Source: Chthoniobacterales bacterium
Lineage (GTDB): Bacteria > Verrucomicrobiota > Verrucomicrobiia > Chthoniobacterales > UBA10450
Direction: 5' to 3'
Assembly: GCA_013821455.1 (NCBI GenBank)
Contig: JACDGS010000027.1
Location: 1-55,718 of the forward strand
DNA: 55,718 bases
Shown here: positions 1 through 55,718 of the stretch, one piece after another
Layout of the letters: each line of letters starts with the position of its first letter
Position numbering within the stretch: the first letter of the stretch is position 1
Position numbers and translations under genes: made by a program
The notes under the pieces: model-generated
What the model was told of the DNA's origin: nothing
What the model saw: only the letters and a program-made list of their open reading frames with translations
The model's database searches: none

Positions 1-59
1 TCATCCTGCGCGCACAGCACACTATACTTCTTGTGAATATCGATCCCAACATAGTTCAT
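1..59 (-). CDS. IS110-family transposase, N-terminal fragment cut by window edge
   Basis: Reading from the ATG at 59 on the minus strand gives MNYVGIDIHKKYSVLCAQD, which runs off the left edge. The GIDxHK signature at the very N-terminus is the hallmark of the DEDD (RuvC-like) transposases of the IS110/IS1111 group. A purine-rich stretch (AAAGGA) precedes the ATG at a plausible ribosome-binding distance. Only 19 codons are visible, so whether the element is intact cannot be judged. It points away from the MgtC gene that starts at 113. Confidence 0.8.
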   Translation of the reverse strand, partial: MNYVGIDIHKKYSVLCAQD

Positions 60-61
60 AG

Positions 62-110
62 AAACAGTTCCTTTCTTTTTCCTCAGAGACTACGCTCTGT
101 GGAACTGTTT
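62..110. repeat. Nested inverted repeat beside the IS110-type gene
   Basis: A perfect 10-bp inverted repeat (AAACAGTTCC at 62-71, GGAACTGTTT at 101-110) encloses a second 5-bp stem (CAGAG at 84-88, CTCTG at 95-99). It lies immediately 5' of the transposase start. IS110-group elements carry structured non-coding ends that encode guide (bridge) RNAs, and IS1111 elements carry subterminal inverted repeats. This structure could be part of either. It is too short on its own to be a complete bridge RNA. Confidence 0.6.
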
Positions 111-112
111 TC

Positions 113-666
113 ATGTTACCTGACCCCGGAGAAGACGCACTCGATTGGCTTGCGTTCGGCGGCGGTTGGCTCATCAATGTAGCCGTCTTGTGTTAAGCGC
201 GGATCAGGAAATGGCGGTGCGTCTGGCTGCGGCGTTGCTCGCCGGTGGCATTCTCGGCCTTAACCGTGAGTTGCACGGGAAACCGGCCGGCTTTCGCACG
301 CACGCGCTCGTCAGCCTGGGCGCGGCGGTGGCTACGATCGCAGTGCTCCGTTCCGGGGACGGATCGCTGGCCAGCGATGTGAACGCCATCGGCCGGGTCG
401 CGCAGGGCATCCTGACGGGAGTGGGATTCCTTGGCGCAGGTGTTATCCTGCGCGATCCGGTCGGGCATGTGACGGGCCTAACGACCGCGGCGACGATCTG
501 GATCTGCGCCGTGCTCGGGATGGTCGCGGGTCTGGGGCACTGGAATCTTCTTGCCATCACGGTCGGCCTGACCGGGTTCGCATTGCTCTTTGGCCGTCCC
601 TTGGAGCGCGCGGCGGAACGCCTGTTCAAACGGAACAACAGCGGCCCACCGGATCACACTGTCTAA
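113..666 (+). pseudogene. MgtC/SapB-family membrane protein with a frameshift near codon 25
   Basis: Residues translated from about 187 onward (SADQEMAVRLAAALLAGG, then GLNRELHGKPAGFRTHALV) are a clear MgtC/SapB-family protein with about four membrane helices. The family's usual N-terminal segment is also present, but in another frame: from the ATG at 113 it reads MLPDPGEDALDWLAFGGGW and continues LINVAVLC to a stop at 194-196. The two frames join around 185-190, as if one base were lost. Either the gene is inactivated, a GTG at 190 or ATG at 211 now starts a shortened protein, or the base is a sequencing error. The IS110-like end abuts the start codon within a few bases, so the promoter may be disrupted. 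MgtC proteins are linked to magnesium limitation and intracellular survival in other bacteria; the role here is not known. Confidence 0.7.
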
Positions 667-667
667 C

Positions 668-1037
668 TCGCAAGGACTGCGATGTGGCCGGCTTCGTCGT
701 CGGCGCGGAGTAGGGCCACAATACCAGCTTTAATAATGGAAGAATGTCGAGATTCCAGGCCTGCCCCCCTGTTCCTCTGCACACAGCCGATTGGGAAACG
801 ACTCGATCACGTGGTCGGTGGCGACGCCGAGATGTGTGGCTCTGACCACGTGAGGCGAAGCCTTTTACCTGGGGACCACGTGAGGCAGGGCCTTTTACGT
901 TCTCGATCATTTGGAGAACGGTCTGTAACACGCCGACGACGGCGCCGTGGGGGGCGGTCTTTGCCCTTGTTGAATCGGCGCAAGCCGTAGAAGTCACGGA
1001 ACACTTCGTAAGTGCCGTCCACGAGATGGACGATCAT
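668..1037 (-). pseudogene. Decayed 5'-3' exonuclease (flap endonuclease-like) gene
   Basis: On the minus strand from ATG 1037 the translation MIVHLVDGTYEVFRDFYGLR resembles the start of PolA-type 5'-3' exonucleases. It then shifts frame to GAVVGVLQTVLQMIE. After an insertion it shifts again to ATHLGVATDHVIESFPNRLC and a degraded remainder. At least two frameshifts, an internal stop and a 57-60 bp insertion made of a tandem repeat (844-899) interrupt it, and the C-terminal two thirds of the family are missing. It lies between the MgtC remnant and the low-GC block, fitting a region of gene decay. Confidence 0.65.
844..899. repeat. 30-bp tandem duplication within the exonuclease remnant
   Basis: Two copies with 30-bp period: 844-873 and 874-899. 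Both begin GACCACGTGAGGC and contain GCCTTTTAC. They sit exactly where the exonuclease remnant is interrupted between its QMIE and ATHLGV segments, so they are probably the inserted sequence. Confidence 0.75.
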
Positions 1038-1229
1038 ATTCGGTCAACGTTAGATCTCGTACCAACGTCGTGAAAGGCGTCAAATATATAGACACGACAG
1101 CGGCCTCACCGTTTCTAACCACGATTGAGCCAAGCGCGGACCAGCGATATGAATAGATTCTTCCGTTTATGAACGCTTCTTTAAATTCACGCCGCGGCCC
1201 TTCTTGTTCTCGTTAGGCACGGCATCTTG

Positions 1230-1922
1230 ATGAACGCGACCAAAGCAAAAAAACTTAAGCACCTACAATGGGCGATCGAAAGCCGTGCCCAAAATCAACG
1301 GTGTGCGCTGCGGCTTTTACGCCTGTTCATGGAATACGAGGAGAAGTGGAAAACCAAGAGCTGGGCTGGCGCTGCACAGGGGCTGCTTTCGGTTTCCTTT
1401 TCGCTTTGGCGTGCTGCGTTCTTGGCCGACAAGATCGCTAAACGCGCTGCCGTTTTCTCGCACGCGACGGATTTCCTCGAAAAGATTATCGAGGACAATG
1501 CCATCTCCTATACGCAGGATCGGAAATGCAACGAGTGGACCTTCAACTACTACACAAGGAACGCTAGAACCGCTCTAGAAACCCTTAACGAACACTGGCC
1601 GGAGCAGGTTCCAGTGTACGCACGCCAAAGACTAACACCGACAGAAAGGTGGCGATATTGCCAAGAGCTCCTGGACGTGGCGGTGGAACAGTTCGACCTC
1701 GCCGCTCGCGACCTCCAGGCCAAGAAGACCTCGACCGAACAAGCGAAACAGAAAGCGAAAGCGATACGTTCAGCTTCTAAGGCTCGGAGGGGAAAAGTGC
1801 GGGTTCACCTTTGCGAGCAGAAGGGCAAAGGAATGAAGACTAGCTCTCGGAAAGCGGAGAGCTCTACGCGGAAGCCTAAACCTGAGTATGCGCTTGCTGG
1901 ACAGGTGCCGAGTCAAAAGTAG
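1230..1922 (+). CDS. Hypothetical protein, basic and helical
   Basis: Open frame of 230 codons from ATG 1230 (a TTG at 1227 is the alternative). I recognise no family. The first ~150 residues are helical with many W/Y/R/K residues. The C-terminal third is strongly basic and low in complexity (repeated KAK, KARRGK, SSRK motifs), which could bind nucleic acid. No signal peptide or membrane helix. It converges with, and overlaps by about 10 bp, the PIN-like gene that ends at 1913. Codon usage and base composition are less GC-rich than the housekeeping genes, and no GCCTAACGA copies occur inside it, consistent with transfer. Confidence 0.5.
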   Translation: MNATKAKKLKHLQWAIESRAQNQRCALRLLRLFMEYEEKWKTKSWAGAAQGLLSVSFSLWRAAFLADKIAKRAAVFSHATDFLEKIIEDNAISYTQDRKCNEWTFNYYTRNARTALETLNEHWPEQVPVYARQRLTPTERWRYCQELLDVAVEQFDLAARDLQAKKTSTEQAKQKAKAIRSASKARRGKVRVHLCEQKGKGMKTSSRKAESSTRKPKPEYALAGQVPSQK

Positions 1923-2695
1923 TCAGCGTTCCGAGGCGTCAGATTACTTAATGGCTCAATGTGCTTCTTATTGTTCGTGAGAATGGTGCTAGAGACGGGG
2001 GATTCGTGGACTATCAACGCGTCGGAAGATCGGAAACAGGCCGTTTTCGGGAAGTCACGTTTGGGCACTCGGTAAAGCTCGCGTAGATACTTGATCCGAG
2101 CCTTCGTCTCGGCGTCCGGACTGATTATTCTTGCGAGGCCGTCACGGATCCTCCCTAAGTCCACGCGATACGAATAGGCGTATCCTTTGAGCCCACACGT
2201 TTCGTGCTTTCCACACAGCTCCGTGCCAAGCGTGTGTTGGTATAATCCGCCATCGTCTTCATACGGAGTCCCGGCATCGCGACAACCGAGCTGGTTGATT
2301 ATTACATCGGCAACGGCGGAGATTCTGGCGAAACCGCGTCGAATTTCCTTCCGAAGGAAACCACGGAAGTGAACAAGTCGGTCTGGGTCCGATAACTTCG
2401 GATGGTCGCCGTCAAAATACTTTTTCATATTACCCAGCACAGCACCAACGTACGACGGCATGTAGTGAAGGCGCCCAACGTATTCAAATATCTCGCTAAA
2501 GCCGTTGAGCTGAAGCGTCTTGTTGTGCAGAAGCCGAAGGTATCGGAGATAGCCGCGGTAGACTTCGTAGATCACATACTGCGAGGTGATTCTTCGACTG
2601 CCGCTAGGGATGTGAGAGTTGATATGGCCTTTGGCGTCGTGATTGCCAAAGGCCAGCCCAATTACCGCGGTCGTCTCGAGGAAAACGTCACTCAA
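1913..2695 (-). CDS. PIN-like nuclease-fold protein, third gene of an overlapping operon
   Basis: 260 residues. The N-terminus (VFLETTAVIGLAF) matches the first strand of PIN domains, with Glu7 in place of the usual Asp. Glu44 in VIYEVYRG would be the second acidic ligand. Near the C-terminus SSDALIVHE (Asp225) followed by TILTNNKKHIEPL is typical of the last part of the PIN fold. The ~180-residue middle is unusually long and includes a Cys/His-containing stretch (CGKHETCGL). Its start overlaps the end of the preceding gene by 8 bp, so the two are probably translationally coupled. PIN domains usually cleave RNA as toxins or processing nucleases. That activity is inferred from fold hints only. 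Confidence 0.55.
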   Translation of the reverse strand: MSDVFLETTAVIGLAFGNHDAKGHINSHIPSGSRRITSQYVIYEVYRGYLRYLRLLHNKTLQLNGFSEIFEYVGRLHYMPSYVGAVLGNMKKYFDGDHPKLSDPDRLVHFRGFLRKEIRRGFARISAVADVIINQLGCRDAGTPYEDDGGLYQHTLGTELCGKHETCGLKGYAYSYRVDLGRIRDGLARIISPDAETKARIKYLRELYRVPKRDFPKTACFRSSDALIVHESPVSSTILTNNKKHIEPLSNLTPRNADYF

Positions 2696-3284
2696 CGGAA
2701 GGGAGCCTCACCATCGGGGCCTGAAGATCGAAGTCCGAGTGTTCCAACAAGTCTTCTACTGCGTCGAGACTTCCATCAGCGACGTTGATTGAATCCATCA
2801 GTAGTGAAAAGCACTGTTGAAGCGCGGAGACTTTTCGCTCGTCCAACACTCCTCGCGCACCGGTCGGAAGGGACAGCAACGTAGCGATCAGCTCGTCATG
2901 GGCTGCAGATATTCCAAAGAAGCGGTTGAGATTCCTCAGCTGCTGCCACAGGTCGATGGTCTTCAACTCGAATTCGACAGCTTCAGAACTATTGGCAATG
3001 ACATTGCAGACCTGCAGTAGATCGCCAAATACATTCAAGAGATCAATTCGCGGCGCGTCGGAATACCCGTACAGGTCCGACGGCTTCCACTTAGCAACTT
3101 GTAGAACCGAGCGCGTGTCGCCTTGTCTTACTTCGGCATAAAGGTTGATCTCGGCGCTGTCTACCGGTTTTTGCGCTATACGACGCTTCGTTTGTTCCGC
3201 CAACTCGTGGGTCAACCACTTGCTGGAGAGGGCGAACGTCTCTTCAAGCTCATCGCTTCCTGCTTTTATGATCGTTTCAGCCAT
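2688..3284 (-). CDS. Hypothetical cytosolic protein, second gene of the operon
   Basis: 198 residues, no recognised family, no signal or membrane segment. The protein is rich in Leu, Glu and Asp and is predicted mainly helical. Its ATG at 3284 overlaps the upstream stop (TGATG arrangement), and its 3' end overlaps the PIN-like gene by 8 bp, so three genes form one tight unit. In position it could be an antitoxin or adaptor for the nuclease, but nothing in the sequence proves this. Confidence 0.5.
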   Translation of the reverse strand: MAETIIKAGSDELEETFALSSKWLTHELAEQTKRRIAQKPVDSAEINLYAEVRQGDTRSVLQVAKWKPSDLYGYSDAPRIDLLNVFGDLLQVCNVIANSSEAVEFELKTIDLWQQLRNLNRFFGISAAHDELIATLLSLPTGARGVLDERKVSALQQCFSLLMDSINVADGSLDAVEDLLEHSDFDLQAPMVRLPSVE

Positions 3285-4030
3285 CAGTCAGTGAATAGCG
3301 GCAGCAGCCGGGTGCTCACCAGCTTATCATTGCTCCGAATCAGTTCGGAAACAATCAATTCGGCGGCTGCAAGCGGCTGCTTGGTGTAAATGTCCGCGCT
3401 GAAAACTAAAAAATACTTCGGGGGTGGAATATGCGGCCGCAACTCGTCACTATTCGGACCGGTGATGTTGAAAACGCTCTCACCCGCTTTAAGTGTGATG
3501 TTAATCCCGGTCTTCTCGTCCTCGAATCGTAACATCAGCTCTCTAAGCTTTTTCGCCGAGAGCCTTTCGTCCCCGCTAGAGCTGAGCACATTAGCACCAG
3601 CGTGATGCCGCTTCGCAAATTTTTCTAACCGTTCTTCGGCTTCAGCCTTCGATTCGGTGAGAATGTGGTAGATCACGCGTTGAGCAACGCGAGTCAGCGT
3701 CTTCACTTCGAGATTGCGCAGAACGATGTTAATGAACTCGTTGGCATAATCACCGAGCTTGTCAGATTGCGCAGACTTAGGGATAAGTACCACGCGCGCC
3801 AATTGTACGCCGTAGACGAACGTGACCTGCTCGTCTTTGTGACTTAGGGTGACTTCGGCCGGACTTCCTTCGTCGACCTCGATGCCCGGAAATCGCAGCA
3901 GCAGGTCGTTCGCGATCTTCCCTGATCGATCCCAATGCAAATAGCCACGCGGGTATCGCACCTCGATCACATCTTGTGCAACTTCTGTGACAACAGCGCG
4001 AAGAATAACGATAAGGAGAACGGCAAGCAA
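3284..4030 (-). CDS. Hypothetical membrane-anchored protein, first gene of the operon
   Basis: 248 residues from a TTG at 4030 (LLAVLLIVILRAVV). The frame stays open upstream through KLGESLKERFGLDLL without an ATG, so the true start is uncertain and may lie near 4060-4080. A strong AGGAGG lies at about 4104-4109. The single N-terminal hydrophobic stretch would anchor the protein; the remainder is soluble with mixed strands and helices. No family recognised. Its stop overlaps the next start by one base. The promoter should lie between this gene and the beta-lactamase gene end at 4163. Confidence 0.45.
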   Translation of the reverse strand: MLAVLLIVILRAVVTEVAQDVIEVRYPRGYLHWDRSGKIANDLLLRFPGIEVDEGSPAEVTLSHKDEQVTFVYGVQLARVVLIPKSAQSDKLGDYANEFINIVLRNLEVKTLTRVAQRVIYHILTESKAEAEERLEKFAKRHHAGANVLSSSGDERLSAKKLRELMLRFEDEKTGINITLKAGESVFNITGPNSDELRPHIPPPKYFLVFSADIYTKQPLAAAELIVSELIRSNDKLVSTRLLPLFTD

Positions 4031-4162
4031 ATCTAATCCAAACCGCTCTTTGAGGGATTCACCAAGCTTATTGCGCGGACATTGTTTACGTCTGTCTGGC
4101 GTTCCTCCTGCACTGCACCGTGCGAGGTTTCGCGACTTTGACTTGGCAACAACAGAGGAAAA

Positions 4163-5158
4163 TTAGCTTTTCGGTGTCCCGCTAGTCGCGATCACTGGCG
4201 ATCTACTACAGAATTTTTTATTCTTGTGCGGCGACCGAGCGGCACGCGCATCGTATAGGCTGACGAGAGAAAACTTGGTGCTCATTAGCTCCTCGATTTG
4301 TGCGCGATCCCAGGCGGCTTTGGCTAGGCGGGCTATGATCGCATCCCGCGTGTCATCATTGGCGGCGGAATCGGAGACGAATGCGGCCATGGCCAGGTGT
4401 CGGCCATCGGGCAGAGTGATAAGGCCGATGTCGTTGGTCGCTGAGGTGATGCCGTTGCGCGTGCCGCCGGTGCCGGTTTTGTGCGCGACTACGGTTCCAG
4501 GAGGCAATTCGCCTTTGAGGCGCTTCGCGCCCGGGATGGCTTCGGTCATCAACTTCAGGAGCAGAGCCTGGCTTTCCCGCGAGAGACCACGCTGAGATTG
4601 CAAGGCCCCGAGGAGGGCGAGCGCGCCTTTGGGCGTCGCCCAGTTTCGATACTGCGTTTCCCAGTCGCGGCCGATTTCCTTCTCCGAGTTAACCACCTGG
4701 ATGTCCGGCACCTGAATTTCCTTCAGGAACGCCATGACACTGCCCGGACCGCCGATGAGTTTCATGAGAACATCGCTGGTGCTGCCGTCGCTCTCGCAAA
4801 TAGTGTAGCGGAGAAGTTCCGCGATGGTCAGCTCGGTCCCGGCCGGATATTTATCGCGCACCGGGCTATGCATTCCCTTTCGCACGAAATCGCTCGGCTC
4901 GACCTTCACTGGCTGATCGAGCTTCAGCTCTCCGCGATCGACGCGCTGCAAGACCGCCATCGCGATCGGCAGCTTGTAAACGCTATGCATCGGGAAATGC
5001 TCGTCGCCGTGCAGGTCCGCCGTTTCGCCCGACTCGAGGAGCTGGGCCGCGACGCCGACGCGCCCTTGCGCCGCGGGAGCAATCTTTTCGAATTGACTGG
5101 GCAAGCCAGGGAAAGGGAGCGCAGCGGCGAGAAAGGCAGCAAAAAAGAGATGTCTCAT
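4163..5158 (-). CDS. Class A beta-lactamase, subclass A2-like
   Basis: 331 residues with a signal peptide (about residues 1-20). The serine beta-lactamase motifs are in order: SVYK at 59-62 (nucleophile Ser59), SDG at 123-125 in the place of SDN, an acidic residue (Glu159 or Glu161) before QYRNWATP, and KTG at 228-230. The SDG variant and the NWATP segment resemble the PER/VEB/CfxA-type subclass A2 rather than TEM types. The C-terminus is about 45 residues longer than usual after the KTG-containing strands, ending in a basic low-complexity tail, perhaps from loss of an original stop. The protein would hydrolyse beta-lactams in the periplasm; the spectrum cannot be read from sequence. No AmpR/BlaI-like regulator is adjacent. 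Confidence 0.88.
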   Translation of the reverse strand: MRHLFFAAFLAAALPFPGLPSQFEKIAPAAQGRVGVAAQLLESGETADLHGDEHFPMHSVYKLPIAMAVLQRVDRGELKLDQPVKVEPSDFVRKGMHSPVRDKYPAGTELTIAELLRYTICESDGSTSDVLMKLIGGPGSVMAFLKEIQVPDIQVVNSEKEIGRDWETQYRNWATPKGALALLGALQSQRGLSRESQALLLKLMTEAIPGAKRLKGELPPGTVVAHKTGTGGTRNGITSATNDIGLITLPDGRHLAMAAFVSDSAANDDTRDAIIARLAKAAWDRAQIEELMSTKFSLVSLYDARAARSPHKNKKFCSRSPVIATSGTPKS

Positions 5159-5196
5159 CCTCGCTGGACGCTAGCTGGGAGTTGCATTTTCACCAA

Positions 5197-5216
5197 GGGT
5201 CAGAGCTTACTATCGA
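5197..5216. repeat. 20-bp dispersed repeat, copy 1
   Basis: GGGTCAGAGCTTACTATCGA, present again at 8115-8134 with one substitution (GGGTCAGAGCTCACTATCGA). Both copies are intergenic and flank the 5.2-8.1 kb segment as direct repeats. It may be the end of a small non-autonomous mobile element; this is inference from recurrence only. Confidence 0.6.
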
Positions 5217-5374
5217 TTGATCGTTAGGGGTGGACGATCTTTGCGGCATGTCATCTGCGACGTTTTTGAGGAGGTATACGGGAGTCACGTATACCATGCC
5301 GTCTCGGAAACGGAATTAAGTGACCAGCGCGGGAAGCGCACGGTGTTTGCAGTGACCAGAAGCGAGACTCGTGG

Positions 5375-6412
5375 CTAACGATATTCGATCGATAGACACT
5401 CGGCGGCGGAGAGCTCATCGAGAAAATCGCGGGCGTCGAAGGCTTCGGCTGCTGGGACCGTGCCGGGGCGGGTGAATTTCCCGGCGAGAATTCGCTCGAC
5501 TGCTTCCACGACGATGGGTGCTGTGACCCAATATATGTCACGCCCGCGCGCGATCGCTCGGCGTTCCTCCGGGCCGCGCTGGACCACGACTTCGACCAGA
5601 AACACCTGGGCGGAACGTCCACGCTCATCGGCCGGTGTCGGCGCGGGCGTTTCGGGATTACTCAAGTCCGCTAACGGCGCGACGTTAATGTAGGGATAGA
5701 TGTCCGATATCCGCAGGTGACGGGGCATGGTGATGCTTTCGGCGAGGGGCACGCTCACGACATCGTGGAGACCGAAGGGCTCGGGAAACGTCCACGTGCG
5801 GCTCGGTGGCGAATCGGCCCGCGCCAGTTTGCCGTGGGAAAACACAAACCGCTGCCCGGGATTGCGCTCGCCCGTCAGGCGCGTGCCTAACGTCGGCTGC
5901 CAGCTATCGAGCGCGACCGCCACGCTAATCGTATCCGCGGATTCCCAGTCACGCATCGCCGCGGTGGCGAGGAGATCACTCAATCCGCCATAGAAGGCGA
6001 GCGCGGGCGTGACCAGAATCCCAGCCTGCCGCGCCCGCTCGTCGTAGCGCTCGAAGGTGTTGAAAACGGCGGTTTGTTCGGCCGCGACGTCGACGTAGTG
6101 AATGCGCGCGCGCAAGGCGGCTTCGATCACGGGCGCAGCCGTATCCAGAAACGGCCCGGCGCAGTTCACCACGGCCTGTGCTGCTTGCAGTGCGCGGTCG
6201 AGGGACACCGGGTCTTCAACCGAAGCGACACGCCTTGGCAGGGTCGGGTAATTCTCCGCCAGCGTGTCCAACTTGGTCGGGTCCCGCCCGGCAAGAATGG
6301 GCGTGATCCCTCGTCGTAATAATTCCGCGATAACGAAGCGCCCGGTATGACCGTAAGCGCCAAAGAGTGTCACTGTGCCTTTCGCGCGCGAGCTGGAGTC
6401 TGAAGGTTTCAT
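5375..6412 (-). CDS. Saccharopine dehydrogenase-like NAD(P)-binding oxidoreductase
   Basis: 345 residues. The N-terminal Rossmann motif is GAYGHTGRFV (about residues 18-27), followed by AGRDPTKL and AVVNCAGPF, the pattern of the saccharopine dehydrogenase NADP-binding family (trans-acting enoyl reductase type). The later HYVDVAAEQ and TPALAFYGGLSD segments also fit. The substrate is unknown; these proteins rarely are true lysine-pathway enzymes. The gene stands alone, with beta-lactamase downstream on the same strand after about 215 bp. Confidence 0.75.
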   Translation of the reverse strand: MKPSDSSSRAKGTVTLFGAYGHTGRFVIAELLRRGITPILAGRDPTKLDTLAENYPTLPRRVASVEDPVSLDRALQAAQAVVNCAGPFLDTAAPVIEAALRARIHYVDVAAEQTAVFNTFERYDERARQAGILVTPALAFYGGLSDLLATAAMRDWESADTISVAVALDSWQPTLGTRLTGERNPGQRFVFSHGKLARADSPPSRTWTFPEPFGLHDVVSVPLAESITMPRHLRISDIYPYINVAPLADLSNPETPAPTPADERGRSAQVFLVEVVVQRGPEERRAIARGRDIYWVTAPIVVEAVERILAGKFTRPGTVPAAEAFDARDFLDELSAAECLSIEYR

Positions 6413-6711
6413 GATTTCGCGGAGAGAATGTTTACTTCAGCGACGCAATCTATCCGGGTCGATGAGCTATGCGAAGGTTCCGAGCTGGAGGAACCCGCGC
6501 CGGCCCGGCACTCCGAACCAGAGATGTTCGGTGAGCGATCTCATGCGGTCATACTACAACCCGAACGCCTCAATCGCTGCGCTCTGACCCAATTGAATGA
6601 CCGTGAGATGGAGCCATACGTGATTCACGCTTTTGCCGGACCGTGAGCTTTTTAGACGCGTGCCGATCGCGCCTCGCCAGCGGCGACCATTTTCGCTAAG
6701 ATTGCCTTCGA
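6413..6711. other. Intergenic segment with no recognised feature
   Basis: About 300 bp between divergent genes. A short open frame of 72 codons exists on the plus strand (6428-6646), but its protein is not recognisable and overlaps frames on the other strand. I see no RNA gene or clear terminator. Confidence 0.4.
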
Positions 6712-7218
6712 ATGAGCGAGGAACCCTCCGCGATTCAATTGGCGGACGTCCTGCGCGGGGCGAACGATCTCGTCGCCGCTGGTCTGATTGAGGATTACGC
6801 GCTGGGAGGTGCGCTGGCAGCAATCTATTACGTCGAGCCTTTTACTACCTACGACGCCGATATCATCTTTGTCGCCGCCGAGAAAGGATTGAGCGCCGGC
6901 ATTCCGGCGATCTAAGCACACCTTCTGAAACGCGGCTGGCGGGTCGAGCGCGAGCATCTGCTCGTCCATGAGTTCCCGGTTCATTTTCTCGCAGCGGTAG
7001 GCCTCACTGAAGAGGCCGTCCGCGCAGCGCGGACGATCGAATACGAAGGAGTCCCTACGAAGGTATTCCGTCCCGAGCACATCATCGCCATCGCCGCCAG
7101 TGTCGGGCGGCACAAAGACCTGGCGCGGATCGAGCAACTCCTCGAGCAAGCGGAGATCGAAAGAACGCTCTTGGACGAGATCCTGGGCCGGTATAATTTA
7201 ACCCTACCGAAGCCATGA
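6712..7218 (+). pseudogene. Nucleotidyltransferase-like protein interrupted by an in-frame stop
   Basis: Residues from ATG 6712 (DYALGGALAAIYYVEPFTTYDADIIF) look like the nucleotidyltransferase fold of AbiEii/MNT-like proteins, with the GG-A and the D-x-D (DAD) acidic pair. Translation stops at TAA 6913-6915, but the same frame continues as AHLLKRGWRVEREHLLVHEF on to HKDLARIEQLL and a natural stop at 7216-7218. A single TAC to TAA change would explain this (GIPAIYAHL expected). The full product would be 168 residues. The downstream small gene overlaps its stop (ATGA at 7215-7218), as in two-gene toxin-antitoxin-like modules. Either the gene is newly inactivated or the base is an error. Confidence 0.65.
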
Positions 7219-7400
7219 AGACCGACATGCGTCGTGCGCTCGCACAACAATCTTTCGAGGAGAAGATCCGGGAAGTCGACCAGCTCATACACCTTTCGGC
7301 GACCGTGAAATCGGCGAGAGATCGTGAACGCGCTGTTGAAACAACCGACGCTCGGCCGCCAGCATTACGGGCGAAAAAAATCCCATCCGGCGCCCGGTGA
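7215..7400 (+). CDS. Small protein paired with the nucleotidyltransferase-like gene
   Basis: 61 residues (MKTDMRRALAQQSFEEKIRE, then VDQLIHLSATVK), highly charged and helical. Its ATG overlaps the stop codon of the preceding gene by ATGA, indicating translational coupling. A short helical partner next to an NTase fold is the arrangement of MNT/HEPN-like or AbiE-like modules, but this sequence does not show an HEPN motif. The C-terminal ~20 residues are low in complexity, and the real end may differ. Confidence 0.45.
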   Translation: MKTDMRRALAQQSFEEKIREVDQLIHLSATVKSARDRERAVETTDARPPALRAKKIPSGAR

Positions 7401-7502
7401 GGCAATAGATCACGCGGGTTCGATTCAAGCGGTGCAGGCAATCGACAGCATGTGTGATGGCATCGAGACTAACCACGGCGATCGGCGCGCGCCAAGGGAC
7501 TA

Positions 7503-7964
7503 TCAGATTTTTTCCCAACTTCGGTCGGCGACGGGATCGCGGCCTTCGTCGAATTCGATGTGGTCGATGAGGGTTTCGATCGGTTTGTCGGTGAGGCCGC
7601 TTTCCTGGATGCGTTGGGCGAGGAGATCGCTGCGTTCGTCGCGCCAGCCGAGCTTGGCGACGAAACGGTTCCAGACGTGGCATTCTTCGTCGGTGCGCGG
7701 AGTGCCGTGGGCGTGCGCCCAGGTCAGCACCGCCTCATCGGCCTCGCCGGCGAGGGTGCGGCTCTTAATCTCGGAGTAGGGCACGCCGAGGAAACGGCAG
7801 CAGCGTCCGTCGAGGGTGAAGGGGTGTGGCTCGCCCAGCTTCTCCTGGTAATCCTGCGGGAGCTGACCCGAATCGTGCAGGTGAATCTTGTCCAGCATCC
7901 GCCCGAAATAGATGAGGCGGCCAACTTTGTCGTAGCAACTGCGCAGGCCCGGAATGTTTGGCAT
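7503..7964 (-). CDS. DUF5069 domain protein
   Basis: 153 residues. The opening PNIPGLRSCYDKVGRLIYFG and RMLDKIHLH, then DGRCCRFLGVPY and a final helical region, match the DUF5069 family, which is common in Verrucomicrobiota. Function is unknown. It is cytosolic, with no membrane segments. ATG at 7964. It is a single-gene unit converging with the small gene ending at 7400. Confidence 0.8.
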   Translation of the reverse strand: MPNIPGLRSCYDKVGRLIYFGRMLDKIHLHDSGQLPQDYQEKLGEPHPFTLDGRCCRFLGVPYSEIKSRTLAGEADEAVLTWAHAHGTPRTDEECHVWNRFVAKLGWRDERSDLLAQRIQESGLTDKPIETLIDHIEFDEGRDPVADRSWEKI

Positions 7965-8114
7965 GAGAAAATAGTAGCGAAGAGCTGAGAATTGTCATCG
8001 CCAGTTCGCCACGACGACGAGGGTCTTCAAGTGCAGAACACATGGCGACTTTACCGTTCGGAGTGAGGGATTTGGGATGAGAGCTCACGATCTGGGTTTG
8101 GCTTGGAGGAAGAG

Positions 8115-8134
8115 GGGTCAGAGCTCACTATCGA
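8115..8134. repeat. 20-bp dispersed repeat, copy 2
   Basis: Same sequence as 5197-5216 apart from one base, in the same orientation. Confidence 0.6.
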
Positions 8135-8170
8135 CACTCGCGGGCGCGAACCTTGTCGGGTTGGCGGGTT

Positions 8171-8212
8171 GAAAGTAGGAAGGTGAAAGTAGGAAGGCGG
8201 AAGTAGGAAGGT
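8171..8212. repeat. 14-bp tandem repeat, three units
   Basis: Three consecutive units of GAAAGTAGGAAGGT with single-base variants, followed by a partial fourth (GAAAG). Confidence 0.8.
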
Positions 8213-8333
8213 GAAAGGGGTACAACTGATGCGATGGCGCGGGCAAAAAGCTGGGAAAAGCGAGAGCGCGCGACGATGCCTAACGAGTGAGTTAGCCTAA
8301 TGCCTAACGAATCGGGCGAGCGCGTACTATCCT

Positions 8334-8443
8334 GTCATCCTGAGCAAAGCGAAGCGGAGTCGAAGGATCCCGTCGAGCTTCCGAGGCCGCGACGAACTCT
8401 TCCGGGTTAATCGGCGGGATCCCTCGGCTTCGCTCGGGATGAC
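8334..8443. repeat. Palindromic interspersed element (GTCATCCTGAG family), copy A
   Basis: Left end GTCATCCTGAGC and right end CTCGGGATGAC are near-perfect inverted arms, and GGATCCC / GGGATCC also recur inside. Related elements occur at 9602-9736, 15873-16047 and 44912-45021, with a half element near 27885-27922. This copy supplies the C-terminal residues (VTQLSSRAKPRDPAD) and stop of the sprT-like gene. Confidence 0.8.
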
Positions 8444-9009
8444 AACTGCGTCACGCGTGCGCGTTGCAATTTAAACCGCGAGTCGAAGCGCCCGCGATCA
8501 TGCGCTTGGCAGCAGGCGAGGCAGGCGGAAGCGCGTCGCAGCGGTTTGGTCCGCGGAAAATTGCGGCGGCAATTCGGACAAATGTAAAGATACGGACGCG
8601 CCCGCCGCTTGATCGGGAACGGCAAAGTGTGACAGCGCTCTTCGCCGGCAATCCCGAGATCGGCGCAGGCGCGGCGCCATTCCGCGCCATGCGGATCGAT
8701 CCGCCGGCGACCGGCGCGGAAGGCCGCGAGCAGATGCGCCAGCTCGTGACGCAGAGTGCGATCGATTTCCTCTTTGCCGCATGCGCAAAGGCGGGGATTG
8801 AGCAGCACCCGCGACGAGCGGGAATCGGCCCGCCCCGCGGCGCTCCGCAGGCGCGAAGACCATTCGACGCGGAGGCGTTCGCCTAACGACGTAGCACCAA
8901 GCGGCGCGAGGAGGCGGTAGGCCATCTCTTCGAGGGCGGGATCGCGGCCAGCCGGTCGTTTAGATTTCGGGGAGGTGAAGAGCAGATCAAGCTGCTTAAA
9001 CAAGAGCAT
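8407..9009 (-). CDS. SprT-like zinc metalloprotease-fold protein
   Basis: 200 residues. RHELAHLLAAF contains the HExxH zinc-binding motif, followed by a downstream HGAEWR histidine and a Cys-rich tail (CPNC, then CLACC) like the SprT zinc ribbon. SprT/Spartan-family proteins are thought to process DNA-protein crosslinks; the bacterial role is unclear. The start at 9009 overlaps the end of the cysteine desulfurase gene by 14 bp, so the two are co-transcribed. The last ~15 residues come from a palindromic repeat and are probably not part of the ancestral protein. Confidence 0.8.
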   Translation of the reverse strand: MLLFKQLDLLFTSPKSKRPAGRDPALEEMAYRLLAPLGATSLGERLRVEWSSRLRSAAGRADSRSSRVLLNPRLCACGKEEIDRTLRHELAHLLAAFRAGRRRIDPHGAEWRRACADLGIAGEERCHTLPFPIKRRARPYLYICPNCRRNFPRTKPLRRASACLACCQAHDRGRFDSRFKLQRARVTQLSSRAKPRDPAD

Positions 9010-10303
9010 GTGGGGGGTGAGCGGCGCGGCGCGCGAAAATTCGGCCGAGAATCGCGATCGTCTGGTCGATCTCGGCCGCGGTCGTGTCCTTGCCTAACGA
9101 AAAGCGAATGGCTGAACCCGCCTCCTCCATTGGCAAACCCATGGCGAGGAGGACGTGCGAGGCGACGACGGAGCCGACCATGCAGGCCGAACCGCTCGAA
9201 GCGCAGACGCCTTCGAGGTCGAGCGCGATCAATAATGTTTCCGAGGAATAACCGGGAAAACTGACGTTAAGCGTGTTCGTTAGGCGCGGCGCGGTGAGGC
9301 CGTTTTGGCGCGCCGCAGGGAAGGCTTCGACGAGACCGCGCCAGAGTTGGTCGCGCAGAGCAGATTCGTTAGGCTGATTTTCCAGAATGAATTTCGCCGC
9401 CGCCGCCATGCCGGCGATCGCGGCGACGTTCTCGGTTCCCGGGCGGCGCTCATTCTCGTGTGCGCCGCCAAAGTGGATCGAGTCGATCGGCAAGCCGCCG
9501 CGGAGATAGAGCAGCCCGGCGCCTTTGGGACCGTAGAATTTGTGGGCGGCGAAGCTCGCGGCGTCGGGTCGCAAGTCACCAAACCAACTTCCCCAAGTGC
9601 CGTCATCCCGAGCGGAGCGGAGCGGAGCCGAGGGATCCTGCCGGATTTCCAGGAAGCTTGTGATGTTCTGGCTCTCGGACTTCACGGCAGCCCCACGGGA
9701 TCCCTCGACTGCGCCTTCGGCTTCGCTCGGGATGACAGCGTGGGTTTTGCCTAACGACTTGGCGAAGGCTTGCACCATGTCGCTGTGCAGGAGCACGCCG
9801 CGCTCCCGGCAACGCGCGGCAATTTCTTCCATGGGCTGAATGACACCGGTCTCGTTATTAGCCGTCATGATCGAGACGAGAATGGTGTCCGGCCTGATCG
9901 CCGCGGTGAGCTCGTCGGGGTCGATGAGGCCGTCGTGTGAAACGTTGAGCCAGGTGACTTCGAAGTCTTCGCGGTCCTGCAAATGGTCGAGCGCGCGGAA
10001 GACGGCGTGGTGCTCGGCGCGGTTGCTGATGAGATGCTTTCCGTTAGGCGCGAGTTTCCGCGCGAGGCCGAGAAGGGCGAGGTTGTTCGCTTCCGTGCCT
10101 CCGCCCGTAAAGATCAATTCGTTAGGCCGAACGCGCAGGAGCGCGGCCAGCTCGTCACGCGCGTTATCGATGGCGGCGCGAGCCTCACGCCCGGCGCGAT
10201 GGACGCTCGAAGGATTGCCGTAATGCAGCCGCAAATACGGCTGCATCGCTTCCCAGGCCGGCTGGCAGAGGGGGGTGGTGGCGTTGTGATCGAGATAGAT
10301 CAT
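8996..10303 (-). CDS. Cysteine desulfurase (NifS/IscS type) with an in-frame repeat insertion
   Basis: 435 residues against ~380-400 normally. It converts cysteine to alanine and passes sulfur to Fe-S cluster or thio-cofactor assembly. MIYLDHNATTPLC opens the PLP fold. Other landmarks are EHHA at 97-100, Asp/Gln in the cofactor region, the Schiff-base Lys255 in AAHKFYGPKG, and Cys374 in SSGSAC, the catalytic loop of group I enzymes. Residues about 187-238 (starting HAVIPSEAEG, ending SARDDGTWGS) have no counterpart in the family and are encoded by a palindromic repeat at 9602-9736 that keeps the frame. The insertion lies just before the PLP lysine, in what should be a surface loop. sprT-like follows with a 14-bp overlap; cysE is upstream on the same strand, so cysteine synthesis and use are neighbours. 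Confidence 0.9.
   Translation of the reverse strand: MIYLDHNATTPLCQPAWEAMQPYLRLHYGNPSSVHRAGREARAAIDNARDELAALLRVRPNELIFTGGGTEANNLALLGLARKLAPNGKHLISNRAEHHAVFRALDHLQDREDFEVTWLNVSHDGLIDPDELTAAIRPDTILVSIMTANNETGVIQPMEEIAARCRERGVLLHSDMVQAFAKSLGKTHAVIPSEAEGAVEGSRGAAVKSESQNITSFLEIRQDPSAPLRSARDDGTWGSWFGDLRPDAASFAAHKFYGPKGAGLLYLRGGLPIDSIHFGGAHENERRPGTENVAAIAGMAAAAKFILENQPNESALRDQLWRGLVEAFPAARQNGLTAPRLTNTLNVSFPGYSSETLLIALDLEGVCASSGSACMVGSVVASHVLLAMGLPMEEAGSAIRFSLGKDTTAAEIDQTIAILGRIFARRAAHPPHALV
9602..9736. repeat. Palindromic interspersed element, copy B, inside the cysteine desulfurase gene
   Basis: Arms GTCATCCCGAGCGGAGCG (from 9602) and GCTTCGCTCGGGATGAC (to 9736) are inverted, with GGGATCC near each inner edge. 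The length of 135 bp is a multiple of three, and the element reads without stops in the host frame. Confidence 0.85.
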
Positions 10304-10321
10304 TGAGGCGTTCCCATTTTA

Positions 10322-10411
10322 GCCACGGATGGACACGGATGAAACACGGATGCGGAAAAACAGAGGGGGAACACTTTTACAATCCGTGTTTCATCCGTGT
10401 TGATCCGTGGC
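10322..10411. repeat. Palindromic interspersed element (CACGGATGAAACACGGAT family)
   Basis: Inverted arms of about 31 bp: 10322-10352 (GCCACGGATGGACACGGATG...) and 10381-10411 (...CATCCGTGTTGATCCGTGGC), two mismatches, with a 28-bp centre. It fills the gap between cysE and the cysteine desulfurase gene and could act as a transcript-end structure for cysE. Confidence 0.85.
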
Positions 10412-10445
10412 CGCCCTCTCTCGCGCCGGTGCGCGCAGACCTTCG

Positions 10446-11378
<933 letters not shown>

Positions 11379-11512
11379 CGCGGAATTATCCCTCAGAAGG
11401 ACGGGCGAGGGAAATCGAAAAAGGGGTGTGCGCGACCGATATGCCTAACGAGTCGATCTGCGCGCCGGGAAATTGCAATGCCGGGTGGGGCCGTTAGGCT
11501 GGCGGGCACTGC

Positions 11513-13816
11513 ATGAGTTCCTTCGCCATCCATCCGCTCGACCCGCATGAGATCGCTGCTCTTCTCCACGGCGCGCATGCCGATCCTTTCCGCGTGCTCG
11601 GCCCGCATGGCGCGGGCGAGGATCTGGTGATCCGCGTTTTTCGACCGGAGGGGAGGGAAGTTCAGATCGTTGCGGCGAACGACCCGACGCAAATTTTCCC
11701 AGCGGAACGGCTCCATATCGAAGGTCTGTATCAGGCGACGGTGCCGAAAGAAACGCGCGCGTTTTCTTACCTCGTGAAGGTGATCGCGTTCGATGGTTCC
11801 GAGCGGACGTTTCGCGATCCTTACAGTTACGGGCCGATTATGGGCGAGATGGATTTGCACCTTTTCGCCGAAGGCAACGACAAGAAGCTTTACGAAAAAT
11901 TCGGCGCGCACCTGCGCGAGCTCGGCGGCGATCGCGGAGTCTCGTTTGTGGTCTGGGCGCCGAACGCGGCGCGAGTGAGCGTGGTCGGCGATTTCAACGT
12001 CTGGGATGGGCGGATGCATCCGATGCGCAAGCTGCTCGCGAGCGGGGTTTGGGAAATTTTCATCCCCGGTGTGGCGGAAGGCGCGCACTACAAATATGAG
12101 ATCAAAACGCAGAGCGGCACGTTGCTTTTAAAGAGCGATCCCTTCGGATTTTTCAGTCAGCACGGCACCGAAACTTCCTCGATGGTTTACGATTTGAAGC
12201 GTTACTGCTGGGACGACGACGGCTGGATGCGGGAGCGCGCGGCGAGGCAGCCGGAGCAAAGTGCGCTCAGCATTTACGAAGTGCATCTGGGCTCATGGCG
12301 TCGCGTCGCGGAGCAGGGGAATCGCTCGCTCAGTTATCTCGAACTGGCGGACACGCTGCTCCCATACGTCGTCGAAATGGGTTTTACGCATATCGAGCTC
12401 ATGCCGGTAGCGGAACATCCCTTCGAAGGTTCCTGGGGCTACCAAGTAACGAACTACTACGCGCCGACAAGCCGCTTCGGCGCGCCGGATGAGCTGCGTC
12501 ATTTTATCGATGCGTGCCATCGCGCCGGCGTCGGCGTGATCATGGATTGGGTGCCGGCGCATTTCCCCAAGGATGCGCACGGTCTGGCGGAATTCGACGG
12601 CACCGATCTTTACGAACACGCCGATCCGCGGCAGGGCGAGCACCAGGATTGGGGGACTTTGATTTTCAATTTTGGCCGCAATGAGGTGCGTAATTTTCTC
12701 ACCGCGAACGCGCTCTTCTGGCTCGACCAATATCACTTCGACGGACTGCGGGTGGACGCCGTCGCCTCGATGCTCTACCTCGATTATTCACGCCAGCCGG
12801 GGCAGTGGATTCCCAACGCTTTCGGCGGCCGGGAGAATCTCGATGCGGTCTATTTCCTGAAGCAGACTAACGAACTCTGTTACGAAGGTTTTCCCGGGGT
12901 GATGACCATCGCAGAGGAATCAACCGCGTGGCCCGGCGTTTCGCGGCCAACCTATCTGGGCGGCCTCGGTTTCGGTTTCAAATGGAACATGGGCTGGATG
13001 CACGACTTCCTCCATTACATGTCGCTCGATCCGATTTACCGGCGCTTCCATCAGAACAATGTCACGTTCTCTATTATGTACGCTTTTCAGGAGCACTTTA
13101 TCCTGGTGCTGAGTCACGACGAAGTGGTGCACGGCAAGCGTTCGCTCATCAATAAAATGCCGGGCGACGAATGGCAGAAGTTTGCGAACCTGCGCATGTT
13201 TTACGCGTGGATGTTTGGCCATCCCGGAAAAAAACTCATCTTCATGGGCGGCGAATTCGGCCAGGTGCGCGAATGGAATCACGACGGCGAACTCGATTGG
13301 AGCCTAACGAACTTGCCGCGGCATGATGGCTTGCGCCGTCTTCTCCAACATCTGAATCACACCTACCGCGAGGAGGCCGCACTGTGGGAGATGGACGACA
13401 CCCATGAAGGCTTCGAATGGATAGATTTTCACGATGCCGATAATTGCGTCGTCGCTTTTTTGCGCCGCTCGCGTGCGGGCGAGATCCTCGTGTTTGTGAT
13501 TAATGCGACGCCGATGGTGCGCTACAATTATCGGTTAGGCGTGCCTAACGATGGCTTTTACCGTGAGATCATCAATACCGATGGCGAGACTTACGGCGGG
13601 AGCAACGTAGGAAATCTCGGCGGCCTCGCGGCCGACGCCGTGGAATGGCAGGGGCGTAAATTTTCTATCGTGGCCAACCTCCCGCCTCTGGCAGTCGTCG
13701 CCTTTAAGTGCGAAGATGCAGAGCCCGCGGGAGCGCCGGAAAAAGAAAAAGAAAAAACTCTTGACGCAATTTTGCGCAATCGACATTCTTCATCCGTCAG
13801 CACCACGAATAAATAA
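11513..13816 (+). CDS. glgB: 1,4-alpha-glucan branching enzyme
   Basis: 767 residues. It introduces alpha-1,6 branches in glycogen. The N-terminus has two CBM48-like modules (LHGAHADPFRVLGPH, then VVWAPNAARVSVVGDFN). The GH13 catalytic barrel follows with MDWVPAHFPKD, GLRVDAVASMLYLDYSR (nucleophile Asp), TIAEEST (acid/base Glu) and LSHDEVVHGK. The C-terminal beta domain ends in a short charged extension (PEKEKEK). No other glycogen gene is in the window. A GTTAGGC-GT-GCCTAAC inverted pair sits in the coding region at 13534-13549. Confidence 0.95.
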   Translation: MSSFAIHPLDPHEIAALLHGAHADPFRVLGPHGAGEDLVIRVFRPEGREVQIVAANDPTQIFPAERLHIEGLYQATVPKETRAFSYLVKVIAFDGSERTFRDPYSYGPIMGEMDLHLFAEGNDKKLYEKFGAHLRELGGDRGVSFVVWAPNAARVSVVGDFNVWDGRMHPMRKLLASGVWEIFIPGVAEGAHYKYEIKTQSGTLLLKSDPFGFFSQHGTETSSMVYDLKRYCWDDDGWMRERAARQPEQSALSIYEVHLGSWRRVAEQGNRSLSYLELADTLLPYVVEMGFTHIELMPVAEHPFEGSWGYQVTNYYAPTSRFGAPDELRHFIDACHRAGVGVIMDWVPAHFPKDAHGLAEFDGTDLYEHADPRQGEHQDWGTLIFNFGRNEVRNFLTANALFWLDQYHFDGLRVDAVASMLYLDYSRQPGQWIPNAFGGRENLDAVYFLKQTNELCYEGFPGVMTIAEESTAWPGVSRPTYLGGLGFGFKWNMGWMHDFLHYMSLDPIYRRFHQNNVTFSIMYAFQEHFILVLSHDEVVHGKRSLINKMPGDEWQKFANLRMFYAWMFGHPGKKLIFMGGEFGQVREWNHDGELDWSLTNLPRHDGLRRLLQHLNHTYREEAALWEMDDTHEGFEWIDFHDADNCVVAFLRRSRAGEILVFVINATPMVRYNYRLGVPNDGFYREIINTDGETYGGSNVGNLGGLAADAVEWQGRKFSIVANLPPLAVVAFKCEDAEPAGAPEKEKEKTLDAILRNRHSSSVSTTNK
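13534..13549. repeat. Head-to-head pair of the CCTAAC motif inside glgB
   Basis: GTTAGGC (13534-13540), two-base gap, GCCTAAC (13543-13549). The only pair found inside a coding region at such short spacing. It encodes RLGVPND in a surface loop region of the C-terminal domain. Confidence 0.8.
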
Positions 13817-13818
13817 AT

Positions 13819-14520
13819 ATGAAAAAAAATCAGTCAGCCTTCACACTTATCGAACTGCTGGTCGTGATCACGATTATCGCGATTTTGGCCAGCATCGCCC
13901 TGCCCGTTTTTAACGGGGTCACCGAACGAGCCAACCAGACCAAGGATCTGGCGAACGCTAAACAAGTCGCCCTTGCGTTAAAACTCTTCGCTGGCGATAA
14001 CAACGGCAGTTTTCCAACCTACAAAGATCCGGACGGACAGACCGGGGCTATTACGACTGCTAATCAAGCTTTTCGTGAACTATTCCCGAACTATCTCACG
14101 TCTGAAGTCATCTTTTATCTTCCAGGTTCCGCGTACACACCCAAAGCTCCCGATAATTCCTACGATCTTGCTCCCACGGGCGGGACTTATGCTCAAACGT
14201 TAAAAGCTGGCGAAAACAACTTCGCCTATGTCACAAATCTGACTGAAACATCGAACCCCTCGTTTCCGCTCATCGCCGATGGCTTTGATACCATTGCGAA
14301 ATACACAACTGATAAAACCAAAAAGGGTGGGGCGTGGGCCGCCAAAAAGGCGATCGTGGTTTTTTGCGACACGAGTGGCCAGATTATGAAGGTCGATCAG
14401 ACGCTTCTAGCGCCTACCCGCATTGTCAGCGGTGGTTCGACCACGGGAAGCATTTTTGACACTACCGGCACCGACACGGCCTGGCTGGGCACAGGTAATC
14501 TCGTCGTCGATCCTGAGTAG
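13819..14520 (+). CDS. Type IV pilin-like / type II secretion prepilin
   Basis: 233 residues. A short basic leader is followed by FTLIELLVVITIIAILASIA, the prepilin peptidase site and N-terminal hydrophobic helix, with the invariant Glu five residues after the cleavage point. The rest is an exported globular domain of the verrucomicrobial major pseudopilin type (LALKLFAGDNNGSFP). It could belong to a type II secretion pseudopilus or a pilus; no assembly ATPase or secretin gene is in the window. It starts two bases after the glgB stop, though functional linkage is not obvious. Confidence 0.85.
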   Translation: MKKNQSAFTLIELLVVITIIAILASIALPVFNGVTERANQTKDLANAKQVALALKLFAGDNNGSFPTYKDPDGQTGAITTANQAFRELFPNYLTSEVIFYLPGSAYTPKAPDNSYDLAPTGGTYAQTLKAGENNFAYVTNLTETSNPSFPLIADGFDTIAKYTTDKTKKGGAWAAKKAIVVFCDTSGQIMKVDQTLLAPTRIVSGGSTTGSIFDTTGTDTAWLGTGNLVVDPE

Positions 14521-14527
14521 TTTTAAG

Positions 14528-15877
14528 TTATTCGGACTGTGATTCAAATTCGCCGTCGCGCAGTCGGGTCTTGATTTTCATTCTCGACTCGACTGCCGCG
14601 ACTGAGCGGATGATCTCTCCGCTCTCGTTGGTCGTAATGCTGTAACCTCGCTCGAGCGTCGCAGCCGGTCCCAAAATCCGCAGCATCTCGCTCGCCCGTT
14701 TTTCGCGTTCGCGAGCTTTCGTTAGGCAACGCGCCGCGCTTTCATCTAAGCGGCGCCGCGTGATCGTGAGTTGATTTTGCCGCGCGGCCACCTCGCGTCT
14801 TGGGTTGTGGGCCTTGAGCACAGTCAGCGCACTCGTTAGGCGCGTCGCCGCAAGAGCGCGGCGGCGGTCGAGGTGACGCTGGAGCGCCTCTTTGGCGAGG
14901 TCGATCTGTTGCCGCGTCTCACGCAGACGCTGGCGCAGTTCGCGCGCGAGGGTTTTTTCCGAGAGCGCTCGCAGGCGGCTGCGTGCTTGCAAAATGAAAT
15001 TCCGCCAGCATTTCTCGACGCAGTTTTGCAACTCGCGGAGACGCCGTTCCAGTTCACGGACGTCGGGCACGATCAATTCCGCTGCTGCGCTCGGTGTCGG
15101 TGCGCGCAGATCCGCCACGAAATCGGCGATCGTAAAATCCACCTCATGGCCAACGGCAGAGACCACCGGGATGGGCGAGTGAAAAATGGCGCGAGCGACC
15201 GCTTCCTCGTTGAACTCCCATAAGTCCTCGATGCTCCCGCCGCCACGCGCGAGCACGAGCAGATCGAGCGGCGGCCAGGCATCGTTAGGCGCGCCCAGCT
15301 CGCGGATCGCCGCCGCGATCTCGCTCGCGGCTCCCGCACCTTGCACGCGGACGGGATTGATCAATACCTCAACGCCGGGCGCACGCCGGTGGAGGATGTT
15401 AAGGATGTCGCGAATGACTGCGCCGGTGGGCGAAGTGATCACGCCGATGCGGCGCGGGAATTTCGGCAAGGCGCGTTTCCGCGCGGTCTCGAAAAGGCCT
15501 TCTGCTTCCAGCTTTCGTTTCAGCGCTTCGAATTTTGCCTGGAGCAAGCCAAATCCGCGCGACTGCAGAATCTGCACGTTGAGCTGATACTGTCCGCGCG
15601 CTTCGAAGACCGTGACTTGGCCGTAGATTTGCACCTGCATCCCATCGGTCAGCGGTTTTGGGAAAGGAGGCAGCGTGTTGCGGAAGAGGACGCAACTGAT
15701 CGCGGCGCGCGCGTCCTTCAGAGTGAAATATTGATGGCCCGATGGAAGCAGCCGGTAGTTGGAAATTTCTCCCTGCACCCAGACCGCGCCGAAACGCGTC
15801 TCGAGAATGCCGCGAATCGAACGCGTCAGCTCAGCGACGGTAAGGACTTTCGTTAGGTTAGGGAACAAGTCTGTCAT
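14528..15877 (-). CDS. xseA: Exodeoxyribonuclease VII large subunit
   Basis: 449 residues. With XseB it degrades single-stranded DNA. The N-terminal OB fold is VWVQGEISNYRLLPSGHQYF, followed by the catalytic core (RIGVITSPTGAVIRDI, LARGGGSIEDLWEFNEE, SAVGHEVDFTIADFVAD) and a long coiled-coil C-terminal region rich in Arg/Leu/Glu. The ATG at 15877 falls within the terminal GTCAT of a palindromic element (15873-16047), so that element appears to provide the start codon and the preceding AGG. xseB is not visible nearby. Confidence 0.93.
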   Translation of the reverse strand: MTDLFPNLTKVLTVAELTRSIRGILETRFGAVWVQGEISNYRLLPSGHQYFTLKDARAAISCVLFRNTLPPFPKPLTDGMQVQIYGQVTVFEARGQYQLNVQILQSRGFGLLQAKFEALKRKLEAEGLFETARKRALPKFPRRIGVITSPTGAVIRDILNILHRRAPGVEVLINPVRVQGAGAASEIAAAIRELGAPNDAWPPLDLLVLARGGGSIEDLWEFNEEAVARAIFHSPIPVVSAVGHEVDFTIADFVADLRAPTPSAAAELIVPDVRELERRLRELQNCVEKCWRNFILQARSRLRALSEKTLARELRQRLRETRQQIDLAKEALQRHLDRRRALAATRLTSALTVLKAHNPRREVAARQNQLTITRRRLDESAARCLTKAREREKRASEMLRILGPAATLERGYSITTNESGEIIRSVAAVESRMKIKTRLRDGEFESQSE

Positions 15878-16047
15878 CCTGAGCGAAGCGCAGCGAAGTC
15901 GAAGGATCCCGTCGAATTACCATAAAGCGCCACCGTCAGTTCGTGGATGCATCGGGGTGGCGCCGTTCGCGGTTCCTGCATCGCAACGAAAACTGCAACG
16001 AAACTCCACGGGATCCCTCGACTCCACTGCGTTCTGCTCGGGATGAC
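15873..16047. repeat. Palindromic interspersed element (GTCATCCTGAG family), copy C
   Basis: Left arm GTCATCCTGAGCGAAGCG (from 15873), right arm GCTCGGGATGAC (to 16047), with GGATCCC / GGGATCC internally. It occupies nearly the whole gap between xseA and ruvB. Confidence 0.8.
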
Positions 16048-16062
16048 GGCGTGACGCATTCG

Positions 16063-17079
16063 TTAGGCCCCAAACAACTCGTTCTGGGCACCGGAACCGC
16101 TGGGCACTTTCAAACCCAGTTTTCGGTAGGCGTTGGGCAGCGCGACACGTCCTTGCGCCGTGCGCTTGATGTAGCCTTCCATGATCAAATACGGCTCGTT
16201 CACTTCCTCCAAAGTCCCCGCTTCTTCTCCCACCGCGACGGCGAGCGAATTCAATCCCACGGGTCCGCCGTTAAACTTGTGAATCAACGTCTCGATGATC
16301 CGCTTATCCCATTCATCGAAGCCGTCGCGATCGATTTCCAGCATCGTTAGGGCGCGATCGGCCAGCTCCGCCGTGATGCGTCCGTCGGCTTTGACCTGCA
16401 CGTAATCGCGCACCCAGCGCAGCAGATTATTCGCCGTGCGCGGCGTCCCGCGCGTGCGGGTGGCAACCTCGGCGGCGCCCTTCGCATCGATCTCGACATT
16501 CAACAGGCCGGCGCTGCGCAGGATGATTTTCTGCATCTCTTCGGCGCTATAGTAATCGAGCCGCGCCGTCATCCCGAAACGCGAGCGCAACGGCGCGCTC
16601 AACATCCCCGAACGAGTCGTCGCGCCGATGAGTGTAAACTTGGGCAGACGCAGTTGAATGTTCCGCGCCTGCGGTCCCTGATCGATGATAATATCGAGTT
16701 TATAATCCTCCATCGCGGGATAGAGATATTCTTCGATCGTTGGTTGGAGCCGATGGATTTCGTCGATGAAAAGGACGTCGCCTCGTTCCAGGCTGGTCAG
16801 CAATCCCGCGAGCTCACCTGCTTTTTCGAGCACAGGTCCGCTGGTGTTTTTGATATTCACGCCCATGGCGTTGGCGATGATATGAGCCAGCGTCGTCTTG
16901 CCTAAACCCGGCGGGCCGCTGAGCAGAATGTGCTCGAGGACATCGCCGCGCATCTTCGCCGCTTGGACCAAAACTTCGATCCGCTCGCAGACCTTTTCCT
17001 GCCCGGTGAATTCGCTGAAGAGCGGCGGCCGCAGCGAGATTTCAAACGCGGGGTCGGGTATCGGGGCGACGGCGGGCAT
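16063..17079 (-). CDS. ruvB: Holliday junction branch-migration ATPase RuvB
   Basis: 338 residues. Hexameric AAA+ motor that with RuvA drives branch migration. Walker [10 protein letters not shown] at 55-63, Walker B LFIDEIHR at about 103-109, sensor 1 IGATTRSG, arginine finger LRSRFG, and the C-terminal winged-helix domain ([15 protein letters not shown]). The start MPAVAP fits the family. The stop TAA is part of a GCCTAACGA copy. xseA follows on the same strand after a palindromic element, grouping two DNA recombination/repair genes. Confidence 0.96.
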
Positions 17080-17086
17080 GAGGAAA

Positions 17087-17176
17087 TTAGACAGGATTTA
17101 CAGGATTATGAGGATTGAAATTTGCGCGGGGCGCGCCCGTTTATAAAATCCAAAAAATCCTGTGAATCCTGTCTAA
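17087..17176. repeat. Palindromic interspersed element (GACAGGATTTACAGGATT family)
   Basis: Inverted arms of 21 bp with one mismatch: TTAGACAGGATTTACAGGAT at 17087 onward, and AATCCTGTGAATCCTGTCTA ending at about 17176. It sits directly between the RsbW-like gene and ruvB. Confidence 0.85.
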
Positions 17177-17180
17177 ATTC

Positions 17181-17588
17181 TTACTCCAAATTTTTCGTCA
17201 GGACTAGTTCAGTGCCGCGGCTGCGCAACACATAATCGACCTGATCGAAAGCATTACGAATGAGATGCAGCCCGAGCCCGCCGGGTTTAATCAAATCGGC
17301 CGGCCGGCTCTTCATCGAATTCGGCCCGGCTTGCTGACCATAATCGCGCAGGCGCAGACAAACGCAGTCGTTGCCACCTTCGAGCGAGAGTGAGATCAAC
17401 TGATCGTCCCGCAGCCGATAGGCATAACGAATGATATTCGTGCAGGCTTCGTCCACGCCCAGGACCATGAGCGTGCGCTGTCTCTCAGAAAAAGGAAAGC
17501 GCTCCAGGAACGCGCGCACGTAATTGCGCATGAGCGCAAGATTGCCGGTGTGGCTGGAGAACTCGATTTTCTTTTTCGTCCTCTTCAT
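17181..17588 (-). CDS. RsbW/SpoIIAB-like ATP-binding anti-sigma kinase
   Basis: 135 residues from ATG 17588 (MKRTKKKIEF). A frame extension to a TTG at 17609 lies inside a motif copy and is less likely. It has a GHKL ATPase fold with the N box GVDEACTNIIRYAY, the G1 box LRDYGQQ and the G2 box GGLGLHLIRN. Proteins of this size act in partner-switching regulation by phosphorylating an STAS antagonist and sequestering a sigma factor. Its partners are not adjacent, although an STAS-like protein is encoded at 24682. Confidence 0.82.
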   Translation of the reverse strand: MKRTKKKIEFSSHTGNLALMRNYVRAFLERFPFSERQRTLMVLGVDEACTNIIRYAYRLRDDQLISLSLEGGNDCVCLRLRDYGQQAGPNSMKSRPADLIKPGGLGLHLIRNAFDQVDYVLRSRGTELVLTKNLE

Positions 17589-17675
17589 CGCTTCTACGTT
17601 GCCTAACAAACAAGCACGGCAGCGCGAAATTCAAACTCGGAAAATCATTCCGCTATTGGCAGTCGCTGGGAGACC

Positions 17676-18410
17676 ATGCACTATTTTCTTATGTGGAAAC
17701 GCTTTCTTTTCCTGCTCGTAGCCGTGCCTGCTCTCGCGCAGGAGCGGCCGACCGCCTATCAAGCCTTGCGCACTGTCGGCACGCAGCTTAACCGCGAATA
17801 CGTTAACCACGTCATCTCGGCGACTGGTCTGAACGGCAACCCACAGCCCGCGTCGTGGAAAATCCTCTTCGACGATCCGAAAGCGCGCGGCGGTGTGCGC
17901 GAGGTCGAAGTCGCGAACGGCCGCATTCTTTCGGAACGCACCCCGTTGCGCGACGCGGTCGCGGGCTCGTTAGGCGCGACCATTGATACCGCGAAACTCA
18001 ACCTGGATTCGAGTGGCGCCTACACGGTCGCGCAACAAACCGCCGCGAGTTCGCATGTCACCTTTGCGACCGTTGATTACGTTTTACACGTCGATGATCG
18101 CGGCAATCCGGTGTGGCAAGTGACGCTGCATCGAGATGATGGCGAGCCGGCAGGCACCATTTCGGTCGGCACGAACCACGGCACGATCACGCGCACCGAA
18201 GGGCTGTTCACCGGCGGCGATCACGCGGCCTCGGCCGCGCGACATAGCGACGAAGCGCCCATCGAAGACGCCGCCAACGATGATGACGATGGCGATACCA
18301 ATCCGGTGAAGTTGCGGATCAAGCGCGCCTTCCACCAGGCACGTGATGATGTGAAACGAAGCTTCTATCGCGTGCGAAAATCGTTCGTCGATTTCGTCGA
18401 AACGCACTAG
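17676..18410 (+). CDS. Exported hypothetical protein
   Basis: 244 residues. The N-terminal hydrophobic segment MWKRFLFLLVAVPALAQ is a signal peptide (start at 17676 with GGGAG upstream, or ATG 17691). The middle region has a beta-rich pattern (VTFATVDYVLHVDDRGNPVW) reminiscent of PepSY-like folds but not convincing. An acidic linker (DDDDGD) precedes a basic helical tail. Single gene, divergent from the RsbW-like gene; function unknown. Confidence 0.6.
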   Translation: MHYFLMWKRFLFLLVAVPALAQERPTAYQALRTVGTQLNREYVNHVISATGLNGNPQPASWKILFDDPKARGGVREVEVANGRILSERTPLRDAVAGSLGATIDTAKLNLDSSGAYTVAQQTAASSHVTFATVDYVLHVDDRGNPVWQVTLHRDDGEPAGTISVGTNHGTITRTEGLFTGGDHAASAARHSDEAPIEDAANDDDDGDTNPVKLRIKRAFHQARDDVKRSFYRVRKSFVDFVETH

Positions 18411-18508
18411 AACTGAGGACTCGTTAGGCTGAAACCGCAAAGCGAAAATCGCGGCAGAGACCGAATGGCATTCTTGCAATCTTCCCTGCAGGCCTCGAAC
18501 ATCACGCG

Positions 18509-19444
18509 ATGAGTTCCGAAGCTTCCGCGCAAGCTGCCTGGGCGGATGCGCGCCATGGGTGGCAGCAACTTTATGGCGGCTTCGACGAGTTGGGCGTGAG
18601 TCTCGAGTCGCATGATTTCAAGACCAGCCGGCCGTTGGATTGGGGCGAAAGCTTTCGCGCGCGCAGTGTCGAATTTTGCCTCAATCTCGAAGGGCGCGGC
18701 TCGATCGGGAACGGCCGTGGGATCGCTCTTTCCTACCTGCCGAGCAGCTCCGGATATTATGCGGTTGGGAGCGAGCCTTTGCGTGCGACTCGTCAGGCGC
18801 ACGAGCGCCATCGTTTCGTGACGCTGAAATTTTCCCGCGCGCATCTGCAATCGCAACTCGCAGCCACTGAAGGCGACCTCACTCCGGCGATGCGCGAAGC
18901 GGTGTTTCCCACACGAGAGCAAAATGTCGTCTCGCACCCGCATCCGATGTCGGCCGAGCAGCGCGCAATTGTCGCCAGCCTCGCCGCGCCGCCCGTTCCG
19001 AAAGCCGCGCGGATTCTTTGGTACCAAAGCAAGGCAACCGAACTGATGTCGCACTTCCTCTTCGAAGCAAAGGACCCGGAAATGTTTTGCGCGCGCCAAA
19101 AACGCGTGGCGCGCGATCGGGTCGTGCGCGCGCAGGAACTGATCCTGCGCAATCTCGCTGACCCGCCCTCGCTCGAAACGCTCGGGCAGGAAGTTGGCTG
19201 CAGTCCTTTTTATCTCAGCCGGGTTTTTTCGCGTGAAGTTGGCCTAACAATTCCGCAATTTCTGCGCAATGCGCGCATGGAACGAGCGGCCGAGCTGCTC
19301 CGGACCGGCCGCTACAATGTGACCGAAGCCGCGACGGAAGTCGGCTACTCGAGTTTGAGTCATTTCAGTAAGAGCTTCTGCGAAACGATCGGTTGCTGCC
19401 CAGTGCTTTATCCCGCCGCCAGGCACATCGTGCTCGATCGTTAG
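18509..19444 (+). CDS. AraC-family transcriptional regulator
   Basis: 311 residues. The C-terminal ~100 residues contain two helix-turn-helix motifs (LETLGQEVGCSPFYLSRVFS and VTEAATEVGYSSLSHFSKSF), diagnostic of AraC/XylS. The N-terminal ligand domain is not identifiable to substrate. The stop codon TAG is in a TCGTTAGGC copy. purH follows on the same strand after 70 bp, but regulation of purH by it would be a guess. Confidence 0.88.
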   Translation: MSSEASAQAAWADARHGWQQLYGGFDELGVSLESHDFKTSRPLDWGESFRARSVEFCLNLEGRGSIGNGRGIALSYLPSSSGYYAVGSEPLRATRQAHERHRFVTLKFSRAHLQSQLAATEGDLTPAMREAVFPTREQNVVSHPHPMSAEQRAIVASLAAPPVPKAARILWYQSKATELMSHFLFEAKDPEMFCARQKRVARDRVVRAQELILRNLADPPSLETLGQEVGCSPFYLSRVFSREVGLTIPQFLRNARMERAAELLRTGRYNVTEAATEVGYSSLSHFSKSFCETIGCCPVLYPAARHIVLDR

Positions 19445-19514
19445 GCGCTCGTTCGCTATTTTCGCGGATTGACCGACCCGTCGGGCTTTGGTTTTCCTTT
19501 CCTGCGAAGCACCC

Positions 19515-21047
19515 ATGAAAATCACGCGCGCAATCATTTCCGTTTCGGATAAAACCGGGGTCGCCGATTTTGCCCGCGCGCTCGCCGAGCAAGGCGTCGA
19601 GATTATTTCGACCGGCGGAACAGCCGCGCTGCTGCGCCAGGAAAACATCGCAACGCGCGACATTGCCAGCTTCACTGGCTTTCCTGAAATGCTCGAGGGC
19701 CGGGTGAAAACACTTCATCCCAAAGTGCACGGCGGCCTGCTTTATTTGCGCGGAAATCCCACACACGAAGCGACCGCGCGCGAGCACGGCATCGAGCCGA
19801 TCGATCTCGTGGTGGTTAATCTTTATCCCTTCGAAGCAACGGTCGCGAAGCCTGGAGCCACGCTCGCGGAAGCGATCGAGCAGATCGACATCGGCGGGCC
19901 TTCGATGTTGCGCAGCGCATCGAAAAATTATCAGTCGGTCACCGTCGTGGTCGATCCGGCGGATTACGCTGCTGTCCTGGCGGAGATGCGCGATCGCGAT
20001 GGCGAGACCACTTTGAAACTACGCGAGCGACTCGCGATCAAGGCCTTCATCAAGACCTCCGATTACGATCGCGCGATCGCGACTTTCCTTAACGACAACC
20101 AGGAAACGGAAACTTCATTTTCGGTTTCGCTGCCGCTCGTTAGTCGTTTGCGTTACGGAGAAAATCCGCACCAAAGCGCTTCGCTCTACGGCAACTTTAA
20201 CGAGCACTTCGAAAAACTTCACGGGAAGGACCTGTCTTTCAACAACCTGCTCGATATTACCGCGGCGGCAGACCTGATCGATGAATTTGCCGAGCCCACG
20301 GTGGCGATTTTAAAGCACACGAATCCCTGCGGCGTCGGGAGCGATCCCGACCTGCGCGAGGCTTGGATGAAAGCGTTCGCGACCGACAAGCAGGCGCCGT
20401 TCGGCGGCGTCATTATCTGCAATCGCCCGCTCGATCTCGCAGTGGCGAAAGCGATCAGCGAAATCTTCAGCGAAGTGATTATCGCGCCCGACTTCGCCAG
20501 CGATGCGCGCGCCCTGCTCCAGAAAAAGAAAAACCTGCGTCTCATGCGCGCCCTGCCGTTTTCTCAGCCTAACGAGAAGCCGCAAATGGACCTCCGCTCG
20601 GTGCGCGGGGGATTACTTGTGCAGCAGAAAGACGCCGCCGAAATCGGCGAGATTGAAACCAAAGTCGTGACGCAACGTCCACCGACGCGGCAGGAAACCG
20701 CGGCCATGCTCTTCGGCTGGCGGGTCGTGAAGCATGTGAAATCCAACGCTATTGTTTACGCCGGTCCGGATCGCACCTTGGGCATCGGCGCCGGGCAAAT
20801 GTCGCGCGTGGACGCTTCTCGCATCGCCGTCTGGAAAGCACAGGAGGCTGGTCTTTCTCTGCAAGGGTGCGCCGTCGCGAGCGATGCGTTTTTTCCTTTT
20901 CCTGATGGACTCATCGCCGCCGCGGAAGCGGGAGCGACTACGGCAATCCAACCGGGTGGTTCCATACGCGACGCCGAAGTCATCGCCGCGGCCGACGAGC
21001 GCGGTGTCGCAATGGCGTTCACCGGCGTCAGACATTTCCGGCACTGA
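19515..21047 (+). CDS. purH: Bifunctional AICAR formyltransferase / IMP cyclohydrolase
   Basis: 510 residues from [15 protein letters not shown] at 19515, which aligns with the family start. It performs the last two steps of de novo IMP synthesis. The N-terminal IMP cyclohydrolase domain shows [23 protein letters not shown] and [12 protein letters not shown]. The C-terminal formyltransferase domain shows RYGENPHQ, the catalytic KHTNPCGVG, and [10 protein letters not shown] near the end. No other purine genes nearby. Confidence 0.95.
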
Positions 21048-21139
21048 AGCTCGCGCGGGAGCGGGGGCAGACTGCACTAAAAATGCGCATCGAAATATCG
21101 ACGACCTTCGGCTATAGCTCTCGCTTGGACTAACGAACA

Positions 21140-21607
21140 ATGATTTACCACGTAGCGCGCGACGGTGAGGTGCTGGGCGAATTTTCCGAAGACGAATTTC
21201 GCGCTCGCCGCGCGCGTGGTGCGGTTCTCCCCACCGATCATTACTGGACGGAGGAGATGTCGGAGTGGAAGCCGGTCTCCGAGTATCGCGTCGTTGCCAA
21301 GACTCAACGCATCAGGATCGCGCCCGAGCTCGCGCCGCCTACTCCTATTGTCATCGCGGTCTCAGCCCAGCCCGAAAAACCGGTGCAGCAATGGTATCGC
21401 TCACTGCCGTTAGCGGGTGGCGCCTTGATCCTCCTGGCGATCGCGTTGTCTTTTGCCGCCGGACCACTTTTCTACGCCTCCTTGTTCCTGCTCGCCGCGG
21501 CACTGGTCATCGCCATCCTCTCGGTGGTGAGAGGCGGACTCATCGGCGGAATCGTGCTGCTCCTGTCTCTGATCGTCGCGACCGTCGGTATCGTCTTGTA
21601 TAGATAG
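21140..21607 (+). CDS. GYF_2 (DUF4339) domain membrane protein
   Basis: 155 residues. The N-terminal ~50 residues (YHVARDGEVLGEFSEDEF ... TDHYWTEEMSEWKPV) form a GYF_2 domain of the bacterial type, with the conserved W-x-x-x-M-x-x-W pattern. After a linker come two or three hydrophobic helices (about 90-153). Cytoplasmic domain plus membrane anchor; molecular role unknown. Confidence 0.8.
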   Translation: MIYHVARDGEVLGEFSEDEFRARRARGAVLPTDHYWTEEMSEWKPVSEYRVVAKTQRIRIAPELAPPTPIVIAVSAQPEKPVQQWYRSLPLAGGALILLAIALSFAAGPLFYASLFLLAAALVIAILSVVRGGLIGGIVLLLSLIVATVGIVLYR

Positions 21608-21675
21608 CGAACGGGGATTGCCTGGAGCCCTGTATCGGCTGAAAAACCAGCCGAAGAAACAACGATGCTTCAGCT

Positions 21676-21795
21676 CCGGGGGAGCGCACGCGCCTCGCGT
21701 GCTGGTTTCGGCGCCTCAGCCCAGTTGGGGCCGGGGCATAAAGTTCGCGATGGCGGGGCGCCATCGCCAGCACGCGAGACGCGTGCACTCCCCGG
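21676..21795. repeat. Palindromic interspersed element (GCACGCGTCTCGCGTGCTGG family)
   Basis: Inverted arms of about 29 bp at 21676-21705 and 21767-21795 with three differences. The inner part repeats CGCCATCGC-type sequence. Located in the 280-bp gap upstream of the EamA transporter gene. Confidence 0.8.
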
Positions 21796-21886
21796 ACGCC
21801 GCTTGCGTTTCCAAGAGCGCAGACCACCAGTCCTTAACTCGTTAGGCGAGTCCTCCACCATGGTTTAAGGGACGGGCCTTGGAAAA

Positions 21887-22891
21887 ATGTCTGCCTCGGC
21901 GAGACTGGCCGCTGTCTTGGAATCGAACTCCTGCCACAACGCGAAGCTCGCCGAAGCGAGCACACAAAGTGTTTCGTTAGGCACAAAAGAGCCTCCCCTT
22001 ACCCTCAATCGCCGTTGGGTCCCGCTGGCGTGGATCGCGCTTTGCCTGATCTGGGGATCAACCTGGCTCGCGATCAAGATCGGCCTGAACGATCTGCCGC
22101 CGATTTCCTTTTGCGCGCTGCGCTTTGTCATCGCCGCCGCGGTCCTCTTCGCCATTTGCGCAGGGCGTTTTCCTTTGCCGCGCCATGCGGCGGATTACGG
22201 ATTTCTCGCCTATACCGGCGTTCTCACCTTCGCGGTGAATTACGGCCTGCTCTTCTGGGGCGAACAACATATCTCCTCCGGTCTCGCCGCGATTCTGCAA
22301 GCGACCATCCCAACGTTCGGCTTGCTCTTCGCGCATTTCATGTTGCCGGCGGAACCGATGCGCTGGGAACGCATTGCCGGCGCGCTTCTCGCTCTCGCGG
22401 GCGTCGCGCTGATCTGCGTGAAGCTGCTCGATTTCCACGGGCTGTGGGCGTTTTGGGGTGGTATCGCGATCGTCGCGGGGGCGGTCTCCGTCGCCTACAC
22501 AAATGTCCTCATCAAATCTCGTCCGCGGCAGTTCGCGCCGGCGGTGATGGCGGCGTGGCAAATGATCTTCGCGCTCTTGCCCCTTTTGCTGGTTGGCTTC
22601 TGGACCGAAGGAAACCCGCTTCATTTTCATTGGACCGCAGTGGCGGTGGGTTGCCTTTTCTATCTCGCGCTCGTCGGCTCTGTCATCGCGTTCCTTCTTT
22701 TTTATTGGCTGCTCAATCGCGTGGCGGTGACGAACCTTCTCACCATTTCGCTAATCACCCCGCCGCTCGCGGTCGGTCTCGGTTGGCTCGTCGCGGGCGA
22801 AACGCTCACGCTCTGGGCATTGTTAGGCGCGAGTTTGGTTCTACTCGGCGTGGCGCTGATTTTGTGGAGAAGCGCAGCCCCGGCGCGCTAA
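21887..22891 (+). CDS. EamA/DMT-family transporter
   Basis: 334 residues with ten hydrophobic helices in two EamA repeats: WIALCLIWGSTWLAIKIGL opens the first, and the second begins around GLWAFWGGIAIVAGAVS. The N-terminal ~40 residues are longer than usual, so the real start may be internal, after the GTTAGGC copy at about 21976. Likely an exporter of small metabolites. Only 17 bp separate it from deoA. Confidence 0.85.
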   Translation: MSASARLAAVLESNSCHNAKLAEASTQSVSLGTKEPPLTLNRRWVPLAWIALCLIWGSTWLAIKIGLNDLPPISFCALRFVIAAAVLFAICAGRFPLPRHAADYGFLAYTGVLTFAVNYGLLFWGEQHISSGLAAILQATIPTFGLLFAHFMLPAEPMRWERIAGALLALAGVALICVKLLDFHGLWAFWGGIAIVAGAVSVAYTNVLIKSRPRQFAPAVMAAWQMIFALLPLLLVGFWTEGNPLHFHWTAVAVGCLFYLALVGSVIAFLLFYWLLNRVAVTNLLTISLITPPLAVGLGWLVAGETLTLWALLGASLVLLGVALILWRSAAPAR

Positions 22892-22908
22892 ATTTTTCCG
22901 CGAGCTGG

Positions 22909-24141
22909 ATGCACGTTCCCACTGTCATCGAGCGCAAGCGCGACGGCGCCGAGCTTTCGCCGAACGAGATCGGCGCGCTCATCGACGGCTTTACGCGCGG
23001 AGAAATTCCCGCCTACCAAATGAGCGCCTGGGCCATGGCGGTTTTCTTTCGCGGGATGACGCCTGACGAAACTGAGGCGCTGACCAAGGCGATGCTGCAA
23101 AGCGGGCGCACGCTGCGCTATCCTGAAGGCTCGCCACCGAAAGTGGACAAACATTCGACCGGTGGCATCGGCGACAAAGTCTCACTCGTCCTCGCCCCGC
23201 TCCTCGCCTGCGACGAAGTCTGGGTGCCAATGATCTCCGGTCGCGGCCTCGGCATCACCGGCGGAACACTTGATAAACTCGAGAGCATTCCAGGGTTCTG
23301 CGTGGACCTCGAGGAAGCGCGCGCCCTTCGACAACTCGAAAACATCGGCCTCTTCATGATCGGACAGACCGCTGATATTTGCCCGGCCGACAAAGCGCTC
23401 TACGCCTTGCGCGACGTGACCGGCACCGTGCCGTCGTCACCGCTCATCATCGCCAGCATCTTGAGCAAGAAACTCGCGGAAAACCTCGATCGGCTTGTGC
23501 TTGACGTTAAATTTGGGAGCGGCGCCTTCATGAAAACGCGCGAAGAAGCCGCCGGCCTCGCGCACGGCATGAAGACGATCGGCGAGCGGATGGGAGTTAG
23601 AATTTCGCATCGGCTCAGTCCGATGGAGGAACCGTTAGGCAAAACCGTCGGCAATGCGCTCGAAGTCGCGGAAGCCGTGGCGACCCTGCGTGGTCGCGGG
23701 CCTAACGACTTAGAGACGCTGATCCTCGATCTTGCGGCGGAGGTCGCCAACGCGACACGGGATCAACTCGCGCGCTGGCTGCACAGCGGAGCCGCCTGGG
23801 AAAAGTTTATCGCGCTGACGGAGGCGCAAGGCGGCGATGCCGGCGCGCTGGAAAAGATCACGGAACATCATCGCGCGCCGTTCGTTAGGCCATTTCTCGC
23901 CTCGCACAGCGGTCGCGTCGCGCGGATGGACGCGGGAACGCTGGGCCGCGCGGCACTTCTCCTCGGCGCCGGGCGCGCCCGGACGGAAGATACGATCGAT
24001 CCCGCAGTCGGCTTCTCCGGCATCAAAAAAGTGGGTGCGGAGGTCGCGCCTAACGAACCATTACTTTTTGTGCACGCGCGTCGCGAAGCGGATCTTGCTG
24101 CGGCATTATCCATGCTCGGAAAAGGGGTGGCGATCGCATAG
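22909..24141 (+). CDS. deoA: Thymidine (pyrimidine-nucleoside) phosphorylase
   Basis: 410 residues from ATG 22909. It cleaves thymidine/uridine with phosphate. KHSTGGIGDKVSLVLAPLLA is the phosphate-binding signature, followed by SGRGLGITGGTLDKLESIPG and the VTGTVPSS and LDVKFGSGAFMK active-site segments. Helical alpha domain plus alpha/beta domain, normal length. Part of a + strand series with EamA (17-bp gap) and DUF3052 (10-bp gap). Confidence 0.93.
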   Translation: MHVPTVIERKRDGAELSPNEIGALIDGFTRGEIPAYQMSAWAMAVFFRGMTPDETEALTKAMLQSGRTLRYPEGSPPKVDKHSTGGIGDKVSLVLAPLLACDEVWVPMISGRGLGITGGTLDKLESIPGFCVDLEEARALRQLENIGLFMIGQTADICPADKALYALRDVTGTVPSSPLIIASILSKKLAENLDRLVLDVKFGSGAFMKTREEAAGLAHGMKTIGERMGVRISHRLSPMEEPLGKTVGNALEVAEAVATLRGRGPNDLETLILDLAAEVANATRDQLARWLHSGAAWEKFIALTEAQGGDAGALEKITEHHRAPFVRPFLASHSGRVARMDAGTLGRAALLLGAGRARTEDTIDPAVGFSGIKKVGAEVAPNEPLLFVHARREADLAAALSMLGKGVAIA

Positions 24142-24151
24142 AAAGCAGAAA

Positions 24152-24673
24152 ATGGCAGGCTATTCCGGAAAACCGCTGGCGCAGAAGTTGGGTCTAAAAG
24201 TCGAAGGGACCATCGCGGTTCTCGATCCGCCGGAGAATTACCGCGAACTACTCGCGCCGCTGCCGGACGGACTTCGATTTTGCGAGGTGAAAGATCGTCC
24301 GGACGTAATCCATTTCTTCTGCACGGAACCCTCCCGCCTAACGAAGACACTGCCGTCGCTGCGGCGGAAGATGCGCGATGATGCGGCGCTCTGGATTTCC
24401 TGGCCGAAGAAAAATGCCGGCCTCGCCACGACGATGACAGAAGACGTAGTGCGAGAACTGGCGCTCCCGCTCGGGCTGGTCGATAACAAAATTTGCGCGG
24501 TGGATGAAGCCTGGTCGGCCGTTCGCCTGGTGGTGCGATTGATTCATCGAAAATCGACCCGGACTTCCGGCCTAACGAAAGGAACCAGAGAGAAAAACTG
24601 GTCTAAAAATGCCACCCGCCGTATTAGAATGAGTCGTGCGCTGTTTCTCTTTGCACACTTGGTGACGACGTAA
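24152..24673 (+). CDS. DUF3052-like protein
   Basis: 173 residues from ATG 24152. GYSGKPLAQKLGLK, DGLRFCEVKDRPDVIHFF, DAALWISWPKK and VDNKICAVDEAWSAVRLV are the conserved blocks of DUF3052. The final ~30 residues (from about HRKSTRT onward) are basic and not part of the family; they include a motif copy, suggesting an altered stop. Function unknown. Confidence 0.8.
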   Translation: MAGYSGKPLAQKLGLKVEGTIAVLDPPENYRELLAPLPDGLRFCEVKDRPDVIHFFCTEPSRLTKTLPSLRRKMRDDAALWISWPKKNAGLATTMTEDVVRELALPLGLVDNKICAVDEAWSAVRLVVRLIHRKSTRTSGLTKGTREKNWSKNATRRIRMSRALFLFAHLVTT

Positions 24674-24681
24674 CGACCGCG

Positions 24682-25119
24682 ATGTCCTATTCGACCGAGC
24701 TGACCGACGATTACATGGGCATCCTGCATTACGGCGCAGGTTTGGTCACGGGAGCCGAGCTGGTTGAGGCCTGTCGGGCCACGCTGCAATTGCTGCAGAA
24801 CACCGAAAATTTTCACTTCGACTTCATCGATTTTTCCGAGGTCACGGAACTGCGAATCACGGCCGACGAGTTCGATCAAATCGTGGCCAACGATCATTTC
24901 GCGGCCGTCTTCCGTCCCGACGCGGTAGTCGTGATCGTCGCGCCGCGCGACGATGTCTTCGAGACTGCAACAGAATGGGAACGCAGGGTGCAGGATCTCG
25001 GTTGGAAGACCTATATTTCCCGCTCCCGCGCGGACGCGGACGAATGGCTAAGGCAAAATTATCCGTCGCCGAAAAAAGCGCAGGTTGCTCCAAGCGAAAG
25101 CGAATCGTCTCCGGCTTGA
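24682..25119 (+). CDS. SpoIIAA/STAS-like hypothetical protein
   Basis: 145 residues. An alternating beta-alpha pattern (FHFDFIDFSEVTELRITADE, AVVVIVAPRDDVFE) resembles the SpoIIAA-like/STAS fold; no invariant phosphoserine can be assigned. Acidic C-terminal tail with several serines. It could be a partner for the RsbW-like kinase at 17181, but the genes are 7 kb apart. An inverted motif pair follows the gene. Confidence 0.5.
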   Translation: MSYSTELTDDYMGILHYGAGLVTGAELVEACRATLQLLQNTENFHFDFIDFSEVTELRITADEFDQIVANDHFAAVFRPDAVVVIVAPRDDVFETATEWERRVQDLGWKTYISRSRADADEWLRQNYPSPKKAQVAPSESESSPA

Positions 25120-25131
25120 CCTCGAACTTTC

Positions 25132-25154
25132 CCTAACGATAAGCTTTCGTTAGG
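25132..25154. terminator. Hairpin formed by two inverted copies of the repeated motif
   Basis: CCTAACGA (25132-25139), 7-nt loop, TCGTTAGG (25147-25154): a perfect 8-bp stem directly after the STAS-like gene and before dapL. There is no T-tract, so intrinsic termination is possible but unproven. Confidence 0.65.
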
Positions 25155-25205
25155 CGTGTCGTCTTTGCGGTGGACGCTACCGCCGCTAAAGTCATCGCCG
25201 GCACG

Positions 25206-26447
25206 ATGGCTTACCTGAACGAAAATTATCTCAAGCTCCAGGCCGGCTATCTTTTCCCAGAGATTGCGCGCCGCGTCCGCGAGTTTTGCGAAGCCAATCC
25301 CGAAGCGGCCAAGCGCCTCATTCGTTGCGGCATCGGCGATGTGACGGAGCCCCTGCCGCCGGCCGCAGTGCAGGCGATGAAGGCCGCGGTCGATGAGCTT
25401 TCTGTGCGCGAAACCTTTCGCGGTTACGGGCACGAACAGGGTGGCGATTTTTTACGCAGCAAAATCGCGCAGATCGATTATCGCGCGCGCGGAATGGAGA
25501 TCGCCGACGACGAGATTTTTGTCTCGGACGGTTCGAAGAGCGACTGCGGATTCATTCTCGACATCCTCGGCGACCGCAATCGGATCGCGATCACGAATCC
25601 GGTCTATCCGGTTTACGTCGATACGAATGTCATGGCGGGCCACACCGGTTTGCCTAACGAGTCGGGCCAGTACGAAGGCATCATTTATTTGCCCTGTCGG
25701 GCGGAGAACGAATTCGTGCCGGAGCCGCCTAACGAACACGCGGACGTGGTCTATCTTTGTTTCCCTAACAATCCCACAGGCGCGGTCGCGACGCGGGCGC
25801 AACTGGAGCGCTGGGTTTCGTACGCGCAGGAACACAAGGCGCTGCTCCTCTACGACGCTGCCTACGAGGGATACATCAGCGATCCGCAAATCCCGCGATC
25901 GATCTTCGAAATTCCTGGCGGGACGGAATGTGCAGTAGAGTTTCGCAGCTTCTCCAAAACCGGCGGCTTCACCGGCGTGCGGTGCGGGTTCACGGTGATG
26001 ACGAAACGTCTGCTCGCGCAGACTGCGGATGGCCGCGAGCTGCCGCTGCATAGTCTCTGGCATCGGCGCTGGAGCACAAAGGCGAACAGCGTGAGCTATC
26101 CGGTGCAACGCGGCGCGGAAGCGCTCTACAGCGAGGAAGGTCGCGCGCAGGTGCGCGGGTTAATCGAGCATTACATGGGGAACGCACGCGTCCTGAGCGA
26201 AGCGGCGAAGGCGGCCGGGATGGAAGTTTACGGAGGGAAAAACGCGCCCTACATCTGGGTCCGCACCCCTCGCGGCCTAACGAGTTGGCAGATGTTCGAT
26301 CGCATGCTGCAGGAGCTGAACGTCGTCGTCACGCCCGGGAGCGGTTTTGGTTCGGAGGGCGAAGGCTATTTTCGCATCTCCGCTTTCAACAGCCGCGCGA
26401 ACGCCGAGGAAGTCGCGCGTCGCCTGCGCGGCGCTTCCTTTTCCTAA
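25206..26447 (+). CDS. dapL: LL-diaminopimelate aminotransferase
   Basis: 413 residues from ATG 25206 ([20 protein letters not shown]); a GTG at 25170 would add 12 residues. It converts tetrahydrodipicolinate to LL-DAP in a single PLP-dependent step for lysine and peptidoglycan. Conserved segments are [58 protein letters not shown] and the PLP lysine in [13 protein letters not shown]. DapL is typical of Chlamydiae-Verrucomicrobia, plants and a few other phyla, supporting the taxonomic reading. The stop overlaps a palindromic element. Confidence 0.95.
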
Positions 26448-26517
26448 TCCTGCTCTTGCTCTTGATCTTTTTTCACCTGGCGATTGGGAGGAGCAGGAGC
26501 AGGAGCAGGATTAGGAT
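26444..26517. repeat. Palindromic interspersed element (AATCCTGCTCTTGCTC family)
   Basis: CTAATCCTGCTCTTGCTC on the left pairs imperfectly with GAGCAGGAGCAGGATTAG on the right. The dapL stop TAA is inside the left arm. Confidence 0.7.
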
Positions 26518-26576
26518 TAGCGCATTGCAGCCGGTGGTCTTGCACGAGACGTTCGCGGCCTCCAAGTTTTAGCACT

Positions 26577-27074
26577 TTGCAAAAAGAAGAAACGCACCTG
26601 CTCTCCCGCAGTCTGCCGCAGTTGTATCGCTTCTGTTTTCTCATGACGGGTCATACGGAAAGGGCGCTGGCGGCATTCCAAAACACACTCCAGGAAGCGG
26701 CGCTCCTCGCCTCGCGCCGGCAATTGGTGGGCGATCGGCTTTGGTGTTTTCACGAGGCGCGTCATCAATGCCTTCTCGTCACGAAAGACGATGTGCAGGC
26801 TGAAGCCGCGACGTTTGCCGAGGAAGTTGTCGCGCCCGAGGCGGCAGCGCGAGTTGCGCAACTGGAACCGGTGCAGCTCGCGGCCTGGATCGCCGCGACG
26901 CCCGAGCCGCAACGGAGCACTCTCGCTTTTTTTTACCTCAACGAATTTTCGCATCGCGAGATGCAAAATCTGCTCGATGTCAAAATGGACGAACTGGCGC
27001 GCCTCATCTCCCATGGCCGCGCGCAATTCCAAGCGTGGTTGAACGCAGTGACCGCGACGATTTCCACGGAATGA
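26577..27074 (+). CDS. RNA polymerase sigma-70-like factor (ECF-like)
   Basis: About 165 residues from a probable TTG at 26577 (LQKEETHLLSRSLPQLYRFC); no good ATG is present. The first part resembles sigma region 2 (LPQLYRFCFLMTG, RALAAFQNTL). The later ATPEPQRSTLAFFYLNEFSH with MQNLLDVKMDELARLISHGRA matches region 4. The sequence is divergent and region 2.4 is poorly conserved. Its stop overlaps the start of the next gene by ATGA, the usual arrangement with an anti-sigma gene. Confidence 0.65.
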   Translation: MQKEETHLLSRSLPQLYRFCFLMTGHTERALAAFQNTLQEAALLASRRQLVGDRLWCFHEARHQCLLVTKDDVQAEAATFAEEVVAPEAAARVAQLEPVQLAAWIAATPEPQRSTLAFFYLNEFSHREMQNLLDVKMDELARLISHGRAQFQAWLNAVTATISTE

Positions 27075-27856
27075 AACGCTGGCTCTCACGGCGCAAACGC
27101 GCACTCGTGGAATGCGCGCCGATCAGCGAGGCGCCGCCTAACGATCGCGCCATGCGTTCGGCGCTCGAGACGGCGCGCACCATTCCCGAAGCCGCGGCCA
27201 GCCTAACGACGCAACAGCAATTCGATCAGGCACTGGCCCGGCTGGTCGGCCAAATCGAGGTCCCGCGGGTGGCGGCGGAGTGGCGGGTCAATGTCGCGTC
27301 GATCAAGGGCATGAAGCGGAGTTGGAAAAAGACTGCGGCCCATCCCGCCATCCTGGCGACGGTGCTCGCTGTGCTCGTGATGGCCGGGCTGACGGTTTAT
27401 TTCCTGAATGAACGCCTGCATGAATTTCCCGGGTCGGTCACGGCGAAAAAAATGCTCGTGGTGGCGAGCAACACCCGGCGCGCGCAGCTCGATCCGCTCG
27501 ATACCGACGCGATTAATCTGGGGGATTATTTTTTCATGAAATTTCAGCTTGAGCACTTCGATGTTCCGATGTCGCTGGCGGATTTGCGCGCGACCGGCGC
27601 GCGGGTTTTCGACGACGATGAGGGTCATCGCGTGGCGCAGGTGTCGCTGGCGGAGAGTGGGATGCAATTTTTTCTCTATCCGGCCGAACGGCCGAGTGCA
27701 GAGAGTGCGGCGACCGCAAAGAAGATGCGCTGGCGTTATGTCGAGGATGAAGGCTGGTCCGGCGCGGTCGAGGAACACAATGGAGTTTGCTTTATGGTCG
27801 CGATGCGCGGGAGCAAGGAAGATCTGGAGCCTTATTTGACGAGTCGCGCGAAGTGA
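27071..27856 (+). CDS. Membrane protein, probable anti-sigma partner
   Basis: 261 residues from MKRWLSRRKRA at 27071. The cytoplasmic N-terminal ~85 residues precede one membrane helix (ILATVLAVLVMAGLTVYFL), then an outer domain of about 150 residues. No zinc-binding HxxxCxxC motif is seen, so it is not a classical ZAS anti-sigma factor. Translational overlap with the sigma-like gene is the main reason for the call. Confidence 0.6.
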   Translation: MKRWLSRRKRALVECAPISEAPPNDRAMRSALETARTIPEAAASLTTQQQFDQALARLVGQIEVPRVAAEWRVNVASIKGMKRSWKKTAAHPAILATVLAVLVMAGLTVYFLNERLHEFPGSVTAKKMLVVASNTRRAQLDPLDTDAINLGDYFFMKFQLEHFDVPMSLADLRATGARVFDDDEGHRVAQVSLAESGMQFFLYPAERPSAESAATAKKMRWRYVEDEGWSGAVEEHNGVCFMVAMRGSKEDLEPYLTSRAK

Positions 27857-27884
27857 TTTGTGGCGGAGATGTCCGGTCGCTCAC

Positions 27885-27922
27885 GGCATCCTTCGACTTC
27901 GCTGCGCTTCGCTTGGGATGAC
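27885..27922. repeat. Half copy of the GTCATCCTGAG palindromic element
   Basis: Contains CATCCTTCGACTTCGCTGCG and ends GGGATGACA, equal to one arm of the family; the opposite arm is missing. It follows the anti-sigma-like gene. Confidence 0.65.
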
Positions 27923-27996
27923 AACTGTGGCCTTTCTCCGGGCGGTCGGATGCGTTGACACGACTGGCGGCGCATTCAACTTTATCGGCTCGCGTC

Positions 27997-28068
27997 GCCA
28001 GGGTAGCTCAGTGGTAGAGCAGGGGACTCATAAGCCCTTGGTCGGGAGTTCAACTCTCCCCTCTGGCA
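27997..28068 (+). tRNA. tRNA with CAT anticodon (elongator Met or Ile2)
   Basis: A complete cloverleaf: acceptor GCCAGGG / CTCTGGC with discriminator A, D arm GCTCAGTGGTAGAGC, anticodon loop CTCATAA, T arm GGGAGTTCAACTCTCCC. It has a normal 1-72 pair, so it is not the initiator. The ACUCAUAA context also fits the lysidine-modified tRNA-Ile2, and sequence alone does not decide. Confidence 0.9.
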
Positions 28069-28105
28069 CTTTCTCGCGTGGGATTTTCTTCGCGGCCGAG
28101 ATTGA

Positions 28106-28129
28106 CAATGAATGAACGTTCATTCATTG
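28106..28129. promoter_or_regulatory. 24-bp perfect palindromic operator upstream of the TetR gene
   Basis: CAATGAATGAAC followed by its exact reverse complement. A TTGACA (28103-28108) overlaps its left edge as a possible -35 element. It lies 12 bp before the TetR start. Its form, a 24-bp near-promoter palindrome with TGAATGA half sites, is typical of TetR/AcrR autoregulation, so the whole efflux operon is probably repressed from here. Confidence 0.8.
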
Positions 28130-28141
28130 TGCGCTTCCGCG

Positions 28142-28774
28142 ATGTCCGAAAAAACCCTGACCCTTTCTCTCGATCGGCGCGAACAGATTCTGGAAGCGGC
28201 CATGACTTGCTTCGCGGAATGCGGGTTTCACCAAACCAGCATGCACGACATCAGCGCGAAAGCCGGGATCAGCGTCGGCTTGATCTACCGCTATTTCAAA
28301 AGCAAAGAAGAGATGATCGCCGCCCTCGCGGCGGAGCATAAAAAGGACATCGCCTCTCTCCTCGAACGCGCGGCGGACGCGCCCAGTTTGCTCGAGGCGA
28401 TGGAGGTGATCTTCACCTCGCATTGTTGCGCGAGGTCGCCTCACATTCTCTCCGCTTTTGTGGTTGATCTCTTCGCGGAGGCGAGCAGGAATCGGCGCGT
28501 GGCGAAGATCGTGCGTAGCGTCATGCGGACAAAAGCCGCAGGCGTGGCCGCGCTCATCGCCCGCTCGCCGGAATTGAAAAAGGCGAAATCCGGGCTCGAC
28601 GCGCAAGCGATTGCGGAAATGATTTTCGCGCTGAATGATGGCACGATGATGCGCAGCGTCCTTTCTCCCGCGAATGTTTCTGTGAGCCAGCAACGGGAAG
28701 GCCAACTGAAAGTCGCGCGCTCCCTTTGGCATCTCCTTTTTAGTCACACATCCCATGGAAACGGTCACCGCTAG
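28142..28774 (+). CDS. TetR/AcrR-family repressor of the efflux operon
   Basis: 210 residues from MSEKTLTLSLDRREQ at 28142. The N-terminal HTH is typical (REQILEAAMTCFAECGFHQT, then DISAKAGISVGLIYRYFKSK). The C-terminal ligand domain is not assignable. It is first in the operon and overlaps the fusion-protein gene by about 20 bp. The palindrome at 28106-28129 is the likely operator. Confidence 0.9.
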   Translation: MSEKTLTLSLDRREQILEAAMTCFAECGFHQTSMHDISAKAGISVGLIYRYFKSKEEMIAALAAEHKKDIASLLERAADAPSLLEAMEVIFTSHCCARSPHILSAFVVDLFAEASRNRRVAKIVRSVMRTKAAGVAALIARSPELKKAKSGLDAQAIAEMIFALNDGTMMRSVLSPANVSVSQQREGQLKVARSLWHLLFSHTSHGNGHR

Positions 28775-29960
28775 ATTACCTCAACGTTCAGTCAGCGGCC
28801 TCGGCGCGCCTCCTCCTCCGCGACGGAGTCAAAAAGGCCCGATCTTCTGGGTCATTCTCGGCTTAGTCCTGATTTTTCTTCTCTTTGCCGGGATTAAGGT
28901 TTTGCAGTTCATGACCATGGGCAAGGCGTTCGCGAAGATGGTTCCGCCGCCCACGACGGTGACGAGCGCGGTAGTGAAGGAAGAGAATTGGCAACCCGCT
29001 CTGCGCGCGGTTGGTTCGATCTCGCCGGTGCAGGGCGCGACGATCAGCGCCGAGCTGGCCGGTCGCGTGGACGAAATTAATTTTGAGTCGGGTGGCCAAG
29101 TGGAAAAGGGACAGCCTTTGCTCAAGCTCGATGTTGCGTCCGAAGAAGCGCAGTTCCGTTCCGCCAAAGCCGAAGCTGCCTTGGCGAAAGCGGAGCTGGA
29201 TCGCTCGACCGACCTGTCCAAGGGCAGCGTCATTTCGAAATCAGAGTTCGACACTGCGCAGGCGAAGTTCGATGCGGCGCAGGCGGCGGTCGATAACATG
29301 CAGGCGATTATCAATAAGAAGGCGATTCGCGCGCCGTTCGCGGGCGTGGCTGGAATTCGCTACGTGAATCCCGGGCAGATGGTCGCGGTGGGCGACAAGC
29401 TTGTAACGCTGCAAACGCTCGACCAGGTCTTCGTCGATTTCTCGCTGCCGCAGGATGAGCTTTCCAAAATCGTGGTGGGCCAGAAGGTCAGTATTACCAC
29501 TGACGCGATTCCCGGCCGGGAGTTTGGCGGTACACTTACGGCGATCAATTCCGCGATCGATACGGCGACCCGCAGCGTGCAGTTGCAGGCAACCCTTGAG
29601 AACAAGGATCACAGTTTGCGCGCGGGGATGTTCGCCCGCGTGCAGCTCCTTCTCCCGGAGAAAAATTTGACGCTCTACATTCCCGCGACCGCGGTGGCTT
29701 ACGCTCCGTTCGGCGATTCGGTTTACGTGATCGAGAAGAAGCAGAACGAGAAAACGAAAAAAGATGAACTCATTTTGCGTCAGCAATTCGTCCGGCTCGG
29801 TGAGACACGCGGCGATTTCGTGGCTGTCACCGGGGGAGTGAAAAAAGGTCAGGAAATTGTGAGCACGGGTGCATTTAAATTGCGCAACGGCATGGACGTG
29901 GCGGTGGATAATACTCTCGCTCCCAAAGCGCAGCTGGCTCCCGCGCCCGACGATACCTAA
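28755..29960 (+). CDS. RND efflux membrane fusion protein (AcrA/MexA type)
   Basis: 401 residues. An N-terminal cytosolic stretch and membrane anchor (FWVILGLVLIFLLFAGIKVL) are followed by the split lipoyl domain (GSISPVQGATISAELAGRVD and ...RAPFAGVAGIRYVNPGQMVA), a coiled-coil hairpin rich in Ala/Lys, and the beta-barrel and membrane-proximal domains. It is anchored by the helix, not by a lipid. It links the RND pump to an outer-membrane channel, which is not encoded here. The stop TAA is part of a CCTAACGA copy, and another copy follows ten bases later. Confidence 0.92.
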   Translation: METVTARLPQRSVSGLGAPPPPRRSQKGPIFWVILGLVLIFLLFAGIKVLQFMTMGKAFAKMVPPPTTVTSAVVKEENWQPALRAVGSISPVQGATISAELAGRVDEINFESGGQVEKGQPLLKLDVASEEAQFRSAKAEAALAKAELDRSTDLSKGSVISKSEFDTAQAKFDAAQAAVDNMQAIINKKAIRAPFAGVAGIRYVNPGQMVAVGDKLVTLQTLDQVFVDFSLPQDELSKIVVGQKVSITTDAIPGREFGGTLTAINSAIDTATRSVQLQATLENKDHSLRAGMFARVQLLLPEKNLTLYIPATAVAYAPFGDSVYVIEKKQNEKTKKDELILRQQFVRLGETRGDFVAVTGGVKKGQEIVSTGAFKLRNGMDVAVDNTLAPKAQLAPAPDDT

Positions 29961-29986
29961 CGAGCGCCTAACGAACTCGCTTCCGC

Positions 29987-32900
29987 GTGAATTCCTTCAC
30001 TGATCTCTTTATTCGCCGCCCGGTGCTGGCGATCGTCGTCAGTCTCGTCATCATCATTGCGGGGCTGCAGGCGATCTCTTCGCTCAACGTTAGGCAGTAT
30101 CCGCGCAGCGACATCGCCTCGGTTTCGGTGACGACGGTTTACGTGGGCGCGAGTGCTGATCTGGTCCGCGGTTTCATCACTACGCCGCTGGAGCGCGCCA
30201 TCGCCGCAGCGGATGGGATCGACTATTTGCAATCGACGAGCGCGCAAGGCGTCTCGACCATCACGGCCCATCTCAAGCTCAACTACGACTCGACCAAGGC
30301 GCTCTCCGAGATCAGCTCGAAGGTTAATCAGGTGCGCAACGACCTGCCGCCAGAGGCCGAGATTCCGGTGATTAATATTGAGCCGGCCGATTCGCAATTC
30401 GCTTCGGCTTATCTCAGCTTCACCTCCGATATTCTCAAAGCGAACGAGATCACCGATTATCTCACTCGCATCGTCCAGCCGCGCCTGACCGCAATCGCCG
30501 GCGTGCAGCAGGCGCAGATTCTCGGCGGCCGCACTTTCGCCATGCGCATCTGGTTAAAACCGGATCGGATGGCCGCGCTCAACGTCAGTCCGGCCCAAGT
30601 GCGGCAGGCGCTCGGCGCGAATAATTTTCTCTCCGCGCTCGGCAGCACCAAAGGCTCGCTCGTACAGGTCGATCTCACGGCTAACACCGACCTGCATTCG
30701 GTGAAGGATTTCCAAAATCTCGTCGTTAGGCAGGAGAATAATGTTCTCGTTAGGCTGGGCGACATCGCGGACGTTGTCCTCGGCGCGGAGAATTATGATT
30801 CGGAGGTGCGCTTCTCGGGCGAGCGCGCCGTTTTCATGGGCATCTTTGTGTTGCCAAACGCCAACGCAATCGACGTCGTCAAGCGCGTGCGCGCCGATCT
30901 TGCGGATATCCAGAAGGAGCTGCCCACCGGCCTGCAGGGCCGCATCGCCTACGACGGCACGGAATACATCAACACCGCGATCCACGACGTCTTTCACACT
31001 CTGCTCGAGACGCTGCTCATTGTGGTCATCGTTATCTTCCTTTTCCTCGGCTCGTGGCGCTCGGTTATCATTCCGTTGGTCGCGATTCCGATTTCGCTCA
31101 TCGGCGGAGTCTTTTTGATGCAGGTATTTGGCTTCACGATCAATCTGCTCACGCTGCTCGCGATCGTGCTGTCGGTAGGGTTGGTGGTGGATGACGCCAT
31201 CGTCGTGGTGGAAAATGTCGAACGACATTTGCGTGACGGTCTCAGCCCGCTGGACGCGTCATTGTTGGGCGCGCGCGAATTGATCGGCCCGATCATCGCG
31301 ATGACGATTACGCTCGCGGCGGTTTACATTCCGATCGGACTGCAAGGCGGACTTACCGGCACGCTCTTTCGGGAGTTCGCCTTCACCCTTGCGGGCGCAG
31401 TGGCGATTTCCGGCGTGGTCGCGCTCACGCTTTCACCGATGATGACGGCGACTTTTCTGCGGGCGGGCGAGAGCGAGCATGGCTTCTCCGGCCGGGTCAA
31501 CCGCTCCTTCGATCGCCTGCGCGATTGGTATGGCCGCAAGCTCGACCGCACTCTGCAAATGCGTCCAGCCGTTTACACCGCGTGGATTGGCCTTTCTCTA
31601 ATCGCGGCGATCCTGGCTTACGTCTCTTTCACGATGAACAAAGAGCTCGCGCCGCAGGAAGATCAGGGCGTCATCTTCGGCATCATCAACGCGCCGGCCG
31701 ATTCGACCATGGAGCAAACCCAAACCTACGCCGATGCGGTGGGAAAAGTTTTCCGCAGCTTCCCGCAGGCAGACTTTACTTTTCAGCTCACTTTTCCGTC
31801 GAGCGGTTTTGGCGGCATGGTGCTGAAGCCGTGGAACCAGCGCAAGGAAACTGCCTTTCAATTATTGCCGCAGGCGCAGGCTAAGCTGGGTGGGATTCCC
31901 GGGATCGAAATCTTTCCCGTCATGCCTCCAGCTCTTCCTGGTGGCGGCCAATTCCCGGTGGAGTTTGTGATGCTCTCGACCGCGGAGCCGGAGCAAATGC
32001 TTGTCCTGGCGAACCAGCTCAAAGACGTCGCGGTAAAAAGCGGGAAGTTTTTCTTCCCACCGATCATTGATACCCGGATCGATCAGCCGCAGGCCGAGCT
32101 CGTGATCGATCACGATAAAGCCGCCGCGCTTGGATTGAACTTGCAGCAGGTTGGCGCGGACGTTTCCGACATGCTCGGCGGCAACTATGTCAACCGCTTC
32201 GACATTGCCGGGCGCGCCTACAAAGTCATTCCGCAAATAAAGCGCGTTGATCGGCTCAATCCGGATCAGCTCAAAAATATCTACGTCACCGGGCCGAATA
32301 ACCAACTCATCCAGCTCAGTACCATCGCCACTGTTCGGACAAAGGTGGTGCCGCGCTCGCTCAACCGTTTGCAACAGCTCAACGCCATCACGATCAGCGG
32401 TGTCGCCGGCGTTCCGATCGATCAGGCGCTGAAGATTTTTGAAGACGAAGCCGCGCACATTCTGCCGAAGGGTTACTCGATCGATTACACCGGCGAGTCG
32501 CGCCAGCTCCGCGTTGAGGGCAACAAATTTATCCCAGCGTTCTGTCTTGCCGTTGTTCTCATTTTTCTCGTCCTCGCGGCCCAGTTTAACAGCTTCCGCG
32601 ACCCGCTCATTATTCTTACTGGCTCGGTTCCTCTCGCCATGTTCGGCGCGCTTATTTTTACCTTCCTCAGGATGCCAAACCCAAACATCCCTTTCTTCAC
32701 CAACGGCTGGACCACGACCTTCAACATCTATTCGGAAGTTGGCTTGGTTACCCTCGTCGGTTTGATTTCCAAAAACGCCATCCTCATCGTCGAATTCGCG
32801 AACAAGCTGCAACAGACCGGTCTGGACAAGGTCGCCGCCGTCGCCGAGGCGGCACGAACACGCTTGCGCCCGATTCTCATGACGACCATCGCGACGGTCG

Positions 32901-33124
32901 CGGGCCACTTCCCGTTAGTTCTTGTTACGGGTGCGGGCGCGAAGGCGCGTAACTCAATCGGTCTCGTCCTTGTCGGGGGAATGAGCATAGGAACGATCTT
33001 CACCTTGTTCATAGTCCCGTCGATCTATGTCCTAATCGCGCGCACTCACAACGAGGGTGTTCCCGAGAAAACTCCAGAGCCGGCTGTTACTCCCTCGCGC
33101 CAGCGAGAGTTAGTCGAAGTATAG
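29987..33124 (+). CDS. RND multidrug efflux transporter, HAE1 type
   Basis: 1045 residues from GTG 29987 (NSFTDLFIRRPVLAIVVSLV). Twelve membrane helices and two large periplasmic loops. GLVVDDAIVVVENVERHL carries the Asp-Asp proton relay of TM4. SISPMM-like and LISKNAILIVEFANKL segments are also present. The tandem organisation TetR-MFP-RND is that of AcrAB/MexAB-like pumps exporting hydrophobic drugs; the substrate range is unknown. A hairpin with the repeated motif in its loop follows at 33142. Confidence 0.95.
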   Translation: MNSFTDLFIRRPVLAIVVSLVIIIAGLQAISSLNVRQYPRSDIASVSVTTVYVGASADLVRGFITTPLERAIAAADGIDYLQSTSAQGVSTITAHLKLNYDSTKALSEISSKVNQVRNDLPPEAEIPVINIEPADSQFASAYLSFTSDILKANEITDYLTRIVQPRLTAIAGVQQAQILGGRTFAMRIWLKPDRMAALNVSPAQVRQALGANNFLSALGSTKGSLVQVDLTANTDLHSVKDFQNLVVRQENNVLVRLGDIADVVLGAENYDSEVRFSGERAVFMGIFVLPNANAIDVVKRVRADLADIQKELPTGLQGRIAYDGTEYINTAIHDVFHTLLETLLIVVIVIFLFLGSWRSVIIPLVAIPISLIGGVFLMQVFGFTINLLTLLAIVLSVGLVVDDAIVVVENVERHLRDGLSPLDASLLGARELIGPIIAMTITLAAVYIPIGLQGGLTGTLFREFAFTLAGAVAISGVVALTLSPMMTATFLRAGESEHGFSGRVNRSFDRLRDWYGRKLDRTLQMRPAVYTAWIGLSLIAAILAYVSFTMNKELAPQEDQGVIFGIINAPADSTMEQTQTYADAVGKVFRSFPQADFTFQLTFPSSGFGGMVLKPWNQRKETAFQLLPQAQAKLGGIPGIEIFPVMPPALPGGGQFPVEFVMLSTAEPEQMLVLANQLKDVAVKSGKFFFPPIIDTRIDQPQAELVIDHDKAAALGLNLQQVGADVSDMLGGNYVNRFDIAGRAYKVIPQIKRVDRLNPDQLKNIYVTGPNNQLIQLSTIATVRTKVVPRSLNRLQQLNAITISGVAGVPIDQALKIFEDEAAHILPKGYSIDYTGESRQLRVEGNKFIPAFCLAVVLIFLVLAAQFNSFRDPLIILTGSVPLAMFGALIFTFLRMPNPNIPFFTNGWTTTFNIYSEVGLVTLVGLISKNAILIVEFANKLQQTGLDKVAAVAEAARTRLRPILMTTIATVAGHFPLVLVTGAGAKARNSIGLVLVGGMSIGTIFTLFIVPSIYVLIARTHNEGVPEKTPEPAVTPSRQRELVEV

Positions 33125-33141
33125 ACGCCCGGCCAGCGAAG

Positions 33142-33163
33142 CCTTTAGCCTAACGACTAAAGG
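33142..33163 (+). terminator. Hairpin after the RND gene with the motif as loop
   Basis: CCTTTAG (33142-33148) and CTAAAGG (33157-33163) form a perfect 7-bp stem whose 8-nt loop is CCTAACGA. It lies 18 bp after the operon's last stop codon. Confidence 0.6.
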
Positions 33164-33375
33164 AAGATGTGAGAGCAAGGGTTAAACGGAAGGAACCGCA
33201 CCCGAGTTGAAAAGATTCGCCTGTTTGAGTTTTTGTCCATCACACCGGCTTTCACTGTACCGCGCCGCTATGGCCTAACGAGAATAAGACCAGCCGGCTT
33301 ATCCACGCGGAATGTCGGGACACCCTTTCCAAAAGTGGTGGATCGTGAAATCGCCGAGCGAAGTTGAGGAGGGAA

Positions 33376-33449
33376 TTGCGGGGGCGGGATTTGAACCCGC
33401 GGCCTTCAGGTTATGAGCCTGACGAGCTACCAGACTGCTCCACCCCGCG
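33376..33449 (-). tRNA. Initiator tRNA-fMet (CAT)
   Basis: On the minus strand: C1 opposite A72 (unpaired, the initiator mark), acceptor GCGGGG, D arm with A11:U24, anticodon loop CTCATAA, discriminator A. The anticodon stem is TCAGG/CCTGA, so pair 29:41 is A-U rather than the G-C of the canonical three-GC stem. 74 nt, no encoded CCA. Confidence 0.95.
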
Positions 33450-33583
33450 ATCTTTGAGAGCAGCATTATCATCGCGTTTTTGAGGAACGCAAACTCAGAA
33501 ATGCTTCAGGCAAACAAGGCGGACAAATTACTTGCCGCTTCGATCTTCAGAGGCAAGATATATGCCCGTTCGCGACGGGAAAT

Positions 33584-33618
33584 TCCAGCGTAGCTCAGTG
33601 GTAGAGCGATCGGCTGTT
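33584..33618 (+). pseudogene. 5' half of a tRNA-Asn gene (left copy of a 35-bp direct repeat)
   Basis: Identical over 35 bp to positions 37088-37122 of the intact tRNA-Asn gene. It covers the acceptor 5' strand, D arm and anticodon loop up to GTT, then diverges abruptly (CACAGG instead of AACCGA). This is the signature of an integration event at the tRNA gene with the target partly duplicated, although the duplicated half is the 5' one. Confidence 0.85.
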
Positions 33619-33851
33619 CACAGGACCTCGGTCGAATCTCTCATTTTCTCTCACGTGTTCGCACGTTATCATGCGAGGGCAACCGCATCGGACACGCTTT
33701 CTCACGTGTTCTCTGGTATGCTTAAAATTGGCTCATCAGAATCAGATTGAGTATCAGAAGTGCTCCCCCGAGCGCGAATCACACGCGCCAACTCAAGGCA
33801 TTCGTTCGGTCCTGCCGGACGCAGCACGTGCCAATCTCCAGGCTGGACCTA
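33619..33851. other. Islet left flank without recognised genes
   Basis: About 230 bp between the tRNA half and the end of the FN3-protein gene. TCTCACGTGTTC occurs twice (near 33650 and 33702) as direct repeats, possibly recombinase arm sites. No open reading frame of interest and no GCCTAACGA copies. Confidence 0.4.
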
Positions 33852-36626
33852 TCAAGGAAACGTCACAGCGAACTTCTCATTCGAGTAGGCGGAATCGATC
33901 GTTCCATTGGTAGCCCGAACCCTGTAATAATATCGTGTGTTAGGATCAAGGCCCGTGGTGTCGCTATAGCCTTGAACGTTGGCACTCACCTGCGTGATCT
34001 GAGCATAAGTGCCAGCTGCCGTTGTCTTCCGCTCGATCTTGTAGCCTGTCTCAGAGCTTGAGTTATCCGCCCAGGAAATGTCGATCCGATCGGAAGACAT
34101 GGCCGTGGGCGCGAGGGAGGTCGGTGTTGCCAAAAGCGTAGAGCCACTTATGGCGTTGGAAAAAGCAGAGTCTCCCGCCGAGTTGGTAGCAGAGACGCGG
34201 TAGTAGTACACCGTGCCGTCTTTAAGGGCACCATCTTTATCGGTGTAGGAGGTGATGTTAGCCACCGTCGTTTTGATGTCGGCATAGGTTCCTGTCGCAC
34301 CTGTCTTTCGCTGGATTCGGAAACCTGATTCATTATTAGAATTGTCAGTCCAGGAGAGGCTGACTTTGTCTGACAGGAGGGAGGTAATGCCGAGCCCGGA
34401 TGGTGCTGTGGGAAGACCGTGGAGCGTCGTAATCGGTTTCGCATTCGAATAAGCGGAGGTCGCGTTCGCATTGGACGCGCGCACCCTATACCAATACTTG
34501 GTCGCTTCACTAAGACCTGTGTCTGTGAAAGAGGTTGTATTGGCGCTCACCGTTGCAATCGGAGCGTAGTCTGTGTTCGTGATCGGGCTGCGCTCGATCG
34601 TAAAACCGCTTTCCGTCGCCGAGCGATCGGACCACGTCAGGATGACCTGAGATGAGGAGAGAGCCTGTGCGGTCAGGCTGGTGGGGGAATTGAGGACGGT
34701 CGTGGCTGGAAGTTCATTGGAAAAAGGAGAGTCTCCAGCCGAGTTCATGGCACACACCCGATAGTAATACAACGTGCCGTCTTTAAGGGCGCTATCGTTA
34801 TCAGTGTAGGAGGTGATGTTAGCCGCCGTGGTCTTGATGTCGGCATACGTTCCTGTAGCACCTGTTTTTCGCTGGATGCGGAAGCCTGATTCGTTGTCAG
34901 AGCCATCGATCCAGGAGAGGCTGACCTTGTTGGACAGGACGGAGGTAGTCTTGAGCCCGGATGGCGCGGTAGGAAGCTCATTGAGCGTTGTTGTTTGTTT
35001 GGTATTGGAGTAACCGGATGTGGTGTCGGCATTGTATGCGCGCACTCGATACCAGTACTTGGTCCCTTTGCTAAGGCCGGTATCTGTGAATGAGGTCGTG
35101 TTGGCGCTTACCGTTGCAATCGGCGTATAGTCCGTGTCGGTGACCGGGCTTCGCTCGATTGTAAAGCCGGTTTCAGTCGCTGAGCGGTCGGACCAGGTCA
35201 GGAGGATTTGAGAAGAGGAGACGGCCTGTGCCGTCAGGGCGGAGGGAGAAGTCAGAATGGTGGCGGCCGATGTTTCGTTAGAGTAGGTGGAAAGGCCCGC
35301 GGCATTAACCGCTGCGACCCGAAAGTAGTAATCGGTTCCCTCGCTTAGTTTGGTGACCGTGACGCTGGCTACGTTCGCGCCGAAAGTACTCAGAAGTTCA
35401 TAAGTGCCAGTTAGCCCGATTTTAGACTCGACCCGGTATCCGAGCTCATTATTCGCATTGTCATTCCAGGTAAGGACGATCGCCGCGGAGGAACTGGAGG
35501 TCGCATTGGCGCCGTCCGGGGCAGCGGGAAGCGGGGGAGTAGTGGCAAGAAGAGCATTCGCTGTATCGATGACAGAGCTCAGAGCCGGGTTGTTAAGATC
35601 CGACTCATAGATTTCCTGATACTGGGTCCCATAATGTGCGCCGGTCGTGACGGCTTGAAGGAGAACGGCCTCCGGGGAGGCCGGGACGCCACCGTTCATG
35701 CGACCCGTCGTATCGTTAGTTACATTCCAGAGCATTTGTGCCGCCACATTCGGGGTCTGATCGAAGAGGACCTGCCAGTTACCTAATGAGGTAGCATCAA
35801 TTGTTGGATCACCGGTGGTGGCAGAAAGTGAGTTCTTTTGCGTGATAAAGCGCCCGTAGGTCTGGGCCGCGTAATCCACCACTGTTGCGGCGAGATAGTT
35901 CGAGCCTGGATCGAGATCGGAGGAGCCGGAGCCGATCGCGAGGGTGACGTTCTGATTGGGGAATGCAGCCATCGTGGCATCGATGATGAGCTTGCCTGTG
36001 GCTATCATTGTCTCGGTGCTATAGCCCGCTGCCCGCCAGTTCACTATGTCTTCTGGGGTAGAGGGTATGTTCCAGTCACCGGTTATGGCGTTTGCGAACG
36101 AGCAAGCCACGACTTCGATGCTGGAGTGACCAGCGAAATGAGCGCCCGCCGCCGCAATCAGCGCCAGTTTCTTTTCGAGAAAAATCGGATCCCAGAAGAG
36201 AGGCATCGTAACGAGCTGCCCGTAGGTTGGTTGGTATGGGTTTTGATCGATGAATGAGAAGGTCTTGACATTGGGATTTGCCAGAAGCCAGTCGGGTACG
36301 TTCGCACCGCCTGAGTTGATGCGAAGAAGCACTTTCTTTCCATGGCTCTCTGCCTTGGACAGCTCACTGTCCACAGCCGACCAATCATATTCACCCTCGG
36401 TCGTCTCGAAGTCCCTCCCCCAGGAGCCTCCGAGATCGACTCCGACGATTCGCGGATCGTTCAGGATTTGATCTGGGAAGCCATCCTTTTCCGAGGGAGG
36501 CATGGAGAAGATGCCTTTCGGGATCGGCGGAACCGCAGCCTCTCCGAGGCAAATAAGGCAGATCATGAGGAGGCATGCGGTTATCCAGACGTTGAGTTTG
36601 CGGGTTGAGTTTCGGCGTTGGCGCAT
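33852..36626 (-). CDS. Secreted glycoside hydrolase-like protein with six fibronectin type III domains
   Basis: 924 residues from ATG 36626 (GTG 36632 possible). A signal peptide (WITACLLMICLICLGEA) is followed by a TIM-barrel-like domain at about 35-330: GVDLGGSWGRDFETTEGEYD, GKKVLLRINSGGANVPDWLL and a possible acidic catalytic region near SSIEVVACSF, reminiscent of GH42/GH5-type enzymes. Six FN3 repeats of ~90 residues follow (about 385-924), each ending in YYFRV/YYYRV-type strands and TYSN-like motifs. Repeats 2-3 and 4-5 are near copies of one another, indicating a recent two-domain duplication. Probably an extracellular polysaccharide-active or surface-binding protein. It is the only gene of the islet and lacks the genome's repeated motif. 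Confidence 0.75.
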   Translation of the reverse strand: MRQRRNSTRKLNVWITACLLMICLICLGEAAVPPIPKGIFSMPPSEKDGFPDQILNDPRIVGVDLGGSWGRDFETTEGEYDWSAVDSELSKAESHGKKVLLRINSGGANVPDWLLANPNVKTFSFIDQNPYQPTYGQLVTMPLFWDPIFLEKKLALIAAAGAHFAGHSSIEVVACSFANAITGDWNIPSTPEDIVNWRAAGYSTETMIATGKLIIDATMAAFPNQNVTLAIGSGSSDLDPGSNYLAATVVDYAAQTYGRFITQKNSLSATTGDPTIDATSLGNWQVLFDQTPNVAAQMLWNVTNDTTGRMNGGVPASPEAVLLQAVTTGAHYGTQYQEIYESDLNNPALSSVIDTANALLATTPPLPAAPDGANATSSSSAAIVLTWNDNANNELGYRVESKIGLTGTYELLSTFGANVASVTVTKLSEGTDYYFRVAAVNAAGLSTYSNETSAATILTSPSALTAQAVSSSQILLTWSDRSATETGFTIERSPVTDTDYTPIATVSANTTSFTDTGLSKGTKYWYRVRAYNADTTSGYSNTKQTTTLNELPTAPSGLKTTSVLSNKVSLSWIDGSDNESGFRIQRKTGATGTYADIKTTAANITSYTDNDSALKDGTLYYYRVCAMNSAGDSPFSNELPATTVLNSPTSLTAQALSSSQVILTWSDRSATESGFTIERSPITNTDYAPIATVSANTTSFTDTGLSEATKYWYRVRASNANATSAYSNAKPITTLHGLPTAPSGLGITSLLSDKVSLSWTDNSNNESGFRIQRKTGATGTYADIKTTVANITSYTDKDGALKDGTVYYYRVSATNSAGDSAFSNAISGSTLLATPTSLAPTAMSSDRIDISWADNSSSETGYKIERKTTAAGTYAQITQVSANVQGYSDTTGLDPNTRYYYRVRATNGTIDSAYSNEKFAVTFP

Positions 36627-36632
36627 AAACAC

Positions 36633-37087
36633 CGAAATGGAGCAGATGCGATACCAAAAGTATGGTAATTATAAAAGCTATTGTAATTATACTTAAGGGC
36701 TTTCGTTGGTTCCCGGCGCTTCTCGCCACGTAGCCGGGCGGTGGAGGCCGGACTTCATCGCAGCTTCTCGGCGCTCGCTAAGCCGGCTTTGCCGGCTATC
36801 GCTGGTTCCACGCAATAAGGCCTAGCCTTGCTCTTCTCGGCTCAAAACTTTGCCGATCAGAAGCATTGGCGGTGAAGAAGATGGCAGCATCGGTTGGTCT
36901 GATAGTCTCACCTCGCCAATTTCGTTTTTCGAGGCGACAAGGGCGTCATACAGGGGTTTAATTGGCTCAGGGACTGGCTGGCCTTGTGTCCAGCCTGGAT
37001 TCACAGTATCGGTATCAGATTTCAGTATCAAATTGATTCTTTTCGTGCCTAACGGTTCGTCGTAGGTGCCTTGGAGTCAGTCCTTAA
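36633..37087. other. Intergenic right part of the tRNA-Asn islet
   Basis: 455 bp with no gene. An AT-rich stretch (about 36655-36695) upstream of the FN3-protein gene probably holds its promoter. A perfect hairpin AGCCGGC-TTT-GCCGGCT lies at 36781-36797. One partial motif (GCCTAACGG) appears at about 37048. Confidence 0.45.
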
Positions 37088-37159
37088 TCCAGCGTAGCTC
37101 AGTGGTAGAGCGATCGGCTGTTAACCGATTGGTCGTAGGTTCGAATCCTACCGCTGGAG
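37088..37159 (+). tRNA. tRNA-Asn (GTT)
   Basis: Acceptor TCCAGCG / CGCTGGA with discriminator G, D arm GCTCAGTGGTAGAGC, anticodon stem ATCGG/CCGAT with loop CTGTTAA, T arm GTAGGTTCGAATCCTAC. Intact 72-nt gene; its first 35 bp are repeated at 33584-33618. Confidence 0.95.
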
Positions 37160-37439
37160 CCCCTCACGATGCTGCAGCTCTCTCCCGCCGTGAGAATCAT
37201 CCCAGATTTCACATCGCGAGGCGGGTTCGCAAAGTGACGATGTTTTTGAGATCTACAGGCATTGTCCCACGTGTTTTCGGTTGACTTCTGGTCATGGGTG
37301 GCCTGCGGCGTGCACACTTCGGCTTCGCGATGGGAAGAGATGTCCTTGCTGAGCGCGCGTAGCGAAACATGATTTCGATCGAATTCCGGATTTGCTTTGC
37401 TTCGCGCCGCGCCGGCGGCGACGTGCAGTCCTTGTCTCG

Positions 37440-37600
37440 TTAGGCGATTCGCACCATTGACCCAGACGGCGTGATCTGGGCTTCGATTTCGTCGATCGAC
37501 TTTTCACCAAAGGTGAGGCTGGAACTTTCCAAGTCCTTGCGAAGCTGGTCGTGATATTCATAGCGTTTTCCACGCCAGGGCGGGAGGCCTTCAGCAAGGC
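37440..37600 (-). pseudogene. C-terminal fragment of an unidentified gene
   Basis: A minus-strand frame reads GLPPWRGKRYEYHDQLRKDL then ESSSLTFGEKSIDEIEAQIT and ends MVRIA at a TAA that lies in a GCCTAACGA copy. The composition looks like a real protein end, but no start codon is present in frame. I could not name the family. It lies just outside the tRNA-Asn islet. Confidence 0.4.
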
Positions 37601-37685
37601 CCAGGAGACATCGAGGTAAGTGATGTGAAATGGTCAGTCGGGGCGAATTAAGCGGCAGTCTTTTACTCGTTAGGGCGCGCCTCTA

Positions 37686-37928
37686 CTAGAGGCGCGGCCA
37701 TTCCCCAGCGAGCCAGACGAAAACGGAGCGCAGTCGTGCAACATCCGAAACCATTGACGCCAACGCTGGGATTAAGCTTGGAGTGTATTGATAATCCGGG
37801 TGGATCATCACGACGATGTCCGCCCCGGCTGCGAGAGCCAGCCGGTAACATGTTTTTTGGTTGCCGCCATAGCCGCGGTTGAGCGGATGCACTTCCACCT
37901 GCACCGACCAGTCGCTTTCGCGAAGCAC
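37686..37928 (-). pseudogene. Fragment of a family 2 glycosyltransferase
   Basis: [20 protein letters not shown] then [20 protein letters not shown] matches the nucleotide-sugar binding core of GT2 (dolichol-phosphate mannosyltransferase-like) enzymes, with the NRGYGG and HPDYQY segments. The N-terminal start and the catalytic C-terminal part are missing, and the frame after SMV is unrelated. A hydrophobic fragment (GWLGGLLLVVMTLLAW) just upstream is in another frame. Debris of a transferred or decayed gene. Confidence 0.6.
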
Positions 37929-38058
37929 TGCGCTCGACCACTACCTTCTGCCAAGCCAGTAGCGTCATCACAACCAGGAGCAGGCCGCCCAGCCAACCTG
38001 GCTGCCGCAAGAACCACGGCCGCGGAGAAAGCGCTCCTGATTTTCTCTTCTCCGGCTC

Positions 38059-38109
38059 ATTCGTTAGGCGGTGTTTCCTCGATCAATCTGCGCGCTTCTT
38101 GCCTAACGA
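38059..38109. repeat. Inverted pair of the repeated motif, 10-bp arms
   Basis: TTCGTTAGGC (38059-38068) and GCCTAACGAA (38100-38109), 31-nt spacer, overlapping the stop codon of the uracil-DNA glycosylase gene. Possible terminator-like stem with a large loop. Confidence 0.6.
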
Positions 38110-38861
38110 AAATAGGCGCGCTGTTTTTCGCTGATCGGGCGTTCGAGCCGCTCGAGCACGAGGAGCATATCTTCCCAGACCTTTCGCTTCTCCGTGTTGC
38201 TCTGATTTCGAAGCAGGTAGGACGGATGATAGGTGATCATGAGCGGCGTCTCGCGATAGCTGTGCCAGCGGCCGCGGAGCTGCCCCATCGCTTCGCGCTT
38301 TTCCAGTAATCCCTCGACGGCCGTGGCGCCGAGCGCGACGAGGACGCGGGGCTGAATGATCTCGATCTGCTCGGTCAGGTATGGCAGACAGGTCGCCATC
38401 TCGTGAGGCGTAGGCGGTCGATTGCCGGCGCTTCGTCCCGGCGTGTCAGGCCGGCACTTGAGGACGTTCGCGATATAAACATCGTCACGGCTGAAGCCCA
38501 TGGCGGAAATGATTTTAGTCAGCAGTTGACCGGCGCGCCCGACGAACGGCTCGCCTAAGCGGTCTTCATCGGCGCCGGGTGCTTCACCGATGAACATCAG
38601 TTCGGCATCGTAATTTCCAACTCCGAAAACGGTCTGAGTGCGCGACTGCGCGAGGTGAGGGCACCGCAGGCAAGTGGAAACACGCGCGCGCAGCGGCTCG
38701 AGCCGTCCCCCTTTGTTACTGGAATCCAGGTGAACCGGGACTGTCGTTAGGCGAAGCCGGGCGAGCGCCGCGATACTCGCGCGCGGACGATGGTCGCTCT
38801 CCTGCTCAAGCCGCTCGAGCGATCCGAGGACTTGGTCGAGAGCGCGCAAAAATTCACTCAT
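38103..38861 (-). CDS. Family 4 uracil-DNA glycosylase
   Basis: 252 residues from MSEFLRALDQVLGSL at 38861; a longer frame reaches 39044 but carries no family sequence. It excises uracil from DNA. LRARVSTCLRCPHL and the later Cys residue (VLKCRP) are Fe-S cluster ligands. FGVGNYDAELMFIGEAPGAD is motif A with catalytic residues, and YIANVLKCRPDTPG and the final ITYHPSYLLRN (motif B) complete it. The TAG stop is in a TCGTTAGGC copy. It is divergent from queA with about 60 bp between starts. Confidence 0.9.
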   Translation of the reverse strand: MSEFLRALDQVLGSLERLEQESDHRPRASIAALARLRLTTVPVHLDSSNKGGRLEPLRARVSTCLRCPHLAQSRTQTVFGVGNYDAELMFIGEAPGADEDRLGEPFVGRAGQLLTKIISAMGFSRDDVYIANVLKCRPDTPGRSAGNRPPTPHEMATCLPYLTEQIEIIQPRVLVALGATAVEGLLEKREAMGQLRGRWHSYRETPLMITYHPSYLLRNQSNTEKRKVWEDMLLVLERLERPISEKQRAYFR

Positions 38862-38920
38862 GCTGCGAAGCACTTTGAAGGTTTTGCGCGGCCCGGCAAT
38901 TCCTTTGATGATGTTCGGGA

Positions 38921-39904
38921 ATGAGCACGCTCCTGGGGGATTATGAGTTCGACCTGCCGGAGGATTTGATCGCGCAACGCCCGCTGCCGCAGCGCGAAGA
39001 CTCGCGCATGATGGTCGTCGATCGCGCGGGCGGGACGATCGCACATCGGCATTTTGCGGAGTTGCCGGAGTTCGTTAGGCCGAAGGAGTTGCTGGTTTTG
39101 AACGATACGCGGGTGCTTCCGGCGCGCCGCTTTTCCGACGACGGAGCGATCGAGTTTTTGTTTCTCGAACAAGTGAGCGAGCTGAGCTGGAAGTGCCTCG
39201 TAAAACCGGGACGAAAAATGCGCGTCGGCGCCGTCGTACTCCTCAATGGAATTCGCGGCTGGGTGGAAAAGATTTTCGAAGAAGGTGAGAGACTCGTTCG
39301 GTTCGAGCGCGCGATCGATCCGTATCGCGGGGGCCAGATTCCGTTGCCGCCCTACCTCAATCGCGCAGCCGACGCGGAGGATGCGGCGCGCTATCAGACC
39401 GTCTATGCCAGCGTACCCGGAGCGGTCGCGGCGCCAACGGCGGGTTTGCACTTCACGCCGGAAATCCTCGAGCGGCTGCCACACACATTTGTGACTCTAC
39501 ATGTCGGCACGGGAACTTTTCGCCCCGTGCAAAGTGAAACGATAGAAGAGCATCGCATGCATGCGGAGCGTTACGCGATCACGGAAGAGGCCGCGAGCGC
39601 GATCAACGCTGCGGAACATCTCCTCGCGGTCGGAACCACTTCCGTCCGCGTGCTGGAAGCGGCCGCGCGGCCTAACGACGGCCGGCTCGTCGCGCAGGAA
39701 GGCGCAACCGACATCTTCATTTATCCGCCCTACCAATTTAGGGCCGTCGATCGGCTGCTGACGAATTTCCATCTCCCGCGTTCGACTTTGCTCATGTTGA
39801 TCAGCGCGTTTGCCGGACGGGAATTGATCTTGCGGGCCTACACCGAGGCGGTACGGGAACGCTATCGCTTTTACAGCTACGGCGATTGCATGCTGATCCT
39901 CTAA
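38921..39904 (+). CDS. queA: S-adenosylmethionine:tRNA ribosyltransferase-isomerase
   Basis: 327 residues. It adds the cyclopentenediol precursor from SAM to preQ1 in tRNA during queuosine synthesis. YEFDLPEDLIAQRPLPQRED is the start signature. LVLNDTRVLPARR, VAAPTAGLHFTPE and HVGTGTFRPVQSE are active-site segments, and NFHLPRSTLLMLISAFAG is near the end. Full length. No tgt or queC-E genes nearby. Confidence 0.95.
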   Translation: MSTLLGDYEFDLPEDLIAQRPLPQREDSRMMVVDRAGGTIAHRHFAELPEFVRPKELLVLNDTRVLPARRFSDDGAIEFLFLEQVSELSWKCLVKPGRKMRVGAVVLLNGIRGWVEKIFEEGERLVRFERAIDPYRGGQIPLPPYLNRAADAEDAARYQTVYASVPGAVAAPTAGLHFTPEILERLPHTFVTLHVGTGTFRPVQSETIEEHRMHAERYAITEEAASAINAAEHLLAVGTTSVRVLEAAARPNDGRLVAQEGATDIFIYPPYQFRAVDRLLTNFHLPRSTLLMLISAFAGRELILRAYTEAVRERYRFYSYGDCMLIL

Positions 39905-40056
39905 GCCCCTGCGACGTTTGGCCCTCCTCCCGTTCGAGTTTTCTCTACACCGTTGGCTGTGCGCGAGCGGAGGGGGAGGATGCTTAACGCTTGAGCGCGC
40001 CTGAAAGCTGGCTTGCCTTGGCCAGGGAACGCACGAGCCTAACGAACAGACTTCTC

Positions 40057-40458
40057 ATGCCTAACGACGACGCCGAAAATTCCGAGCAGCCGAAAGGCGA
40101 ACTGGTCATCCGCACGATCGCGATGCCGGCCGACACCAACCCCAACGGCGATATCTTTGGCGGTTGGCTGATGGCGCAGATGGATTTGGGCAGCGGCATT
40201 CTCGCCTCGAAAATGGCTAAGACCCGCGTGGTCACCGTCGCGGTGGAGGGCATGTCATTTCTCCAGCCGGTGAAGGTGGGCGATACGGTGGCGTGTTACG
40301 CCTGGGTCGAATCGGTCGGCCGCACCTCGATGAAGATTCCCGTCGAAGTGTGGGTGCAACGTTACATGCACACCGAGCAGACGCGCGTCACGCGCGCGGT
40401 CTTCACTTACGTCGCGGTCGATCCGTCAGGCCGTCCCGTGCCCGTGGAGCGTCTTTAG
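40057..40458 (+). CDS. Acyl-CoA thioesterase, YciA-like hotdog fold
   Basis: 133 residues from ATG 40057 (MPNDDAEN); a TTG at 39991 gives a longer N-terminus. ADTNPNGDIFGGWLMAQMDL contains the catalytic Asn-Gly-Asp motif of the 4HBT/YciA group, and FLQPVKVGDTVACYA is the second hotdog strand. It hydrolyses acyl-CoA. A motif copy overlaps the start codon (ATGCCTAACGA). Confidence 0.88.
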   Translation: MPNDDAENSEQPKGELVIRTIAMPADTNPNGDIFGGWLMAQMDLGSGILASKMAKTRVVTVAVEGMSFLQPVKVGDTVACYAWVESVGRTSMKIPVEVWVQRYMHTEQTRVTRAVFTYVAVDPSGRPVPVERL

Positions 40459-40470
40459 TTCGTTAGGCAA

Positions 40471-40719
40471 CTACGGAACATTTTCCGCCACGGCTTGCGG
40501 TCCGGAAGACTCCATCGGCTCGGTTGTTGTCACAGGCATCTGGGGATGGTGGGAATGGAACAGCTTTTGTTGAGCGACACGGTTCCGGCTCGATTTGCGG
40601 ATATATTTTTCGTAAGCCGCCTGCTGGCGCCCGCTTTTCGTAAAACTGGAACAGCCGGTTAAGAAGAGGAAGGCCAGAGCAATCGCGACGCTGCCTGGTC
40701 GAGAAAAGTTCGTGTTCAA
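40471..40719 (-). CDS. Small lipoprotein
   Basis: 82 residues from a TTG at 40719, which overlaps the stop of the upstream cNMP-binding gene (TTGA). Hydrophobic segment VAIALAFLFLTGCSS with a lipobox LTGC places it as a lipoprotein. The mature part is basic (KSGRQQAAYEKYIRKSSRNR) and ends in a Thr/Pro/Glu tail. No family recognised; the overlap suggests coupled expression with the upstream gene. Confidence 0.6.
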   Translation of the reverse strand: MNTNFSRPGSVAIALAFLFLTGCSSFTKSGRQQAAYEKYIRKSSRNRVAQQKLFHSHHPQMPVTTTEPMESSGPQAVAENVP

Positions 40720-41744
40720 CTCGCCTCCATCTTCGCGAGCGCGACGGAATTCTCGATCGTGACGAGACCGTTGCGAACCATTTCCTCGACCGCTTTGTAG
40801 ATTTTTAGATCGCAGAAATTGTTCGCGCGACAAAGCTCGCCCAGTTTAGCGGGCTGGTTGTAAATGTGTTGCCAGATCGCTTCCGCCACGCGGCGCAAGT
40901 CTGCCAGTGCGGCGTTGTCCCAGAGCAGGTTGACCTCTTTACGGCGCACTTTGGCCGCATCGTTAGGCAGACGTTTGCGCACATCGTCGAACTCGTCGCG
41001 CATGTGGATGGCGCTGATGAGCAGTTCATCAGCCTGGTGCTTCAGCGCGCTTTCCTTGCCTGGGGATTTTCGCTCGGGCCCGTTGGCAAATGAAAAAGTT
41101 GCGGCCTGGTCGTCGTGCAGAAAAAGCTGCCAGAACGCTTCTTCGCCGGTGAGATGTTCGAAGCGACCCCAGCGCGGAGTGCCGCTTGCGAAAAAGAATT
41201 CGGAGATTTTTTCCCCCTCGTTGTTCGCGATCGTGAGGAGCCCGGTTTGTTTCGAATGCAGGATAGTTTGGTAAATCGTGACCACGTCGAAATTGGCGAG
41301 GCTGCCGGTGAGTTCGAGCGCGGGCGCCTGCGAGCGCACGAGTTCCGAAGTTTGAAAAAGACGGGTGGCCAGCCTCTCGCAGAGGAAAAGAAAAAACGAC
41401 GGCACCTTGCGGAGCAGTTCCGGGAAATCGCTGCGGCGAAAGCATTGCACACTCAGCTGGGCACGAGCTTGCGCGGAGTGATCCCGCGGCTGGCCCCGCA
41501 AAGGGCCGGCGGCGCCGAAGAGGTCGCCCCGCGAGAGGACGATTTCCGGAATGCCCGAACGCCTTCCGGCTGAGAGTTCCACCACGCCGCGATTGATGAT
41601 GAAGAACTCTTCCGCTTCGTCGCCGGCTGAGTAGATGCGCTCGCCCTCGACAAAATGCCTCACCTGCGAGAGTGCGCCGATGGCCTTGAGCTCAATCGGG
41701 CGCAGCGAAGTGCAATAGGCGAAGAAAGCGCGATGCTTCACCAT
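40716..41744 (-). CDS. Cyclic-nucleotide-binding domain plus DUF4388 protein
   Basis: 342 residues from MVKHRAFFAYCTSLRPIELK at 41744 (a longer frame to 41813 is Cys-rich and unlikely). The N-terminal cNMP-binding beta roll (FVEGERIYSAGDEAEEFFII, GVVELSAGR, LSRGDLFGAAGPLRG) is followed at about 150-260 by a DUF4388 domain (GSLANFDVVTIYQTILHSKQ TGLLTI, FASGTPRWGRF). The C-terminal helical region (VRRKEVNLLWDNAA...) may be winged helix. DUF4388 proteins are linked with gliding/social motility regulators in myxobacteria and similar phyla. Likely a sensory protein rather than a classical CRP, as no clear HTH recognition helix is seen. Confidence 0.8.
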   Translation of the reverse strand: MVKHRAFFAYCTSLRPIELKAIGALSQVRHFVEGERIYSAGDEAEEFFIINRGVVELSAGRRSGIPEIVLSRGDLFGAAGPLRGQPRDHSAQARAQLSVQCFRRSDFPELLRKVPSFFLFLCERLATRLFQTSELVRSQAPALELTGSLANFDVVTIYQTILHSKQTGLLTIANNEGEKISEFFFASGTPRWGRFEHLTGEEAFWQLFLHDDQAATFSFANGPERKSPGKESALKHQADELLISAIHMRDEFDDVRKRLPNDAAKVRRKEVNLLWDNAALADLRRVAEAIWQHIYNQPAKLGELCRANNFCDLKIYKAVEEMVRNGLVTIENSVALAKMEAS

Positions 41745-41841
41745 CGCCTGTATAGCAAGACCCGTGCAGCGCTTGCAGAAAATGCATGAGCATGTGCCAA
41801 CCGCGCCTTCCAAGCAGCTCGCGTAACGGCTAATTCTCTCT

Positions 41842-43035
41842 ATGCCGGGCTTCGCTTATCTTTTTGAAAGGTTTCCTTCGTTTACGCAGACTTTCTGCTA
41901 TCGCGAGGTCGCTGAGCTGCGAAGGCAGGGTCTCGACTTTTCGATTTTTGCCCTGCGTTCTCCAAAGGACGAGCCGCCGCAGGATTGGGATCCGGCCATC
42001 GTCGCACGCGTGCAAAATCTTCCGGCTGAAGACGCGCTCGTGCCCGAGATCGATCGCTTGGCGCGTAAAACCCAACTCCCGGCCAAGGTGACGAGCGAGC
42101 TGAAAAGGTGGGGCCGGGAGAGCGATTTTTTGCGGCTTTACCAGGCGGCGTGGCTCGGGCCGCGCCTGCAGCAGCTTGGAGTCCGGCATCTGCACGCGCA
42201 CTTCGCTGGGATGGCCGCACGGACCGCTTACTGGGTCGAGCGGTTTTGGAATATCGGGTTCAGTTTTACCGCGCACGCGAACGATGTTTTTGCTCCCAAG
42301 CCGTTTGTCATTTCGTTAGGCAAAATCATCGGCGCGGCGCGCGCGGTCGTGGCGGTGAGCGATTTCGAATTGGAATATCTGCGCGCAAAATTCCCCGCCG
42401 ACGCCGCGAAAATGCTGCGGGTTTACAACGGCGTAGAGCTAGATCGTTTTGCGCCGCTTAATCCTCCTAACTCGACCTCGACGATCGTTTCCGTTGGCCG
42501 ACTGATTGAGAAGAAAGGCTTCAACGATTTGATCGAAGCCTGCCGGCTCCTCGCCGGGCGGCGAGTCAATTTCCACTGTGAAATTATTGGCGAAGGTCCG
42601 CTCGAAGGGACGCTGCGCGCCGAAATCGAAACCGCTGGCCTAACGAAAAGTGTCGTGCTCACCGGACCGTTGCCGCAGAGCGAGGTGATTCGGCGGTTGT
42701 CGCGCAGCGCCGTTTTCGCGTTGCCCTGTGTGGCCGAAGCCGGGGGGGGAATGGACAACTTGCCGACCGTGATCATGGAGGCAATGGCGGCGGGCCTGCC
42801 GGTGGTTTCGACTGCGTTGGCTGGTGTGCCCGAGATGGTGCTCGAGGGCGTCACAGGTCTTTTAATTCCAGAGCGTCAGCCCGCGGCTTTGAGCGAAGCG
42901 CTCGCGCGCGTTCTGCTGCAGCCGGAGTTGGCGCATTCGTTAGGCGCGGCCGGGCGGGAGCGTGCGGCTGCACGTTTCGCCGTCGAACGAAACGTCCGGG
43001 AACTGCGCGCGTTCTTTGAGAAGTGCGCCGGCTAA
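41842..43035 (+). CDS. Family 4 glycosyltransferase
   Basis: 397 residues. GT-B fold. The N-terminal part opens FAYLFERFPSFTQTFCYREV, with HLHAHFAGMAARTAYWVERF for the acceptor side. The C-terminal donor-binding part has VSVGRLIEKKGFNDLIEACR, IIGEGPLEGTLRAEIE and the EX7E motif region MDNLPTVIMEAMAAGLPVV. Similar to exopolysaccharide or colanic-acid-type transferases (WcaL/AmsK-like). Divergent from the cNMP-binding gene. DUF547 follows after 40 bp. Confidence 0.9.
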   Translation: MPGFAYLFERFPSFTQTFCYREVAELRRQGLDFSIFALRSPKDEPPQDWDPAIVARVQNLPAEDALVPEIDRLARKTQLPAKVTSELKRWGRESDFLRLYQAAWLGPRLQQLGVRHLHAHFAGMAARTAYWVERFWNIGFSFTAHANDVFAPKPFVISLGKIIGAARAVVAVSDFELEYLRAKFPADAAKMLRVYNGVELDRFAPLNPPNSTSTIVSVGRLIEKKGFNDLIEACRLLAGRRVNFHCEIIGEGPLEGTLRAEIETAGLTKSVVLTGPLPQSEVIRRLSRSAVFALPCVAEAGGGMDNLPTVIMEAMAAGLPVVSTALAGVPEMVLEGVTGLLIPERQPAALSEALARVLLQPELAHSLGAAGRERAAARFAVERNVRELRAFFEKCAG

Positions 43036-43075
43036 GGAAGGTTGCGCCCGCGGCTTCGCGACGGCAACGTGCCCG

Positions 43076-43816
43076 ATGCGAATCCTTTCATCGTTAGGCA
43101 TTTGTTTTGCGCTTCTCCTCATCCCCGCAACCTTCGTGCGGGCTGAGAATTCTCTGCCGTGGGTCGAAACCTATAACGGCCTTCTCGGCAAATACGTCAC
43201 CGCCGACGGTGTTCGCTACGCGGCTTGGAAAGCAAATTCGGCCGACATGAAAGCGATCCAGGAGGTGGTGGACGGCATTGGCAGCCAGAAAGTCGACGGT
43301 CTAAGCAAACAAGAACAGCTCGCTTTTTACCTCAACGCTTACAACGCCTGGATCCTGCACGAAGCGCTTGGCAAATATCCAACCAAGAGCGTGAAAGATG
43401 TGCTCTTCCGTTTTTTCCTCGGCCAGCGCATCAAAGTCGCGGGCGAGCCGATGAGCTTTAACCATCTCGAGAAAGAAATCATTCGTCCGAAGTTCGGCGA
43501 GCCGCGCGTGCACTTCGCCTTGAACTGCGCGAGTCAGAGTTGTCCGCCGCTGAATCCGGAAGCGTTTCGCGCCGAGAAACTCGATGCGCAGTTAGAGAAA
43601 CTAGCGGTCGCTTTCGTGAACTCGCGCAAAGGCGTGGACTATTCGCTGGAGAAAAAAAGCGTCGCGCTCTCGGCCATTTTCAAGTGGTACAAGGACGACT
43701 TCGATCACGCCGGCGGCGTCCTGGCGTTTATCAACAAGCGGCGGCACGAGCCTTTGCCTAACGACGCTCAAATCGGCTATCAGGACTACGACTGGTCGTT
43801 GAACGTAGCGAAGTAG
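43076..43816 (+). CDS. DUF547 exported protein
   Basis: 246 residues from MRILSSLGICFALLLIPATF at 43076 with a signal peptide. LAFYLNAYNAWILHEALGKY and RVHFALNCASQSCPPLNPEA are the defining DUF547 blocks, containing the conserved Cys pair. Periplasmic; function unknown, often near glycosyltransferases or redox proteins. Confidence 0.85.
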   Translation: MRILSSLGICFALLLIPATFVRAENSLPWVETYNGLLGKYVTADGVRYAAWKANSADMKAIQEVVDGIGSQKVDGLSKQEQLAFYLNAYNAWILHEALGKYPTKSVKDVLFRFFLGQRIKVAGEPMSFNHLEKEIIRPKFGEPRVHFALNCASQSCPPLNPEAFRAEKLDAQLEKLAVAFVNSRKGVDYSLEKKSVALSAIFKWYKDDFDHAGGVLAFINKRRHEPLPNDAQIGYQDYDWSLNVAK

Positions 43817-43835
43817 CTCGCCCCGGGAGCCTGCC

Positions 43836-44900
43836 CTACAGAAACGCGCGCACCTTCTCGACCGCGCGCAAATAGACGCGATGAGGTCCGCCGCGTCGCA
43901 GCTCTTCCTCGACCAGGCTGACCGGGTCGCTTTTTCCCGCGGGCAGGACCTGCTGCATGTGGCGTCCGCCTTTGCGCCCAAACCAGACCTCGAGCAGGTC
44001 TTCATCGCTTTTGTGGTTCACTTTAAACTCGGCCGTTTCGGTTCGCACCGTCACGTTCCCGATTGGTTCGCCCGCACTTTCGCCTAACGACACCTTGATC
44101 GCTCTCTCGCCCTCCGAGGTCCTCTTCTTGAAGCCTAACGAATCATCGCGCGTGCCGGCATTTTCCCAGTCGAGTTGCGCGGCCAGCCAGCCGACGAGCA
44201 GCAGCGCTGTCGAGCGGTAGCCGGGCGCGTGCAGAATCTCCACTTCATTCAGCTCATCGAGATGATGATGCGTAATTGGATGATCGAAGAACTGCGCAAG
44301 TGCGATGCGCACATGCACCAGCCGGACCCAGTTGAGATCGCAGAGTACGACGCGCTGGCGCGCTTCTTTTTGCGCCGTCTCCACGAGACTCATTTGGGCG
44401 CCGAAATCGCTCCACTGCTGGCTGTCGTAGAGGACACGATCGACCCAGGCCCAAAGCTGCGGATCCATCGGCGGAGAAAATTCCTCCTGCCACCAGAGGT
44501 TGAGCGGAAGATCGGAATCGAGCTGTGCGAAGACGATGTTGGGCAAAAAGCCCACGGACTTCCCCTTGAGTAAAAAGGAAAGTTGTTCGGAACAAATTTG
44601 TTTGCTGCCCGCGCGACTGACGTGGCAGTGCGCGCTGATCCAAGCTTCAACTCCACTCTCTTCCGCGTGCGGATCGGCCGCGATGACGATGGCGCGACAG
44701 GCGTGGTTTTCAGTGATCTCGGAAACGAGCGCGGTGTTTTTGCCTAACGAGTCCCGCTCTTCGCTGTAAACGGCGAGATTGATGAGCGAGGCGCGGGTCA
44801 TCTCGCTCCCCGCTTGCGCCCAAAGCTTTTTGAACTCGCGATCGATTCTGCCGATCTCGACCGGCATGCCGGGGGCAAAAGTTTCAGGGGCGGCGGGCAT
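43836..44900 (-). CDS. opcA: Glucose-6-phosphate dehydrogenase assembly protein OpcA-like
   Basis: 354 residues. The region MTRASLINLAVYSEERDS, then ENHACRAIVIAADP and the following AHCHVSRAGSKQICSEQLSF, match OpcA, an activator of G6PDH in cyanobacteria and actinobacteria. The remainder includes LLVGWLAAQLDWE. The gene directly follows zwf on the same strand with about 155 bp between, which contains a palindromic element. Function as a redox-sensitive activator is by homology and context. Confidence 0.8.
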   Translation of the reverse strand: MPAAPETFAPGMPVEIGRIDREFKKLWAQAGSEMTRASLINLAVYSEERDSLGKNTALVSEITENHACRAIVIAADPHAEESGVEAWISAHCHVSRAGSKQICSEQLSFLLKGKSVGFLPNIVFAQLDSDLPLNLWWQEEFSPPMDPQLWAWVDRVLYDSQQWSDFGAQMSLVETAQKEARQRVVLCDLNWVRLVHVRIALAQFFDHPITHHHLDELNEVEILHAPGYRSTALLLVGWLAAQLDWENAGTRDDSLGFKKRTSEGERAIKVSLGESAGEPIGNVTVRTETAEFKVNHKSDEDLLEVWFGRKGGRHMQQVLPAGKSDPVSLVEEELRRGGPHRVYLRAVEKVRAFL

Positions 44901-44911
44901 AGAGCTAGAGT

Positions 44912-45021
44912 GTCATCCTGAGCCGCGCAGCCGGCGAAGGACCCCGCCAGCGTATTTGGGCGTCGTTAGGCAAATGAACTCGGAACACGCTTGCGAGGTT
45001 CCTCGCGGCGCTCGCGATGAC
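44912..45021. repeat. Palindromic interspersed element, copy D
   Basis: Left end GTCATCCTGAGCC, right end GCTCGCGATGAC; arms more diverged than in the other copies. A GTCGTTAGGC motif copy lies in its centre. Located between zwf and opcA. Confidence 0.7.
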
Positions 45022-45054
45022 AAAAAGTTGCGTGCCACTTTTCATCGAACGTTT

Positions 45055-46593
45055 CTACAAACGTCTCCAGGCACGGCCGTCGCGTGCGAGCAATTCGTCG
45101 GCTTCTTCCGGCCCCCAGGAGCCAGCCGGATACGTCGCGAGCTTCGGTGCGTTTTCCTTCGCAGTCCACGCTTCCTCGATTGTGTCGATAAATTTCCAAG
45201 CTTGCTCCACTTCGTCGCGGCGCGCGAAGAGCGTCGGGTCGCCGCTCATCGCATCGAGGAGCAAGCGTTCGTAAGCCTCGGGGCTCGCTTTGCCGAACGA
45301 TGTTCCATAATGGAAATCCATCTTCACCGATTCGATGCGGAAACTCGTGCCCGGCACTTTCGCCTGCATGCGCAACGAAATTCCCTCGTCGGGCTGGATG
45401 CGAATGACGAGCACGTTTTGGTCGAGCGCCTGTGATTCGCGGTTAAACAAAACCTGCGGCGCTTTCTTGAAGTGTACGGAAATTTCGGTGCCGGATTTAG
45501 GCAACCGTTTCCCGACCCGGATGTAGAACGGGACATCGGCCCAACGCCAGTTATCGATGCGCACGCGAAGCGCGACGAAGGTTTCGGTCTGCGATTTGGG
45601 ATCGACGTTTTTTTCCGCGCGATAGGCGACCACTTGCTCGCCCGCGATCGCGCCTTCCGCGTATTGGCCGCGCACGACGTCGCTGCCGACTTCGTCGATT
45701 TGAAACGGACGGAGCGACCTAACGACCTTTACTTTTTCATCGCGAATGCCGTCGGCGCCGAGATCTGTCGGCGGCTCCATCGCGACGAGACAGAGCAATT
45801 GCAGCAGGTGATTTTGCACCATGTCGCGCAATGCGCCCGCGCCCTCGTAGTACCCAGCGCGGTTTTCTACGCCTAACGTTTCCGCGGCCGTGATCTGGAC
45901 GTGATCGATGTGATCCGCATTCCAAAGCGGCTCGAAAATCGCGTTCGCGAAACGCAGGACCAAAATATTCTGCGCCGTTTCTTTCCCGAGAAAATGATCG
46001 ATCCGATACGTTTGATTTTCCGAGAAAGCGCTCTGCACAACTTTGTTCAGGTGCCGCGCGGATTCGAGATCGGTGCCGAACGGTTTCTCGAGAATGACGC
46101 GCGCCCAACTGCCTTCACGCGTTTTGTTCAAGCCAGCTTTCTGCAAATTCTCGATGATCGTCTCGAACTGTTCCGGCGAGGCGGCGAAATAGAAAAGTCG
46201 ATTGCCGCGCGTGCCGCTGGTCTCGTCGAGTTTGTCGAGCCGCTCGGCTAATTTTTTGTAACCGGCTTCGTCGCCAAATTCACTCTGGTGATAATAGAGA
46301 GTTTCGGCGAAGCCTTTCCAGATTTCGTCGCGCACGGCCTGACGGGAAAACTTTCGCGTCGCCTCTTCCATCTCCTGGCGAAATTCGTCATCCGTTTTCG
46401 GCCGGCGCGCGAAACCTACGACGGCGACGGCAGGCGGCAGCTCGCCATCGGCGGCGATGTTGTAAAGAGCCGGCACGAGTTTGCGATGCGTGAGATCGCC
46501 GGTCGCGCCGAAAATGACGACCGCACAAGGCTGGGGGACAGCCTTGTTGGAGAGCCCTTCGCGCAAGGGATTCGACTGGGACTTTTCCTTCAT
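45055..46593 (-). CDS. zwf: Glucose-6-phosphate dehydrogenase
   Basis: 512 residues from ATG 46593 (TTG 46608 upstream possible). It oxidises glucose-6-phosphate, feeding NADPH production. The Rossmann motif is VVIFGATGDLTHRKLVPALY, followed by VILEKPFGTD and the substrate/active-site sequence YRIDHFLGKETAQN, with MVQNHLLQLLCLVAMEPP later. Full length. Followed by opcA as in cyanobacteria. Confidence 0.96.
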   Translation of the reverse strand: MKEKSQSNPLREGLSNKAVPQPCAVVIFGATGDLTHRKLVPALYNIAADGELPPAVAVVGFARRPKTDDEFRQEMEEATRKFSRQAVRDEIWKGFAETLYYHQSEFGDEAGYKKLAERLDKLDETSGTRGNRLFYFAASPEQFETIIENLQKAGLNKTREGSWARVILEKPFGTDLESARHLNKVVQSAFSENQTYRIDHFLGKETAQNILVLRFANAIFEPLWNADHIDHVQITAAETLGVENRAGYYEGAGALRDMVQNHLLQLLCLVAMEPPTDLGADGIRDEKVKVVRSLRPFQIDEVGSDVVRGQYAEGAIAGEQVVAYRAEKNVDPKSQTETFVALRVRIDNWRWADVPFYIRVGKRLPKSGTEISVHFKKAPQVLFNRESQALDQNVLVIRIQPDEGISLRMQAKVPGTSFRIESVKMDFHYGTSFGKASPEAYERLLLDAMSGDPTLFARRDEVEQAWKFIDTIEEAWTAKENAPKLATYPAGSWGPEEADELLARDGRAWRRL

Positions 46594-46731
46594 GTTTTTG
46601 TCGCTCAAGCGATGCGCACCTTACGCAGATTCGAGAACGGGCGAAAGCGGCGAGGGGAAATCCTCGGCTTTCGAAGGGGCGTGTGTCGCGCCGCCTTTTG
46701 TCAAGATCGCGAGAGTGGTGGCCGGTGAGCA

Positions 46732-46764
46732 TCGTTAGGCAAGTTGCTGCGATTTGCCTAACGA
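46732..46764. terminator. Inverted pair of the repeated motif, 11-bp perfect stem
   Basis: TCGTTAGGCAA (46732-46742) and TTGCCTAACGA (46754-46764) with an 11-nt loop, between the glyA fusion gene end (46789) and zwf. Best example of the motif acting as a terminator-like hairpin; no T-tract. Confidence 0.7.
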
Positions 46765-46788
46765 CGCGCTCTCGACAGGCGAAGTCAC

Positions 46789-48654
46789 TCAGCTCGGCAA
46801 CGGAAATTTCCGCGTCAGCTGCTGCACTCGCTCGCGCACTTTCCCGATCGCGTGTTCGTCCTCGCGCCCGGCGAGCGCTTCGCCGATGAGATCGGCGATC
46901 TCGAGCATCTCTTCTTCTTTCATCCCGCGCGTCGTCACAGCCGGCGTGCCGAGACGAATACCGCCGGGCTTGAAGATCGGATAGGTATCGAACGGAATCG
47001 CGTTCTTGTTCACGGTAATTCCGGCGCGGTCGAGAATGTTTTGTGCATCCTTGCCGTTGATTTCTTTCGGACGCAGATCAACGAGCATGAGATGATTATC
47101 GGTCCCACCGGAGACGATGCGGAAACCTTGCTTGGCCACGCCGGCGGCGAGCGCCTTCGCGTTCAAAATCACCTGCCGTTGATAAGCGCGAAATGACGGA
47201 TGCAGCGCTTCTTTGAAACAAACTGCTTTGGCCGCGATCACGTGCATGAGCGGTCCGCCTTGCACGCCGGGGAAAACCGATGAGTCGATCGCCTTGGCGA
47301 ATTTCTCCTGGCACATCACGATGCCGCCGCGCGGGCCGCGCAGGCTTTTGTGCGTGGTGGTGGTGACGAAATGCGCGTGCGGCACCGGGCTCGGATGTTC
47401 CCCGCCCGCGACCAGTCCCGCGATGTGCGCCATGTCGATGAAAAGCAGCGCGTTCACGGAGTCAGCGATCTCGCGTAGCCGCGCGAAATCGAGAAAGCGC
47501 GGATAGGCGGAAGCGCCCGCGGTGATCATGGCTGGGCGAACTTCTTCGGCTTGTTTCGCCAGGGCATCGTAGTCGATCAGCTCGGTCTTCTCGCTCACAC
47601 CGTATTGCGTAACCTGGTAGAGCTTGCCGGAAAAATTGGCGGGATGTCCGTGCGTGAGATGGCCGCCGTGCGCGAGATTCAAACCGAGGATGCGATCACC
47701 CGGTTTGATGCCGGCGAAATAGACCGCCATGTTCGCCTGCGCGCCGCTGTGCGGCTGCACGTTCACGTGTTCGGCGTCGAAAAGCTTACGTGCGCGATCG
47801 ATCGCCAGTTGCTCAACGACATCGACATTTTCGCAACCGCCGTACCAACGTTTTCCGGGATAGCCTTCGGCGTATTTATTCGTTAGGCAGGAACCTTGCG
47901 CTTCCATGACGGCGCGGCTGGTGAAATTTTCCGAAGCGATCAGCTCGATGTTTTCGCGCTGGCGTTTTTCCTCTTCCTCGATGGCAGCAAAAATCTCCGG
48001 ATCGACTCGCCGCAAACCGCCGCCTAACGATGGGCCATCGTGCTCGCGGCCGGCTTTCGATTCCGTTTCTTGAGGCGTAATTTCCATACCGGATTTTTCT
48101 GGAGCGTTCGGCGTGGACGCGTGCTGCGTCCGGGCCATTCCGCTGTTTTCTACGTAGGCGAGCACGCTCGGTAAAGCCTTTTCAATCGCATCCGCGCAAT
48201 CGTGATAGACATCATAACCCATCCCGATCGGATCGGGCAGATCGCGCCAGAGAGTAGCGCCCGGTTCTTCGAATTCGCGCAGCAGAAAAGTCTTCTCCGC
48301 ACTTTCCGGAAAGAGGAGGTGGATGGTCTCAAGATGCGACGCGGTCATGGCGAAAATGTGCGTTGCCCGATCTACCAACGTGGCGGTGAGCGGCTGGCTG
48401 CGGAAGTCGCTGATATCGACGCCGCGCTTTCGGCAAACCTCGATCGCATGCATGCTCGGCAACTGGCCGCGCACGGCGTGGACGCCGGCGGCATCGACCG
48501 CGATTTCCTTGCGATTATCGAGGAGACGGCGGAAAAGTCCCAGCGCCATGGGGCTGCGGCAAATGTTCCCAGTGCAGACGAAAAGAACGTGTTTCACAAT
48601 CTCGAGACGCGGGGGTGGCGACGCCTTCGCGAAGGTAAAATCAAACCGGTTCAA
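46789..48654 (-). CDS. glyA: Fusion: low-molecular-weight protein phosphatase + serine hydroxymethyltransferase
   Basis: 621 codons in one frame. Residues about 20-170 are a low-molecular-weight phosphatase: [15 protein letters not shown] with Cys27 and Arg33 of the CX5R loop, and the general acid Asp141 in DLPDPIGMG. Residues about 190-621 are serine hydroxymethyltransferase: [33 protein letters not shown], the PLP lysine in [14 protein letters not shown] and [15 protein letters not shown] interconverts serine and glycine with one-carbon transfer. In Bacillus the arginine phosphatase gene ywlE lies two genes before glyA, so this could be a physical version of that linkage. An internal ATG at codon 190 could also make SHMT alone. 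GTG at codon 20 is a possible shorter start for the whole protein. Confidence 0.88.
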
Positions 48655-48695
48655 GTCAACGCGCGCGCCCGTGGCCTAACGAATCGGGGGAAATT

Positions 48696-49661
48696 ATGAC
48701 GCTCTGGAAATCGTTTCGTTACTGGCTCGAAGTGGGGAGCGTGCGGTTGCTCGCGGCGATTATACCCCGGCTCCCGCGGCCGGTTGTTTTTCACCTCGGT
48801 CATGGCGTCGGTTCGTTGGCCACGCGACTGGATCGTCACGGCTCAAAGGTGGCTTTAAGCAATCTGGAGGCGGCCTTTGGTGATCAATATTCCGCAAACG
48901 AACGCCAGCACATCGTCCGGCAATCCTACCAACAATTCGCGGGCACGATGATCGACCTCTTCTGGAGCCCGCGGCTGAACGAGAAAAACTTCCGTCAGCT
49001 CATCGAGTTTGAAGGCTTCGACCATTTCGAGAGCACAGTGGGAAGAGCCAACCCGCACATTTTTGCCTGCTATCATTATGGCAACTTCGAAATCCTAAGT
49101 CTGGGTTGCGGCTGGGTGGGGATCACGCCGCACATCATCACACAGGAATTTAAAAACGGCGCGCTCGACCCGATCTTCAATCAACTGCGCACGCGTTCGG
49201 GCCATCGGATCATTCCGCGCGACGGAGGAATCGTGCGCCTCTACAAAGCGCTCCGCCGTGGCGGCTCGGTCGCAATCCTGGTCGATCTCGCTTTGCAACT
49301 CCACCAGCCGACAGTCGCGATCGATTGTTTCGGATTGAAAACGTCCGTGACTTTCGCCCACGCCTGGCTGGCGGAAAAAACCGGCGCGCCCATCGTTCCG
49401 GTCCACGCCGAACCGCTGCCCGGCGGTCGTTGCCGGATCGTGCTTCATCCGAAACTCGAGATACCAACCGGTGCGACTCACCAGCAGGTCGCGCAACTTT
49501 GCTGGGATCGCTTCGAGCCCGTCGTTAGGCGAAACCCCGCGCCCTGGATGTGGATGTATAAGTATTGGCGCTACCAGCCGAACGGCGCTGCGCGCACTTA
49601 TCCCGGTTATGCGCGCCCTTCCGCGCGCTTCGACGCTTTGCTCGCGGAGAGTGCCGGTTAA
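48696..49661 (+). CDS. LpxL/HtrB-family lipid A acyltransferase
   Basis: 321 residues; ATG preceded by GGGGA. N-terminal hydrophobic helix, then the catalytic segment ACYHYGNFEILSLG (H-x4-E type active site) and later VPVHAEPLPGGRCRI. It transfers an acyl chain in LPS lipid A (or ornithine/other lipid) synthesis at the inner membrane. Its presence supports a Gram-negative envelope. Divergent from the glyA fusion. Confidence 0.88.
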   Translation: MTLWKSFRYWLEVGSVRLLAAIIPRLPRPVVFHLGHGVGSLATRLDRHGSKVALSNLEAAFGDQYSANERQHIVRQSYQQFAGTMIDLFWSPRLNEKNFRQLIEFEGFDHFESTVGRANPHIFACYHYGNFEILSLGCGWVGITPHIITQEFKNGALDPIFNQLRTRSGHRIIPRDGGIVRLYKALRRGGSVAILVDLALQLHQPTVAIDCFGLKTSVTFAHAWLAEKTGAPIVPVHAEPLPGGRCRIVLHPKLEIPTGATHQQVAQLCWDRFEPVVRRNPAPWMWMYKYWRYQPNGAARTYPGYARPSARFDALLAESAG

Positions 49662-49709
49662 TGGCGAGCGATTGACAAATCGGCCGCACGCTTTCCAGTT
49701 GTAAACCTT

Positions 49710-50381
49710 ATGAGTCTTATCTCTCGTTTTTGTTTCCTTCTCGTTCTGACAGGCTTTGTTTTCCTCACAAGCTGCAGCACCTTTAATTTTACTCCTAAGA
49801 CCGCGACCATCTACCATGTCGTCGCGCATAAGCCGCACGACTCTTCCAGAGTGCGAGTGGATGTCTCTCTTTCGAAACAGAATGTCTATGTCATGGAAGG
49901 CAATCGTTGCCTGATGGCCGTCGCTACTTCGGTGGGGTTGAATCAACACCCCACACCGAAAGGTCACTTCCATATCACGAACAAGATCGAGAATAAGCGT
50001 TCCGGTGCTTATGGCTTTCGTGTGCAGGGCGAGCATGTCGTAGCGGCCGATGCCGGCGCGCATGTTCCCGGAAAATATGTGGGTTATCCGATGGGTTACT
50101 GGTGTGAGTTCGCGCCTGGCTACGGGTTCCATCAGGGCTTTGTCCATCCGGTGCCGCGGACACATGGTTGCCTGCGTTTGCATGGCGAAGCGGCGCCTAA
50201 ATTCTTTGCGCTCGTGCACGAAGGCACTCCGGTTAACATAGCTAACACTCAACCGGAAGACGCTGCCATCGGCCCGAAAGTAGAGCGGGTAGATGACTCG
50301 AAAAGCCCCGATCCCGATCCGGCTCTGGAGATTACTTCCGGCGCATTTCAAAAGCCTACCGGCGCGTTATTGGTAGAGTAA
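49710..50381 (+). CDS. L,D-transpeptidase lipoprotein (YkuD domain)
   Basis: 223 residues. Signal LLVLTGFVFLTSC has a lipobox LTSC. The catalytic motif GFHQGFVHPVPRTHGCLRLH has the nucleophile Cys in THGCLR. Links peptidoglycan stem peptides or attaches proteins in the periplasm. Leu/Ile codons use more TTA/ATA-type triplets here than in the 8-47 kb genes, a composition change that continues to the window end. Confidence 0.85.
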   Translation: MSLISRFCFLLVLTGFVFLTSCSTFNFTPKTATIYHVVAHKPHDSSRVRVDVSLSKQNVYVMEGNRCLMAVATSVGLNQHPTPKGHFHITNKIENKRSGAYGFRVQGEHVVAADAGAHVPGKYVGYPMGYWCEFAPGYGFHQGFVHPVPRTHGCLRLHGEAAPKFFALVHEGTPVNIANTQPEDAAIGPKVERVDDSKSPDPDPALEITSGAFQKPTGALLVE

Positions 50382-50457
50382 GGTCGCGACCCGAGACCGG
50401 AGTGAGGCGGCGCGACTAACGAGTTGCGACACCTCCTTCGCGCGGCGACATTGCAGG

Positions 50458-51726
50458 GTGAGCGCAAACCTCATCTCCAGCGGCACGACCGCGCGTAACA
50501 AGGTTAACCTCCGCACGCCGGAGGTGATGACGGCGGTTCAGGACCAGGTGGAAGCGCATTATCGCAGCGACATCGTCGATAAGGTGCGCCGCACCGGTAG
50601 TATTCTTTCGGTCGGGGGAGTTACCGTTAGGTTGGCGAAACAGTTTGGTTTTTGTTACGGGGTCGAGCGCGCGATCGACCTGGCCTACGCCGCGCGCAAG
50701 GTCTTCGCTGATCGCCGGCTCTTTATCGTCGGCGAGATTATTCATAACCCGGAAGTCAACGAACAGATATCCTCGTTAGGTATCAAGAATCTTACTGGTA
50801 CTAACAAGCAGGCCGATATTTCCGATCTAAAGCCGGAAGACGTTGTTATTCTGCCGGCTTTCGGAACCGAGGTATCTATCCTCCAACAAATCAAGGATCG
50901 CGGTTGCCAGATTGTCGATACCACTTGTGGCGACGTCATGAGTGTCTGGAAGAGAGTGCGCAAATACGCGAGCGAATCTGCTACCTCCATTATCCACGGC
51001 AAAGCCGAGCACGAAGAGACCAAGGCCACCAGTTCGCGCGCGCTTGGCGATGGCAAAGGACATTACCTCGTAGTTCTTACCCTGGCTGATACTGACTATG
51101 TCTGTTCCTATATTCGACATGGCGGAAACAAGGAGGAATTTTTGGATAAGTTTCGCGGCGCTTATTCCGCCGGTTTCGATCCCGATGTGCACCTGCGCAC
51201 GATAGGAGTAGCTAACCAGACTACGATGTTGCGTGGTGAGACCGAAGAAGTGCAACGGCGTATCCAAAAAGCGGTCGCCGATCGCGACGGCGCAGAGTTA
51301 GCGAGCCGGAACTTTCGCTTCTTCGACACCATTTGTGGCGCGACGCAAGAACGGCAGGATGCCTTGCGCGAGTTATTGGAGGTAAAGATGGACCTCCTTC
51401 TGGTGGTAGGCGGTTATAACAGCTCGAATACCTCTCACCTGGCCGAGATGGGCGAAGAAAAACTCCCTACTTACTTTGTTCTCAATGCCAGCCGGCTTAT
51501 CTCGGAGCAAGAAATCCGGCATTACGATTTGCACCAGCGCGGAGAGGTTGTCGCGCATAACTGGCTGCCGCCAAACCCGATCGTCGTCGGCATTACCGCA
51601 GGCGCTTCCTGCCCGAATAATCTGATCGAAGAGACACTTATCCGCCTCTTCCAATTGCGCGGGATCAATGAGGCACAACTCATCGCCGAAGCGAACGGCG
51701 TATCCGGGAAGTCCTTTACTCGTTAG
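50458..51726 (+). CDS. ispH: 4-hydroxy-3-methylbut-2-enyl diphosphate reductase
   Basis: 422 residues from GTG 50458. Last step of the MEP isoprenoid pathway, producing IPP and DMAPP. The three Fe-S cysteines are in FGFCYGVERAI, DTTCGDVMS and GASCPNNLIE. TKATSS and SSNTSHLAE are substrate-binding parts. The N-terminus is longer by ~50 residues than E. coli IspH. The TAG stop is inside a TCGTTAGGC copy. Confidence 0.95.
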   Translation: MSANLISSGTTARNKVNLRTPEVMTAVQDQVEAHYRSDIVDKVRRTGSILSVGGVTVRLAKQFGFCYGVERAIDLAYAARKVFADRRLFIVGEIIHNPEVNEQISSLGIKNLTGTNKQADISDLKPEDVVILPAFGTEVSILQQIKDRGCQIVDTTCGDVMSVWKRVRKYASESATSIIHGKAEHEETKATSSRALGDGKGHYLVVLTLADTDYVCSYIRHGGNKEEFLDKFRGAYSAGFDPDVHLRTIGVANQTTMLRGETEEVQRRIQKAVADRDGAELASRNFRFFDTICGATQERQDALRELLEVKMDLLLVVGGYNSSNTSHLAEMGEEKLPTYFVLNASRLISEQEIRHYDLHQRGEVVAHNWLPPNPIVVGITAGASCPNNLIEETLIRLFQLRGINEAQLIAEANGVSGKSFTR

Positions 51727-51740
51727 GCAGATTTCCACGG

Positions 51741-52274
51741 ATGCCCGTGAATAATACGCCCGCTCCCGACTCACTCCCGCCGTCCGCACTCGTTCCTCGG
51801 CCGCAGAAGGATGAACGCTGGAGGTTTCTGCGGGATGTCCTCGTCTTCCAGCTCAAGATGTTCCTCGATAACGTGCGGGACTTCGCTCTCATGCCCGTGT
51901 CGTTAGTCGCCGCGCTCCTTGATTTGCTCTTCAAAGGCGAACGGGAAGGCGACTTATTCTATCGCGTCCTTTCCTGGGGCGCCCATAGCGAGGACGTTAT
52001 TGATGTCTATAGCTCTATCGAACATAAGCCCGGTAGTCTGGTTACAACGGACTATACGGTCGATTCGGTCGTGGCGCGGCTGGAACGAGTCCTGCAACGC
52101 GAGTGCGAGAAAGGTGGCACGGCGGCGAGCGTGAAAGCCGCCGTAGATAGAACAATCGACCAAATCCATCGCGAGACCCGAGGACCGCGCGACGCGACAG
52201 TGAACACCTTGAGTCGCGCCAGCGGCGCGTTGCGCAAGAGTTTTCGGCGCGATGAGACGGCGGAAAACGAATAG
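51741..52274 (+). CDS. Hypothetical protein with a central hydrophobic helix
   Basis: 177 residues. Pro-rich start, then an amphipathic/hydrophobic stretch (DFALMPVSLVAALLDLLF), then YRVLSWGAHSEDVIDVYSS and a charged helical C-terminus. No family recognised. It lies between ispH and the histidine kinase, 14 bp after ispH, so co-transcription with ispH is likely. An AGGAGT-CACCT-ACTCCT hairpin (52273-52289) overlaps its stop. Confidence 0.6.
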   Translation: MPVNNTPAPDSLPPSALVPRPQKDERWRFLRDVLVFQLKMFLDNVRDFALMPVSLVAALLDLLFKGEREGDLFYRVLSWGAHSEDVIDVYSSIEHKPGSLVTTDYTVDSVVARLERVLQRECEKGGTAASVKAAVDRTIDQIHRETRGPRDATVNTLSRASGALRKSFRRDETAENE

Positions 52275-52353
52275 GAGTCACCTACTCCTGGCGCGCACGG
52301 CAAGCCAGCTTGTGTATTGTGGCGGGAGTTGGCTGCTGTGACTTATTGGAAGC

Positions 52354-53826
52354 TTGTATCCTCTAACCGTGACTCCTGACGCGCGACAAAAACTGAGACG
52401 ATCCATCGGCCTGGGAGCTACGCTTAGTCTGATCTTCGTCATCGTGGTGCTCCTGGTTACTGGGTGGGTGTCCTACCAAAACCTGCGGCGTATTTCCCGC
52501 AACGAGGAATGGGTCGTGCACACTCACTACGTCCTGGATGAGTTGCGCGACATCCTCGCCAACTTATCGGCGGCGGAGAGTAGCCAACGCAGTTATCTCA
52601 TCACCGCGGATAAGCTTTATCTGGAGCCGTATAACAAAGCGGGAAGCCTCGTCGTGCAACAAGTGAAACATGTCCGCGAGTTAACGGCAGACAATCCTTT
52701 GCAGCAAGAGCGGATCGCACGTCTCGAGTCGGCGATTGAGAAGCGCCTCGGTTTCCTTCACGCGGGCGTGGAAGCGCGCGATACCCGCGGACTCGACGGC
52801 GCACGCGCATATGTCTCCGCGGGCCAGGGAAGGGCGCAGATGAAAATAGTGACCGCGCTGCTCAACGAGATGCAGGCAGAAGAGTCAAAGCTTCTGGTCC
52901 TTCGGGAGCATGAGTCCCGCTTGAGTTATAGTATCGCCATCGTCACTCTCTTAGTTTCGACGGCGCTGGGTCTAGGTCTCGTCCTGGCGGCTTACCGGGT
53001 AACTATCCGCGAGCTAAGAACGCGTGCGAAGAGCGGAGAAGCTCTCGCGCGCGCGAACGATGAGTTAGAGGATCGCGTGACCGAGCGCACCGCGGATTTA
53101 AATTCCGCGAACGAATCGCTCCAGAGCAGTAACCGCGAGCTGGAACAGTTTGCTTCTGTCGCCTCGCATGACTTACAGGAACCTTTGCGCAAGATCCAGG
53201 CGTTTGGCGACCGGCTGCAAACGCGCTGCTCGCAAGAGTTAGGCGAACAAGGCCGGGACTATCTCGCGCGCATGCAGTCATCGGCGACGCGCATGCGCAG
53301 CTTGATCGATGCTTTACTTAGCTTCTCGCGCGTGACGACTAAGGCTCAGCCTTTCGCGCAAGTCGATCTCTTTGCCACTGCGCAGGAGGTGGCTTCCGAT
53401 TTGGAAGAGCGAGTGCAACGCATGGATGGCCGCATCGAAATAGGAGACTTACCGACGCTCGAAGCCGACCCATCGCAAATGCGACAGCTCCTGCAAAACC
53501 TCATCGGCAACGGCTTGAAATTCGCGCGGCCTAACGAGCCGCCGATGGTGCGGGTCGAGAGCCGGCTCTTGCCGCAGGAGAATGGGGAGATCCCGCGCTG
53601 TGAGATTTCGGTGCGGGATAACGGCATCGGTTTTGAAGAAATCTATCTCGATCGTATCTTCGAGCTCTTCCAGCGGCTCCACGGCCGGCAGGAATATGAG
53701 GGCACAGGCATGGGACTGGCTATTTGTCGTAAAATAGTGGAGAGACACGGAGGTGACATTACGGCGAAGAGCGCTCCGGAAATGGGCGCCACATTTTTAG
53801 TCACACTGCCCCTGCGGCAACAATGA
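52354..53826 (+). CDS. CHASE3 sensor histidine kinase
   Basis: 490 residues from TTG 52354 (or GTG 52369). Membrane helix 1 (LSLIFVIVVLLVTGWVSY), a periplasmic CHASE3 domain (LAAAESSQRSYLITADKLY-type signature SAAESSQRSYLITADKLYL), membrane helix 2 (IVTLLVSTALGLGLVLAA), and a short coiled coil ending in EDRVTERTADLNSANESL. Then the HisKA dimerisation region with phosphoacceptor His in FASVASHDLQEPLRKI, and HATPase with N box NLIGNGLKFA, G1 VRDNGIGF, G2 GTGMGLAICRKI. Phytochrome-like kinase family. The next gene is its probable response regulator. Confidence 0.92.
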   Translation: MYPLTVTPDARQKLRRSIGLGATLSLIFVIVVLLVTGWVSYQNLRRISRNEEWVVHTHYVLDELRDILANLSAAESSQRSYLITADKLYLEPYNKAGSLVVQQVKHVRELTADNPLQQERIARLESAIEKRLGFLHAGVEARDTRGLDGARAYVSAGQGRAQMKIVTALLNEMQAEESKLLVLREHESRLSYSIAIVTLLVSTALGLGLVLAAYRVTIRELRTRAKSGEALARANDELEDRVTERTADLNSANESLQSSNRELEQFASVASHDLQEPLRKIQAFGDRLQTRCSQELGEQGRDYLARMQSSATRMRSLIDALLSFSRVTTKAQPFAQVDLFATAQEVASDLEERVQRMDGRIEIGDLPTLEADPSQMRQLLQNLIGNGLKFARPNEPPMVRVESRLLPQENGEIPRCEISVRDNGIGFEEIYLDRIFELFQRLHGRQEYEGTGMGLAICRKIVERHGGDITAKSAPEMGATFLVTLPLRQQ

Positions 53827-53840
53827 AAGGAAAGTAGGAA

Positions 53841-54317
53841 ATGGAAGAGGAAACTAAACCTATCACTATTTTGATGGCGGATGACGATGCGGATGATCGT
53901 TTGATGACCAAGGAAGCCTTCGAAGAAAGCCGCTTGGTGAATGACCTGCGTTTTGTCGAGGATGGTGTCGAGCTGCTCGACTATCTAAAACGGCGCGGTA
54001 AGTACGAGGATCCCGCCAGCTCGCCGCGGCCCGGACTTATCCTGCTCGATCTCAACATGCCGAAGAAGGATGGTCGTGAAGCACTTAAGGAGATCAAGTC
54101 TGATCCTAACCTGAAAAGCATCCGTGTAGTTGTCCTCACTACCTCTAAGGCAGAAGAAGATATTTATCGGACTTATGACTTATCGGCTGCTTCCTACATT
54201 ACTAAGCCGGTAACCTTCGCCGCCATGGCGGAAGTAGTAAGAGTCTTGGGTAAGTATTGGCTCGAGATCGTCGCGCTCCCGGGCGAAAACGGCAGCAACG
54301 GAGGCGGGAATGGATAA
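53841..54317 (+). CDS. Rcp1-like single-domain response regulator
   Basis: 158 residues. Receiver domain with the acidic pocket MADDDADD, phosphorylatable Asp in LILLDLNMPKKDG, Thr in VVVLTTSKAEED and Lys in SYITKPVTF. Belongs to the cyanobacterial phytochrome regulator (Rcp1) type. It starts 14 bp after the CHASE3 kinase and overlaps the hybrid kinase start by 8 bp, so the three are co-expressed. No output domain. Confidence 0.93.
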   Translation: MEEETKPITILMADDDADDRLMTKEAFEESRLVNDLRFVEDGVELLDYLKRRGKYEDPASSPRPGLILLDLNMPKKDGREALKEIKSDPNLKSIRVVVLTTSKAEEDIYRTYDLSAASYITKPVTFAAMAEVVRVLGKYWLEIVALPGENGSNGGGNG

Positions 54318-55718
54318 GGGCCAGTTGCGGGTCCTCCTGATCGAGGACGATCCCGACGACTATCTCTTAACGACGGAACTGCTGGCGGAAATTCCCGGCA
54401 GCAAAGTCGCCTTTGAATGGGCGACCGATTTCGACGCGGGTCTCGCGGCACTTAGCCGATGTGAACATGACGCCTGCCTGCTCGATTATCGTCTTGGACA
54501 ACAGGATGGAATCATACTTCTGCGCGAAGCCTTGAGCCGTGGTTGTAAGGCGCCTGTTATCCTGCTTACTGGAGTAGGAGATCGTGACCTTGCCTTACAG
54601 GCGTTAGAAGCAGGTGCTGCGGACTACCTGGTTAAAGGTGAGATAGATGCCGCTGCGCTTGAGCGTTCGATTCGTTACGCGTTGCAACAGAAACGGAATG
54701 CTGCTGACTTACAGGAAAAGGTGGCGGAAAGAACGGCGGAGTTAGAGCAGGTCAACTCCGCTTTGCGCGAAAGCGCGAAACAAATCCGCGCGCTCTTTGA
54801 ATCTGCCGAAGCCGCTCGCCTAACGGCTGAAGCAGCCAAGAGTCGGGCCGAGGCCGCCACTCGCGCCAAGGATGACTTTCTCGCTGCGCTTTCTCATGAG
54901 TTGAGAACGCCACTCAATCCTGCTCTGCTTCTGGCCACCTCGCTCTCGGAGGATCAGACTTTGCCGCAAAACGTCCGCGACGATATCGATGTCATTGCCA
55001 AAGGAATTGGCCTGCAGGCGCGACTCGTCGATGACTTGCTCGATATCACTCGAATAACAGGCGGTAAGTTGCGGCTCGAGCTGCGTCCGATCGATGCGCA
55101 TGCGGCACTTACTCACGCCTACGAAATTCTGCGCGCGGATATTAAGGAACACGCGATAGAGTTAGAACTCGATTTGGCCGCGGCTCATCATACCATTCGT
55201 GCTGATAGCGTGCGCCTCCAGCAGATCTTTTGGAACGTGCTCAAGAACGCGGTTAAGTTCACACCTCACGGTGGCATAGTAACCGTCCGCACCTGTAACC
55301 CGCCGGAGAGCCCCGATACCTTTCTCGTGGAAGTCATCGACAACGGCATTGGGATCGAACCGGAAATGCTAAGTCGTGTCTTTGACGCCTTCATCCAGGA
55401 AGAACACGATCGTGGTCATCGCTTTGGCGGGATCGGGTTAGGATTGGCGATAAGTCATCGCCTGGTAGAGTTACAAAATGGCCGGATCGAAGCCGAGAGC
55501 AAAGGTAGGGGGCACGGCGCGACCTTCCGTATTGAGTTACCCTTGGCTGCCGATGACGCTCTGAGCGATGCCGCGCCGGCCGCGGCCACTCCAACGGTCG
55601 TGGCACCGGCGACGCGGCACATCCTTCTCGTGGAAGACCACGAACAAACGCGCGTGACGCTGGGGCAGCTTCTACGACGCCGCGGCCATATTGTCGCCGG
55701 GGTCGGTACGATCAGGGC
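54310..55718 (+). CDS. Hybrid histidine kinase REC-HisKA-HATPase-REC, cut by window end
   Basis: Starts at ATG 54310 within the preceding gene's 3' end; about 469 codons visible with no stop. The N-terminal receiver (VLLIEDDPDD, CLLDYRLGQQDG, VILLTGVGD, DYLVKGE) is followed by a coiled coil (QEKVAERTAELEQVN ... AAKSRAEAATRAK). HisKA has DDFLAALSHELRTPLNPALL, and HATPase has N box FWNVLKNAVKFT, G1 EVIDNGIGI, G2 FGGIGLGLAISHRL. A second receiver begins RHILLVEDHEQTR and runs into the window end. This phosphorelay layout suits input from the upstream kinase or regulator. Confidence 0.9.
   Translation, partial: MDKGQLRVLLIEDDPDDYLLTTELLAEIPGSKVAFEWATDFDAGLAALSRCEHDACLLDYRLGQQDGIILLREALSRGCKAPVILLTGVGDRDLALQALEAGAADYLVKGEIDAAALERSIRYALQQKRNAADLQEKVAERTAELEQVNSALRESAKQIRALFESAEAARLTAEAAKSRAEAATRAKDDFLAALSHELRTPLNPALLLATSLSEDQTLPQNVRDDIDVIAKGIGLQARLVDDLLDITRITGGKLRLELRPIDAHAALTHAYEILRADIKEHAIELELDLAAAHHTIRADSVRLQQIFWNVLKNAVKFTPHGGIVTVRTCNPPESPDTFLVEVIDNGIGIEPEMLSRVFDAFIQEEHDRGHRFGGIGLGLAISHRLVELQNGRIEAESKGRGHGATFRIELPLAADDALSDAAPAAATPTVVAPATRHILLVEDHEQTRVTLGQLLRRRGHIVAGVGTIR

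Follow-up and report, generated by a model that had tools for sequence, protein, structure and literature searches.

Two proteobacterial families are established cases of DNA uptake guided by sequence tags. In the parts of PMC1939737 drawn on here, the words of Haemophilus and Neisseria fall steeply from perfect to mismatched copies, and the relevant sections of PMC7371117 describe Neisseria mobile elements as poor in uptake words. The window, the whole 55,718-base stretch of DNA analysed in this study, contains 88 copies of CCTAACG or its complement CGTTAGG, compared with a mean of 4.33 in 100 shuffles. The core of this word is the 9-mer GCCTAACGA, a genome-wide word at the level of DNA which, by analogy with the proteobacterial words, is probably the preferred word (dialect) of a natural-transformation DNA uptake system in one Chthoniobacterales family. 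If so, it would represent a third, unrelated case of tagged DNA uptake, in uncultured soil Verrucomicrobiota. Searches of one open-access library found no paper on such words in Verrucomicrobiota, and the exact word did not occur in any of the papers listed for it.

Abundance and retention of the word

RuvB relatives place the genome to which the window belongs in the Chthoniobacterales. This 4.30 Mb genome contains 4605 copies of GCCTAACGA and 62 copies of the reversed word, which served as the control (this and random 9-mers were the 9-mers used for comparison). The copies are evenly divided between the strands (2306 and 2299). A genome sample of 61 pieces, comprising 927,407 of the 4,302,014 bases and including the window, was used for detailed counts; 17,503 of its bases are N and seven pieces are mostly N. 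In this sample the density is 1110 per Mb, compared with 1 per Mb in loci from outside the family. The 25 genomes of the family contain 60 to 4605 copies each, and 14 genomes from elsewhere in the order contain 1 to 19. Across the class, 278 genomes outside the family were surveyed; four of them have more than 60 copies, with a maximum of 133. The word is confined to one Chthoniobacterales family.

Over-representation is 140-fold for perfect copies, 3.2-fold at one mismatch and 0.83-fold at two, a fall similar to that of the proteobacterial words. Distances between copies in the sample follow a nearly exponential distribution, in which short and long gaps are somewhat over-represented. Non-coding copies favour TTTnGCCTAACGAGTAAAGGA and exhibit an A/T-richer 3' flank (GCCTAACGAGTAAAGGA). 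Close direct pairs are over-represented in our sample at 10–11 and 21–25 bases, approximately one and two turns of the helix. No such enrichment was seen for inverted pairs (20 and 26, 46 in total, vs 78 direct pairs within 60 bases), which we count against an uptake word, although inverted pairs do not define an uptake sequence. A division of genes into quintiles revealed no clear concentration of copies towards the gene termini. Separately, a mild excess of 61–133 copies was observed in G153, G148, G166 and G291, which belong to an unrelated family (f35, genus g98); the 20 kb inspected there contain no copy.

Being short, very abundant and family-specific, the word could also be a signal for recombination or segregation, as Chi and KOPS are. 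However, the G-rich strand carries 688 copies in the sample and the C-rich strand 664, with r = 0.01 across 47 stretches, so that the strand bias of such a signal is not seen, per-contig GC skew being a weak proxy of replication direction. This explanation is therefore very doubtful. The abundance, the restriction to the family, the strand parity and the missing link to GC skew are all counted in favour of an uptake word.

Copies within genes use all four stop-free frames (273, 258, 240 and 175), which indicates that it is the DNA, and no peptide, that is kept. When same-genus genomes were aligned, 62 of 143 copies had a perfect counterpart in the relative, compared with 319 of 2579 random 9-mers, and the flank identity at copies is 0.715 and 0.724, compared with 0.772 elsewhere. 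In the reverse comparison, 62 of 75 copies of same-genus relatives are perfect in this genome, as are seven of eight copies in low-copy relatives. An insertion spanning the word was found in one of 17 gapped cases. Gaps within three bases accompany 20% of copies and 7% of random 9-mers; we read them as a reflection of placement in variable stretches, and small insertions or deletions may have a role at word copies. A mobile element with flanks was rejected, as no flank is conserved beyond about 8 bases. The word appears, from these alignments, to be gained in place by substitution and not as an insertion element.

Of the proteins encoded in seven long motif-free stretches, ten were scanned. 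Three of the seven (Table 1) are apparently acquired islands, from which the word is missing. Two others, which encode an NHL/Ig-domain protein and a TPR/aspartyl-protease protein, are without mobile character, and stretches that are not clearly acquired DNA count against an uptake word. Competence genes were detected in all genomes tested (ComEC in 12 of 12, DprA and PilT each in 13 of 13). They also occur in genomes without the word (G026 and G019) and are not discriminating. In an uptake system, a pilus-borne receptor would favour DNA carrying GCCTAACGA. Incoming copies would recombine with the chromosome, and chance near-copies at tolerant places would be converted to the perfect word and kept there. 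We infer that uptake and recombination maintain the word.

Stop codons within the word

Both orientations of the word contain a stop codon (TAA in CCTAACG and TAG in CGTTAGG), as the earlier note on this DNA had stated, and the six genes it named as ending inside copies, at 10446, 16063, 19444, 29960, 38103 and 51726, agree with the sequence letter for letter (Table 1). Pfam upholds the family names of all six, that of cysE only as far as hexapeptide transferase. For a further fragment, said to end at 37440, the TAA does lie inside a copy, but no gene was called there. With a home-made gene caller, whose starts are rough and whose ends, being stop codons, are safe unless the gene is false, 8 of 49 called genes in the window end in the word. 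Two of these (8629–8886, plus strand, and 54820–55152, minus strand) are doubtful, low-scoring calls that were retained in the counts; the reliable count is 6 of about 47. Elsewhere in the sample, 79 of 712 genes are word-ended, and the window is not different from this (p = 0.25). A separate repeat of approximately 40–60 bases was also observed in the window, at 15864–15930 and about 16000–16050, with many 85–95% matches in related genomes.

Table 1. Coordinates of word copies, motif-free stretches and integron arrays, and genomes rich in the second word.
Feature	Location	Strand	Description
GCCTAACGA copy	window 38101..38109	+	minus-strand TAG (38105-38103) is the stop of uracil-DNA glycosylase
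Second GCCTAACGA copy	window 38061..38069	-	35 bases past the uracil-DNA glycosylase stop, inverted orientation
Copy	window 10443..10451	-	TAA ends cysE-like gene (10446-11378 -)
Copy	window 16060..16068	-	TAA ends ruvB (16063-17079 -)
Copy	window 19438..19446	-	complement TAG ends AraC-type regulator (18509-19444 +)
Variant copy ACCTAACGA	window 29955..29963	+	TAA ends HlyD-type fusion protein (28755-29960 +)
Perfect copy	window 29966-29974		11 bases after the ACCTAACGA variant copy
Copy	window 51720..51728	-	complement TAG ends ispH (LytB) (50458-51726 +); extended flank GAGTAAAGGACT
Copy	window 37437..37445	-	at the end (37440) of the noted fragment, where no gene was called
Copy	window 15282..15290	-	within xseA; perfect in many relatives, some with few copies genome-wide
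Motif-free stretch	L043 3175-16225		phage-tail-like cluster (baseplate-J/AAA)
Motif-free stretch	L059 1-9917		LanM-type lantibiotic cluster
Motif-free stretch	L034 7614-15028		MmeI-type restriction enzyme
Integron cassette array	L207 (G000:C81) 1-2550		five cassettes beside integrase begin [AG][CT]CTAACGAG
Integron cassette array	L224 (G019:C76)		ten of ten with recognisable left end begin [AG][CT]CTAACGAG
Integron cassette arrays	L179, L181 (G026)		attC sites begin with the word's letters
TGTCGATCTT-rich family genomes	G008, G009, G012, G014-G017, G020, G021, G023		

Two readings of these ends had been offered, namely tolerated accumulation at gene ends and active coupling to termination, together with a check against random placement. 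Of the 761 genes called in the 0.93 Mb sample, 87 (11.4%) have their stop within the word, as TAA in 59 genes and as TAG in 28. This is a very large excess over random positions. Compared with stop trinucleotides in the vicinity of gene ends, no excess exists. For each of the three frames, the control was the first stop in the non-coding DNA immediately beyond a gene (shadow stop), which lies in the word in 36 of 360, 50 of 392 and 54 of 377 cases (pooled 140 of 1129, 12.4%; p = 0.56 against the real stops). For genes with a score above 60, the word contains 32 of 294 real and 62 of 439 shadow stops. Within 25 bases past the stop, the word density is 4.8 per kb; further out it is approximately 2–3 per kb. 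The denser placement beside gene ends bears out tolerated accumulation, whereas the equality of real and shadow stops speaks against coupling.

TAA and TAG are scarce in this G+C-rich genome, and a large proportion of their occurrences therefore falls within the word. TAA lies in the word at 59 of 275 stops, compared with 258 of 1411 and 272 of 2502 occurrences in the other two sense frames and 324 of 3268 in non-coding DNA; the corresponding values for TAG are 28 of 215, 240 of 1404, 174 of 891 and 324 of 2662. TAA stops are somewhat above their controls, and TAG stops are at or below theirs. The sole departure from parity is the TAA:TAG ratio, which is 59:28 at real and 74:66 at shadow stops (p = 0.03). 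This TAA surplus would be explained if GCC-TAA-CGA fixes one codon before the stop and xxT-CGT-TAG (from TCG-TTA-GGC) fixes more.

Active coupling of the word to translation or transcription termination would account for the share of genes that end in it, for its highest density just past gene ends and for the TAA-type excess, and the inverted pair at 38103 can fold. However, downstream stops that no gene uses fall within the word just as frequently as real stops do, and 1028 of 1352 copies in the sample are within genes. Inverted pairs are not enriched, and the pair at 38103 consists of 10-bp arms and a 33-base loop with no U-tract (z = -1.87). Terminator-like sites in 36001–55718 number 28, compared with 26.8 in shuffles, and word copies do not show the G+C stem, short loop and U-tract of a transcription terminator. 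The second word of the family, described below, is of similar density and is free of stop codons in every frame, which shows that such words cannot exist for the purpose of supplying stops. By the comparison that the earlier note itself had proposed, coupling is ruled out, since shadow stops match real stops, and we regard it as highly improbable. The overlap with stop codons is a by-product of a word that contains a stop.

The word can create a stop in two of the six frames, and its insertion could have truncated genes whose shortened forms were tolerated. However, the AraC gene has the same stop residue in 22 of 22 relatives, inside the word in three and elsewhere mostly as TGA. RuvB relatives mostly end within five residues, by TGA, TAG or TAA, with one relative ending 32 residues later and one 8 earlier; among the ruvB orthologues listed with near-identical ends, none has its stop inside the word. 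The length of gene and relative agrees within 3 residues in 28 of 29 TAG-type pairs, 82 of 103 TAA-type pairs and 200 of 244 pairs of other genes. Among 132 pairs with a word-ended gene, which represent 22 genes only and are dominated by ruvB and AraC, the relative exceeds the gene by more than 3 residues in 5, compared with 33 of 244 other pairs; the ortholog sets are uneven, with RuvB loci dominating. Word-ended genes stop where their orthologues stop, including at TGA without the word, which indicates that the word formed over pre-existing stops. These lengths, together with the single insertion in 17 gapped alignments, speak against truncation by word insertion, which is hardly credible.

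One third of the six frames is barred inside genes because TAA or TAG would be read. The barred frames are usable only at the gene's own last codon, where the stop already gives three of the nine letters. With the last codon as the sole place for the stop frames, approximately one gene in nine ends in the word as a by-product; for annotation, this explains why such a share of genes has its stop codon in common with a repeat. Perfect retention, gain in place, the motif-free islands, shadow-stop parity and the presence of comEC, dprA and pilT are further points counted in favour of uptake.

A second word and the ends of integron attC sites

Other genera of the family have a second word, TGTCGATCTT, with the fuller form ATTGTCGATCTTG, that is also genome-wide and is unrelated to the first. 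It exceeds 200 copies in 10 of the 25 family genomes (213–4653; Table 1), does not exceed 65 in the other 15 and numbers 1–20 in 14 genomes from outside the family. In 0.20 Mb of G014, the second word is pristine (305 perfect and 77 one-mismatch copies) and the first is worn (112 and 153, compared with 1010 and 628 in the source genome of the window). The non-coding share is 9 of 112 for the first word, which is thus almost restricted to genes there, and 57 of 305 for the second (p = 0.009). This pattern looks like the replacement of one dialect by another, and the second word would have replaced the first in sister genera. Two unrelated words in one family exceed the one-letter dialects of the Neisseriaceae, which is counted against an uptake word. 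Another frequent word, TTCGTCATT, was observed in one relative (L065), with 17 copies of TTCGTCAT in 21 kb.

A DNA methylase or a repair system could also keep the word in place, which has been argued for the cyanobacterial word HIP1 and its alternates. Such maintenance would fit the presence of two words, since HIP1 is replaced by other words in some genomes according to the portion of Elhai (PMC4390886) used here. However, HIP words are palindromic and neither GCCTAACGA nor TGTCGATCTT is, and we consider this explanation unlikely.

GCCTAACGA is identical to the left end, the first nine letters, of integron attC sites in this bacterial class. The attC arrays in the family and in other families of the class share the left end [AG][CT]CTAACGA(G). 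The sites of C81 in the source genome of the window and those of G019 were found by their right ends, and G019 has one further right end without a left end in range; those from G056, G201, G038, G073 and G029 were found via the word and cannot show the generality of the left end. Clustered copies in G026 were considered as transferred family DNA, which was rejected, the copies of C7 and C21 being attC sites and those of C2 not. A plain uptake-sequence story does not predict the attC-end match, which counts against it.

Scattered copies could be integron relics or products, that is, half attC sites left by cassette movement. Apart from the shared nine letters, 37 of 199 non-coding copies outside attC-bearing loci have the extra attC letters GAGnAnA(A/G)GA. 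An integron integrase scores over the cut-off in 15 of 16 genomes, and the exception, G016, has 60 word copies. However, GTTAGGC at 40–140 bases revealed no matching right half, either for non-coding copies (12 downstream vs 17 upstream) or for coding copies (49 vs 81). Copies within genes arise in place and not by insertion, and G019 combines an integrase and attC arrays with hardly any copies (60). Scattered copies do not show the paired R''/L'' and L'/R' boxes of a folded attC site, and true attC sites are few. Arrays were rejected as the source of most copies, since the scattered ones lack both a right half and an array, and such an origin is improbable.

A Neisseria element with an attP matched to uptake words is described in a section of PMC7371117. 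The attC left end may have become the family's uptake word and been driven genome-wide from class integron cassettes, with cassette capture and transformation favouring the same DNA before some genera switched to the second word; we put this forward as a speculative scenario with a low but real probability. If the uptake interpretation is true, the two unrelated words, G014 between them and the integron link make the origin and switching of tags testable by comparison.

Comparison with described systems

The left end common to the attC sites of the family and of other families of the class is shared by the word, but its scattered copies, unlike attC sites, are without a right half and without an array. 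The likeness to cyanobacterial HIP1 and its alternates, as far as the cited part of PMC4390886 extends, lies in extremely frequent words that are exchangeable in sister genomes; HIPs differ in being palindromes tied to methylases.

The Pasteurellaceae USS, as presented in part of PMC2346458, has a 9-bp core with an A/T-richer 3' flank, as the non-coding copies do here, two words in different subclades and an unequal use of orientations in genes. No clear concentration towards gene termini is seen here in the quintiles, in contrast to that system.

A further likeness is to the DUS of the Neisseriaceae, which has dialects and the receptor ComP. In the excerpts of PMC3630211 and PMC7371117 consulted, both systems have a 9–12-mer at approximately one copy per kb on both strands and bound to a family. 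Perfect copies are far above one-letter variants, are located in tolerant regions and are missing from mobile elements, and one reading frame contains a stop. In contrast to the DUS, GCCTAACGA occurs in an unrelated phylum, has an unrelated sequence and equals an attC end. Close pairs are direct here, whereas inverted pairs are common at Neisseria terminators (PMC3630211, in the section cited), and the Chthoniobacterales family holds two unrelated words.
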